The position numbers and the translations under genes were made by a program. From assembly GCA_023374045.1 (NCBI GenBank), contig CM041776.1:46196171-46260170 (forward strand): 64,000 nucleotides of DNA. Reading direction: 5' to 3'. The notes under the pieces are model-generated. The model did not search any database, was not told the origin of the DNA, and saw only the letters and a list, made by a program, of their open reading frames with translations. The stretch is from Limonium bicolor. Lineage: Eukaryota; Streptophyta; Magnoliopsida; Caryophyllales; Plumbaginaceae. Below are positions 1-64,000 of the stretch, piece by piece; the stretch's first letter is position 1, and every line of letters starts with the position of its first letter.

Positions 1-37
1 GTTGTTTAATTGTGGTAAGTTATTCGGGGGTGTTACA
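1..37 (+). repeat. 3' end of the 5' LTR of element A (truncated by window edge)
   Basis: It ends GGGGGTGTTACA, the terminus shared with other LTRs here (10434, 40720, 53567), and is followed after nine bases by a primer-binding site. Confidence 0.8.
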
Positions 38-46
38 GAAAGAAAG

Positions 47-58
47 TGGTATCAGAGC
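47..58 (+). other. Primer-binding site, initiator methionine tRNA
   Basis: TGGTATCAGAGC is complementary to the 3' end of plant initiator tRNA-Met and lies just inside the LTR. It marks the minus-strand cDNA start of element A. Confidence 0.9.
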
Positions 59-773
59 GTAGTTTGCGCTCTGATGACTGGAACAAGAGAGTACCGTACC
101 GAGTATAGGAAAACCTAAATTTGAGAAACGGGGTTACGGGTTAGTTTGTGAGGCTCGTTAGTTAGGGTCCATTTCAATCCGTAGGAAAACGCTGGAGAGG
201 TAGAAAGCCTTCTCACACTCGGGAAAACCCGATCTGGCGTTTACACAATGGCATATAATCAATCCGGTAAGAAAAACTAGATACCTCTATCTTGTCATCG
301 ATGTTCGGCTTAGTAGGGTACGAGGGCGTACCCCTCTTTTAAGGGGGGTAAGCGTTTGGTTTTGGACGTTTTTGCTAGTGTCACTGTGTTGTATCCCACA
401 ACCACATGTTGATGGTTGATGGACTTGTGTATGAGAATGATAAGAACGTTGATGTACGCTTTGTATGAATGAATGTGTGTGTGCCATGGTTTGCACTCTA
501 GCATGTTGTATGCTCTGAATGAATGAATATTGCGTGTCTTGGCCTGCACTTTAGCATGTGATGCACATTGCTAACATCTTGGGTTACCATAATAACTCGT
601 GTGAAGCCACTGATGTGGCATGGTGCTTAGAAGCACTGAGAATTTTAATTATGAACTTAAGCCTTTGTGTATCGTGAATAAAAGCGGTACTAGATCCCTA
701 AGATTACTAGGGGTAGAAAATATAAGTTAAGGAAGTGAGACTTCGGGACGAAGTCTCTTTAAGGGGGGTAAGC
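59..773 (+). other. Non-coding internal remnant of element A, with a duplicated polypurine-like motif
   Basis: No Gag or Pol motif is seen in any frame. The motif AAGGGGGGTA occurs at 341-350, in a CTCTTTTAAGG context, and again at 761-770 just before the 3' LTR. The same double arrangement appears in element D (34771 and 36137). The stretch between the copies is rich in TGAATGAATG-like runs. It reads as leader fused to 3' untranslated region after loss of the coding part. Confidence 0.7.
761..770 (+). other. Polypurine tract of element A
   Basis: AAGGGGGGTA sits three bases before the LTR start TGAAATACCCC, behind a GGGACGAAGTCTC stretch. The same layout precedes the LTR of element D. It would prime plus-strand DNA synthesis. 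Confidence 0.85.
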
Positions 774-1132
774 TGAAATACCCCTAAATATTAAACGTAT
801 AAATCATAACCCGTTTTATAGTATGGACATAAAATAACGTACAAACAATTAATCTAGTATATACTATATTTATATATATAATATATATATCTTATAATAT
901 ATATATATAATATATAGATATATTATATGTGCGAACACGAAAGAACATATGCGTAACGTTACGTTACGAAATTATGACGTTGTAAATAAGTGACAAGGTC
1001 GTCACCTAACTTCGTAACCAAAGAAAATAATAATAATAATATAATAACACACAAAGTAATATATAGTCACATATATGTAAGTACACATATATAACTTATT
1101 CAAATAAAAGAAAGAAAAAAAAGGGAGCAAAG

Positions 1133-1207
1133 ACGCTCCCGTTGAGGCTCAAACCCGAGACCTCTGGTATGCCTTATAAAGGTTGTAACCGGTTGAGCTA
1201 TGCTCAA
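1133..1207 (-). repeat. tRNA-like (SINE-like) stretch inside LTR A
   Basis: On the minus strand there is a box A-like TAGCTCAACCGG followed about 30 bases later by a box B-like GGTTTGAGCC, the spacing of a tRNA-type Pol III promoter. The arms do not give a clean cloverleaf, so this is not called a functional tRNA. It could be a fossil SINE head. Confidence 0.4.
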
Positions 1208-2589
1208 ATTCAGTAATACATGCCAACGAATTAACACTAGTACTATGACTACTAAGTAAATACAATTAAAACAGAAGCAAACAAGCCTCTGTAATGTCGA
1301 ATTCCTTCTCCTCCTATCATGTATACCCGTTACTTATTGTGATCAGTACTCGCCCCAACTCGAACAGAATGTTTCCTCAGCCATAGATCAATCACGTGGC
1401 TCTTTGCTCCTGTACAAGCACTAATGGATTCCCGATGCAACAGACGCATGCGGCCTCCTGCTGCTGCTGAGCGAATTCACAAACTTCCACACCAAATTGC
1501 TAACTCTCAGGTAGTGGCCACCAGGACCTTTCTTCCCTAAGTACAAGTGAGCTCCCGGGACTGATAAACTACTCAGATTATCCATCCTTATACACATACG
1601 CCTTGAGCTGCTAATGTCCGAAAATTTGTGCCAAAAACCAGAAGCAATCCACTTCAGATTCTGTTGTTGGCAACACCACTCACCAATACTGACCTGGGGA
1701 CATTCTCGTTTTCAGTAAAAGCTAACCAGAACAACGCCATGCATTCAAAGTTTACTTCTGTTTCCAACCTCCACGCATCAGAGGCTATGCCTTTTTCAAC
1801 CTACCACAAGCATTTCATTGGGACTTTAGCCCACTATCAATTAATCAATTCCCGCACACAGTCCTCCTTGCCTTGTGCAATCTGAATAACTCTCCTCCTC
1901 AGTCATTTCTAACTCCACGCTTGCATACTCACGCAAGTAGCCACTCAGGAGTTCCCTGCTATCCTTTGTTTTCCTCTGTCATACGAGAAGGTAAGCCAAG
2001 CTCAGGACTGTACTCCTGCCTCAACTGATCTCTTTCTTTCCTGATCCACTCGTGACTCATGCAGTATAGCCAAGCCTCCTTGCAAGCTGCTGCGTCTGCA
2101 TTCAAACAAAAAAAAAAAAAAAAAGAAACTGATTAAGAACCAGCACTCTGGTTCAAACAGCAGCATCAGGTAAAATACCATTTCCCTGTTCTGTCTTCCT
2201 ACCCTTATGTCGTGTGTGACAGTAGAAGTGTTCTTACCCATTCCTTTTCTGGTTCCTGCTACGTAACAACCACACATGCAGCCGTCTAAGCCTTATCAGG
2301 ACCATACGGGAGTGCAGCTGCTGAATACCCCACCTGAAACAGAAACCAGAAGGTAAAGAACTTACAAAGAAATTTCAGTTCTTGCAACAACCCTTAACTG
2401 TGTCGTTTTCTGTTGTGCCAAAAATAACACCTGAGAAACCATTCCAGTGGAGCTGTGAGTGCAAGAGCCTGAGAGTTATATTGCGCCAAGAATCACCAGG
2501 AGGAAACCCATTCCCAAAACACAGAAAAGAAACAAAGGTATTCAAATCACCCAACCATCTGTACAGATTCTTTTAAACTCAGTGCCGTC

Positions 2590-5200
2590 CTGTATAACTA
2601 CAATTTCAGAGAGAAACCTGACATGGTTTGAGTTTCTAATACACTTATAATCTTATGAATGCACCTGACTTAGGATTTACACGTGAGTTTGTAAAGAAAA
2701 ATAAACAGAAACAGATGGCTCCTCAAAAGAACAGAAAACAATGTATCAGTTTACACCTCCTGTTTCAGTACATTTCCTGTAAACAAACCGTCATGTTTAG
2801 GTCTGTTTCGAGATTTGAAGACCTGACCACACACTTAACTAGTCGGGAAATCAATTGAGGGAAAGTTTCAAAGAAAACAAAAAAAAAACAGCTAGGTGAA
2901 TAACAGAAGAGAATCAAGGGGAATATCAGTTTCTGTTGTTTCAGTTTCCTAGCCTTGTCTGAGAAGTGAGGTTCTGTAAAGAAAAAATCGTGTTTCAGTG
3001 AAAATAACAGTAACGCGTTGGATTTGTTCAGGGGTTTCTGATAAATCTGATGCATTATTAACGCACTTAACTAAGTCATGCACACCTTGGGAAAACTAGA
3101 ATCAGACTTAGAGAAACAGAAGAGGAAAAGATCTGTTCCATGTTTCAGATTTTTGAGATTCCTTGTTCAGTAAGCTTGAGTTCAGTAGATTTAACTTAGT
3201 GTCTCAAGTTGCTTGAGAGTTAAGATTGTCTCGAGACATTAACTAAACAGCTAAGGTTTCAGGGAGGAAGTTGTAAGTCAGTCTAGAAAAGAAACAGAAG
3301 TAAACAAACAAAAGTAAGGTGAGAATTAATTATCAGTTTCTGTTAGTTTGCAGGTTCTGAAACCTTACGTGCTGCTGTGTATTAATTCCCTGGGGTAACA
3401 TAGAAGCTGTAGTAACTTAATGACAGATCTAAGGGATTACTAAAACGTGAGTTTAATAGGATTGTCTGGGAAGTTGAGCAAGTTGGGAAAAAAAAACCGA
3501 TGCGTGAACAAAACTGAAATGTAACAGGAGAGGGGAAAAGATATCAGTTTCAGTTTGTGGGTTCTATATCAAGAGTTTTCAGGAATCGATTTTTCAGGTT
3601 GGTGTTTCGGGTTCTGAATTCCTTTTCTGGGTGCTTGAGTACTAAGCTGGGTGAGTGTTTTATTGGGGTGATTTTGAGTTTACAACGTTACTAACACTTA
3701 TAGCTAGATGGGTAATCAAGTGAGGAAGAATTAAAATCTGAAGTAAGAATAAACAGAAGGAGACAAGGGAGTAATCAGTTGCTTTCCTAAACGTGCAGTT
3801 GCTCTTCCTGTTCAGTATATGGGATACAGCAGTGACTTAACAGAGCTGTCTTCAGGTTGTTTGGAGTTGGAAACAAAATTAAAACACTGAATTAAGTAAG
3901 TAGATGCTTAGGGATGAGTTAAATGACAGACATAGGAGCAACAGAGAGAAATCAATAAGAGTTTATCAGTTGTATCAGTTTCTGTCTAGTGCCAGTTGAG
4001 GTTTCAGTTTCCTCGATTCACTTTGGGACATCTCAATATTCTATCTAAATGCTTGGGTCTATCTTAGATGTTAAAACCCTGGAGAACACACAGGGATAAC
4101 TGGGTAAGAAATTGGGCGAGAATTAAAAGAAACTCAGGAACAAAGAGAAGGAAACAGAATATAGAAGTGCAAGTTTTGTGTGCTGTGTTTTCAGTTTTTG
4201 TGGTGGACTGCTGTTTTCTCTGTAACTTACCACAGCAGTTCTTTGGGTTCTCAATGGTTTAATTCGTGCCATATTAAAACACATAACAAGGAAGCCAAAC
4301 ATCTTGGGAGAGGTGAAAGGCAGATTACAGAACAGAAAGAAAAACATATCATAACTGCAGTTTTGTGAGAATTTCCTTGTTTCAGTATAAGCAAACTTCA
4401 GAGAGTGTAACCGTGCCACCTGGGGTGTGTTGGAGTTAAAAACTGGATAAACTACCTAAGTAAATGAGTAAGCAAGCTGAATAAACAGGAAACAGATTCG
4501 TGAGCAAGGAAAGGGGTGAAATGAAGCATATCAGATCTTGGTTCAGTCCTCCAGTTTTCTGTCTTCTGTAGAACCATTTCTCAGAGTTTATTAACAGCCT
4601 TAATTGTGAGTTTTTCAAAGTAAAGCCTCCCTATTGCACTCATCTAGTTGGGTGTGAAAGTCTTGGGTGGGATTGGAACAGGTCGAGGAACTAAAAGAAG
4701 AGTGGAAGAAGAGATATACAAATTGTGCCTTTCAGTTTTTCTGAAAACTGTCGGTTCTGTATAATTGGCATAGAGGGGATTGATGGGGTTGTTAGTGACT
4801 GCTAATGAATCTAAAATACCCCTAATATACCTAAGTAAGTTTGTAGATATTGTGAGAATGAATGAAACAGCAGTTTGAACTAAACCGAAACAAGAATCAA
4901 GAAGTAATATGTAAGTTATGTTTTAGTTTCGGTAAAGCTGTACCTTCTGTATAACTGTTGTTCATGGGTGGTATGAGGGTTGATGACAGATTGGTAGTAA
5001 ACCCAAACCCTCTAATACATCGAGCTAAATTTTACAAGACAACTTGGGAAATCTAGACACCCTTAGATACATTAAAAGTGTTATAATATAAGGATATGTA
5101 CAAGAACCTTATTTCGGTTTTGGAACGCTTAAGCTTCTGTACAAAGGATTTCTAGAAATAATTGAGGAGTGTTATTGTGTAAATAACAAGCTTAAAACAT
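2590..5200 (+). repeat. Decayed tandem modules in LTR A
   Basis: Blocks with the order AAACAGAAG ... ATCAGTTTCTG ... TTTCAG ... TTAACTTAG recur about ten times at roughly 200-250 bp spacing (for example near 2930, 3130, 3340, 3540, 3780, 3970, 4190, 4370 and 4560). They are too diverged to set an exact period by eye. A similar but distinct modular block lies in the solo LTR at 48000-49450. Confidence 0.45.
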
Positions 5201-5457
5201 AGCTACTTAGCCAGGAAAAAAAAATACACCCTAGACAAGTTCAATCCATCTTAGGAAAACTTGTTACCTTGAATACTCTAATACGTAGCTAGAGAATAGA
5301 CTTAGTTAACGTGTGAAATGACTATGTAAATGCCCTAGGAGTAACATAAAGTATAACACGTGGGAAGTCCTAAGGGTTAATAAAGGTTGAACTTTCAACA
5401 AAGATTTATCTAGGAATAACACCCGTTAACAATTTAATAATTTCGGGGAGTGTCACA

Positions 5458-6337
5458 AAGGTTGTCACATGAAATCATAAACTGACACATTGTTTGTAAT
5501 TAACGCTAGGGCCGTAGCGAACTCCGACCAGGACTCCGTGTGTGAGACTACTTGCTTCTAAATCAGGTATGGACATGTGTGGTTCGTATGTTGCCGTGTT
5601 ACACGGCTTGTTTGCTTTGTGTGCTGTGTGCTTTGTGTGAAAATGACATAAGATCAAAGCATGAAATTGGCTTGCTTGTTTAGCATGTTGTATGATTTCT
5701 ATATCATTGTTGCATATATCATTGCGCGCACACAGTAGTTTAGTCCCTTTCGCGTTACGGAACTTTGAGATGAGACTCAACGAACTATGTAAACAAAGAA
5801 ACTTCATAAAGGGAAACTATACGAGAACTACTACGAATTATGAAAATAAAGAAACTCAATAAGGGGAACTCCTCTCTAAACCATTGAGGACTACCATGAC
5901 ACCCACTATGGTGTCTATTCATTAATCATAATGAAGAGCAAGTCTCCTTGGTGAGACATGACGAACCACGTAGACAAAACAAAAGAACTATACAGAGAAA
6001 AACCCCTCTTGACTATAGAGGACCCCTAAAGGCACCCACTATGGTGTCGAGTTATCAAAGATGATGATAAACCAGTAACATTGAGAATGAATAGGGAGAC
6101 GGACCCTTTGTATCCGGGGTAAAGACCATAACATTGAGAATGAATAGGGAGACGGACCCTTTGAATCCGGAGCAAAGGTAACTAGAATAAGATGAGAAGG
6201 AAGAGGGAGAGACCCCTTTGAATCCGGAGCAAAGGCTAGTAACATTGAGAATGAATAGGGAGACGGACCGTTTGAATCCGGAGCAAAGGCTAGTAACATT
6301 GAGAATGAATAGGGAGACGGACCCTTTGAATCCGGAG
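5458..6337 (+). other. Repeat-rich DNA resembling the 3' untranslated region of a related element
   Basis: No protein is recognised. A TAGCATGTTGTATG word is shared with the element A interior, and a CACCCACTATGGTGTC block occurs twice (5899 and 6015). The last 260 bases are short tandem repeats ending exactly where the next LTR starts. Element D likewise carries short GGACC...GGTCC-type repeats just before its 3' LTR. Unlike A and D, no polypurine tract separates this DNA from the LTR at 6338. Confidence 0.4.
6077..6337 (+). repeat. Short tandem repeat with CGGA...TCCG hairpin units
   Basis: About five units of 54-60 bp are built on AACATTGAGAATGAATAGGG followed by GACGGACCCTTTGAATCCGG. Each contains the small inverted repeat CGGA/TCCG. 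The last unit abuts the LTR start at 6338. Confidence 0.75.
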
Positions 6338-6749
6338 TGAAATACCCCGTAGTTAAAAACAGTGATTAATTAGGCTAATTATATTTTAAAGGCTTAATTA
6401 CACTTAAATAAATACGAGGGAACGAATCCCGAAGAAAACAGACCTTTAAAATGGGTTAAAAGCATAAACGAACCTCAAAGCGCGTTTTTCGAGGAAACCG
6501 GGAAAACGCGACTTTAAGCGGGTCAAATAGACTCGTAACAATTTTGGTCAACTAAATAGTCACTAATAAATATTAGTGGAGCTTTAGAACCAATAAAAAT
6601 AAAACGAGAAAATTCCGGAAACGGGTACCGGTTAGTAAAAACTGTAACAACCGGTAAGTAGTGGGGTGAGAATGCAAATAAACAAACTTAGTGTGTCCAC
6701 TTTACAAATAAAAATTAAAAATCTGTGTGTGTGTGCACATGTGGGGCGA

Positions 6750-6758
6750 TTTTATAAG
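6750..6758 (+). promoter_or_regulatory. Putative LTR promoter TATA box of element B
   Basis: TTTATAAG follows a CATGTGGGGCG motif and precedes a CT-rich leader of about 350 bp. An equivalent layout (GGGGCCGG, TATAAATA, CT-rich leader) occurs in LTR D near 36850-37050, and a TTTAAATATT version lies in the minus-strand solo LTR near 46320. Confidence 0.5.
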
Positions 6759-8285
6759 TCTCCCCCCCCCCTCTCTTTATTGTTCCTAATTCACTAGAGG
6801 ACAAAGGAAATAAGTAAAAAGACAAACAAAACTCTCTCTCCTCACTCCCCTCACTCTCACTCACGCATCTCCCCCTCTCTTTCTCTAATTTCCCTCTTCT
6901 TCCTCTTGCACCTGCGACAGCCATGGAGAAAGGAAGGAGCTCTCTCACTTCCTCCTTCTCTCCCTCTTTGAACACCCAAACCTTCTCCAAACTCAAAAAA
7001 ATATACCATTGTAATCCCCTCGCAAAGGAGAACGTTTTCATCCTTTCAAAAACTCAAAAGCTCTACTTTCGTTTTTGAGGGTATTCACCATTTGAAGATT
7101 CAAGTCCACCATTAGAAGCACCTTCACCTCCTCTTCATCTTGAGGTAGGTAAAAGAAATTCGAAAACCCATGGTTTCTAGCCCTTGTTTGCATTATAAGA
7201 ATTTTTGGATTTTGAACTCTTGGCTCTTTGTTGCTCCAGCCGATTTGGCTTCTTTGGTGGGCTAGAAACATTGTTCTCTTGCTAGTCAAGAACTACATTC
7301 AACCATTGTGAGGTAATATCCTTGTCTAAACCCTAAAACATTAAATTCTAGGGTTAGTGCAAAAATGAATGTTAAATGGTAGTGTGTGTTGGTATGGTGG
7401 TTGTAGTATTGTGCATTTTGTGAGGAAGAACCAAAGAAGGAAAGAAGAAAGGAGGAAGCAAGAAAGAAAGGAAAAACTAGTAAGAACAAGGTAAAGTCTC
7501 TTACCTTGAACTAGTTTGGTGTCATGTAATGTAACAGTTTTTGAATTGTAAAAATGAGTAAGGAATTAAGTAATGAGTAGCAAGTGTATTGTAGTATAAT
7601 GAAGAATGATATTGTAACAGTTTTGAAGTTTTAAATGAGTTTTAAAAGCTTGGGAAAACATTGGGTATTGAATGGGTATGTGTGCAGGATTTTATTGTTG
7701 TTGTAGTTGTATTGAGATGTGAGTATAATGTATTGAGTAAACAGGTGGTGAGAATCGTATTATGTGAGCTGAAATAATGTGTGGAGTATGTTAAGAATAT
7801 AGGGGAGACTATGCCCAAATTTGTGTAGAAAGATGAGGACTCAGATTGTTTAAGAAGAGGAAGTACTTGGAGAGTTGGAGATGAGTGTTTGTAGTTTGTA
7901 ACAGATTTGAAAGATAGAATTAAGTAAGTTAAGAGAATAAGAGAACTAGGATGTGGGTAATGTATTTTGGATGCTAGGAATAGCATTAGTTGAGGGAGTA
8001 TTGGAGTATAAGAGTTGAGAGGAAAATCTGTAGCATAATGAGGAGAACTAAAATCGGTAGCATTAGAGTAAAGGAAAATAATGTAAGTGTTGAATAGAGA
8101 TGAGGAGAATTGTTGTAGATGTGTAGGATTGGTAATGGGGTGGTAACAAGCATGGTGGGTGGACTAAGGTGATTTAGGGTGTCTAAATAGTGCTAAATCA
8201 TGTGGGGAAGTATTGGTAAAGATTGGAGAAGCAATGGGTAAAGAATGCAATTGAAAACAAATTTTAAAACTGCAGTACTGGGGCC

Positions 8286-8757
8286 GACCGGACCTGCGAC
8301 CGGACTTGCAAGGTCGGTCGGGCCCAGGTTTACAAAGGCGGGGAAAGCTTCTGGAGTCGACCGGACTTGCGACCGGACATGCAAGTCCGGTCGGACAGAA
8401 AAATTCTCCCGCCTGTAACCTACTGGAATGGACCGGACTTGCGACCGGACATGCAAGTCCGGTCGGACAGAAAAATTTCCGTAATGTAACCTACTGGAAT
8501 GGACCGGACTTGCGACCGGACATGCAAGTCCGGTCGGCCAGAAAAATTTCCGTAATGCAACCTACTGGAATGGACCGGACTTGCGACCGGACATGCAAGT
8601 CCGGTCGGCCAGGAAAATTTTCGTAATGTAAGCTACTGGAATCGACCGGACTTGCGACCGGACATGCAAGTCCGGTCGGGCCAGGAATTTTCGGTGCAGA
8701 TAGCTACTGACTTGGACCGGACTTGCGACCGGACTTGCAAGTCCGGTCGAGTCTTCA
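8286..8757 (+). repeat. Seven-copy, 71-73 bp tandem array carrying a GACCGGAC/GTCCGGTC hairpin
   Basis: Units start at 8286, 8359, 8431, 8502, 8573, 8644 and 8715. Each holds GACCGGACTTGC, then the inverted repeat GACCGGAC-(ATGCAA)-GTCCGGTC, then an A-rich CAGAAAAATTTCCGTAATG spacer. The frames that run through it are repeat translations, not genes. A poly-A run follows at about 8758. Confidence 0.95.
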
Positions 8758-10439
8758 AAAAAAAAAAAAAAAAAAAAAAGAGTAGTTTTTATAATATGAT
8801 TATAGCAATCATATGGACATTATATATACATATATATGCCTATATACACATATGCATGTACATGTAGTAGTACATAACAAATGAAATAGTAAAGGTAAGA
8901 AAGTAAAAATAAGAGTAGTGAGAAAGGAATGGTTTAATAATCAAGTAAGAAAGTAATGAAGTAACAAGTATACATTGTAAGTGCCAATGTAGGAGCAAGT
9001 TAGATCAATAATAGATCATTGATCATAATACTCCATGTGTATAGGAATTAAATAGTTGATCATCAAAGGACCCGGTAGAACGTAAACGACGGTGAACGGT
9101 ATGATTTCTTCATGCCCTGTATCCTAACTTGGTTACCCCGATTTGTGTGCTTATGTGATCACCAACAAGATAAATGCATGAATCGGATTTATATTGCACA
9201 TAAATGTGTTTGAACCATTTGTTCTTGTTGTATTCTTCTTGAACAAACAGTTTGTATAATCATAAATGTATGTATGAGAATGAAGTGTATGTGCAAGTAT
9301 GAGTACTTGTGTATTGTAAGTATGTATGGAAAGTAAGTATGGACTTCTACTAATTCCTAACAACCTAACTCCTAACATGAGTATTGAGTAAAAATGGAAT
9401 GAGTAGAAGCCCGATATAGTTTCGGCCACGCGTGAGGATAAGGAACCACAAGAGGTTGGAACCGAATCCTGGCTATGATCTTTTCCTTGGACTAATTCCC
9501 TTTGTATGGGTAGCATCCTGGATTAGTGTGCCATCTCAAAGCCCGGTGGTGGGAGATAGTACTCCCTGCCCGGAGGTCATACCGACTTAACTGGAAGTAA
9601 AGTATGTAAGAATGAAGTATTGTATTGTATTGGTCTTGACTATTGTAAGTCATTGACCCGGAGTAAAAAGTATCGAACACCCGATTAACCCGGGTGTGTA
9701 ATAAGGCTAACAAGACCTTGTATGTATTGGAGAATTGTATCTCCGATGCGGTGAGTTGGTAACTATGAATGAATGACTTGTATTGTATTCCTTGTATGCA
9801 TGTATGTATGAATGCGTGATAAAACGAATGAATGTATTGTATTGTATGAAGCATGTATGTATGTATGAAACGAACCGCATGTATACGACCAATAGTTGGC
9901 GTACCCTCGCTAGTACGCGGGGTATGCGGTTATCATGTTCAGCGTAAGCTGACCCCCTCGGGGGAATGTTTTTACTCCACAGGTACCCGCGAGGCGTGAA
10001 GGTAGAGTAAGGGCAGCATGTGATTCTTTTGATGTAGTAGTAGTGGATGGTGTACCGAGTTGTACACGGCTAGAGCCTTTTGAGTAGCCGGTGTACCATG
10101 TGGTACACCTTTTTGGGATGATGAATTTTACTTGGTAGTAAGGAGAGGTTGTATAAACTCTTCATTTTTGGGAAGTATCATTGGAATGTAATTCTATATA
10201 TTTTGGATACTCGGTAATCAATTGTAAACTAAGTATTTGGATTGTAAAGTAAGTAGTAGGTATTTGATTTGTTCTAATCGTCAGACTGAGATGGTAAGTA
10301 GTATAGCCTTGTTGATCTTGGATGGTTAACGGCATTGTATCACCCGCCGGGAGTAAGTAAGTATTCCGCTGCGAACCTGGTAATTATGAGCATGATTAGA
10401 GGAGTAAGAAAGGATTAGCGGTTGGGGTGTTACAAAAAG

Positions 10440-10451
10440 TGGTATCAGAGC
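10440..10451 (+). other. Primer-binding site of element B, initiator methionine tRNA
   Basis: TGGTATCAGAGC lies five bases after the LTR end, confirming that the LTR at 6338-10434 is a 5' LTR and that the downstream gag and pol belong to it. Confidence 0.92.
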
Positions 10452-10661
10452 GAAGTCTCGCTCTGATGATTAGAAGTACTAAGTATAGTGATTACCGAGT
10501 TAGGATCTCAACCGTCCTAAGACGGATACTTAGAAACCTAACTAGGAACTACCGTTAGCAATAACGGATACCCTTAACGTCTGCAAGGACGATACCATTG
10601 CTTGAATGAAGACCATGAGGTCATAGTATCACAACATCTAATGTAATCCACACTTGTTCAG

Positions 10662-12130
10662 ATGTCAGGACGAGGTCGAGGCCGACCAAGAGGAGAGACA
10701 TCTGATGGACCGGGCGCGCAGACGATAGCAGAGATCGTCGCCGCCACGGTAGCGCAGATGCTACCACAAGTAATCACTGCTGTACAGCAAACACAGCAAA
10801 CCCAGCAACAGCAGCAGCAGCAGCAGCCCGACCCACCTCATCCCCGTGAGACAAATTGGGTAAAGGCAGTCGCCGACCTCCGACCGGCATGCTTTAGAGG
10901 CGAGAGCGACCCCGCCAAGCTCGAGGCCTACCTCTCCGAGATGGAGACGGCCTTCGACACACTTGAGACTCCCGCTGGAGTCCGAGTGAGGATAGCTGCG
11001 TACTATCTGAAGGACGCGGCTATGGACTGGTGGAAGCTCGTTAAGGCCGAGCACGTAGCTGATCCGGCATTCGGATGGGAAGCATTTACCTCTCTCCTCC
11101 GATCTAAATATTACCCCGAGCATGTCAAGACCAAGAAAAGGCTTGAGCTCGATGCACTTAAGATGACCGAGAAGATGACGGTTGATGAGTATTACCGCAC
11201 CTTCACCTCTCTTCTCCGACTTCTACCCGACCTTGGGTATACCGGCCAAGTCTTGGTCGACCGCTTCTACGGCGGATTGAGCCATCGACTCCGGTATGGC
11301 ATGGGCTTCACTCGGTTTACCTCCCTTCAGGTAAACAAGTTGAACCCTTAAAGGGCCATGAGTAATGTGAATTAGTATTCCTGCATGTAAATGTAACCTA
11401 ATGCCTAAGTAATTCAGGAGTGTTACCACGCTGCATCTCGAGTTGAGATCACCTGCCAGCTGAGAGATGAGGAACAAGCGCTGAAGCGCAAGGTGAGCGG
11501 CAAGGGTAACCCCTCCGATGAACAAAACCAATCCAAACCCTGGAAGAAAAGGAAGGGGAAGCACTCCCACCAGCAGAAAAATACATCCGGAGACGGCGGT
11601 GCCCATGCTGAGAAGGGCAAGGCAACTGAGCCTTTACAGATTGCCTACACCGCACCAGTGGCAGCTAAGCCACTGAGGTCTCAGCCCTACAGGGGTAAGA
11701 AACCTAAACCGAATTAGTACACTTGTGGAATTGTAAGTATATAGAGTATTGTAAGTATACCAAACCTTGCTAACTTGAAAGCTATAGGTTCTGGATTTGG
11801 CCAAGGAAAGAACCAATCTGATGGCCGCAGCTACATCTGCCGTAACTGCAACAAGGATCATCCCGGCACGGATTGCCAAGGAAGGGAGATCCGCTGCTTC
11901 AATTGTCAGAAACCGGGCCACCGTGCCAATGCATGCCCGGAGAATTCTAGGCCCAAGGGCAACTACCAGGGCTACAAGCAGGTGAGGGCAAGGAAGCGCA
12001 TCTGGTGATGCTCATGCCCAGCATACCTCACAGGGACAGGGATCCCGAGGCCCGCAGAAGGGCGCACCGCAGAGGCAGCCCGCCCTACACATCATTGACC
12101 GTGATGGGACCGGGACTAAGTCCGGCCCAG
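10662..12130 (+). CDS. gag: Gag polyprotein of element B (capsid plus zinc knuckles), intron-interrupted
   Basis: This codes for the structural Gag of a Ty3/gypsy retrotransposon, which packages element RNA. The ATG at 10662 opens a basic MSGRGRGRPRG start, then a Gln-rich run (about residues 44-55) and a Retrotrans_gag-type capsid region with AAYYLKDAAMDWW and YYRTFTSLLR motifs. The frame closes at 11351 unless an intron (11331-11417) is removed, after which the capsid continues as ECYHAASRVE. A second intron (11695-11787) precedes two zinc knuckles, CRNCNKDHPGTDC and CFNCQKPGHRANAC (a perfect CX2CX4HX4C). A one-base frame change is needed near 12000 to reach a Gln/Gly-rich tail that ends at a GT donor at 12131. 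Introns inside gag are unusual. Gag identity is certain; the splicing model is inferred. Confidence 0.88.
11331..11417 (+). other. Probable spliceosomal intron 1 in gag (87 bp)
   Basis: The donor is CAG^GTAAAC and the acceptor AATTCAG^GAG. It is AT-rich with in-frame stops, while both flanks read as one continuous Gag in phase 0. Confidence 0.75.
11695..11787 (+). other. Probable spliceosomal intron 2 in gag (93 bp)
   Basis: The donor is AGGG^GTAAGA. A branch-point-like TTGCTAACTTG lies about 18 bases before the acceptor AGCTATAG^GTT. It is phase 1, and joining restores a Gly codon leading directly into the zinc-knuckle region. Confidence 0.75.
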
Positions 12131-12319
12131 GTAACTACCGTAACCTTTAATCCTTGAAAAGCATGTCTAAAGTAGTGAAGTAACTGTATGAGTAAATGTA
12201 TGAATGCGTAAGTACTTGAAGTATGAAATTGAGCATGAGTAAGTAACATGGAAGTATGTATTGAGCATGAAAGGAATTAGTAAGCCTAGAACTCATTCTA
12301 GATGAATTTACCACCTTAG
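12131..12319 (+). other. Probable spliceosomal intron 3 between Gag tail and AlkB domain (189 bp)
   Basis: The donor is GCCCAG^GTAACT and the acceptor CACCTTAG^GGA. The stretch is AT-rich with TGAATG-type runs and many stops. Phase 1 joining gives a Gly codon and enters the frame that holds the AlkB domain, so Gag and AlkB would be one protein. Confidence 0.65.
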
Positions 12320-13044
12320 GGAAATTCCATATCTGTTACCCAATACCTTCAAACTCACCTCATGAAGAGACCGACATCGCCAACCACCACTTCAACAACG
12401 AACAGTGTCAGGTCATCCGCCCAGGTATGATCTTATTAAAAGGATACCTGACACCCGAAGCACAAATTTCAATCATCCGACGATGCAACGAGTTAGGAAC
12501 GGGTCCAGGAGGATTTTATACACCCGAATTCCCCGGTGGAGCTACAATGAAGCTAAAGCTTATGTGCTTGGGAAAGGATTGGAACCCTTATACCAAGACA
12601 TACCATACGACGCGAACAAGAGACGGAGCAACACCTCCAGCAATACCCCCAGAATTCCAAACGCTTGTCACACAAGCTGTAGAAATTCACAACGGTATGA
12701 AGATGAACCAATTCCTGCACTTGAAGCAGATGTGTATTGTCAACTTCTATGAGAAAGAAGGACGACTTGGCTTACACCAAGATAAGGACGAGACAGCGGA
12801 ATCTCTCGAACTAGGAGTGCCCGTAGTGTCTTGGTCCATTGGTGATGACGCCGTATTTCTGTATAGCGAGCGGAAGCGTGTGGACCTCGCAGAAATTGGT
12901 ATTGAGATCAGGAGATGTCCTCATCATGGGTGGAAAATCAAGGTTGCTGTATCACGGGATCCAGAAGATCAAGTTGAATACGGCACCACCGGCATAGTGA
13001 TCAATGCCACACACATGAAACCAGGACGCCTGAACCACCTTTAG
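12320..13044 (+). CDS. AlkB-like 2-oxoglutarate/Fe(II) dioxygenase domain inside element B
   Basis: AlkB-family enzymes use Fe(II) and 2-oxoglutarate to remove methyl groups from RNA or DNA. The main frame has an ATG at 12427 but is open from 12320, so it probably continues from Gag rather than starting there. The N-terminal part, MILLKGYLTPEAQ, resembles the AlkB lid region. The core IVNFYEKEGRLGLHQDKDE carries the iron-binding H-x-D (codons 12775 and 12781), followed by PVVSWSIGDDAVFLYS. The next part is read in the next frame and holds SGDVLIMGGKSRLLYHGI with the distal iron-binding His (12953). A later GRLN (13027) and, again in the other frame, TFR resemble the 2-oxoglutarate-binding Arg motif. 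All catalytic motifs are therefore present but spread over two frames by short indels. Position between zinc knuckles and protease is not standard for plant gypsy elements. The substrate is unknown; m6A or alkylated RNA is inference. Confidence 0.9.
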
Positions 13045-13260
13045 AAAGTATTAATCTTGTAGTATCATGTAATCCAGTAGTAACGTGTATTAGAGACACA
13101 GTATGTATGATGGTTGGTTATTCAATAAAAGCAGTGTTGGTTATTAAATTCCACTTGCGTTCCACCATCCTTACTTATAATCTTATGAATCAATAGGTTG
13201 TGGACTCGGTACCGAAGGTAGCCTGAGCATCCTCACCGAAGAACAAGCCGGCAGAGCGGC
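13045..13260 (+). other. Spacer between AlkB domain and protease (possible fourth intron)
   Basis: This is AT-rich with stops in all frames. A donor-like GAAA^GTATTA lies near 13046 and an acceptor-like AATCAATAG near 13196, followed by a frame with ILTEEQAG that leads towards the protease. An AATAAAAG word at 13123 could be a polyadenylation signal. The phase is not clean, so an intron and a separate AlkB end both remain possible. Confidence 0.4.
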
Positions 13261-13640
13261 ACCATTCTAACGGGAACATTCCCAGTAAACGGCATCGAAG
13301 CCAAAGTATTATTCGACTCCGGCGCCTCTCACACCTTTGTATCGCCATCATTCGCTACAAGGTTGGGGCTAGACGCAGATGAGCTACCAAACTTCTTGGT
13401 TACTCTCCCGTCGAAGGAGCGTAAAATGCACAAAGTATTACCACACCGCCACCATTCAAATCAAAGGTGAAGCGTTTCCCATTTCCTTCATCGAATTCAA
13501 CGGATTGGGATTCGACTTGATAATTGGAATGAACTGGTTGGAGCGGCACAAGGGACGGATCCTATGCGCCGAACACCGCTTGCTACTCAAGAGTCCATCT
13601 GGGGTCACTGTTTCATACCGCCAGAGACCAAGAGAGCCTT
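13261..13640 (+). pseudogene. Aspartic protease domain of element B (frameshifted)
   Basis: It cleaves the polyprotein during particle maturation. FPVNGIEAKVLFDSGASHTF contains the catalytic DSG (Asp codon 13315), the hallmark of gypsy proteases, followed by VSPSFATRLGL. A frame change near 13440 is needed to reach IQIKGEAFPISF and FDLIIGMNWLERHKG, the conserved end of the domain. The break could be a real mutation or a sequence error. Confidence 0.85.
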
Positions 13641-14590
13641 CAACCACAGTCATCTCCGCTATGGCAATGTATCGGGAGCTCAGAAAAGGGCACGAAGTAT
13701 ATTTATGTCACGTGCAAGACCTGGAGAGAGATCCAGAGTTCAGTGACGAGGTAGCAGTAGTCTCAGAATTCCCCGATGTATTTCCGAAAGAGCTACCTGG
13801 TATGCCACCACAGAGGGCGGTGGAATTTGAAATCGATCTTGTACCGGGTACTGGTCCCATCGCTAGGGCACCATACCGTATGGCACCGGCAGAAATGGCA
13901 GAACTTAAGGAACAGTTACATGATCTTCTCGACAAAGGGTTCATACGCCCGAGCGTATCACCCTGGGGAGCACCGGTCTATCGTGAAGAAGAAGGACGGT
14001 AGCCTCCGCCTCTGCATCGACTACCGCGAATTGAATGCGGTCACTGTAAAGAACAAGTACCCATTGCCACGCATCGACGACCTGTTCGATCAGTTGAAGG
14101 GAGCATCCGTCTTTTCTAAGATTGATCTCCGATCTGGTTACCACCAAATTGCTATCAAAGAGCAAGACATTCAGAAAACAGCATTCCGAACAAGATATGG
14201 CCACTACGAATTCACGGTGATGCCATTCGGTTTGTCTAATGCACCAGCCAAGTTCATGGACCTAATGAATCGGTTATTCAGTGATCAGCTGGACACTTCG
14301 GTAGTAGTATTCATTGACGACATTCTTGTGTATTCGAAGTCACCAGAAGAGCATGAAAACCACTTGAGAAAAGTACTTGAGACACTGCGCGAGAACCAGC
14401 TGTATGCGAAGTTCTCCAAATGCGAGTTTTGGCTAGATCAGGTATCATTCCTTGGTCATGTCATATCGAGCGCGGGTATATCAGTAGATCCATCAAAATC
14501 GAAGCAGTGCGATCATGGCCTAGACCTAAGACTGTTACCGACATCCGGAGCTTTCTTGGTTTAGCCGGTTATTACCGAGGTTTGTAAAGG
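13640..14590 (+). pseudogene. Reverse transcriptase of element B, Tekay-like chromovirus type (frameshifted)
   Basis: It makes cDNA from element RNA. Conserved blocks in order are [14 protein letters not shown] and [15 protein letters not shown] with [13 protein letters not shown] (one frame), then a frame change near 13978, [59 protein letters not shown] and the catalytic FIDDILVYS (Asp-Asp codons 14316-14321), then [12 protein letters not shown] second frame break lies near 14500, after which SGAFLV (LRSFLG-like) reaches a stop. The motif set is that of plant chromoviruses close to Tekay/Del; lineage is inferred by eye. Confidence 0.92.
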
Positions 14591-15195
14591 ACTTCCAAAG
14601 TCGCTAAGCCCATGACGTCACTCATGAAGAAAGATGCACCCTTTGTATGGACAAAGGAGTGCGAACTATCCTTCCAAACACTGAAAGACTCATTGACCTC
14701 AGCGCCAGTTCTCACACTTCCAGAGGGCACAGAGGGATTTGAGGTGTATTGTGATGCATCGGGTAAGGGAATGGGATGCGTGCTCATGCAGCATGGCAAG
14801 GTGGTAGCCTATGCTTCTCGCCAGCTGAAAAAGCATGAGGAGAATTACCCGACACATGATCTAGAGTTAGGAGCCATTGTCTTCGCCTTGAAGATATGGC
14901 GACACTATCTCTATGGGGTAAGCATCACCATCTCCGACCACAAAAGCTTACAGTACGTATTTACCCAGAAAGAACTAAACCTAAGACAAAGGAGGTGGAT
15001 GGAGTTCTATCAGATTATGACATCAACCTCCAGTACAAAGAAGGGAAGGCAAACGTTGTAGCCGACGCCCTGAGTCGTCGAGCACACTCGCTCCATTCGC
15101 TACTCGCTTCTTCTAGCTTGGTTGACGAGGTGCGAGACGCTCAGTTGAGCGACCCTTACTTCACAGAGATCAGACAGAAAATCACAGATGGTACC
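14590..15195 (+). pseudogene. RNase H domain and start of the integrase linker of element B, cut by element C
   Basis: It degrades the RNA strand during reverse transcription. [16 protein letters not shown] holds the first acidic residue, then [32 protein letters not shown] and [10 protein letters not shown] (TDH-like block). A frame change near 15045 leads to [10 protein letters not shown], the usual end of gypsy RNase H, and then a linker to ITDG, where element C begins at 15196. No integrase or chromodomain is found here or after element C at 33577, so the pol gene is incomplete in this window. Confidence 0.9.
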
Positions 15196-15927
15196 TGTGG
15201 AGGGTGATTTTTCGGTATGAGGGGGGGTCCAATCTAAATATGGTCTGGCTGGAAAGCCTAGATCCTAGAAAAGGCCATTCTGTGGAGGGTGAAAACCCGT
15301 TATTCTGGCATCCCTCAAATACCTACTAAATCGTCCGTCTTTCCCAGAAAGCATAAAGGGGAGTGCAAGTGTGCACTACACCCGCTCTCGATGGGCTCCA
15401 CACGGACTTATGCCCTAAAGGCGGGAGTTGACTAGAGTCGCCACCTAGTTTGACCTATGATAACTAGGAAGGAAGATCGGGTTCTAGGAACCGTTAATTG
15501 ACTCTGATGATTTGTTGCCTATGGAAAGGACTTATCTGATCATACTAGAGATTCTATGTGGGTTCGCACTGGGTTACACCCCTCGGAAGTGGCAATGACC
15601 ACAACCTTGGATTGGTGCCCGAGGAAACCTCGGTCTCCAATTGTCGGGATTTCCTTCTTTCAAAACCTTGTTAGAGAGATTCATTTAAAAGCCAACGATA
15701 GGATTAGGAGGGGGAAGAGAGAAAGAGAGTGGATGAAGCGAGGTTTTCTGTCAAGCTCACGCCAAGGGGAGGAATTGCTGAATTCGGATGAGTATAGAAT
15801 GAAGATCTGGGAAGTCTGAGGTTGAGTGAATAGACAAGACCTGAAGTCTGATGGTTGAAATTTATGGGAGCTGAAGAAGGTTTGAGAGATATGAGAGCCA
15901 CCTTAGAAGGGGAAAATGGTTTTTTGT

Positions 15928-16010
15928 TTGGAATGGGGTCGCACCCTAGGTGGGCTGCCTACGTACTCAACTTCCGGTTGAGATCAGACCTTACGTAGTT
16001 CACGATTTTC
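15928..16010 (+). repeat. GGTCGCACCC...TACGTAG hairpin module, first copy
   Basis: The module reads GGGTCGCACCCT, GGGCTGCCTACGTACTCAAC, then GTTGAGATCAGACC and TTACGTAG. CTACGTA and CTCAAC pair with GTTGAG and TACGTAG. Further copies are at 16286-16365 and in the other LTR (29036-29105, 29385-29455), and one lies in the interior (23396-23465). From memory, similar CTACGTA modules are common in plant Tat/Ogre LTRs. Confidence 0.7.
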
Positions 16011-19000
16011 GGGTTTTGGAAATTTTGATGTTTTGAAGGTTTTTAGAAAAGCTTGATGTGTGGGATGTTGTAGTCTGTGAGACGCTCGGGTCTATGAGAC
16101 GTTTGAAATCTTGAGATGTCGAAATCTGTGAGACACTCGGATCTGTGGGACACTCGGGTCTATGAGATGCTCGGTCTGTGAGATATTCGAATCATTGGAA
16201 TAACAAAGTCTGGGAGACACTCAGGTCTGTGAGACAATACGGGGTTGCTTGGAGGTGAGATGGCTGAGTGAAAAATGACATTTTGATTGATGTGGGGTCG
16301 CACCCTGTGTGGGTTGCCTACGTACTCAACTCCCTGTTGAGATCAGACCTTACGTAGTTCAGAGTTTTGGGATTTTAGGAGTTTTGTGAGGTTTTGAAGG
16401 GTTTGAAGTTTCGGATGTGAGAGGTTAGTCTGTGAGACGCTCAGGTCTGTGAGACGTTTGAAACCTTGAGATGTCGAAGCCTGTGAGACGCTCGGATCTG
16501 TGAGACGCTCGGGTCTGTAAGATGCTCGGTCTGTGAGACATTCGAATCATTGGAATGACGAAGTCTGTGAGACGCTCGGGTCTATGAGACAATTAGAGTG
16601 TGGGAGAAATTGGAATAGAATTGAAATTGAATTGAAATCGAAGTTGAATCGGGGTTGAATGAATATTGATTTGAACTAGAATTGAAATGAATTGGATTTG
16701 AATGAGTTTGGAATTGAATTGAATTTGGAATTGAAATTGATTGAATTTGGAGCTGAAATAAATTTTTGAATGAATTGGGAATTGAATTGAATTTTGAATG
16801 AACTGAAATTGAATGAAGTTTCAAATCGAATTGGAATTTATAAGTTAGGAATTTGGCCTGAATTGAATTGATTTAGGCTGATTTGAATTGATTTGATTTT
16901 GGAATTGAGCTTTGGTTGAATTTGCAATTGAATTTGGGTTGATTTGGACCTTTTAACTTGGGCCGGTTGAAGGTGGGCTAGATTCAGATTCGTGGGCCGA
17001 GTTTTGAGCTAGTTGGTTTGGATTGGACCTTTGAAAAGTGGGCCAGTTTAGGCCATGGAGGATGGGACAGGTCAGATATGGGTCAAGTTTTTGGGCCCCT
17101 AAAAAAAATGAGTCTTGTTATTGGGCCTAAAAAATGGGATTTGTTATTGGGCCTTAAAAAATAGGCCAGAAGAGACTTGTTAAATTGGCCTAGATCTAGG
17201 CCTTGGAAAGTGGGCCGGATTTGGGCCTTGGGTTTTGAATCGGGCTTTGGCTTGATTAGGGATTTGCTTGAGTTTGAATTTTGGGCTTGATTTGGATTTT
17301 TGGACTTGGAAGAACGGGCCAGGTTAGTCTAGAAGTTTGGCTAATTTTAAGCATCAATTTTTGGTTGATTTGGGATTCAAAGATAAATCTAAATTTGAAA
17401 TGATTTTTTTTTTTGATTGATTTTTGAAGGAGAATGGATTTTCAACAGATTTTTGAATTGGGTCATTGACTGTGAATTTTATTTTGACAATTATGGATGA
17501 TTTGGAAAGTTTTATTTTACTAGGAAAGATGTCACCCACAAACAGGTACTACGACCCTCGGGTACTACGACCTTAATGTGGGCAACATCTGTGAATGGTC
17601 CTAGGGCTTTTCTAAAGAGACCCACAGAAAGTTTAAAGCCTAACTGGACTTATGAGTCCAAAACAAATGGGTAACCTATGGGCTTTTCTAAGGTCAACAT
17701 GTACATAAATCAAACCCCAAAAAAAAAAGACTTGGTCGTGAATAAATTGATTTGGTTGGGTCTGGTCCAGCTAACTATCGTCACTAATCATAAGATACTG
17801 CCAAACTAGGCATGAGAAAAAATAATAAAAAAGGTCAAAATAAAGCGGAAGCCAATTTCGTTATCAGATGTTCATGGTGTATAACCAATGCGCTAAGCTT
17901 CGGTCCACTTTTACAACAATAATCAGATTATGCAAACACATCCTTAAAGCATGGAAAGTAAACTAGTAATTCTGGATTAATCCTAAACAAAGCACTTTAA
18001 CTCGGGTAAAACGACTCAACAGTATTCTTTTTTGTAAGCAGTATGGCAATTGGGCTGGAAATAAAACAATCAAAATCAACCAGAAAGCTAGCCTGATGTC
18101 AAAGAACCGACTCAATTGGCAGCCTCCAATCTTCTCCAAGCAGCCCATGTCAAATAAGCGCAGGTACCTCAGTAAAAACATGAAACCAAAAAAGGGGTAA
18201 GGGACAAACTTAGTCAAACAGATAGCGTAAAGGAACATAATATGGCTTCAGAGGGGCAAATGGTGCTGAAACAACATTTTTTTTACATCTACATGTTTGA
18301 ACCTGGAGTAGTAGGCAGCAACCGAAGTCCACAAACACGGTTAATCAGTCAAGTATAATGTGAAGGTTGAATTAGGGATGCCGAATGTGACCAAAGCCCC
18401 AGTGTAGAAATATCTCAATTCCATCTCAGAGCAAAAATTCAACCGGGTCATTACTGTCCCAAATTTGGATCCGATAACGACAAGTATGATAAGAGATATG
18501 GTTCAAGCCACGTATTAAATCGAACCGCAAACAGTCAGCATACATCAAAATCGAAATCCTGTTTTAGTCATCTAAATCAATTTTCACAAACAGGGATATC
18601 GACTGCGACACCAAAATTCAACCGGAATCATAAATTAAACCAAACGAGCCTAAAATGACAATAAACCAAAGGCAAGCATAGCAAACGCTAGAGAAGTGGT
18701 CAGATCAATCCCAGTCAATACTTGAAAATAAAAGCGTCTAGAACACACAAGATTGATTTGCAATTAAATAAATCAGCCAAAAAAAACTCGAACATCACGA
18801 ATTAACCAGTGACACAAAGAGGAGGACCAGGATTAAAAACAAAGTGAATATACTGCAAAATGATACCGTTCAGCTACTAGTGAAGTGGACTGCTGATGAT
18901 TGAATAAGCAAAAGAGAAATCAGGCTTCACTTGGGATCCACCGCAACAAAGAGAAGGCGAGCATCCTGCTCCTGCCTCAAAGATTAAGGTCCACCTGCCT

Positions 19001-19311
19001 CGCTTCATTTTTCTTTTTGCTTAGGATTTTTCGGTTGAAGTAAAGAAAGGGGCAGAGAATGAAGGTGAGGTCCGATGTAGTGGATGAAGTACAGCGGTCG
19101 TTCCCAGGGAGAGTGGCGAGGGTTCGAGGAAGAAGCCAGGGCGGATTCGAGGGTGAATGAACGGTGTAACGGGGAGGTGTTTGAGGAACAACCGAGGAAG
19201 AGAAGAATTAGAAATGGAGCTTGCTGACTGAATGAAGAGATGCGGGTAGAGTCATCCGATAGAAAGGGAGGCGGCTGATAGAGGAAACGAGAGTAGATTC
19301 CCGAAAATGTT

Positions 19312-19515
19312 TTAGGATTTTTTCTTTAGGTCTATGAAATGGATGATCAATCGTGATGCGGTCGATTCCTTCGTGTAAGGGTTTTTTTCGAATCCTTTTT
19401 GAGAAGGCAATATGACTGCGATGAGGAAAGAGCTTCGACTCAGGTGTGGAGCGGTGAGGAAGAAGACAGTGTTGATGGCTACCGTGAAGAGAATAAGACG
19501 GGATCCCAATAGCAT
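19312..19515 (-). CDS. Short LTR reading frame of element C, 67 codons, unknown
   Basis: The frame begins MLLGSRLILFTVAINTVFF, with a hydrophobic, signal-like start, and ends KKKS. The same peptide is encoded at 32396-32599 in the other LTR without any change, although flanking DNA differs by indels. It lies 30-40 bases downstream of a minus-strand TTATAAAAC box (about 19548-19556) and would be an early frame of the LTR transcript. No family is recognised. Identity between recent LTR copies does not by itself show selection, so this may be non-coding. Confidence 0.25.
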   Translation of the reverse strand: MLLGSRLILFTVAINTVFFLTAPHLSRSSFLIAVILPSQKGFEKNPYTKESTASRLIIHFIDLKKKS

Positions 19516-19721
19516 GTCCGCTCCATCAGGGTTTTTTGGGATTGTTGTTGTTTTATAAGAGAAATGTAAGGAAAAAAAAGGAGGTAGGTGGCGGCTGGCT
19601 TAATAAATTGTCTAGGGTTTATTCTGGTTTTCAGTTTTGGGCTGGTGAGATGGAAGAGATATTGGGTCTGGGCTTCGTTTGTTTTTAATCCGACCAGAAC
19701 GTAAAAAAAAATTAATTATCT

Positions 19722-19788
19722 CACTGTCTACAGTCTAGAGACCACTCGGATCCTCATCATCATGCTAACCAGTTGAGCCAATTGTGAG
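19722..19788 (-). repeat. tRNA-like stretch in LTR C
   Basis: On the minus strand TTGGCTCAACTGGTTAGCATG matches a box A, and GGATCCGAGTGGTC is a weak box B about 20 bases later. The same stretch occurs at 32804-32872. No complete cloverleaf is seen. Confidence 0.4.
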
Positions 19789-20492
19789 AAAAATTACTAG
19801 AGTTTTAATTCGAACTGAAAGATTTTACAAAAACGTTAGGTTTTAAATATAAAATATAGTAAGTTGAATAGTTTTATCTAACGAAATGAATTGTTTTCTT
19901 TCTAAGAGTCATGAAGTTATTAAATGTGGGTAAAAAAGAACGTTATAAAGAATTAAATAAATGAAATAAAGAATAATACGTACATGAAATAATGAAATGT
20001 ACTAATATGATAGCATACAAGCGAATGTCGTAAAAAGGGAAATTGAATTAGATATGTGCAAGTGATGGTAAACATGATGAAATGAACGAATAATAAATGA
20101 TTAAGATGTAATCTAATCCAATAAACAACAAACAAAGTATACTAATACGAAAAGTAATAGTGAACAAGTGTATAAAATGATATAATAACAATGAAAAGTA
20201 GATGCTGGAAAACAATGAAAGTAGCAATAGCTAATAAATGAATAAATAAGCAATAAGGAGATCAGTGAATAAAACAAAAGGGACGGGTTTGAAACCGTAT
20301 TGTCGGTGGAAATTCATTTTCGAAGAACTGTATTTTTCTGAAATGCTTTGAAATTTATTCAAAAATTTTGTCATAAAATGATGGTTTCATTTTGGTATGA
20401 ACATGAACAAGTTTTTAAAGAAAGGCGACAACCCTCTTATTTTATTTATCTTTTGGATTTTCTTTATAGGGTGAGAATTTTTGGTGTCTACA

Positions 20493-20505
20493 GATGGCTC
20501 CCCTT
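20493..20505 (-). other. Polypurine tract of element C
   Basis: On the minus strand AAGGGGAGCCATC lies directly before the LTR start TGTAGACACC. It fits the plus-strand priming site of a minus-strand element. Confidence 0.75.
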
Positions 20506-20984
20506 GATTCAATTCTGCAAGGGAAGACTTGCAGAATTGAATCAAGGTTGAAAGGGCGCCAAAAATTCTCACTGCGGTTTATGAGATGCAACTACGATTG
20601 CGAAAGGATAGGAGGTGCATGACCAGCATATGACGTAAAGATTGAATGCAAAAATATTTACAATTAGTCCAGAATACAAAGGTTTTGATGGGTGAGGGGA
20701 CAAGCCCTGAACACAATGGTTGGATTTGTTAAACAAATTTTGAACATGAAAATTGTTGGGTTTGGTGCGAGGCTTATGACGAGCATAGAATGCTAACAAT
20801 AGATTGGTTCGGGGTGCACGAGGACTTAGGAGAGCCTCAACTGGACCTCTTGACATCCAGTCCTAGGACTTATGACGAGCCTAGAATGCAATTGAAAATA
20901 CGAGGACTTAGGAGAGCCTCAACTAGACCTCTTGACATCTAGCTATAGGACTTATGACGAGCCTATATACTTTGGATGTGTACC
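20506..20984 (-). other. Element C interior between polypurine tract and minisatellite
   Basis: No gene is recognised. An inverted repeat of CTTGATTCAATTCTGCAAG type flanks the polypurine tract (20500-20550). A block with GACTTATGACGAGCCTA and AGGAGAGCCTCAACT words is repeated (20810-20960). Confidence 0.5.
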
Positions 20985-22676
20985 GTGCTAGTAGCGTAAT
21001 AGCTGTCTAGCAGGCGGATGTGAAACGATCTCGCACTAGTAGCGTAATAGCTGCCTAGCGGAGGAACAATTTTGGGACCGTACTAGTAGCGTAATAGCTG
21101 CCTAGTGGGTTATGAAGTGAACGATCTCGCACTAGTAGCGTAATAGCTGCCTAGTGGAGGAAAAACGGCAACCGCACTAGTAGCGTAATAGCTGCCTAGT
21201 GGGTTATGAAATGGACGATCTCGCACTAGTAGCGTACTAGCTGCCTAGTGGAGGAAAAACGGCGGGACCGCACTAGTAGCGTAATAGCTGCCTAGTGGGT
21301 TATGAAATGGACGATCTCGCACTAGTAGCGTAATAGCTGCCTAGTGGAGGAAAAATGGCGGGACCGCACTAGTAGCGTAATAGCTGCCTAGTGGGTTATG
21401 AAGTGAACGATCTCGCACTAGTAGCGTAATAGCTGCCTAGTGGAGGAAAAACGGCGGGACCGCACTAGTAGCGTAATAGCTGCCTAGTGGGTTATGAAAT
21501 GGACGATCTCGCACTAGTAGCGTAATAGCTGCCTAGTGGAGGAAAAATGGCGGGACCGCACTAGTAGCGTAATAGCTGCCTAGTGGGTTATGAAGTGAAC
21601 GATCTCGCACTAGTAGCGTAATAGCTGCCTAGTGGAGGAAAAACGGCGGGACCGCCGCACTAGTAGCGTAATAGCTGCCTAGTGGAGGAAAAATGGCGGA
21701 CCGCACTAGTAGCGTAATAGCTGCCTAGCGGATAAATGAAAGGCGACCGTACTAGTAGCGCAATAGCTGACTAGCAGGTGCAAAACGAAAGGCGACCGTA
21801 CTAGTAGCGCAAGCTGTCTAGCAGGTGTAAAACGAAAGGCGACCGTACTAGTAGCGCAATAGCTGCCTAGCAGGTGTAAAACGAAAAAATTCGACCGCAC
21901 TAGTAGCGCAATAGCTGTCTAGCGGGTGTAAAATGAAATGTGACCGCACTAGTAGCGCAATAGCTGCCTAGCGGTGTAAAAAGAAAGGTGACCGTACTAG
22001 TAGCGCAATAGCTGTCTAGCAGGTGTAAAACGAAAGGCGACCGTACTAGTAGCGCAATAGCTGTCTAGCAGGTGTAAAACGAAAAATTCGACCGCACTAG
22101 TAGCGCAATAGCTGTCTAGCGGGTGTAAAATGAAATGTGACCGCACTAGTAGCGCAATAGCTGCCTAGCGGGTGTAAAACGAAAGTCGACCGCACTAGTA
22201 GCGCAATAGCTGTCTAGCGGGTGTAAAACGAAAAGTCGACCGCACTAGTAGCGCAATAGCTGTCTAGCGGGTGTAAAACGAAAAGTCGACCGCACTAGTA
22301 GCGCAATAGCTGTCTAGCGGGTGTAAAAAGAAAAGTCGACCGCACTAGTAGCGCAATAGCTGTCTAGCGGGTGTAAAACGAAAAGTCGACCGCACTAGTA
22401 GCGCAATAGCTGTCTAGCGGGTGTAAAACGAAAAGTCGACCGCACTAGTAGCGCAATAGCTGTCTAGCGGGTGTAAAACGAAAAGTCGACCGCACTAGTA
22501 GCGCAATAGCTGTCTAGCGGGTGTAAAATGAAATGTCGACCGCACTAGTAGCGCAATAGCTGTCTAGTGGGTGTAAAACGAAAAGTCGACCGCACTAGTA
22601 GCGCAATAGCTGTCTAGCGGGTGTAAAACGAAAAGTCGACCGCACTAGTAGCGCAATAGCTGTCTAGCGGGTGTAA
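20985..22676 (+). repeat. Minisatellite array, about 35 units of 45-51 bp with CACTAG...CTAGTG palindromic core
   Basis: The core is CGCACTAGTAGCGTAATAGC followed by TGCCTAGTGG. CACTAG pairs with CTAGTG across a conserved TAGCG(T/C)AATAGCTG loop. Two subtypes are segregated: GCGTAATAGCTGCC with alternating spacers (about 20985-21750) and GCGCAATAGCTGTC with a GTGTAAAACGAAA spacer (about 21750-22676). The last ten units are nearly uniform at 49-50 bp. Frames through the array are repeat translations. Confidence 0.95.
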
Positions 22677-24230
22677 AGATGCGTCAGATAGTGAGCAAAT
22701 TTTGTGGGTATATGCAGATGATATGTGATGTGAGGTGATTAACCAATGTATTAATTGAATTAAACTCCCTTTTTGTGGATGTAGGTTTTTGCGTGAGCAG
22801 ATGTCTCTATAGTAACATCAAACTCTTGGGATGGCTCCGGTATGGCTCCGGCATGGCTTTAAGGATCTGAGATGGCTCCAGCATGCGTTAATAGCTCCAG
22901 TATGCATTGATGGCTCTGGTAGGCACTGATCGCTCCGGTGTGGCCGGCGGTCTGTCTGGGGTGGTTGGTGGGTTTTTGATATGACAGTGACCTTGAGAAT
23001 GGTCGATGGTCTTGATGTGGTTGTTGAAGTTCGAGGTGACTGATCGGTCGGCTCCATATGATGGATTTGCTGTGGGTGAACTTGTTGTCATTGCCAAACT
23101 TGGTTGGATGTCTTCGGTGTAGTTCTCATCATGGCTCCGGGATGGCTCCGTCATGATTCGTGACCCCATTATGAGTAACGGCTCTGGGATGGTTTGTGGG
23201 TTTCAATTTGAGTGAAGATTATCGGGATGGTTGGTGGGTTTCCATTTGGATTGGATTTTGAGTCGAATGTGGGTTGATGTGATTAATGGATTTTGATGTG
23301 TTGATGTTTTTTGTGGTGATGAATGGCTTCGGTGTGGCTCCGGAATAGCTTCAATGTGACTCTGTGGGGAAGAAGGGGGAGTTTTTCCTTTGAGGTGGTC
23401 GCACCCTGGGGGGGCTGCCTACGTACTCAATTCCATATTGAGATCAGACCATACGTAGTTCGATCCTCTGTGGGCGAGGCTTTGATGATGAATCGGCTCC
23501 AGTATGGTTCAGAGGTGGTTCCCGTATGGCTCTCTGGCTCTTGGGATGGCTTCTGGATAGCTCTAGGAATGGTTCCAATGTCTGAGAATGGCTCCCGTAT
23601 TTTCTCGAACTGTTGGGGAGGCTCCCGCATGGCTCCAGGAATGCTCTGGAATGGTTTCTACATGGCTTTCGAATGGCTCTTGTACGATCTCGGTATGGCC
23701 TTGGGATGGCTCCGGGTTTGACTTCTTTTGATCGGGAATTGAGCTTCAACAACTGCAACTGAAGTCGACTTTCAGCGAGACTAGGCAGAGTACTTACAAA
23801 TCGGATGCTGATGATGAATTGGTTATGATGCATGCAGATATTAAATGTCGGATACGATGCAAAATGCATATGCAATTTTTGGAGAGAAGGTATGGCTTAT
23901 CTTTATTAATATGAGGTTTACGAATATAAGACATCTTTGGTTCGATCTTGAGTGATTGTTCAACTGGAATGCGTGAATCACTTTCCTCTCACGGAGGGAT
24001 ATGGGTCAATCTCTTGTGAGTGTGGTTGTGTGTGCTAATGGTGTGATGATGCTCTCGATGCTCGGAGTAGTATTTTCCTTAGAATTTCTTTCGAGGTTAT
24101 GAACTTTCTGTTCCTCACAAATTCCTCACCTGCAATGGGGTAGGCCGATTATGATTTGGTGGTTCAGTTGAAGAGTCACTCGCACTCTAAAGACCTTGTG
24201 AGATTAGGTCACACTCATTCGCTAACGGTC
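22677..24230 (-). other. Element C interior: degenerate ATGGCTCCGG-type repeat zone
   Basis: From about 22825 to 23720, words of the type ATGGCTCC(G/A)G recur at irregular 20-30 bp spacing, and the hairpin module lies at 23396-23465. The reading frames on both strands here come from this simple repetition. No protein family is recognised. Confidence 0.6.
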
Positions 24231-27190
24231 CCTTTGGTATGACGGGACATGTTGATAACAAGTACGAAACTTATGATTCATGTTTCAGATCCGATACTTT
24301 CGGTCAACGCTCATCAACTAACGAGTCAGAGGTCTTTTATTGGGTTATAACGGGGTTAATGGGTATGATGTATGTCACATGGGACTGGAGGATTTATTTG
24401 GGAATTGTGGAGCTTTTGTGCAATAGAGGACGTGTTTCGCCTTTGCCATGGGTGGAATGATTGGACGGGTTTTGATAACCTTTTATTGGTTTCTATGGGA
24501 CATCATTGGTCCTTCTGATTTTGATTTCTCCTTCTTGCCTCTTCTGGTGTTCGATTTGAACTTTCTTCTCATTTTGTTTTTTGAAACTGCATTTGGCTCA
24601 TCAACTTTCTCAAGCGTTTTCTGCTTTGTATTTTGGCTTTCAGCTTTGGAGTGGCATTGACTCATCGATCTTCTTGAACATTTTCGGTGTTCTTTTTTGG
24701 TGTTTGGCTTTGGAGTTGCATTGACTCACTGATTTCTTCAACATTTCATTTGTTGTTTTGTGAAGATGGTGGGGGGGGCCATGGCTCCGGCTCCTTTGAG
24801 ATCCTCTATTGCAAGGGCATAGTATATGTACGTGGGTTGGCATATTGTGGAGTTCCAAGAAAAGAGTTTTCCTGAAAGGCTCAGCGGGGCTCACTAAGGG
24901 ATTATGTAGGGCAGTTGAAGCTTTTGGTTTTGGAGGTTTTGATCCTAAGTGCCTCGTCATTCTCATTATCAATGATTGTTTTCTTACTTCTCATCTTTGC
25001 ATGAATCACAGTTCGTATCATGTTTATCGACATTGCTCTCACTTTCAATCATGCCTCTCCATGTGCTAAGGAATGCACATGTCGCTCGTGGTTTTACCTC
25101 AATTGGAACTCTTACCTTCCCTCATCACTCATGATCGTCCAAAACACTCATCAAATTCAAGAGAAAATACCGCTCTTTGCACACTACTCACTTTGGTTTG
25201 TGGTGCTGATTTTGATTGGACCCTAGTTCATTGACGGGTCGAGAGTTAGTGATTCAAACACTATGTTCAAACAATCAATCAAGCTTTTCACCGTAGACAT
25301 CGTTTCGATATGGGAGTATGCAATGCATTATCTACAATGCAATATGATGTGGTAATATGGAATTACTATGTATAGGATGCATGAAATGATGAGAATGAAA
25401 ATTACTTTTTGGATTTTGATTCGATTTTTTTTGCTTGTTTTTTTTTAATGGATGCAATGCATGAGTGGTAAGGTTATGACTAGTCTCGCTTGAGCCGAAC
25501 TCAGCTTGCGGTTCATGAAGCTCATCCCATCATTGTAAGCCCTGAAGAAGGTCAAGTTGTTGGATGTGATGTGAGAGAAGTTGTTTCAAAATGGTATTTG
25601 GTCGATGATTGGCTCCTGGGATTTTGGAATTTTAGGGAGTGAAAACTCCCGCATGGTGATCCCATGATATGACAGTGACTACATTTTTTGGGATTTTTGA
25701 AGGTATGTTTTTTATTTTGGGATTTTTTGGATGTATGACTTTTTTGGATTTTTGGATGTGTATGCTTTTTGTTGTTGTTTGGTCTCTATGTACATGGTAG
25801 CTGAATGGGAAAAGGTTCGAATCTCTGGTATTTCTTGCTATCGCTTCGAGGGTCACGCTTTCACTCATGGGTAGACGCGGTTAATCACCTGCAAACACAA
25901 TCATTATAACAGAAAAAAGAATATGACAAATGTGGATGTTAGCATGCTTTGAAAAATGGGATGAATGCTTGTGTGTGATGTGTTGGGAATGCAACATGTG
26001 ATTATGCAATTTGAGGTGAGCGTGATTCATGCATGATTAATGAATGTGAACTGATCGGAAATGGAAAAGCAATCATATGTGCTAAAAGAAATCAAGTTTT
26101 AGAAAAAGTTTTGAAAACGTGTTTCGAAGTGGTGGATTTTCGCAGTAGGAATTTTGACGCTCGGTCATTCGCAAATAAAATAGGGAGTGGGGGACCCTAT
26201 ACACATTGATCTAAATAAATTCAAAGGGAATGTACAACCTATACACAAAGTCTATTCAGAAATTGACAAGAGAGAAAAGAATGCTAGGGGAAAACCTATA
26301 CATCAATTCTAAAAGTCATTAAATGGGGGAGTTTGAGCTTAAAACTTCTCCCGAATTCTTCTACTTCGTCTTCGGGCTTCTGACTGACTACTCATTCGTC
26401 TTCGGGCTCCTGATTGATCGTTTGCTCGTCTTTGGGCTCTTGCAGCGAAGCGGTACTGTGATCATACAAAACAGGTTGGTGTTCTTCTGACTCTCAAACA
26501 GTTTGAACTCGAACAGTCGTTGCTAGTTAATCAACTCGGGTTGGTACATCTTATTTTTGACTCAAACTGCGTTGTCGATCTTCATGTGCTCCATCTGCTC
26601 CGACGGGAAATAAGGGGCGTTTTTTGAGAAAGGAAAGGTGAATGATCGAGCACAAGTTCTTTGTGAAAATCCACCACTTATGTGAAAACACGAATGACTA
26701 GTACGCTCCACGATAATGACCGCTGCTCTTGAAGGTGGGTTGAACTTCAAAAATAGCGGGTCGCAACATGGGGACTAAATCATTTATTTTGAAATACGTT
26801 TATGAAAATCAACTTTGAAAATTGTTTTGAAAAACAAGTTTGAGATAATATCCGTGAAAAATGTTGTTTAAAATTTATTTGTAAAAAGCATGTTTTTGAA
26901 ATCTGTTTTTGAAATGAAATTTATGAGAAGTATTGTTTGAAAATCATTTATAAACAGTAGATTTTTGAAATTTGTTCTTTGTAAACCGCTTGACAAAGTT
27001 TATTTTTTGGAAGACTTTGATTGAAACTTTGAAAACTGTTTTGGAAAACAATTTTGAAACAATTTGAAATCATTGAGAGAACGACTTTGAAGATATTTCA
27101 TTAGAGTGTTGACATGATTCATTTTCTTTTTGCTCATTTTTGAAACGTGATCACACATAGATGTAAGTGTAAAATAAAAATCGTGGCTGA
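24231..27190 (-). other. Element C interior: non-coding, with local repeats
   Basis: A roughly 85-bp unit built on TTTGGCTTT(C/G)AG and GCATTGACTCA is repeated at about 24600-24750. A TTTGAAAA-rich simple zone occupies 26770-27080. No credible long reading frame or retroelement domain is found. Confidence 0.5.
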
Positions 27191-27513
27191 TTTTATGTGG
27201 AGCTGAGTGCGAATGATTGGGATAATCACCTTCCAGGTCAATCAATGCTTCCATACCACCGGGGGAACCGTCGTCCCTTCACTGTTCATCTCTCGGGATT
27301 TATCTCTATTATGCCTTGTGGGGCACGTCATCGAGAAAGACCGGAGTGCTTAAGTTCGAAAGGTCAGGATACCCGAAGTGATACAGTCACATGAGCCACG
27401 GCCGGTGATTATCACAACATGCTCACTTTCGGAAAACTTGGGGAAGTACTGCATGGGGTCGGGTCCCGTCGTCTGCACGGTCAGGTGTGTCTAAAGTCCA
27501 AATTATTCACTGA

Positions 27514-27933
27514 CTACGTTGTGCCATGTATGGGTATCCGGTAAATACGGGATCCTCTATGGACGTGTAGCGTGACATCAGGCTTTAGAGACACCCGTGG
27601 TGCAGAGGACACTTGGAGAACTGAGCCCATGCAATCTTCAGGGTAATGCAAAGGGTGGTCAGACAGGCGGCATACAAGGGGGTGACTACCCATAAACCCA
27701 TCTAGACACGGGACCGGGCAGCTGGACACTGAAGGCTCAGAGTTCACTATATGCTGGCTTTGACTCGAAAAGGTAAGTGTTGAAGGATCATGAGTTTTCA
27801 AGGCGTAGATACTACGATCATACCGCCTCGTGTGCATAGTCCTTACTACGAAGGGCATCTGCTCATGGGGAATCAATTGTGGACCAATATTTATCCCGAC
27901 CGCAAATATCAAGGGTGACACAGAGGAATGCAT
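27514..27933 (-). CDS. Hypothetical 139-codon frame in the 5' leader of element C
   Basis: On the element's sense strand this is the first sizeable frame after the primer site, about 0.4 kb in. The product starts MHSSVSPLIFAVGIN, is rich in Ser, His and Pro, and shows no motif I recognise. It is not Gag-like. Ogre elements are known to carry an extra ORF before gag, but I see no specific likeness to it. It could equally be chance. Confidence 0.25.
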   Translation of the reverse strand: MHSSVSPLIFAVGINIGPQLIPHEQMPFVVRTMHTRRYDRSIYALKTHDPSTLTFSSQSQHIVNSEPSVSSCPVPCLDGFMGSHPLVCRLSDHPLHYPEDCMGSVLQVSSAPRVSLKPDVTLHVHRGSRIYRIPIHGTT

Positions 27934-28312
27934 GTCCTAAGCTACCCTATGCACCCACCTCAGGACTATTCCTAACAGTTCAATATCACAAAAAAGCGGT
28001 AAATAAATGCGCAGGCAAAGAGAGGGAAGAAGTTAGACCCCTAATGGGCCCACCTACCTGAAGTTCCTGCAAGTTAGTCTAGCATAATCACGCAATTATG
28101 TAGCAAGCAAAGCGCAGATGGCAAGCAAAGTCAAGTATAAGCTACACACTCTCATCCTAACTATCCTCACCAATCACACTCTAGTGTGGAGTAGAGTAAT
28201 CCTAATGGCTTTCGAATGAATCTCTTGAAGGTTTTGAAAGAAGTGGGGAAATCCCGACAATTTTGAATGGAGTTCAGTCTTCCTTGAGTTTGAGAAAAAC
28301 TTACTCAAGTTT

Positions 28313-28330
28313 TCCCCAGCAGAGTCGCCA
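28313..28330 (-). other. Primer-binding site of element C, tRNA-Arg type
   Basis: On the minus strand TGGCGACTCTGCTGGGGA begins three bases after the LTR end. As I recall it, this is the tRNA-Arg primer site reported for Ogre-type elements. It fixes the orientation of element C. Confidence 0.85.
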
Positions 28331-28333
28331 TTC

Positions 28334-31300
28334 TGTGGAGGGTGATTTTTCGGTATGAGGGGGGTCTATCTAAATATGGACTAAAAGCCTAGATCCTAGA
28401 AATGCCATTCTGTGGAGGGTGAAAACCCGTTATTCTGGCATCCCTCAAATACCTACTAAATCGTCCGTCTTTCCCAGAAAGCATAAAGGGGAGTGCAAGT
28501 GTGCACTACACCCGCTCTCGATGGGCTCCACGCGGACTTATGCCTCTAAGGCGGAATTGACTAGAGTCGCCACCTAGTTTGACCTATGATAACTAGGAAG
28601 GAAGAGGGTTCTAAGAACCGTTAATTGACTCTGAGATTTGTTGCCTATGGATAGGACTTATCTGATCATACAGAGATTCTATGTGGGTTCGCACTGGGTT
28701 ACACCCCTTAGTGGCAACGACCACGACTTCGGATTGGTGCCCGAGGAAACCTCGGTCTCCAATTGTCGGGATTGCCTTCTTTCAAAACCTTTTAGAGAGA
28801 TTCATTTAAAGCCAAGGATAGGATTAGGAGGAGAGAGAGAAAAGAGTGGATGAGCGAGCTTTTCTGCCAAGCTAGCCAAGAGGAATTGTGAATTCGGATG
28901 AGTAGAATGAAGATTGGGAAGTCTGAGGTTGAGTGAATAGACAAGACTGAAGTCTGATGGTTTGAATTTTGGGAGCGAAGAAGGTTTGAGAGAGATATGA
29001 GAGCCACCTTAGAGGGGAAAAGGTTTTTTGTTTGGAATGGGGTCGCACCCTAGTGGGCTGCCTACGTACTCAATCCCTGTTGAGATCAGACCTTACGTAG
29101 TTCACGATTTTGGTTTTGGAATTTTGATGTTTGAAGGTTTTGAAAGCTTGATGTGTGGGATGTAGTCGTGAGACGCTCGGGTCTATGAGACGTTTGAAAT
29201 CTTGAGATGTCGAAATCTGTGAGACACTCGGATCTGTGGACACTCGGGTCTATGAGATGCTCTGGTCTGTGAGATATTCGAATCATTGGAATAACAAAGT
29301 CTGTGAGACACTCGGGTCTGTGAGACAATACGGGGTTGCTTGGAGGTGAGATGGCTGAGTGAAAAATGGCATTTTGATTGATGTGGGGTCGCACCCTGTG
29401 GGTTGCCTACGTACTCAACTCCCTGTTGAGATCAGACCTTACGTAGGTAGTTCAGAGTTTTGGGATTTTAGGAGTTTTGTGAGGTTTTGAAGGTTTGAAG
29501 TTCGGATGTGAGAGGTTAGTCTGTGAGACGCTCAGGTCTGTGAGACGTTTGAAACCTTGAGATGTCGAAGCCTGTGAGACGCTCGGATCTGTGAGACGCT
29601 CGGGTCTGTAAGATGCTCGGTCTGTGAGACATTCGAATCATTGGAATGACAAAGTCTGTGAGACGCTCGGGTCTATGAGACAATTAGAGTGTGGGAGAAA
29701 TTGGAATAGAATTGAAATTGAATTGAAATCGAAGTTGAATCGGGGTTGAATGAATATTGATTTGAACTAGAATTGAAATGAATTTGGATTGAATGAGTTT
29801 GGAATTGAATTGAATTTGGAATTGAAATTGATTGAATTTGGAGTGAAATAAATTTTTGAATGAATTGGGAATTGAATTGAATTTGAATGAATGAAATTGA
29901 ATGAAGTTTCAAATCGAATTGGAATTATAAGTTAGGTTGAATTTGGCCTGAATTGAATTGATTAGGCTGATTTGAATTGATTTGATTTGGAATTGAGCTT
30001 GGTTGAATTTGCAATTGAATTGGGTTGATTTGGACCTTTTAACTTGGGCCGGTTTGAAGGTGGGCTAGATTCAGATTCGTGGGCCGAGTTTTGAGCTAGT
30101 TGGGTTTGGATTGGACCTTTGAAAAGTGGGCCAGTTTAGGCCAGGAGGATGGGACAGGTAGATATGGGTCAAGTTTTTGGGCCTCAAAAAAAAAATGAGT
30201 CTTGTTATTGGGCCTAAAAAATGGGATTGTTATTGGGCCTTAAAAAAATAGCCAGAAGAGACTTGTTAAATTGGCCTAGATCTAGGCCTTGGAAAGTGGG
30301 CCGGATTGGGCCTTGGGTTTTGAATCGGGCTTGGCTTGATTAGGGATTTGCTTGAGTTTGAATTTTGGGCTTGATTTGGATTTTTGGGACTTGGAAGAAC
30401 GGGCCAGGTTAGCTAGAAGTTTGGCTAATTTTAAGCATCAATTTTTGGTTGATTTGGGATTCAAAGATAAATCTAAATTTGAAATGATTTTTTTTTTTTT
30501 GATTGATTTTTGAAGTAGAATGGATTTTCAACAGATTTTTGAATTGGGTCATTGACTGGAATTTTATTTGACAATTATGGATGATTTGGAAAGTTTTATT
30601 TTACTAGGAAAGATGTCACCCAAAACAGGTACTACGACCCTCGGGTACTACGACCTTAATGGGGCAAACATCTGTGAATGGTCCTAGGGCTTTCTAAAGA
30701 GACCCACAGAAAGTTGAAAGCCTAACTGGACTTATGAGTCCAAAACAAATGGGTAACCTATGGGCTTTTCTAAGGTCAACATGTACATAATCAAACCCCA
30801 AAAAAAAAAAGACTTGGTCGTGAATAAATTGATTTGGTTGGGTCTGGTCCAGCTAACTATCGTCACTAATCATAAGATACTGCCAACTAGGCATGAGAAA
30901 ATAATAAAAAAGGTCAAAATAAAGCGGAAGCCAATTTCGTTATCAGATGTTCATGGTGTATAACCAATGCGCTAAGCTTCGGTCCACTTTTACAACAATA
31001 ATCAGATTATGCAAAACATGCTTAAAGCATGGAAAGTAAAACTAGTAATATTGGATTAATCCTAAACAAAGCACTTTAACTCGGGTAAAACGACTCAACA
31101 GTATTCTTTTTGTAAGCAGTATGCAATTGGGCTGGAAATAAACAATCAAAATCAACCAGAAAGCTAGCCTGATTCAAAGAAACCGACTCAATTGGCAGCC
31201 TCCAATCTTCTCAAGCAGCCCATGTCAAATAAGCGCAGGTACCTCAGAAAAACATGAAACCAAAAAAGGGGGGTAAGGGACAAACTTAGTCAAAACAGAT

Positions 31301-33576
31301 AGCGTAAAGGAACATAATATGGCTTCAGAGGGGCAAATGGTGCTGATGATGTGAAACAACATTTTTTTACATCTACATGTTTGAACCTGGAGTAGTAGGC
31401 AGCAAACCGAAGTCCACAAACACGGTAATCAGTCAAGTATAATGTGAAGGTTGAATTAGGATGCCGAATGTGACCAAAGCCCCAGTGTAGAAATATCTCA
31501 ATTCCATCTCAGAGCAAAAAAATTCAACCGGGTCATTACTGTCCCAAATTTGGATCCGATAACGACAAGTATGATAAGAGTATGGTTCAAGCCACGTATT
31601 AAATCGAACCGCAAACAGTCAGCATACATCAAAATCGAAATCTGTTTTAGTCATCTAAATCAATTTTCACAAACAGGGATATCGACTGCGACACCAAAAT
31701 TCAACCGGAATCATAAATTAAACCAAACGAGCCTAAAATGACAATAAACCAAAGGCAAAGCATAGCAAACGCTTTAGAGAAGTGGTCAGATCATCCCAGT
31801 CATACTTGAAATAAAAAGCGTCTAGAACACACAAGATTGATTTGCAATTAAATAAATCAGCCAAAAAAAACTCGAACATCACGAATTAACCAGTGACACA
31901 AAGAGGAGGACAGGATTAAAAAACAAAGTGAATATACTGCAAATGATACGTTCAGCTACTAGTGAAGTGGATGCTGATGATTGAATAAGCAAAGAGAAAT
32001 CAGGCTTCACTTGGGAGCCACCGCAACAAAGAGAAGGCGAGCATCCTGCTCCTGCCTCAAAGATTAAGGTCCACCTGCCTCGCCTTCATTTTTCTTTTTG
32101 CTTAGGATTTTTCGGTTGAAGTAAGAAAGGGGCAGAGAATGGAAGGTGAGGTCCGATGTAGTGGATGAAGTACAGCGGTCGTTCCCCGGAGAGGAGTTTG
32201 CGAGGGTTCGAGGAAGAAGCCAGGGCGGATTCGAGGGTGAATGAACGGGTGTAACGGGGAGGTGTTTGAGGAACAACCGAGGAAGAGAAGAATTAGAAAT
32301 GGAGCTTGCTGACTGAATGAAGAGATGCTGGTAGAGTCATCCGATAGAAAGGGAGGCGGCTGATAGAGGAAACGAGAGTAGATTCCGAAAATGTTTTAGG
32401 ATTTTTTCTTTAGGTCTATGAAATGGATGATCAATCGTGATGCGGTCGATTCCTTCGTGTAAGGGTTTTTTTCGAATCCTTTTTGAGAAGGCAATATGAC
32501 TGCGATGAGGAAAGAGCTTCGACTCAGGTGTGGAGCGGTGAGGAAGAAGACAGTGTTGATGGCTACCGTGAAGAGAATAAGACGGGATCCCAATAGCATG
32601 TCCGCTCCATCAGGGTTTTTTGGGATTGTTGTTGTTTTATAAGAGAAATGTAAGGAAAAAAAAGGGGTAGGTGGCGGCTGGCTTAATAAATTGTCTAGGG
32701 TTTATTCTGGTTTTCAGTTTTGGGCTGGTGAGATGGAAGAGATATTGGGTCTGGGCTTCGTTTGTTTTTGATCCGACCAGAAACGTAAAAAAAAATTAAT
32801 TATTCTCACTGTCTACAGTCTAGAGACCACTCGGATCCTCATCATCATGCTAACCAGTTGAGCCAATTGTGAGAAAAATTACTAGAGTTTTAATTCGAAC
32901 TGAAAGATTTTACAAAAAACGTTAGGGTTTTAAATATAAATATATAGTAAGTTGAATAGTTTATCTAACGAAATGAATTGTTTTCTTTCTAAGAGTCATG
33001 AAGTTATTAAATGTGGGTAAAAAATGAGAACGTTATAAAGAATTAAATAAATGAAATAAAAGAATAATACGTACATGAAATAATGAAATGTACTAATATG
33101 ATAGCATACAAGCGAATGTCGTAAAAAGGGAAATTGAATTAGATATGTGCAGTGATGGTAAACATGATGAAATGAACGAATAATAAAATGATTAAGATGT
33201 AATCTAATCCAATAAAACAACAAACAAAGTAACTAATACGAAAAGTATAGTGAAAAGTGTATAAAAATGATAAATAACAATGAAAAGTAGATGCTGGAAA
33301 ACAATGAAAGTAGCAATAGCTTAATAAATGAATAAATAAGCAATAAGGAGATCAGTGAATAAAACAAAAGGGACGGGTTTGAAACCGTATTGTCGGTGGA
33401 AATTCATTTTCGAAGAACTGTATTTTCTGAAATGCTTTGAAATTTATTCAAAATTTTGTCATAAAATGATGGTTTCATTTGGTATGAACATGAACAAGTT
33501 TTGTAAGAAAGGCGACAACCCTCTTATTTATTCTTTTGGATTTTTCTTTATAGGGTGAGAATTTTTGGTGTCTACA
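28334..33576 (-). repeat. 5' LTR of element C (5.2 kb)
   Basis: This is a direct repeat of 15196-20492, with the same internal zones in the same order. Differences are dominated by one-base insertions and deletions, often at doubled or homopolymer bases, with few substitutions; the 200-bp stretch holding the 67-codon frame is identical. A minus-strand TTATAAAAC box near 32634-32643 is the likely promoter. Confidence 0.88.
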
Positions 33577-36149
33577 CCAGTTGAGTACACAGGAGGAATG
33601 ATAAGTCTGATAGCAATCACCATAGGTGTGTGAAGCTAAATGTGTAGCGAACAACGCACAAGAAACATAAAGGTTCAAAAAAAATATAGTAGTATATTCA
33701 AAAATCAGCCAAATAAGTGGCCAGATAAACCCAACGTAATAGCGGAAGCTAATATAATAGCGGATGCAGTGTAAGTTGATGTGAATAATAAGTAAGGATA
33801 CGGTGCGCAATAAGCGACCGTTGTATGATATTGTTAGATGATAAATGGGAGTAAGCAGAGTTGTGAGTTAACCCCAGTGGAGATACAACAGTAAGTGATA
33901 GCAAATGAACCGAGCAGTAAGCCGGTGGCAAGTGTTAGATGATAAGGATTTCAGTGAAAATTCCTATCGCAATCGCATGAGAGAGTTGCTGTCAAGGGTT
34001 TACGCCTCTGCACTCTGTATGACTGAGTGTTTTGGTATTGCACTTGCGCAGTAATGATCAAGTGGGATAGCTAGGGATCAGAAGCATGGTAATTATGGAG
34101 GAATAATGTTATAATGGCCGATGCATAGGAAATGCAAGGCCGCACCAATAAAAGAGTACTTGTACAAAACCAGATGTGGAGACATGATTAACAGTAAGTG
34201 ACTACGGTAGCACTAACTGCCAAATATCGGTATGGAATATACCCTAAATGTTGTAAATAGCTGAGAGAGCACTACACACTAGGTAGTAGCTCAATCTCAA
34301 CCGACAGTGAGTCGGTAGAAGCAAGTCAATCATTGTGAATTACATAGTAGTTACGCTGTAAGCTATTGGAGAAGTGGATGGAAAGTTTTGAAACTCACCG
34401 AATTCGCTCAGGGTAAGAGATACCATGCGTCGGTTGAGAAACCATCCTTCCCAAGATAAGGTAATACATTGGAGATGTACAATACAGTAACAGTAACGAA
34501 GGGGGCAAACTAGCCCTATAATTATCAGAATGGCGCAGGAGAGGCCAGTGAGCCCATGCATCAAATGCCGAATATACATTGTGAATATGAATGGATGGCT
34601 AGTCATCAATGCCTAGAAGCCTTACAGGCCAGAACCGAAACCGGTTATGAGTTACAACTCCAATGCGAATTCTTGGTTTAGGAACTAAACCGCTAATATG
34701 GTTAAGATCCTCTAATCAGAACATTTTAAGCTAATGCTCAGTGATTGATTATGTGTGCGTAATCCCTTTTAAGGGGGGTAGAGCGCAAAACCACTTAGTG
34801 TGTTTTACCGTACAAGTGTACGTGAACTGGGTTGTGCATAGCACAAAATGATTTGTTACGATGGTTGGCGCGTGTGTTATATAAACATACGCATTTATTT
34901 GTGGTTAAATTGTGGTAATTGCGCACAGAAGATGCGAATACCATTGTGGGAAGTGTGTAAGTACAAGTGGAAGGGAGTAAAGAAACTCCCGGGAACTAAA
35001 ACCCCGACGGTGCATAAATGTAAACCATGTATTGTATTTGATAAAAATATATGTATTATATACAGTGTTGTGATTTATGAGGGGTATAAGACCGACATAG
35101 AACCTAGTGAGAATTAAATTTCCTAGGTAACTTGAATTAAGTTGGATTTGGGTGAAGATTGATAGACGGAGTTCTATCCTTGGAGATGTAATGATTATGA
35201 CTAGAAGGATTTAAAGATGGAAAATGGATATGCTTGAATTAATTGTTGGTTGAAAAAGAGAGGGGAGGTGAAACTTGATTATCATGAGATCAAGGGAAGC
35301 CGAACACAAATTGGGGTGGAAAGATAGTTCAACACTGATGCTGATCACATCAGGGTTGGATGACTCTTGAAGCTCCCTGTAAGTGGTCACAAATAACCAT
35401 GTTAAGAAAGATACAAGGAGCATAAACTGGACTTGGAGTTGTGTGGTGTTTTCAAAAGGATTTTCAATTGGTGTTTTCAAACAATCGATTAATATTTTGA
35501 ATAAAAGATCTTCTTATACTTAACCTAGTAAAGAATATTTTTGTAGTACTTGCTCACGAGCTGAGGACGTATGAGTTGTCTTCGGACCGGTGACATGAGA
35601 AGTTATATGTTAAAGATTAAGTGACTGTTTGATCTCCCAAAGGAACGGGGACCAGAAGGTGTCCATCGCGACCGGGTTCTGCGGGATCACTGTGTATATG
35701 TACTCAACGTGGGATTCGAACCCATGGAGAGATGGAAAAGTATTTCTGTTTGATATACATGCTATGACATGTTGTTTGGTATGTGTGATAAAGGTTATTT
35801 GGCTTTGATCTCCTAAAGTGTATGCTATCAAGACCTATGAGTCTAAATGTGTTGTGTTACCCGGGCCTACGAGTCCAAATGTGGTTATGTCACCCAGACC
35901 TAAGAGTCTGAGGGATATTATGTTAGTGCAAGTGTGGTGAAGGTACCCGGACCATTAAGTCCAAGGTTACCATGTGAGTATGATATTTTATGTGTAATGG
36001 ATATGTTGCCCGGACCATTAAGTCCGAGGTTGGATGTAAAGGGTGGTTGGTAATGGAAGTTTTATGGCTATAAGTAATTCCCGTATTCTAATCCAATGAT
36101 GCGAGGAAATGTGAACTTCGAGGACGAAGTTCTTTTAAGGGGGGTAGAT
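33577..36149 (+). other. 3' internal remnant of element D (no coding domain recognised)
   Basis: It contains AAGGGGGGTA at 34771-34780 and again at 36137-36146, the latter behind a GAGGACGAAGTTC stretch typical of the pol end and polypurine region of Tekay-like elements. From 35850 to 36050 there are short repeats with CCCGGACCATTAAGTCCGAGG, a GGAC/GTCC hairpin. No integrase, chromodomain or other protein can be supported in any frame. The DNA is not an obvious continuation of element B across element C. Confidence 0.6.
36137..36146 (+). other. Polypurine tract of element D
   Basis: AAGGGGGGTA lies three bases before the LTR start TGAAATACCCC, the same layout as element A. Confidence 0.88.
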
Positions 36150-39100
36150 TGAAATACCCCAAACCTTGGTATGTTGTGTAAATGTTAAACTATGGTATTT
36201 AAAGGCTAAAAAGGTGCCTTAGAAACATAAATGAAACATTTAAACCATGGTAAAACACAATAAAACACTAAGACACGGTTTGAGCAAAAACATGCTCTAA
36301 GCTTGGAGTGAACTTGGTTAGGACCCAAAGAGCCTACCAAGACTTGATAATGTTTAATTATGACTTTATAAGGCTAATTAAGTCCTTAGGAAAATTTGGT
36401 AGACAATGAAACCAAACAAAACACAAATAATACCTTAAGGTCAATATGGGCTAAAATGTGCTCTAAGCTTGGGATAAATGTGTATAAGGCCTAATGGTCA
36501 TACCTATGCCTTATTTATATGTAATGAACATATTAAATCAATTACCAAAGAAACCAAGCTTGAAAACAAGTTAAAACGCAAAATGTGCTTTAAGGAGTCT
36601 TAAAGCACGTTTTTGAAAAATTGTCTTGTAAATGAGTTTTGAATGGCTAAATGTCCATCATTACTCTTTAATTAACATGTGTACTATATAGTATCACATT
36701 TGGGTGGCTATATCAATGGGAAATCAAAAATTTCACTTCTAAGTGCCTTGTTTAGGTGAATAGTGATTTTTATAAGCTAGTTTGTAACATATAATGTTAT
36801 AAGTAATTAAATTGGTCAACAAAGACTATTATACCCTTCTATTAATAAGGGGGCCGGTTTTTGGTAGTAATGAGTCACCAAACATGTTAACTTGTTAAGT
36901 AAATAAAGGTGACTCATAGGTTACTATTTGCTTTAAGTTATAAATATCCTTAAAAGCAAAACCAATCTCATTTCTCCCTTCCTCCTTCATTTCACACGGT
37001 TTCTAAGCCTTCTTCTACCTCTCTTCCTTCTGTTCTCACGGTAATGCTACAGCAACAGCACCAAAGGCCATCTTCCATTGCCAATATTTCTTGGCTCACT
37101 TAACCAAATCAAAAACAAACACCACCATTCTCTTCCTCTCATCAAGCTCTTCATTTCTACCTTCTCAAAACTTCAAGAGCCCCATTTCGGTGCCATGGAG
37201 TTCCACCATTGAAGGAGCTTGAGCTTGTCTTTCCACATATTATTGATCTCCTTTGCTTCTAGGTAAGGAATTAAAGAAAAATCAAGTTTCCTCCATGTTT
37301 GTGTGTGACCGAAAATACTATTGATGGAGCTCTTTGTGTGACTTTGTTCTAGCTTCATTCCAATCTCTTATGGACTAGGTGGAGTCCTCTTCATAGATAT
37401 TCAAACTCCCCTCAAAGACCAAGGTAAAACAACTACATTAATGTTTTTGAAATAATGTAAACCTAGGGTTTACAATGAGATGAAGCATAAAGCTTATATA
37501 CTCATTTCAATGTTGGTATATTGTTTAGTAGTTGACAAGGAATGAAATGCCTTATCGGTTTTATGAGGAAACAAGAAAGAAGTTTGGGTGGAAAAGAGGT
37601 AAATATGCTATCTTAATGTGGTTTAATGCCTTAGAGAGAAATAAGCTTATAATGCTTGTTAAAACTACCTAAAGAGCAAATGGTGAATGACCTAGTAAAG
37701 TGTTCTCAAGGAGACTAGTAAAAGAACATATGTATTGGTGTATGTGTTTGCAGGTCAAAGGCATTATTTATGTGGGAAATTCAGTGGTTAAGAATTATGC
37801 AATTTAAGGGCCTAAGAGCCATGTTATTTAAGGGCCTAAGTGCCAAGCAAGTTAATTATGCACTATATTGTGATGTAGTGTAAATTTGGTGAAGTTTTGT
37901 GAGTGATAATGTTTTGATGGATCTAGGTGTTCTTGAATGTTTAGTGGTGAAAACTATGAGTTTTGGAATGATGATGTGCTAAGAGAACCCATGGCGAAAT
38001 TTGTAAAATGAATAAGGAGTTCTAGGTGTTTAAATGAACTTGGGTGAACTAGGAATTGTTAGGAATGGACACATGCTTCACTAAGGAAGAACACATGCAT
38101 TAAGGTGTTCTAAGGTGCTATAAGGATTTAGGCATTGTCTTGGAAGTTCTAGAAATTCAATGAGTGTTTTTAGGAGATATTAAAGTCTTGGAGAAGTTTG
38201 TTTAAGGTTTAGGTCATGTTGATGAATAAGGAGAGAATGATGTTTAGGTAAGGTTTTGAGAAAGGAATTTAAGGAGTTGTGAAAGAGAAGATTTGGTTAG
38301 TAAGAGAAGATGCTTGGGAGATGATGTTATGATGGTGAGGAAACACTTTGGTATAAAGGTTATTAAGGATGAAACACCACTTGTAAAACTAGGAGAAAAC
38401 ATTGTAAGTGTTAGAAATTTTGTGAAGATATAAGTAAAGGTTTAAGGAATTAGAAAAAGAGTTTTGTGAGTGTTTAGGGATATCTTAAGGTGTGTTTGAA
38501 GTGCCCAAATGAGGTTAGGGTATACTAGGAATATGGGGGAAGTTTGGTGTTGAATGTAAAGAGGAAAACAAAGATCTGGGGCAGACCGGACTTGCGACCG
38601 GACTTGCAAGTTCGGTCGGGCCCAGTTTACCCTGGGAATTAGTTTCTGGAATGGACCGGACATAGGACCGGACTTACAAGTCCGGTCGGAGTAGAAAAAT
38701 TTTGACGGAAATGTGTTCTGGAATCGACCGGACTTGGGTAAGTCCGGTCGGCAAGTCCGGTCGGACCAAAAATATGGTTTAAGGTTATGAAATGATATGT
38801 AATGATGGGGATTGATAGGTAATGATGTTATAAGGTTGTTAAGGACATGTTAGGTGAGTTTAAATGGCAATTAAGTGGGTGAAAAGTTGTATCAAAATGT
38901 AAAAGTAGAACAAGTTAAAATGTAAAGTTATGTAACTAAGTTAACGGGGAAAGTTAAGCATTAGACATTAAATAATCAAGCAAACCCCGATGTTAATAAA
39001 AACACATGTGATGTTAACAGTTGTTCGAGAATCGCTCGAGGAACATAAGTGGACGTGGTAAAGTGGACTCCGGTGACAGGTATGGTTTTCTTGCAACCTG

Positions 39101-40720
39101 TGTCCTACCGGATTACACCGGCTTGTATGCCAATATGTTTTACTGAGTGTTTGCCACCTTGTAAGATAAAACATGTAATGAGTTATAGTAATTCATTTAT
39201 GTGGCGAATTTGGCCTCCGATACCATTTAACCTCAAATATGTGTTAAACCTTAGCTAACCAAATCTAGGAACACATGAGTGATCGGTATTCGGAGTTGGC
39301 GGCCCAAACCTTGGGAACGTGCTAACCACGGCTATGTGTGAGTTAGTTGGACATTGTTGTTGTATGCAAGTGTGTGAACCTCCCTTGTGTGCTTAACTCG
39401 GTTATGATACCGTATGGTGGGTGGATGTGGTAGGCTCCATAATGGATCTCTAACTACTTATTATTAAGTGTATGTGTACTAATGGGGGGTGAGGAGTCCG
39501 GTTGTTCCGGCCACGCGTGTGATGGACGGGAGTCGATATCATATCCAGTTCGGCTCTCTTGGTGTATGTATAGGTGGTATTCCAATTTGGTTTCTACCTT
39601 CCCTTAGCTTATCCAAAGCTAGTTACTGACTCACGTCGGGCCACAGGGGCATACGAATGTTATTTCGGTGTGCTTGGGATTACTATATCCGACACACCTT
39701 GGGTATAAGTTAACCGTTCTATATAACCGGACGGTAACGAGGTTGGTAACGAGCTTAACATGGGATTGGTAATAATCTCTAGGCTCACTATGAATACTAA
39801 CTATGGTGGAAGGTTCCTTGTGAGAACCGATTTTATGGTGTTATGTATGTTATGGTGCTATGCAAATTCCCTTGCTATGCTATGGTTATATATATACATA
39901 TTGGATGTTTAGAATGATGGTGATGTTATCATTGTACGTCGAAACAAGAAAGGTTTGTTATGTTTGTTATATGAGGAATGAGATATGTGTAGGATATGGA
40001 GTGTGTGGATCATGGAAATGAATCCCAGTTGTGACAAGAGGCGTTTAAGGATAACCCGATTAATGGGTACATGTCGTTCGTTAAGGAAGTAGCTCCGTTT
40101 TAGAGGAGAGCCACTCTAGGGTTTAAGGAATCATTGGATGGTTGGTTAAGTGTGGATGTGTTGGTTATTGGTTGAGCCCATTGAGGCGAAATATTATGTG
40201 TTGTATGTTTATGGCTTGTATGCATGATTTAAATATAATCAACTGCATGCTAAGACGACAATTAGTTGTGCGTGGCCCGGTAGCATGTGGGCTGCGGGAT
40301 TACCATACCAGCAAAGGTGCTGAGCCCCTTGGGGGCCACCCTTTCTCTCCTTTCTATTTCAGGTACAAGGAGCTGGAAGCTGTTCGAGAGTAGGACGGGG
40401 TAGATGTTTATACATGGGTAGCCATTTAAATGGCGTAAGCATTGTAGGCGTAGTAAGACCGAAATTGTTATCGGCATTAGTTTGTAAATACTCGGTACGG
40501 TTGGAATGTAATAAGTATATGGGTTGTTGTTAAGGGAAGCAAATGTAACGTGTAGTTGCTCGGGAGTCTAGTCCATCAGACCGATACAAAGTACATGTAT
40601 TAGCCTTGTTAGCCACGTGGGTGGTTAACGGCGTGTAACACCATTGGAATAAGTAATGTAATGAGTTGAGTTTCCGCTGCAATGTGTTGTTAAGTGTACG
40701 GTGGTGGTTGGGGTGTTACA
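36150..40720 (+). repeat. 3' LTR of element D (4.6 kb)
   Basis: It starts TGAAATACCCC and ends GGTTGGGGTGTTACA. A TATAAATA box lies at about 36940, followed by a CT-rich leader, a CTAG^GTAAGG donor-like site at 37263, three hairpin repeats (38584-38770) and a TATTTCAG acceptor-like site at 40362. It shares short conserved words with LTR B near the 3' end but is otherwise very different in sequence, so B and D are not the two ends of one element. The following GTTCT is a candidate target duplication with no partner seen. Confidence 0.85.
38584..38770 (+). repeat. Three-copy, 70-72 bp hairpin repeat in LTR D
   Basis: GACCGGAC units start at 38584, 38654 and 38726. They contain the same GACCGGACTT...AAGTCCGGTC inverted repeat as the seven-copy array in LTR B, at the same spacing. 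The third unit is rearranged. Confidence 0.85.
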
Positions 40721-41439
40721 GTTCTGTTCCATTCATGAAACTGAGATATGCTACAGTTCTGTACTATTCATTTTTCAGGAATCGGTAATATACTTGAACT
40801 TACTTTCTTTCCTGTGGCAGTTTTAAGTAGTAGCATTTTTAAAACTACACTATTATGTATTAATTGTAATACTAAATGCTAAGAACAAATAAATACAGCA
40901 GTTTACAGATTGGTTTGCAAAGTTACCGTAACTAAGCACCGAAGTGGGCAAGTAGTATAGAAATCAGCCCACGAACTAGGTCACAATTAACTATGAATCT
41001 GGGCACAAATATATGAACAAAGTTAGAACATTTGCCATTACACTCTCAGGATTTGATACAAACGAGGTTAGAACTTGCAATCGAAATGCATGTATATGAA
41101 CAAAGTTAGAAAAAAACGACAATCAATTGCGATCGCATACCCAATACGCGATAGAGACGTCGACGGTGAGACCAGTGGTAGATGGGTGGTGACCGGCGGC
41201 GATGGGAGTGACAAAGGTGGTGGGAGCGACGGCGGCGATGGCCGTTAGCAAGGTGACGGAGAGAGGAGGCAATTTCAGTGAGGAAGATAGCGCGAAAGAG
41301 AAGAAGAGTTACTGTGAGTAGAGTGTGCAGAGTGTAGGCAAATGTTTAAATGGACTTTAGATTACGGTTTACATGTAAACTGTAAACTAAAGTCACACTT
41401 TACATGACGGTTCTCACAAAAACCGTAATCTAAAGTGTA

Positions 41440-41695
41440 ACGAAATTAAAAAAAAAGTGCGATAATTATTTGGCATATGTTGGGTTTCAAACATAGGTAC
41501 ACATTAATATAAAGTTTTTTAATCTAAAATACACTGATAAAACGACGTCGTTAAATGTAATCTAAAGTGTAACGAAATTAAAAAAATAGCGCGATAATTA
41601 TTTGCCATATGTTGGGTTTCAAACATAGGTAACACATTAATATAAAGTTTTCATTAATCTAAAATACACTGCTAAAACGACGTCGTTAACTGTAA
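41440..41695 (+). repeat. Two-copy tandem repeat of about 127 bp in the CACTA end
   Basis: Both copies carry GCGATAATTATTTG, CATATGTTGGGTTTCAAAC and AAAACGACGTCGTTAA, with small differences. Confidence 0.85.
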
Positions 41696-41772
41696 TTTAG
41701 ATTACGCGCGGAGTCGAATAAATCAAATAATACGGGAAATTTTTTTCGTCAGGTCAAAACGACGTCGTTGAC

Positions 41773-41937
41773 GAGGTTGGCGCGCCTTTTTTAGGAGGGA
41801 CTTTAGATGACGGTTTTTAGTAAAACCGTAATCTAAAGTCTGTTGACCGTAAAGCGCGCGTCAACACGGGACTTTAGATTACGGTTTTACTAAAAACCGT
41901 CATCTAAAGTCCCTCCTAAAAAAGGCGCGCCAACCTC
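41773..41937. repeat. Perfect 68-bp inverted repeat with 29-base loop in the CACTA end
   Basis: The arms 41773-41840 and 41870-41937 are exact reverse complements when compared base by base. They include GGCGCGCC and the subterminal motif ACTTTAGATTACGG. The loop itself contains TGTTGAC...GTCAACA. A transcript would fold into a long perfect hairpin. Confidence 0.93.
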
Positions 41938-42063
41938 CGATCGATTATTGATTACGGGTTAATCAATCATCGTCGCTAATAAATTCCGGCCTTCCTATTA
42001 ATCACGGTGTCTGTTTAAACCGTGATTAAACCACCGTCATTAAAGCCTCGCGTTCCACTAGTG

Positions 42064-42433
42064 GCAGTTCTCGAATCTAGGTATTTTCTTAAATTCCTGG
42101 TGGGGTGGATGGTCTGTGCCCCGAGTCTCTACATCTCTTGTTAACCAAAGGTTATTGTGCTTCATGTTTCATCTTCTCGTGCTGAGTGAGACTTCTTGAT
42201 ATTGGATGGGTTGCATCTCCCTCAACTATAAGGGTATGGGGAAACCCGAATCTAAGTTTTGGGTGAAAAGTTTAATATCAGATCACAAACCGGAGATCAT
42301 TTTCTTGATGGAGACCCACAAATCTCATGAGGATATGGTGGATTTCTTTTGCTATTTCCCTTCTTATTGTGAGGCGGCTATGAGTAGTAGAGGAAGAAGT
42401 GGTGGATTGGCTCTAATGTGAAGAGTGAGCATT
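42064..42433 (+). pseudogene. LINE (L1-type) ORF2 fragment 1: start of endonuclease domain
   Basis: The frame from 42206 reads ISLNYKGMGKPESKFWV, then PEIIFLMETHK and SGGLALM. These are the first conserved blocks of plant LINE endonucleases (usual form N-x-RGLGN, then FLxETK with the catalytic Glu). The expected Arg is replaced and the frame ends at 42421, followed by the solo LTR at 42434. It continues at 46862. Confidence 0.8.
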
Positions 42434-45400
42434 TGTAACACCCCTACTGGTAATCACACAATTAACTCCTAACCTATCTCCATTACTAGTACACAAGCAG
42501 CGGAAATCCAAACTACGACCGGGGGTGATACAATGCCGTTAGTCACCCACGTGACTAACAAGGCCAATCCAAACTCAAATACAACAACAAATACAGTAAC
42601 GGTCTGATGGGTCTTATACCGTGTACACTATACAAATCATACTTCCATTCCTTAATCAAAACTAAACCAAATACAACTTCAATCCCGTATTATACAATAC
42701 AACTTCAATTACATTCTATACCGAGTATCTACAATGCCCAAGTCTATCCGTGACCTTTCGGTCTTACAAATCCACAATACATAAATACAATTCCTTTAAC
42801 AACTACCCATATCAATAACAACCCCGTCCTACTCTCGAACGGTTGACAGCTTCATTGCACCTGGAAAATAAAAACATTGCCCCAAGGGGCTCAACTTACG
42901 CTGCATATGACTTCTGCATATCCCGCGTACTAGCGAGGGTACGCCGACTAATTGGTCGAGAGCATGCGGTTCATTTTAATCCAGACAACATGCATACAAC
43001 ATACATTATATATGTACATTCACAATCAAGTTCAACATTGAACACAAGCACTAACACACACATCAAGGGGTTAGTTTAATATGTTCTTTAATTAGGCTTG
43101 AGGGTTTCTACCTCACCATGCCTTACTCAATTACTCATGTTCTACCCACTCCCTTGGGTACTCTTACTCATAATCTCAGCAAGGTCTACAATACTCAACT
43201 CAATTCTCCACTCAACTCAAATTCTCAAGTCCCCCAAGTCACAACTCAATTCTCAATACTCACATACTCAATTCAATACTCAATACTCAAGTTCCCAAAT
43301 CAATACTCAATACTCAAGGCATCTTTTAAGTCTTAGCCACGACCTCCGGGCAGGGTCATACACAAGACCCACCGCCGGGCTCACAAATACAAAAGGAGCT
43401 ATGCATTTAGTTCCTCAAGTTCACAAATGTCCAGTTCTCTACCGGACTACTCAATTTCCCAAAACTCCACTCTCGGAATCATTTCATAATCTCAAGGATC
43501 AGCCTAGAGGTATCTCTCTCGATAACATCTAATGGCTTAGGGAAATTCTCAATGTTTAGCATTCTAAGATTTAAGGTCTTACCCTACTTATCGAATACTC
43601 TCATGTGCGTGACATTGTTCATGTTAGTCGGTTCCTTTCATTGGGGTTCGACTATATCTCTAAGGGGTTTGGTGATCCCTTACCAAGATTTACTTTACTC
43701 AAGGTTCGTATTTCGAACAACTTTCCAATCCTCTAGTTAGAGGTTACTCATATACTTCCACTAATATTTATTGTGTGGATTAAGTCATTTCGGTTCTCTA
43801 ACCGTTATTGGGAGGTTTCTACTCCCGTATGTTTTCTCACGTTCTAGTGCGTTCGTAGGTTTATGTTACCGTGTATTGGTTCGATAGTTGTAGGGTGTTT
43901 CCACCATTTATTTAGTTCGCACTTGACTCTTCCTACGAGTCTCTATTCACACAAGACTCAACTATGAGTCGCACTACCATACACATTCAACATTCAAACA
44001 ATTCATTCAAATTCACATTTCATGAATTATACAAACTTCTGTGCAATTTACAAACCAACAAGCAACAACACAATACAAGCACCAACAAGTACAAACAATC
44101 TGATTCGTGCATTTATCTTGTTAGGTGGTCACACAATCAAACAAGCACACAAATCAGGGTAACCAAGTTAGGATACAGAGCATGAGGAAATCATACCTTT
44201 CACCGGGGTTAACTTTACCGGGTGTTCTCATGTTCCTTGGCTCACACTTGTTCCTCGAGTCTTACTCTTGAACCACTAATTACATGTCAAATGGTACTAT
44301 TAATGTCAAAGTGTTACGGTAGGTGCATAATTGCTACTCCCGTACTTACCCTGTTATCCCTTATTTCGGTTTAACTTAGTGTACTTAAACTCACAACTCT
44401 TTCAATCACTCCTCAAACGTGTTTACACTTCTTAGGACCATTAAAGGTCACCAAACAACTCCTAAACATCACCTAAAACCAATACCATTCAATCCCCCAT
44501 GCTTAGAACCCTTAAAAACACTTTCTGATGGATTTTTATAGTGGTAAGGGTTTGTGTCCGGGTCTACAAACCCGGACTAGACACTGAAATCGGTTTCTGG
44601 TCATTTTTACATGTGGTCCGGGTTTGTGTCCGGGTTACAAACCCGAACCACCCCCTGGGATGACTTTCTGGTGCGTTTTTGATGTGGTCCGGGTTTGTGT
44701 ACAGACCACCCCTGGAACTGTCAAAATTTACAGTTTTTGATCAGCTTTCAACCTCTAATTCACCTCTAATCATTTCCTAACCTTTCCACATGTTTCCTAC
44801 ATGTTTAAACACCTCAAAACACTCCCTAAACCACTTCAAATCCTTGGTTTAAAACCTCATCCCAACTCTTGTTCAAATTCAACAAACTTTCATTCTCACA
44901 TTTGTGTTTTGGGCACACTTGTGCATTTCTAAATTCCTTTTGGTAGTTTACACTCTTCTACCAACCTCACCAAATCCATCAATGACCATTACAAATCATT
45001 CCTAGACAATTGCATCCTCTAAACCCAAGTTCACTCATTGTTTCACAAGTTATAAACACCCACTCTTTCCTAGCATTTCTAAGTTACCAAACCTCCTTAT
45101 GCTACAGATTTTTACCTCTTTCCAAACCATCCTCCATTCACCATTTCAGGTTATCAAACATCTCTACTCAACCCAATACACACCTTGGTTTCTCCCATTC
45201 GCCAAGTTATCTATACCACCTATTTTCCACAGAAATTTCACCATAGTTTCCCCATAAACCTAACATGTCCAAAATCATCCTTCATCACCCAAAATCAAAT
45301 CCTCTATTCTAGCCACACCCACAAGGGGTCCTACCAGCACACATATATCCTCAAAATTCTCCCACACAACATTATAGCTCAAATCTCAAATACAATGGAA

Positions 45401-46861
45401 CTTAGGCCTTTAATTAATCAATTTCACAATTTCACAATTCTCCCTCATATCATTCACACACATTACTAGCACAAGTTTTGGTTTCATTATTCAATTTCAC
45501 CCATCCCAAATCCTTAAGCATTCAAAATAGCATTAGGGTAACTTATTTACCTTATTTCTCCATTCTTTGTTTCCAAGCTTCTCATCTCCTCTCCTTGGTC
45601 ACAATCGGTCAAATGGGAGTGGAGTTGCCAAACTCCATCCCTACACCCAAGAAACACAAAAATGCATTTTAATTATTCTTCTAAACCCTTAGATAATTAT
45701 AATTCAATTAAAGGGCTTAAAACACAAAGTTAGGGTTTACCTTTGGAGATTTTTGAGAGGGGTTCTCACCCTTGAATCAAGAAGGGAGTTACTCCACCAT
45801 TGGAGGGTTGAAATGAAGCTCAAAATCAAGAAGAAAACAAGGCATTACAAGGGGGTAAAATCGGTCACCAAAGGAGGGAGAACCAAAATGAGTTTTTCAA
45901 TGAAATTTTTACCTTAGGAGAGAGAGAGAGGACTCCAAGCTACATGATGATGTGCTTTTTATCTTCAAATGGGGAAAACCCATGGAGGTCAACTTAATCC
46001 TTTTGGAATTTTAAAAAGAGAGAATGATAGAGGATGATGAGAGGAGTTCAAATATGTAATTATTTTTGGATTTGGAGCATGAATGTAGCTTGTACAAGGA
46101 AGAGAAGTGGGGAGTTTGGAGAGGCTGCAAAAATCGCCATGGGAGGAGCAGGAAGAAGAGAGAATCGGCAGAGAGAGGGAGGAGGAAGAGAGGGCAGTAT
46201 GTGAGGGAGGAGGAAATGAGGGGAGAGAGAGAAAAAGTTACTTTATGTAACTTTTTCCTTTTCTTTTCTTTCTTTCTTTTTCTTTCTAGCTTATTAGTGT
46301 GTGTGAGGGGGCTGTTTAATATTTAAAAACCGGCCCCACATGTATGTACCAGCTGGAACATTTTTCGTCTTTTACAGAAAACGCTCGTTTATTTACCCGG
46401 TTTTAGCACTATTCACTAACCGGGCCCGTTTTCTGGAATTTTCCCGTTTCTTTAATTTAATGGCTATTAAGCTTCCATTAATGTTTATTTATAGTTATTT
46501 GATAAACTATAATCTTTACGGGTTCGTTTGACCACTTAAAGTCACGTTTTCGGGTTTTCTCAAAAAATGTGCGCTAAAGCTTTATTAGCGTTTTAATACA
46601 TTATTTGGATCCGTTTTCTTCGGGAATTGTTCCTATATATTATTTAGGCCTTATTAAGCCTTTAAAATTCATTCAATACCCTTTTTAAGGTTGTATTCCT
46701 CCTAGGGTCACTTAACGCCCAATTTAGCGTTTTTTGCTTTTTAAGCATTTTTCTTGTTCCTTTTGGATTTATTATTTTTACCAAAATTCATTAGGCACTA
46801 ATAGGCCCTCAATATCGTATTAGAGTAATTTAATCATCGTAATTAAGTTCGGGGTATTTCA
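42434..46861 (-). mobile_element. Solo LTR on the minus strand (4.4 kb), inserted in the LINE
   Basis: The plus-strand ends are TGTAACACCCC and GGGGTATTTCA, the reverse of the TGAAATACCCC...GGGGTGTTACA family. It is flanked by a perfect 5-bp duplication, GCATT (42429-42433 and 46862-46866). No primer site or polypurine tract adjoins it, so it is a solo LTR left by recombination between two LTRs. Minus-strand features are a TTTAAATATT box near 46320, a donor-like AAG^GTAAAA at 45912, hairpin repeats at 44541-44710, and a TTTTCCAG acceptor-like site at 42861. Its many short reading frames are not credible genes. Confidence 0.93.
44541..44710 (-). repeat. Three-copy, 70-72 bp hairpin repeat in the minus-strand solo LTR
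   Basis: Units start near 44541, 44613 and 44683 and contain GTCCGGGT...ACCCGGAC-type inverted repeats with TTTGTG(T) loops. The primary sequence differs from the B and D arrays, but the spacing is the same. Confidence 0.8.
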
Positions 46862-47164
46862 GCATTGGTGTTAAAAGTATTAATTTTTCTCCTCATCATA
46901 TGGCCGTGAAGGTAATTGCTTTCACTTGACTAGTTTTTATGGGTGGGCAGATTGGCGACTCAAATATCTATCGTGAAAACTCCTAGAGACTCTTAGGAGT
47001 CAAGTCACCTTACCTTGGATTGTAGTTGGAGACTTCAATCAAATTTTGCATAACTACGAAAAATATAGAGGTAGAAGAAGACATGAAAATCAGATGGAGC
47101 CCTTTATGAAAGCAATACAGTTTTGTCAGTTAGAGGATCTGGGCTTCTTTGGAGAAGCTGGTAC
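46862..47164 (+). pseudogene. LINE ORF2 fragment 2: middle of endonuclease domain
   Basis: It begins with the GCATT duplication and continues the endonuclease. LPWIVVGDFNQILHNYEK holds the GDFN block of apurinic-type endonucleases, then FCQLEDLGFFGEAGT. An upstream in-frame stop and a frame problem lie near 46925-46990. The fragment is cut at 47164 by the second solo LTR and resumes at 53568. Confidence 0.88.
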
Positions 47165-47999
47165 TGAAATACCCCGAACGTTGACTACCTTACTTTATAA
47201 GGAATTAAATTACATATAGCTAGATGATCAGAAATAAATCATCTAATCACCAATACTTATCATAAATATTGGTATATAAATGCATAGTTCAAAATGAACA
47301 CCAAGTTATACTTGTAACCTCTAAGCACGAGGGAACAACATTAAGGGGAAAATAATTCCTGAAACTAATACGATATGTAACATTTTAATACATATATCAA
47401 TGTCACAAATAAAGTGATAAGAATTTCATGGGATGATTTACATAATCAAAATAAGATTTCGAAGACTAGAAGCACACATTTATATACACCAAGACAAGGG
47501 ATATTATACATTACCATCCAACACATTAACAAACTCATTATATATATCATTAATGTGCAACATTAATATATTGGAGAAAAAAAAAAGAGAGAAAACTCTC
47601 CCTTTGGATGCAGCCTATTAATGAAATTAAAGGAGGGAAAAGAAAGCTAGAAAATCAAGTTTGAAAACAAAAGAAAATACAATACAAGTACACCTATATA
47701 AATGAAATAATAGCTAGCTATTTCCTCTCCCATTCTCCTCCAATCTCGGCTGATATACACCCTCAATTCCACAAAATGTTTTCGGTTACAGCCAAAGAAG
47801 GAAAAAAAATGCAAAACAAAAAATAATGCTAGAAAACAAACCTATCTAATTAAAGTAAATTCTAGCTACCTATTCTCCTCTTCCACCCTCTTGTAAATTG
47901 ACTGAATTGCTCCAGCACTCCCACCCTCTTGTCTCGGTTGCTGCAAGGAGAAAAGAACAAGAAACAAAACCAGATTTGACCAGCATAAGGCAAGTACAA

Positions 48000-49450
48000 A
48001 TTAGAGTTTAAAAAGGAGAGAAAACTAGCACTAGAGGCATCATTTCCTAGTTTCCCTTCCATCACCGTCGGCTGGTATTACCATCCCCATTAGCTTGCCT
48101 CGGTTACTACAAGAAGAAAGAAGAAAATCTGGGCAACAAAGTACACTCTATGACAAGAACAATACTTTAGTAAGCCACCCCTTTTCCCTTACTTTTTCTC
48201 CTTCTCATTACGGTGCCTTTCTTACTAATACTCACCTATCCCTTCACAAAATACTGCCCACGTACTGAACCTCATCTTTCTCCTCCTCTATTTCTCCCTC
48301 TGTTGACAGCAACAACCAAGCCTCTGCATTCTCTTCTTTCCCACCGGAAGCAACAACAAACAGCACCATTCCCTTCTACCGAAAACAGCAACTGCAACCA
48401 GCAAACAATGCCCATTCCCTACCCGTTTCATCCTAGCTGTTAGCACTTTAAACTTCACCTTCTTGCACCAGGAAAGCCTCCACCATCTTCCCCTCCATAT
48501 CCAAACTGAAAACCAAGAGCATGGGCTAGCAGCAGCAAGTTGAAAGGAGGCAAACAGGTGCTGTAAATAGGCTATTTCCTTCTCGGTTTGGTGCAGGAAA
48601 ATTCTGCTCTTAACATGTCTTTTTTTCCTCTCTTGGCGCCAGTTTTCAGAGGCTTCCAGCCTTCTTTGAACACAAGAAACTGCCATGGATCAACTAGCAA
48701 ACAGCAAGGTGAACAGAGGTAAGAAAATGCATAAACTGCATGTTTCTCCTCTGATTTGTCTGAAAAAAAACACACCACTTGCAACACTGTTTTAAATCCT
48801 TTCTTTGCATCAGTTGTAGGAGTTCTTCCCAGTTTTTCCTTGAGCAAAATCGTCATGAATCAGCCCACAACAGTGTGGTAAAATCTGGTAAGAAAAACGA
48901 CATGAAACTCCATGCTTTCCTTCCTGTTCTGTGACTTCTGTCCGACAAAAAAAAAATACATGCTGCTTCAATGTTGTTTTTTTAAATCTTCCCTTCTTGC
49001 GCCAGCTGAAAGAGTTCCAGCATTCCTTGAACACAAGTAAACCACCATTAAACAGCTTGCTCCAGCATGGTAAAATGAGGTAAGGAAAAAAAAAAAAACG
49101 CAAGGAACTCCATTCTCCTCCTCTCGTTTTGCCAAAAATGCATACTGCTCTTAACACCTTCCTTGAATCTCTTTTGTACGCCAGCTGTATAAGATTTACA
49201 ACCTTCCTTTGAGTAGAACAAGACCACCCTTAATCACCTGCACCAAACTGTAATGATACCAAGAAAACAGAGGCAAAAACCGGTGAGAGTGGTATTCTGT
49301 TTTGAGCCTTTCTTGTTCTGATTTTCTTCATGAAACTAAACCAGCAGTTCCTCCTCCAGATAGTCGAGAGCAGTAGCTGAGTTCCCACTAGTTTTACAAG
49401 GTAAACCACCCTCTTACACTGCAAAAAAAATCCATGTACAATTACTTTGA
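48000..49450 (+). repeat. Decayed tandem modules in the giant solo LTR
   Basis: About six blocks of 170-250 bp share CTTTGAACACAAG, CCACCATT/ATCAACT, GGTAAGAAAA and TTTCTCCTC/TTCTGTC words. They recall the modules in LTR A but are not alignable by eye to them. Confidence 0.5.
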
Positions 49451-52400
49451 ACAACTACCGATGGAGATGTGTTAATTGAGTTGTGGTTTCCCTACATGTG
49501 CGAGGAGCAACTGGACTTGCCCTCATTCCTGCACTGTCACGGTAACAGAGAACTTGACACAAGAGGAAGGATTAAAAGTAACAAGGTAATCCATTAACTC
49601 AGCCTAAAGATTTACGTGGGTTTTAGACAAAAATATATTTACAAAATGTAACTTAAACCATATTCACCTATATAGTGCCGAGAGGAAACACAACTGACTG
49701 GAGAAAATTCCCAGACGACCAAATTAAGGTAGAATAACATCTAAACTACACTTTAGTACTCAAGAATCATGTTGTGGTATTGCAAACTAATTACCAGGAG
49801 CTTGAACATATTTATTGTTGGTTAAACCGTAAACATGTATAGGAACAGAGGTGTGATGTTAGATTAGTGGAAACTAGATATGTGTAACTCAGCAAGTCAA
49901 ATTATATCTTATAACTGGATGGGAAATGACTTGAGAAAAGTTAGGGGAAAACTGGAACAAACCGTGGCAATTTTAGTGAATTTTTAGGTACCTTTTTCTT
50001 AATATGTTGAAGCTAAATTTAAGCTATATTTAAGGCCATTTTTTTAAGCCATAGTATATTATTTATTTGAACCTTAAATTGTAATTATTGAATTTTGGGG
50101 TGGGAAAAAGAATTATATAGATTTTTGGTGCTAAATGAGATTATGATAAATTTAATCACCTACGAACATCTTAGGAAAATGTTGGTGAGAAATACTAAGT
50201 CATAACATGGTTTAAGTAATTTATAAAACTTATAAACATTTAAAGGAGCAAGGAAATTATAATGGGGTAAAAACCGTAATTTAATAAAATGTGGGGTATG
50301 GAATTCAATTAAAATTCGTAAGTAGTTGTTTGAGAATTTAAAAACATAAATATGAATTTTATAAAAGTAAAAGGGATTAAATGCAAAGATAGGAAATAAA
50401 AAGGGGTATTTCGTAAATAAAAAGAAATGTGGGTAAAGAGAGAAAGTTAATGGTCAACCTTGACTATAATAGAGATTTGACTAATTTAGGAATTTAAATG
50501 AACTAAATTGAAGATTTAATAGATATTAAGCTAAAAATGGAAATTTTAAAACTATGAGGGTTATATTGTAAATTTCCGAGAAGATGAGGGTTATAATGTG
50601 ATTTCTAAGTTCCTAAGGGTCGGTTTGGAATAACGGAAACTTTTGGGGTATTTTCGGTAATATAATAAATCAAGTGTATAATATATGGTTTTAGTGTTCA
50701 AACATAACAATTATAAAACTATGGGGGTGTTAGTGAAATTTTCGGAAAAGTGTTGGGCTAAAATGAAGACCATGAGAACAGTGGGGCTTGTTCGTAAATT
50801 AGATAAAATTTGGGTGATTCTAGTGATTAAATGAATTAAAGATACAATATATAGTTTTGATAGTCACATTTATAAAGCTTGTGGGGTTTAGTTGTAAATT
50901 ACCGAAAGTTAGAGTGTAAATTGGAATTAAATTAAGTTAGTGAGCTGTATGAAATTCGGAAGAAAATCTAGGTTGAAACTGAGATTTAAATGATTACTAT
51001 GTATAATATAAAGTTAAGTGTTGCAATTATAAGTTTATAAAACAAAGAGGGATGAGTTATGAATGAAAGAAAGTTATGGGGGTGGTGAGTGACTTCCGAG
51101 GAATATATGCATATATAGATGGGCTGGAGCGTAAATCTGTATAAGTGTTGGGTATATATATATATTAAGGTTGGAAAACCTTAGGTTATAATTAAATAGA
51201 AGTAGAAATGTGATGAGAATAATATTTGGTTGGTTTTGCAAATAATTAAAGAGGACTGGGAAGGAATGTAATTTCCTAAACTATGTGGGCTGGTGGAGAA
51301 TTTCAGAAATATGGGCTGAAAATAAGAATAAGGTTTACAATGATATGAGTGACATTATGTTTGGATATAACGAGATATGTCATAAGAAAATTATTATAGC
51401 ATAAGCATACCTCATAAACATTTACATCAAATGACAAATATATTCATTACGGGAAATGTTACAATTCGTAGAATATGATTTCTAAGGAAAAAGGGTACAT
51501 ATAATATGACCGACAAGTCAAGTATGATGTTATGCGGTTAGGAATAAAACCGAAACACGATTAAAATTAATATAGCAGCAATATATGCTAAACTCATGCA
51601 TACGTAATTAACAACTATGCACCACGAGAGAACAGGAGCGAAAACAATAAACGTAATCAGAGGATTAAACTCCATGCAAACACGTATATGAAAAATGTAT
51701 ACACACACGTAAACGACCCGGTAATATGTAAGTTATTAAAAGATTTAATTCTCAGTGGAAAAACATGGTCGAATTACCGAATAATGCGTACTTGTAAACT
51801 GTAACGTACAATAATATCTAAATTCCAAGAGTAACGGAAAATCAAGTTGAATGAATAACCGACTAAGAATTTATTACGTGATAGAGGTTAGAACTTATCT
51901 TGATACGGTGGGGTAGGTTCGGGATGTAAATACTAATGATATACTACATTTCCAGTAGACCGGGTTGCGAGTGTCGAATTATAAAGGATTAGAGGGTGAG
52001 CGTGGTCCCGCACGCTAGCACTACATCGGTGTACGGTACGTTCTATATGGTCCGAGTGTTCCTGAGGGCTTCCTCGGGTTCTGGTATGTGTGTATGCGTG
52101 ACAAGAGTGATATGTTTGCTATGTGTTGTGGTTGTGGATTTAAATGCTTATTGTTTCGCGACCTTTATTTTACGCGACGGATTACAATTTGGAAATTGTA
52201 TATGAAAACTCGGATCGAATTGTGGATGGTAATATGGAAATGGTAAAAGGAAAATAACTGTGATCTTATTATATAAACCTGAGGATGAACGCAGCCTAGG
52301 CGACGTCTAGGCGAAGGTAAACGACCTTAAAGGTCCTTACATTGAGAATACACTCTACATAACCTAAGCATAGATCTTAGGTAAAGGTCACGGACCGAAT

Positions 52401-52575
52401 TACATGGTGGAATTAAGTAACAATTAAGATGAGGAAATAAACCCAGGGTAGTCACGGACTACATGGTTGCGCATAGGTGATCACCAAGAGAGGGAACGAC
52501 CGGATAGGTTCTCTCGCTATGGAAACTCCAACGAGCCGGATACGATCGTTGGTCAGAGGGCACTGCTGTTGGTGC

Positions 52576-52856
52576 AATGGCTCCGGCCGTCAGGCCTCTG
52601 CGGACTCCTGACAAACCGCACTATTATAGTGCACCAGAGCGACTGCTCCAGAAGGGGAAGCTTATACGGGTTGTCCTAACATGACGCCCACTCTAATTGA
52701 ACAAGTTAAGTAAAAATGGCTCCGGCCGTCAGGCCTCTGCGGACTCCTGACAAACTGCACTGTTAAAGTGCATCAGAGCGACTGCTCCTGAAGAGGAAGT
52801 TTATACGGGTTGTCCTAACATGACGCCCACCTTAATTGAACAAATTAAGTAAAAGT
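52576..52856 (+). repeat. 139-bp tandem duplication in the giant solo LTR
   Basis: Copies start at 52576 and 52715. Each contains TCCGGCCGTCAGGCCTCTGC, AGAGCGACTGCTCC and ACGGGTTGTCCTAACATGAC, with few differences. Confidence 0.93.
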
Positions 52857-53567
52857 TATGAAATGATTTAAGGAAATATTCTTAGCCCTGAACAACGAAA
52901 CAAGAATGCCTCAAGGCCGCATAACAAGATTGTTCAAGAGAGTGTAACTCTCGCACCGTTAATTGATGTTGTTATATACTTGCTTATTGCTTGTTGTGGA
53001 TTGTTATGGTGATTGTATGAATTTATTGTATGAACTTATATGTGTGATGATTATTGTTGTTATACTGTTACTGTAAATGAAATGGAACAGCATGAAATTG
53101 GAACAACATGTTAACAATTGGGCTAAATAACTTGAGTAGTCTTAGGGTTCATGAAGGTTATATAGTTCGTGCTCAGCGTTGGCTGAGCCTATACGGCCCC
53201 CACTTTCAGGATTGGAGCGGATTAAGTTCGAGCGCGAGCGCGGGAGTTTGGGATAGTCGACGGTCTGCCTACATGCGACATGGTTACTTACGTTTACTGA
53301 TTTTTGAACATTGTGGTAGTTGGATAGATAGATGGCTCACTGTTCTTTCAGAATTTATTCGGTTGTAATTTTGGTTGTAGTAAATCTCTGTCATCACAGC
53401 GGTAATGTAGGTTGGATAATTGGTAAATGCTACATTACTCGCATGGGCGGGTAACGGCATGTAACACCCGGATTATTTTGTATACGTCCTTTAATTACCG
53501 TTGCGAACCGATTGACTATTATGTTAGGTGCGCTAGTTAAGCCGGGTTTTAGAGTAGGGGTGTTACA

Positions 53568-55425
53568 GGTACTTACTCAAATTGTCAGTTGAATGACCGT
53601 CACTCTTTGAATAGGTTGGATAGGGCTTTCAGTTGTCCTTTGGGTATCAACATGTTTCCAAACATCTCAGTGGAACATCTCCCTAGCGAAGGCTCTGATC
53701 AATGTCCTATTCTTATTCGTTTCTTTGGTGTTCAAAGAATCCCAAAGAGAATATTCAGATTTGAAAATGGGTGGTGTTTGGAAGAGAAATATAGAGATAT
53801 CATTATAGTGGTTTAGGGAAATTGTTATCTGGATTTGGGTCAAAAGCTTAGTGATTGTGCTAAGAAATTATCTTGTTGGAAGGGATGGTCTCTTAAGAAA
53901 ATCAAATGGAAGATTTATAAGAATAGGGTTGAATTAGAAAGTCTGACTAAAAGAGTTCCTTCTCAGGGATCATATACTAATAGAAAGAGGCTACTGATGG
54001 AGATTTCTAAAGCTTCCTACAACCAAATAACTAATAGTATATTCGGGCTCAAGGATTCTAACCAAGTGATGTGATATAAATGGTCTGAATTTGAAAAATC
54101 TCGAGAGATTACTTTTAGAATATTTTCACCTCTTCCTCTCCTAAAGGGGATTCGAGATTTGAGGAAGCAGTTAGAGGAAGATTGTCTAGTGACTTCATTT
54201 ATGAGTTGAACTCTCTTTACACAGTGTCAGAGGTGGTGGAAGCAGCTAAACTTCTTGGGGCAAACAAATCTCCTGGTCCAGATGGCTTCAATGGAAAAAA
54301 ATTTAAAACTTATTGGCAAATTGTAGGTTCTCAAGTATCAGATTCGGTGCTAGCTATACTCAGAGGAGGAATTATACCTGATGATTTCAATGACTGCTTC
54401 ATCACTCTTATTCCAAAAATTAAAGGAGCGGTGGATATGAGCAATTTCAGACCAATTGCTTTGTGTAACTTTACATACAAAATTGTCTCTAAAGTCTTGG
54501 ATAGAAAACTCCAAAAGATGCCTCCATCGATTATTTCAGAGAATCAATCTGGTTTTGTGAAGGGTCGGTTGATCACTGATAATATCATTCTAGCTGGGGA
54601 ATTACTTCATTTCATGGGGAGGGGTCAAACTACAAAAAAAGGATTTTTTTTTCCTTGAAAACGGACTTGAGTAAAGCATATGACAGGTTATAATAGAGTT
54701 TCATCTATAAGATTCTGACTGCTATGAGTTTTCCTCCTAATTGGCTCACACCTGTTATGAATTACATCTCTTCGGTCGGATTTGCTATCCTTCTTAATGG
54801 GTCACCTGGTCATCTCTTCTGGTAGATGAGGGGTATTAGACAGGGAGACCCTTTGTCTCATCTTTTGTTTATTCTAGTTCAGGAAGCCTTAACCAGCTTC
54901 CTTAACCACTCTGACATGATAGAAGATTGCAAAGGTATTAAAATGAAGACAGGAGGTCCATCTATATCTCATTTAGCTTTTGCGGATGATATCATTTTCT
55001 TTGGGGTGGCTTCGTTGGGAAATATTAACTTCTTGAACGACAGTGTGAACAAGTTTCTTCTTACATCAGGCCACCAAGTGAACTTGGAGAAATCTGAGAT
55101 TGTCTTTAGTAAGAAATTGCTACCGTTCTTAAAGTGCAGTTTTCAAACGCTTTGGGGGTTGTTGAAGTTCCTTTTTTCTTTAGATATTTGGGCCTCCCTT
55201 TGAAGATTGGGAGGAACAAATCTCATATTTATGAGTATATCATTACAGCAGTCCAGAAGAGAATCTCCTCTTGGACTAAGCCTATGTCTCAAGTTGCTCG
55301 ATCTATTATGGTGATGAGTGTTCTTCAATCTACCCCCTTTTATACGATGTCTCTTTTTCTCCTCCCCAAAACCATTATTAATAAGCTTAACTCCATCATT
55401 TCTGGCTTCTGGTGGGGAGGCAATA
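53568..55425 (+). pseudogene. LINE ORF2 fragment 3: end of endonuclease and reverse transcriptase
   Basis: It resumes with NDRHSLNRLDRAF and GSDQCPILI (SDHxPL-like block), closing the endonuclease. The reverse transcriptase follows: NKSPGPDGFNGKKFKTYW, FITLIPKIKGA, NFRPIALCNFTYKIVSKVL and NQSGFVKGRLITDNI, then a frame break after GFFFP (54657) and stops around 54690. RGIRQGDPLS, HLAFADDIIFF (catalytic Asp pair codons about 54985) and SGHQVNLEKSEI come next, then a further frame break near 55140 before FRYLGLPL. It is a dead L1-type element, cut off at 55425 by another LTR; RNase H and 3' tail are missing. Confidence 0.93.
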
Positions 55426-56800
55426 TGAAATACCCGCGAATTCACGAGTTAGAATAAGTATAATATAAGGTTGACATGAGAAGGATGAGTATTATATTAG
55501 AATAAATATGACAAGGTTATATAGTCCGACTTTAGGATTAATAGAAGGCTCAGGGAAGCTAATCTATTATCTATTCTATTCTAGTGATTACTAAATATAT
55601 TTTCCTTATTTCCCAACGATTTTAATATCTAAATAATTATTCTACTATAGACTCATGATGTTAATTTAATCCTAAGAGTTCAAATCTAATTTTACTTCCT
55701 TTTAATTAATTGATTAATTATTTTCTTTTAAGAGTTCAAGTCTAGATTTACCTTTTCCAAATTAAATATAATTCTTATTTCTCTCCTGATTTAAATCGGG
55801 TTGTTGTTCTAAACTCTGCGACTTCCCTTATATTTGAATTACTAAATCTTTGCTAATTCCTTCTCTTTCATCCCAACATAAATAAATTAATTCCTCATTA
55901 GATATTTTACCCTCATCCTTATCTCTTACAACAACCAATTAATTTCCCTTCACATTTTATTTCAAATTAGAGAACTACTTCCTTATTTCTCAACAGGTTA
56001 TTTGTTAGAAGTTTGACTATCCTCCCCATTGATCTCAACGTCTTTATCATTTATATTTTCCAAAGTAATTACAATACTAATTGTTTGAAACACTTTCCAA
56101 ATTATTTACATTAATAATTATTTTCTTTGCTCTTTTAGAATTGATCGTATCCATTCATCTAATTTATATTAATATTAATTTCCTCTTTCCTTAATTTGTT
56201 ATTTAAACCACGATCTTTCTTATCGCTCTTCATCCTCAACACGCCGCCATTATGTTTCTTTTCTCTCAAGCTTTCAACTCATGCTCATCCTTACGCTCTT
56301 GTCAAAACTCTTCCCTGGTGCCAAAAAGAGTTATAACGGGTAAAGTTATTATGTACATGGTGTGTTAATTTATTTGGTTGAGTTCGTTGATTCCTGATTG
56401 TGGGTTATTATGATCTAGACAACGGTGTCGTCAACAAATGTTATCGGTGATTTCGTGGTATTGTCTTCCTGAGTCAAGGGAACGATCAGGTAAATTCTGT
56501 GCTCATTGTTGGATTATTGATGTGGATTATTTTTCTATCACAAAAGGTATTTTGAGAAACCCTTTCAGCGATTTGATAAAATGAGATTGTGATTTCTTCA
56601 CGTGGTGCGTAATTGTGTTATTCTGGAAATTGGATTGGATTTGTTTTGGGGTTCTTCACTGGATTTTAATTTCTTTGGAGTTGTTGGTGCTCCCTGATTC
56701 ACCATGTTGGAGTTCTTGGTACTCCCTGATTCACCATGTTGGTGCTCTGGACCGTGACCATGAATTATTTACTTTGATATATTTTTTGGCTGAGCCTGAA
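55426..56800 (+). repeat. Truncated LTR of the TGAAATACCC family
   Basis: It starts TGAAATACCCGCG directly in the LINE after CAATA. The first 850 bases are AT-rich, then a CT-rich leader (56220-56320) and a GGGTAAAG donor-like site at about 56340, the same order as in LTR B and D. No GGGGTGTTACA end or CAATA duplication was found. The right limit is set by the first copia-like codons at about 56801. A 33-bp repeat with CTCCCTGATTCACCATGTTGG lies at about 56685-56750. Confidence 0.6.
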
Positions 56801-57320
56801 GCATAGCAAACTCCCTAGCCTCTATTGATTGCCCAATCTCTAATAGTGACTTTGTTAGTTACATTATTCGTGGCCTTCCCTCTGAATATGACACTGTCTC
56901 TACAAATCTCATTATGTTGCCCAATGCTGTTACACCTCAAGTTGACTGTAGTTATCTCCTCACATTTGAAACCATTCTGTTTGACAAAAACATAGAAACT
57001 ATGTCTACTGCTCAACTCTCTATTAATGCCACTCAATATAACAACTCAGCCAAAAATAACACCTCTAGAGGTGGCAAGAAACAATCGTGGATACCACAAT
57101 AGAGGCAGAGGCACAAACAGGGGTGGAGGTAAAGGTAACTACTATTATACTAACACCTCTTATCTCTCTGGAAAACAAGATAACAAACCCACTTGCCGAG
57201 TTTGCAAGAAAATTGCCATACAACTGACAAATGCTATCATCTCTTTGGTCATGCCTACCAAGCTCCCTGTCCTACATGCACTGCTCGCTATACCTCTACC
57301 CTGCCTACTGATAATAGTTG
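56801..57320 (+). pseudogene. Copia Gag remnant (5'-truncated)
   Basis: The first readable part is IANSLASIDCPISNSDFVSY, then IIRGLPSEYDTV, the C-terminal half of a copia Gag. It continues to a GRGTNRGGGKGN basic Gly-rich stretch and a CRVCKK zinc-knuckle start; a frame change is needed to complete the knuckle (HTTDKCYHLFGH). The N-terminal half and any 5' LTR are not seen. Confidence 0.85.
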
Positions 57321-57600
57321 GTACCCTGACAGTGGTGCTACAAATCATTTCACCAATGATTTGTCCAACCTACAAATAGACCCTGATTATCCCATCAGAT
57401 GTTGTCAACTTTGGAAATGGAACCTCTCTTCAAGTCACACACCAAGGAACTGGTATTCTACCTACACCCATAAGCAACTATTCTCTCTATAATCTCCTAT
57501 ATGTTCCAAAACTCTCAAAAAATCTGGTTTATGTGCGCTAGTTTTTGAGACTGTAATGCTTTCTTTGAATTTTATCCAACTTTTTTCCTTCTAAAGGACA
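57320..57600 (+). pseudogene. Copia protease remnant
   Basis: WYPDSGATNHFTNDLSNL carries the catalytic DSG and the ATNH sequence typical of copia proteases. Frames break soon after. Confidence 0.88.
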
Positions 57601-58560
57601 TTCCTACGGGGAGAGTTTTGGCCAAGGGAGGGCTTAAGCAAGGCCTATACTGCTTCAGCACAAACACAAAAGATACTCAAAGACCTGTGGACTATTAGGC
57701 TCTTGCTGCAATAAGGACCAGTCCAAGCACTTGACACAACCGACTTGGTCACCCATCTACCAGGGTTACTGCCTATATTATCAATCACATTAACCTCCCA
57801 GTCACTTCTAAGAGCAACACTTTACCCATTGAGAGGCTTGTCGTTGTAAAGTTCATGCTCAACCTCATCCTATCTCTCTCACTCACTCCACAAAACCTTT
57901 TCAGCTGTTGTTTCTAGATGTGTAGGTACCTACACCAGTTTTGGCTCTAAATGGTGCATGTGTTTTATTTGTCTATAGTGGATGACTATAGCAAGTTTGT
58001 TTAGTTTTTTCCAATTAATGCAAAAGCAGATGTTCATTCTATTGTTACTGTTTTTCTATCCCTAATGGAATTTTTTTTTATGCTTCTATAAAAAGTGTGC
58101 AAAATGACGGTGGGGGAGAATTTATGCCACTCAAAAACATTCTAAATGCAAAAGGAATCATGCACCGCATCACCTGCTCCTATTCTCACCAATATAATGG
58201 AAGTGTTGAGGAAAACACAAACACATTGTTGATAAAGGTCTATCATTCTTGCACATGCTAACCTACTACGATTTTTTGGGAAAGGGGCTTTCACACTGTT
58301 GTTCATCTTTAAACCGCACACCCACTCCTACTCTCTCTCTCTCTCTCACACAAAACACCCTTTGAAATGCTCTTTCATCAACCACTTGACTATCTTTCTT
58401 TAAAGGTTAGGGTGTGAATGTTGGCCCAACCTACGTCCTCAAAACGAACACAAAACATCTTTCTGTTCAACCAAGTGCATATTTATTGGCTATGCCTCAA
58501 ACTGTAAGGGTTATCTCTGTTATGACATCCTTAACCATAAATTTTATACATCAAGTGATG
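57600..58560 (+). pseudogene. Copia integrase remnant
   Basis: Blocks scattered over frames include a GRVLAKGGLKQGLY-like pre-integrase stretch (about 57615), QNDGGGEF with a catalytic-type Asp (about 58100), HQYNGSVEEN corresponding to the QNGVVERK block (about 58190), then TPFEMLF. Many stops interrupt it. Confidence 0.75.
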
Positions 58561-58900
58561 TGATTTTTCATGAACACATATTTGCTTACACTACAAATAG
58601 AAGCCCTGCTCCCTCATCTACTCCTACAGCCACTGTTTCACTACCTCTCACCTTGTCTATATACACAAGTTCCTTATCTACTCTCACCATCAGTCCTACA
58701 CCAAATCTCTCACCTTCACCTTTTACTCACACAACTCCCTTATCCACTTCCACTACACCTCAATAATCACCAGAAACCTCTCAAAGCTCACAGCCATCCA
58801 CCTCAGCTACAACTACATCATCTTCAAGCACCACACCTCAGCCTTTGAATCAGAATCAACACCCTATGCAGACTAGGGCTAAACACAACATAAGGAAGCC
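58560..58900 (+). pseudogene. Copia connector region, Ser/Pro/Thr-rich
   Basis: The frame reads MIFHEHIFAYTTNRSPAPSS followed by long Thr/Ser/Pro runs, the variable linker between integrase and reverse transcriptase of copia elements (usual start DVxFxE). Confidence 0.7.
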
Positions 58901-60495
58901 TCTCCTATGCACTGATGTTACCATTAACTGGTCTCAAGCTTACATATCAGAAACAATACCATAGAATCCTTCATATACAGAAGCAAAAACATACCAAGTT
59001 TGGAGAGAGGCAATGTAACAAGCATATGCAACTTTAACTCAAACAAATACATGGATTCCAGCTCCAAGACCACCACAAGCCAAAATTCTTACAGCCAAAT
59101 GGGTGTTGCACACTAAAAGAAATGTTAATGGGTCTATAGAGAAAAGAAAAGCAAGGCTGGTGAGGGGGGCACAATCAATCAAAAAGGGCTTGATTATAAT
59201 GAGACGTTCAGCCCTGTCACTAAGCCCACAACTATAAGTCTAGTCCTAACTATCGCAATGGCAAAAAAGAGGGGCATCAATCAGATAGACATATCAAATG
59301 CCTTCCTACATTGTGACATACAAGAAAAACTTATATGGCTCAACCACCAGGTTTTTCTAATCCTACCTTCCTAATCATTTGTGTCTTATACAAATTAAAA
59401 TCCATCTATGGCTTGAAACAAGCCCCTCGAGCCTGGTTTTCAAAACTAAGTGAAGTTCTATTACAGTTGGGGTTTGAGGGCTCAAAATCAGATACATCAC
59501 TATTTGTATACACCTCTTCTCAAGACATTCTCTACTGTCTTATGTACGTGGATGATATTCTTATCAGAGGCTTCTCTCAAAATCTCATAAACCTATTTAT
59601 TACTAAGCTTTCTACTCACTTTCCAGTAAAAATCTAGGTCCTCTACATTTCTTTCTGGGGATGGAAATCAAAAGAAACAACCAAGGGCTCTTTCTCAGCC
59701 AACACAGATACATATCCAAACTCCTCACTAAAGCTTAAATTTCCCATGCTAAATCTGTCCTAACCCCATGTCCACTGTGCCTTACCTAAAACTTGACACA
59801 ACACCCAACTCCAAACTTACTTTTTTCAGAAGCATTTTGGGTGCTCTTCAATACCTCACTCTAACTCAACCAGACATTACCTACTCAGTAAACAAATTGT
59901 GTCAGTCTATGCCCAACCCTCTCAATATTCATTGGCAGCAACTGAAAAGAATACTCAGAAATCTCATCTATACTCACAGTCTCTCGTATCATATAAAACC
60001 AAACAAATCTCTTCAACTATCTGGGTACACTGATACCGTCTGGGCAAGTGATCAGTCAGGCAGAAGGAGCACAATAACATATTTTATATTTCTAGGATCC
60101 ACACTCATGTCTTGGCAATTAAAAAAAGCAAACAGTGGCAAGATCCACAACAGAAACGGAGTATAAGGCTCTTGCGAATACAACCTCCAAAATTCTATGG
60201 GTTCAACAATTGTTACGTGATCTTCATATCCCTCTTCTTTAACCTCCGGTCATCTGGTTTGATAGCTTGGGCGCAACCTATCTCACCGCCAACCCCATCC
60301 TGCACGCTCGGGAAGCATATCTCAATTGACTTTCATTTCGTCCGTGAATGAGTCTAGAATAAATCTCTCATGATGGTGGCGTTCATTTGCGGCCAAGATC
60401 AAGTGGTAGATTTGCTCACCAAACCCCTTTCCCTAAGTCGATTTGAGCACTTGCGCACTCAACTCTTTCTTGGCAGTAGCTGGAGCGAGGGAGGG
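58900..60495 (+). pseudogene. Copia reverse transcriptase and RNase H remnant
   Basis: Recognisable blocks are KWVLHTKRNVNGSIEK, the YNETFSPVTKPTTI block, NQIDISNAFLHCDI, LKSIYGLKQAPRAWFSKL and the catalytic YVDDIL (about 59548), then RSILGALQYLTLTQPDITYS and GYTDTVWASDQSGRRS of RNase H. The HISIDFHFVRE and VVDLLTKPLS blocks close the polyprotein before about 60480. The integrity is poor, with stops and frame changes throughout. Confidence 0.9.
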
Positions 60496-60630
60496 TAATA
60501 AGGCGCAAGTGTATTACACGCCCATATCACATTAGAGCCCATTTTAATTAGAGAGTCCATACTTATGTAACTTGTTCATATCCATTATAGTTCTATATAA
60601 ACTCATGTATTCTACTGATAATAATACAAC
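60496..60630 (+). repeat. Probable short 3' LTR of the copia element
   Basis: A purine run GCGAGGGAGGG (60485-60495) is followed by DNA with a CTATATAAACTC box (about 60594) and ends near GCATTGTA. The start TAATAAGG would be a decayed TGTTA. No 5' LTR is available for comparison, so the limits are approximate. Confidence 0.45.
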
Positions 60631-61520
60631 AGAGCATTGTAGCCTACCTTTACAATGGCATCCATTCATAGTGAAAGTTTCAACATTAGATTTGATGGAT
60701 ATGTTATTAACCTTGAGATTTAGGTCTAATATGATGCAGGAGACAACGACGTGGAGGGGATAAGAAGGAAGACCCCGAATTGCTTTTTGCGTCAATCCAT
60801 GCTCGGCCAGTTGAGAGGTGCTTGCAGCATCGAGGACTGAATAGAAGAGACGATGAGTCCAAGGAGGAGCTCGTAATGCCAAAAGTGTGTGAGATAAAGA
60901 ACAGAGCTGGTCCGATCATGGGGGGAGGAATACAGGTTTTGAGGTTGGGCCTGGAGAAGCGCCGTAATTTTCATTCTCCTAAGGCGACTATGCAAGTCAT
61001 ATAGGAGGAAGTTGGGGTGGGTGAATGGGCTCAACCGGTTGCTAATTGTTCATCAGTGCGGCCCAATTACTTGCCAATTAGGCCTAATTTTCATGCAGTG
61101 ATATATCCTCCAAATGGGTTCGGTCGTATGTTTTCCTTCCCAAGGATCGGAAGGGAGATCAAATGGCGTGAGATACAGTTAGAATTAGGGATCCCATTGT
61201 GGAAGTAATGTTAAGCTAGACAAAGAAAGTGTTGATGAGCTCGGGATAAACTGAAATATGTTATCCCAATTCGAAGTGAGTACAACATAGAACGTTCGTA
61301 GATATAACAAAGAGATGGGTTCAAATAAGTTACATGAGGGGAGGTCGAACCAAGTACGGGGAAAAAAAGTTGTTCGATGAGCCATAACCCCCTCTAGGAT
61401 TGGAGCTCATATTTCAAGGGGAGGGCTCCTTTGCAGCAGGACCGCTACAAGCGATTGGGAATGAAGGAGGTGGGTTAGGTGTATAAATATATAAGTTTCT
61501 AGTCTAAGAGGGAGATAAAG
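60631..61520 (+). other. Unassigned stretch with degenerate coding-like sequence
   Basis: Several plus-strand frames of 60-75 codons occur, including one with RPNYLPIRPNFHAVIYPPNG (about 61060) followed by REIQLELGIPLWK. The composition looks protein-derived, but I recognise no family. It may be a fragment of another element or a pseudogene. Confidence 0.3.
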
Positions 61521-62445
61521 GGCGTGTTCGCCTTAGCATAAATGCGCATTTTTTTACAGTATAATGTACAACATATGTTGTTTTGCCTCCTTATTTGTTT
61601 TTTGCTGTTCGCCTAAAACAGCATAAATGTCAGCATAAAATGTCAGCATAACTGCCGCACAAATGCTACTTTTTCGTTTTCGTGCTTTTCACTTCCGTTT
61701 CTTTACTACTTCATCATGCATTACTGTGACTATGATTTAAAAAAGAAATTTTTTCAAGTACTTTATTATTACAATTACATAATGCTTTAAATTTTATAAA
61801 AAAATAGTACTACATCTTTAACCAAATTTCAAAAATCACATTTATAATACAAATCTATAATATATTATTTGTAATACCACATAGATTAATAAAATTCAAA
61901 AACGAATAAATATACACTTGTTGATATATAAATTAAAATATTAAAATAATATATAGAAATTGAATGCATATAAATTTATTAACATACAAAAGTTACAAAA
62001 TATTATATTATTAAAAGTTATAATTTCACTAAATAAATTCACTACATTATCAGAAAATTTGAAACGCTTTTCTCTTTTTTTACGCTTTTTATCTTTGTAA
62101 GAATTATAAAATTTAGATAATAAAAATATATTATTTAGGAGTTACAAGTTTTTCTTAAATATAGAAATAAAAATTTTATAGTTTGTGAATTTTTTTATTT
62201 ATTTTTACTAACAAAATAAAATTACGTAGTGTAATAATAAATTATAATTGTAATACGAAAACGGTAAACGCACTACATATAACTAACTTAAACAAACATG
62301 CTGCATATATGCTGCACTGCCAAACATCAGTTTTTAAAACAGGTGCATTTATGCCAGCACATTCCTGCCAGCAAATATATTGTATTTATGCCAGCGCATT
62401 TCTGCTGTCAAATATGCTGCCAAAACAGCCACGTCGAATAGAGCC
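61521..62445. mobile_element. Possible MITE or other small DNA transposon (0.9 kb)
   Basis: The ends GGCGTGTTCGCCTTAGC and the reverse complement GGCTCTATTCGACGTGGC are imperfect inverted repeats. Next to them, GCATAAATG/TGCCAGCA words recur in opposite orientation at both ends, and the interior is very AT-rich with no reading frame. Flanks AGATAAAG and AAGTAAAG are similar, as expected for an 8-bp hAT-type duplication, but not identical. Superfamily is uncertain. Confidence 0.5.
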
Positions 62446-62708
62446 AAAGTAAAGACGTAGAGAAAGGGGCGGGTGAAAATGTGAGGTTAGGGAGATTAGT
62501 AAGAAAATTGAGAACCTGGGCGATAGATAAGGAAAGGAATAGAACTCGGCGTAATTGCACAAATACCAAACGATATGATGAATGCAGACCAATCCTGTTT
62601 ATTAAAACCGTGTGTAGGTAGGCAAGTGGATAATAGTCAATTTGTTGACTGGTTCAGCTAATGAAGGCCGCCGCCAGGCGTCGGTATGGTCTATTGCTCT
62701 GTAACAAA
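62446..62708 (+). other. Upstream region of the EGF-like gene
   Basis: No gene or repeat is recognised. It contains the DNA immediately before the TATA box at 62710. Confidence 0.4.
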
Positions 62709-62709
62709 G

Positions 62710-62718
62710 TATATAAAT
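62710..62718 (+). promoter_or_regulatory. TATA box of the EGF-like gene
   Basis: TATATAAAT lies about 140 bases before the ATG at 62849. Transcription would start near 62740-62750 and give a 5' leader of about 100 bases. Confidence 0.65.
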
Positions 62719-62848
62719 GCAGATTGCAGATCCAACAAAAGACCATCTCAACAAACGCACCACATATTTCTTCTTCCTTAATTGAACATCTTCTAGCGAC
62801 ATTCATATTCAAGTTAAGATCTCACTCGCTAGCCTAGCCGCCAGAGAC

Positions 62849-63990
62849 ATGGGACCATCTCTAAACCAGACGGTGGTTGCGGTTTCTGCTACACTCCTGA
62901 TCATTCTCCTCGCCCTTCCTCCTGCACCAGCAACGGCTTCTGTGGTCGTGCATATCCATCCATCGGATGAGATCAGCCTGGGTCTTTTTCTTACTACTAT
63001 TAATTAGTACTACTGTATGACTCTGGGTGTCATCATCTGACCAATTTTGTGATATTGACAGAAGTGTGCAATAAAGTTGAATGCGGGAAGGGGAAATGTG
63101 TGGCATCTAAACCGCGCGGTTGGATTTAATTGCAAATGCCAACCGGGATGGCTACAAAGTGCAATTGACGGCTACACCGATGGAAACGACTTCCTTCCCT
63201 GCGTTTTCCCAAACTGTACTATAATACTAACATATACGACTATTATCTTTTCTTTTCTAAGCTTCCTTCGCCACTATGGAGTTAAATCGAAGTGACTAGT
63301 TTACGGTATTTGATTGAAGGTACTGTGAATTTGGACTGCTTTAGATCGCTTCCTGATCAACCGGCAGTGCCCGACAAACCCGCTTAAACCGTAAGTGTTC
63401 TCTGCTTACAAATTAATTATTGTATCCAGAATCCAGATTGATTAATCATCATATTTACTAGTATTAATAAATTTATACAGCTTGTCGTTGGGTTGATTGC
63501 GGTAGAGGAACTTGTCACATGAAGTCATCCTTTAACTGGTCTTGCAAATGTGATGGTGGTTATACTAATCTAAACAGCCATCCTGCATTCCCATGCTTCA
63601 AGAAATGTGAGTACTTCTACTGACCTTCATAAAGTAAAACAATGAGTATATGCACTGCGTCTGCGTGTGTAATTTAATTGTGTATGGATGGATCATCAGG
63701 TGGGCTTGGGAAGGATTGCTCCAAAGTAGGAGCTTTTGTACCTATTTACAATTCAGTCCCCACCACACCCCGAAAACTGATGGTAACCTTTTTACCTGAT
63801 ATTTTAAAGTTTAAATATATTTGCTCTTATCACAAAATAAATAAATAATAGATTTGTTCATGTTTTTACAGCAAGTTTAAGATCCTTGGAGAAAGACTTG
63901 TGCACAGGAGCAGTGGATCAGACGTACGCAAATGGAATATATCTATCTATCTATCCAATTTTACACAAATTCCATTTAGTACAATTGATA
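62849..63990 (+). CDS. Secreted EGF-like cysteine-rich protein, multi-exon, with apparent frame breaks
   Basis: The ATG follows a TATA box and leader. Exon 1 (62849 to about 62981) encodes MGPSLNQTVVAVSATLLIIL and ALPPAPATAS, a clear signal peptide. Exon 2 (about 63062-63215) has VCNKVECGKGKCVAS and, one frame over, GFNCKCQPGW and FLPCVFPNC. Exon 3 (about 63320-63390) gives VNLDCF. Exon 4 (63481-63606) gives CRWVDCGRGTC and WSCKCDGGY. Exon 5 (63700-63782) gives GLGKDCSKVG. The repeated C-G-x-G-x-C and C-x-C-x-x-G-(W/Y) patterns are EGF-like and match a plant family of cell-surface or apoplastic proteins; the exact function is unknown. One extra base near 63108 and another frame change in exon 3 (with TAA at 63384) would disrupt it, so it is either a young pseudogene or affected by sequence errors. 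The last exon (from about 63872) is ambiguous and may continue beyond the window. Confidence 0.7.
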
Positions 63991-64000
63991 TAAGCAGGCA

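Follow-up and report, generated by a model that had tools for sequence, protein, structure and literature searches.

An ALKBH1-type AlkB domain, probably an alternative terminal exon, between gag and pol of a Ty3/gypsy retrotransposon family in Limonium bicolor

The window that we analyzed, a stretch of 64,000 nucleotides from the genome of Limonium bicolor, contains a decayed retrotransposon with an AlkB-type dioxygenase domain between its Gag and protease regions. A preliminary description had recognized this domain in a Ty3/gypsy element, and a profile search of the region matched: window positions 12301-13044 hit PF13532 (2OG-FeII_Oxy_2) with E = 4.9e-22 and 79.5 bits (the cut-off is 31.2), and the rice AlkB structure 5xeg with E = 2.5e-47. 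The Gag capsid exon and a CCHC exon (11745-12008) precede the domain, and the protease (from 13222), reverse transcriptase (RT), and RNase H follow it in that order. The AlkB motifs that had been quoted are all present, but they are spread over two frames: the frame at 12301 holds NFYEKEGRLGLHQDKDE, PVVSWSIGDD, and GRLN, and the frame at 12299 holds SGDVLIMGGKSRLLYHGI. Because SGDVLIMGGKSRLLYHGI lies in another frame than the other motifs, this copy lacks an intact AlkB frame. In the in-frame piece, the iron-binding H and D are visible and the remaining cofactor residues are out of frame. The protease is likewise split across two frames. The family to which this decayed copy belongs is large. 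As for the limits given earlier for the domain (12320..13044), the start is the exon start that we predict from splice phase (see below), but the end is slightly short of the stop codon of the family's AlkB, which by eye corresponds to about 13052-13054 in the window.

The features of the element are listed in Table 1. The motif of its primer binding site presumably fits the initiator tRNA-Met.

Table 1. Features of the AlkB-bearing element in the window. A slash marks a splice site; introns and exon boundaries are predictions.
Feature	Position	Strand	Evidence or remarks
Primer binding site TGGTATCAGAGC	10440..10451	+	just 3' of the 5' LTR (LTR end ~10434)
gag exon 1, capsid	10662..11330	+	PF03732 E 1.4e-16; PF19259 E 2e-11
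gag intron 1 (putative)	11331..11417	+	CAG/GTA and CAG/G sites align with 20 copies; missing in retrocopy L039
gag exon 2	11418..11694	+	flanked by aligned splice sites
gag intron 2 (putative)	11695..11787	+	aligned splice sites
gag exon 3, nucleocapsid, CCHC zinc knuckle, broken frame	11788..12130	+	PF00098 E 1.4e-06; end is the CCAG/GTA donor
Alternative intron, Gag to AlkB (putative), phase 1	12131..12319	+	donor and acceptor phase; subfamily A spliced junction at 13 places
AlkB terminal exon, ALKBH1-type (putative), broken frame	12320..13054	+	PF13532, 5xeg; start from splice phase
Alternative intron, Gag to Pol, skipping AlkB (predicted from phase only)	12131..13196	+	same donor; TAG/G acceptor in 21/21, phase 1
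Pol exon start, protease and linker to RT, broken frame	13197..13978	+	PF08284 E 4.2e-13 and 7.7e-08 (two overlapping frames); tblastn with family Pol
Reverse transcriptase	13983..14498	+	PF00078 E 5.4e-39; 90% identity to subfamily A copy, 172 aa
RNase H	14588..15061	+	PF17919 E 2e-32; PF17917 E 3e-31

The match of the window to the family's Pol stops at 15195, where a nested element starts, and the integrase pieces of the family have no match past 15195 in the window. The nested element (15195-33576) has ends of about 5.3 kb each (15195-20492 and 28333-33576) that are 95.8% alike. Because it has few internal open reading frames of at least 130 amino acids, it is perhaps non-autonomous. Self-comparison also identified a tandem array inside it (20818-22677, with a unit of about 96-100 bp). 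Farther along on the same strand, 36004-40643 contains stretches with 74-84% similarity to the LTR and 3' end of copies in subfamily A (defined below). We take this region to be an old relative in its own right, not the 3' LTR of the AlkB element, whose LTR it resembles only in a tandem repeat. On the minus strand, 42497-44223 contains inverted pieces that are 75-80% like the 5' LTR region of the AlkB element, perhaps a solo LTR. By eye, open reading frames at 54119-54658 and 59753-60166 resemble a LINE reverse transcriptase and a copia-type fragment.

When we searched the assembly that contains the window (2.92 Gb) with PF13532, 38,325 first-look candidates emerged, which are unconfirmed as copies. 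We scored 150 of these; all 150 cover the whole profile, with 165-170 bits, and 149 have no internal stop. The loci described next were all picked by AlkB score, which favors intact AlkB. Gag, nucleocapsid, AlkB, and protease occur in this order in each of 20 copies (10-kb loci), and RT, RNase H, and integrase were found in 19 of them (L019 lacks these three inside its own 10 kb). Among eight shorter loci, all have AlkB, and Gag, protease, and RT were each found in seven. The Gag or Pol frames are broken in many copies. By their AlkB DNA, the 20 copies form two subfamilies, A (n = 16, 93-100% identity to the reference) and B (n = 4, 73%), and the window copy is a third branch beside them. The primer motif TGGTATCAGAGC is present in 19 of the 20 copies and was not found in L010. 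One element, L015, spans roughly 13 kb and has LTRs of about 3.35 kb, which are 98.7% identical over 1578 bp and 95.0% identical over the remainder; the LTRs of L014 are 94-96% alike, and the upstream piece 5' of L017 that was compared for an LTR gave no match. Pfam searches of L011 and L014 returned the Ty3/gypsy domain order. A chromodomain (PF00385) matched at the expected site after the integrase (E = 2.4e-4 and 2.9e-5; 21.4 and 24.4 bits). Because these matches are below the Pfam cut-off of 25.1, we describe the lineage as probably chromovirus-like Ty3/gypsy. Elsewhere in the assembly (G000, C1:497439466-497470353), four AlkB matches with equal scores are about 10.1 kb apart, like tandem elements with common LTRs.

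We compared the exon boundaries across these copies. Two short gag introns have GT and AG sites that match across the window copy and subfamilies A and B. In the reference copy, GC content is 0.32-0.35 in the introns, 0.57-0.61 in the Gag exons, and 0.46 in the AlkB exon. A third donor, CCAG/GTA, ends the nucleocapsid exon in all 21 sequences (window plus 20 copies) and splits a Gag codon after its first base. If this donor is unspliced, the Gag frame closes at most about six codons farther on in the copies read. An acceptor that is 8 bases before the conserved motif [NHK]IC[YF]P is in phase with the donor in both tested A copies, all four B copies, and the window. The AG/GA bases of this acceptor are visible in 16 of 16 A copies, and homology to the subfamily A AlkB query starts exactly at the predicted exon start in the four B copies and in L027. 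Another acceptor, TAG/G, precedes the protease in 21 of 21 sequences, and its phase also fits the donor in every one of them. In the three B copies that were shown in full, the first methionine comes no earlier than about 45 residues into the AlkB domain, and the Pol exon has no methionine before the protease site in any of the 18 legible copies (of 20). On this basis, both exons seem to require an upstream start. As judged from splice phase, then, AlkB would be an alternative terminal exon with its own stop; it had been correctly placed between Gag and protease, but it does not appear to be an in-line domain of the polyprotein. Splicing of Gag to Pol is predicted from the phase and from the missing start of Pol. 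We also considered an acceptor at -26 (CTAATTAG/AT) and dropped it: the TAG site is present in subfamily A only, and the site at -8 has the same phase in A, B, and the window. An extra 52-base intron in exon 3 of the window copy was dropped as well, as exon 3 is continuous and of near-equal length in the copies.

To place the AlkB domain among known proteins, we used the window's AlkB as a query and found 260 proteins. We listed the best 120 of these. Ranks 1-3 (P0001-P0003) and rank 16 (P0016) are proteins from ENA contigs, and the named hits that we read are plant AlkB or ALKBH1-type proteins. A search with the window's Gag gave exactly one hit at E <= 0.001 (P0121, 65% identity). P0121, which is Gag-like, and P0001, which is AlkB, each lie on a contig of 26,621 bases, and because both contigs have this length, we infer that the two proteins are on one contig. 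A single scan of viral contigs, in which near records may be omitted, gave no relative of P0001.

All 20 copies retain the iron ligands (H-x-D...H), both 2-oxoglutarate arginines (RxxxxxR), and, within NFY, the N and the Y. The AlkB domains of L011 and L014 score 169.4 and 168.6 bits, respectively, against PF13532. We modeled the structure of the L011 domain (mean pLDDT of 90.2) and obtained 1545 structural matches. The best are two entries for OsALKBH1 (5xeg and 5xoi; TM scores of 0.81-0.83 by query and 0.92-0.93 by target, 49-50% identity) and the next is E. coli AlkB; the highest-ranked ALKBH5 is number 49. Similarly, among the 25 PDB sequences with E values up to 10, OsALKBH1, E. coli AlkB, and ALKBH1 are present and ALKBH5, 2, and 3 are absent. 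The AlkB of the element is of the plant ALKBH1 type, not of the ALKBH5/9/10 type. The preliminary description had proposed removal of m6A or of alkyl damage from the element's RNA; because the type is ALKBH1 rather than ALKBH9/10/5, taking m6A off RNA is just one of the options. We also built a tree of 52 proteins, in which 12 element-type AlkB sequences (7 of the 20 copies, the window, and the four ENA proteins) form one group (100/100) on a long branch (0.74), versus 40 plant ALKBH1-type proteins taken from the 120 listed hits; this tree is unrooted, its plant rows are ALKBH1-type, and the host's own ALKBH1 is absent from it.

We computed dN/dS ratios for AlkB (NG86), omitting pairs with undefined or zero dS. 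The ratio is 0.18 within A (119 of 120 pairs kept) and 0.16 within B (6 of 6), and the choice of copies by AlkB score lowers these within-subfamily values. Between A and B, it is 0.115 (63 of 64 pairs), with dS saturated at about 2. Between A and the decayed window copy, it is 0.24 (16 of 16 pairs); for B and the window, one of four pairs was kept. Constraint is weaker upstream of the first methionine of subfamily A (0.59 within A and 0.30 from A to B), and this stretch lies partly upstream of the predicted start of the AlkB exon. Overall, the ratios indicate that AlkB is under purifying selection. They bear on the idea of AlkB as a passenger that, once captured, multiplied with the element and brought it no benefit. 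Selecting copies by AlkB score does over-represent intact frames, the gag and pol frames of many copies are broken, and the function of AlkB is a prediction. Nevertheless, we consider a passenger unlikely given the low A-B ratio (with its saturated synonymous sites), the cofactor residues that are kept in every copy read at 10 kb, and a splice phase that is kept across all three branches.

From the splice phase, we predicted the Gag-AlkB junction, and we searched for it with a 32-base pattern (subfamily A letters only, at most 3 mismatches). The pattern occurs at 13 places in the genome, three of them exact, while the backward control occurs at none. These 13 places are few relative to the size of the family. 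We read five of them. In L035 and L036, the Gag-to-AlkB intron alone is missing; in L037 and L038, both this intron and intron 2 (precisely) are missing; and in L039, all three introns are missing, with an acceptor for intron 2 that is 3 nt upstream, as in NAGNAG splicing. Another copy, L015, which was found independently, precisely lacks intron 2 alone. In L035, L036, L038, and L039, the AlkB DNA continues unspliced into the protease region. L037 ends about 50 bases inside the AlkB exon, and the 138 bases that are apparently left in its Gag-to-AlkB intron are an alignment artefact. In L038, the nucleocapsid and AlkB exons run for 417 codons in a single open frame. Such copies are what one would expect if a message that was partly spliced but otherwise of genome length had been reverse transcribed. 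Since the junction is present and introns are missing at the predicted sites, the element appears to make spliced Gag-AlkB RNA, with AlkB spliced onto Gag.

Another way to express AlkB would be translation by itself from an internal start, so that there is no fusion to Gag and the splice sites are incidental. A methionine does occur near the start of the AlkB domain in subfamily A and in P0001. However, the three B copies mentioned above have no such methionine, the junction was predicted beforehand and then found at 13 places, and the set of missing introns differs between copies, so we give an internal start little credence. It could also be that the intron-less junctions are one old deletion that was copied many times and not a record of splicing. 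Two of the exact junctions are 10 kb apart on C2 and several of the 13 have an identical variant letter near the junction. For these two reasons, the junction events number fewer than 13, and some of the junctions may share one ancestral event. But a single deletion is very improbable as an explanation for all of them, because the sets of lost introns vary (L035/L036, L037/L038, L039, and L015) and the losses end on predicted sites (once 3 nt off). Finally, a one-off insertion of a fragment of a host ALKBH gene into a gypsy element, which the broken frame of the window copy might suggest, can safely be rejected: the AlkB of the family is full length in 150 of 150 scored candidates, in many copies, AlkB is flanked by Gag on its upstream side and by Pol on its downstream side (by Gag and protease in 20 of 20), and the 12 element-type sequences form one group in the tree.

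Having weighed these alternatives, we think it likely that a gypsy lineage captured a plant ALKBH1-type AlkB and has maintained it, between gag and pol, as an alternative terminal exon, and that the Gag-AlkB product acts on the nucleic acid of the element. The family-wide architecture, the constraint, the intact cofactor residues, and the retrocopies of spliced Gag-AlkB RNA are directly supported by the data above. In this scheme, the 5' splice site of the nucleocapsid exon would have three outcomes. If it is left unused, Gag would be made, with a stop within a few codons; if it is joined to the AlkB exon, Gag-AlkB would be made, ending after AlkB; and if it is joined to the protease exon, Gag-Pol would be made. 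By analogy with the biology of other retroelements, an AlkB that is fused to capsid and nucleocapsid would be expected to ride with Gag on the element's RNA or into particles. There, it would most likely strip methyl or alkyl groups from RNA or from new cDNA, and these would be marks that flag the element for control or that block its copying. Gag-Pol splicing, production of the proteins, entry into particles, catalysis, and the substrate are all predictions of this scheme.

A benefit of AlkB to the element is plausible because, in Arabidopsis, ALKBH9B releases the RNA of ONSEN from m6A-dependent sequestration (PMC12786077). A more specific idea involves m1A. Human ALKBH1 is an m1A demethylase that is linked to levels of initiator tRNA-Met (PMC9362929), and in HIV-1, m1A58 of the primer sets the stop point of plus-strand synthesis (PMC13191261). 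By analogy, Gag-AlkB that is packaged in particles might clear m1A or other methyl marks on the Watson-Crick face from the packaged template or the primer tRNA, which we regard as a speculative and improbable reading. The version with the primer tRNA also has evidence against it, as the same HIV-1 report describes lower infectivity upon loss of m1A58 (PMC13191261). If the m1A reading is true, then a captured enzyme tunes reverse transcription, and one splice choice sets the ratio of AlkB to Pol.

Whether an AlkB domain had been reported from a retrotransposon was left open in the preliminary description. One has: a gypsy AlkB was already published from Phalaenopsis orchids (Alvarado-Marchena et al. 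2022, PMC9289625). According to that report, Gypsy_Pa_2799 is a Tat/Ogre-like element of about 25.5 kb with a tRNA-Arg primer site and with Gag-Pol in one open reading frame; its AlkB is of the ALKBH5 type, is encoded by a separate ORF2, and is an m6A demethylase in vitro; and a screen of 121 angiosperm genomes found the AlkB domain only in two species of Phalaenopsis (PMC9289625). Both families are plant Ty3/gypsy elements with AlkB (PF13532), intact cofactor residues, and high copy number. Unlike the orchid elements, the family that we describe is probably chromovirus-like, is about 13 kb long, and has the TGGTATCAGAGC primer site in 19 of 20 copies; its gag and pol are parted by stops and introns, in contrast to a single Gag-Pol frame; and its AlkB is ALKBH1-type, with predicted catalysis, and apparently is an alternative exon spliced to Gag instead of a separate ORF2 (PMC9289625). 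Enzymes of the ALKBH1 and ALKBH5 types may act on different marks.

Other systems share parts of this arrangement. OsALKBH1 (5xeg and 5xoi) has both the closest fold and the closest solved sequence to the element's AlkB, but it is a host gene, whereas the element's AlkB forms its own long-branch group and would be expressed behind Gag. Rice ALKBH1 has been tied to 6mA in R-loops and to chromatin (PMC10469495). Splicing in Ogre and BARE1 and the spliced env of Bagy2 likewise set a ratio of products or reach a downstream open reading frame, but in the parts of those sources at hand, no accessory enzyme exon is joined to Gag with Pol competing (PMC3735527, PMC12786077). Some plant RNA viruses, mentioned in PMC9289625, are also RNA elements with an AlkB that is thought to protect RNA, but their replication strategy differs from that of this retrotransposon. 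A search of open-licence literature (excluding preprints) for a second capture of AlkB by a plant retrotransposon found the orchid case only, and this case is the sole AlkB element named in the available part of a review from December 2025. What is new here is AlkB as a putative alternative terminal exon, with a donor phase that is common to the AlkB and protease acceptors.

Compared with the orchid case, this family would be a second capture, with another class of AlkB, in another branch of gypsy elements, at high copy number, and with splice-based expression behind Gag. With a second capture, demethylation of nucleic acids would become a strategy that retrotransposons have adopted repeatedly. 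The element may alter the chemical marks that its own genetic material carries, and whether methyl marks restrain plant retrotransposons becomes testable. Also, the retrocopies illustrate how DNA alone can reveal the way a mobile element is spliced.

We also examined the relatives of the Pol region. None of the best 120 (of 7,967) lists PF13532. By hand count, 35 of these 120 have Gag and RT in one protein, and when these 35 were searched with the AlkB exon, none matched. An LHQD motif in P0167 is a chance match, as this protein has no hit to the AlkB exon. Three plant-type retrotransposon Pol proteins (P0160, P0228, and P0229) are filed under Corynebacterium, Listeria, and Labilibacter and are probably plant contamination of bacterial assemblies.
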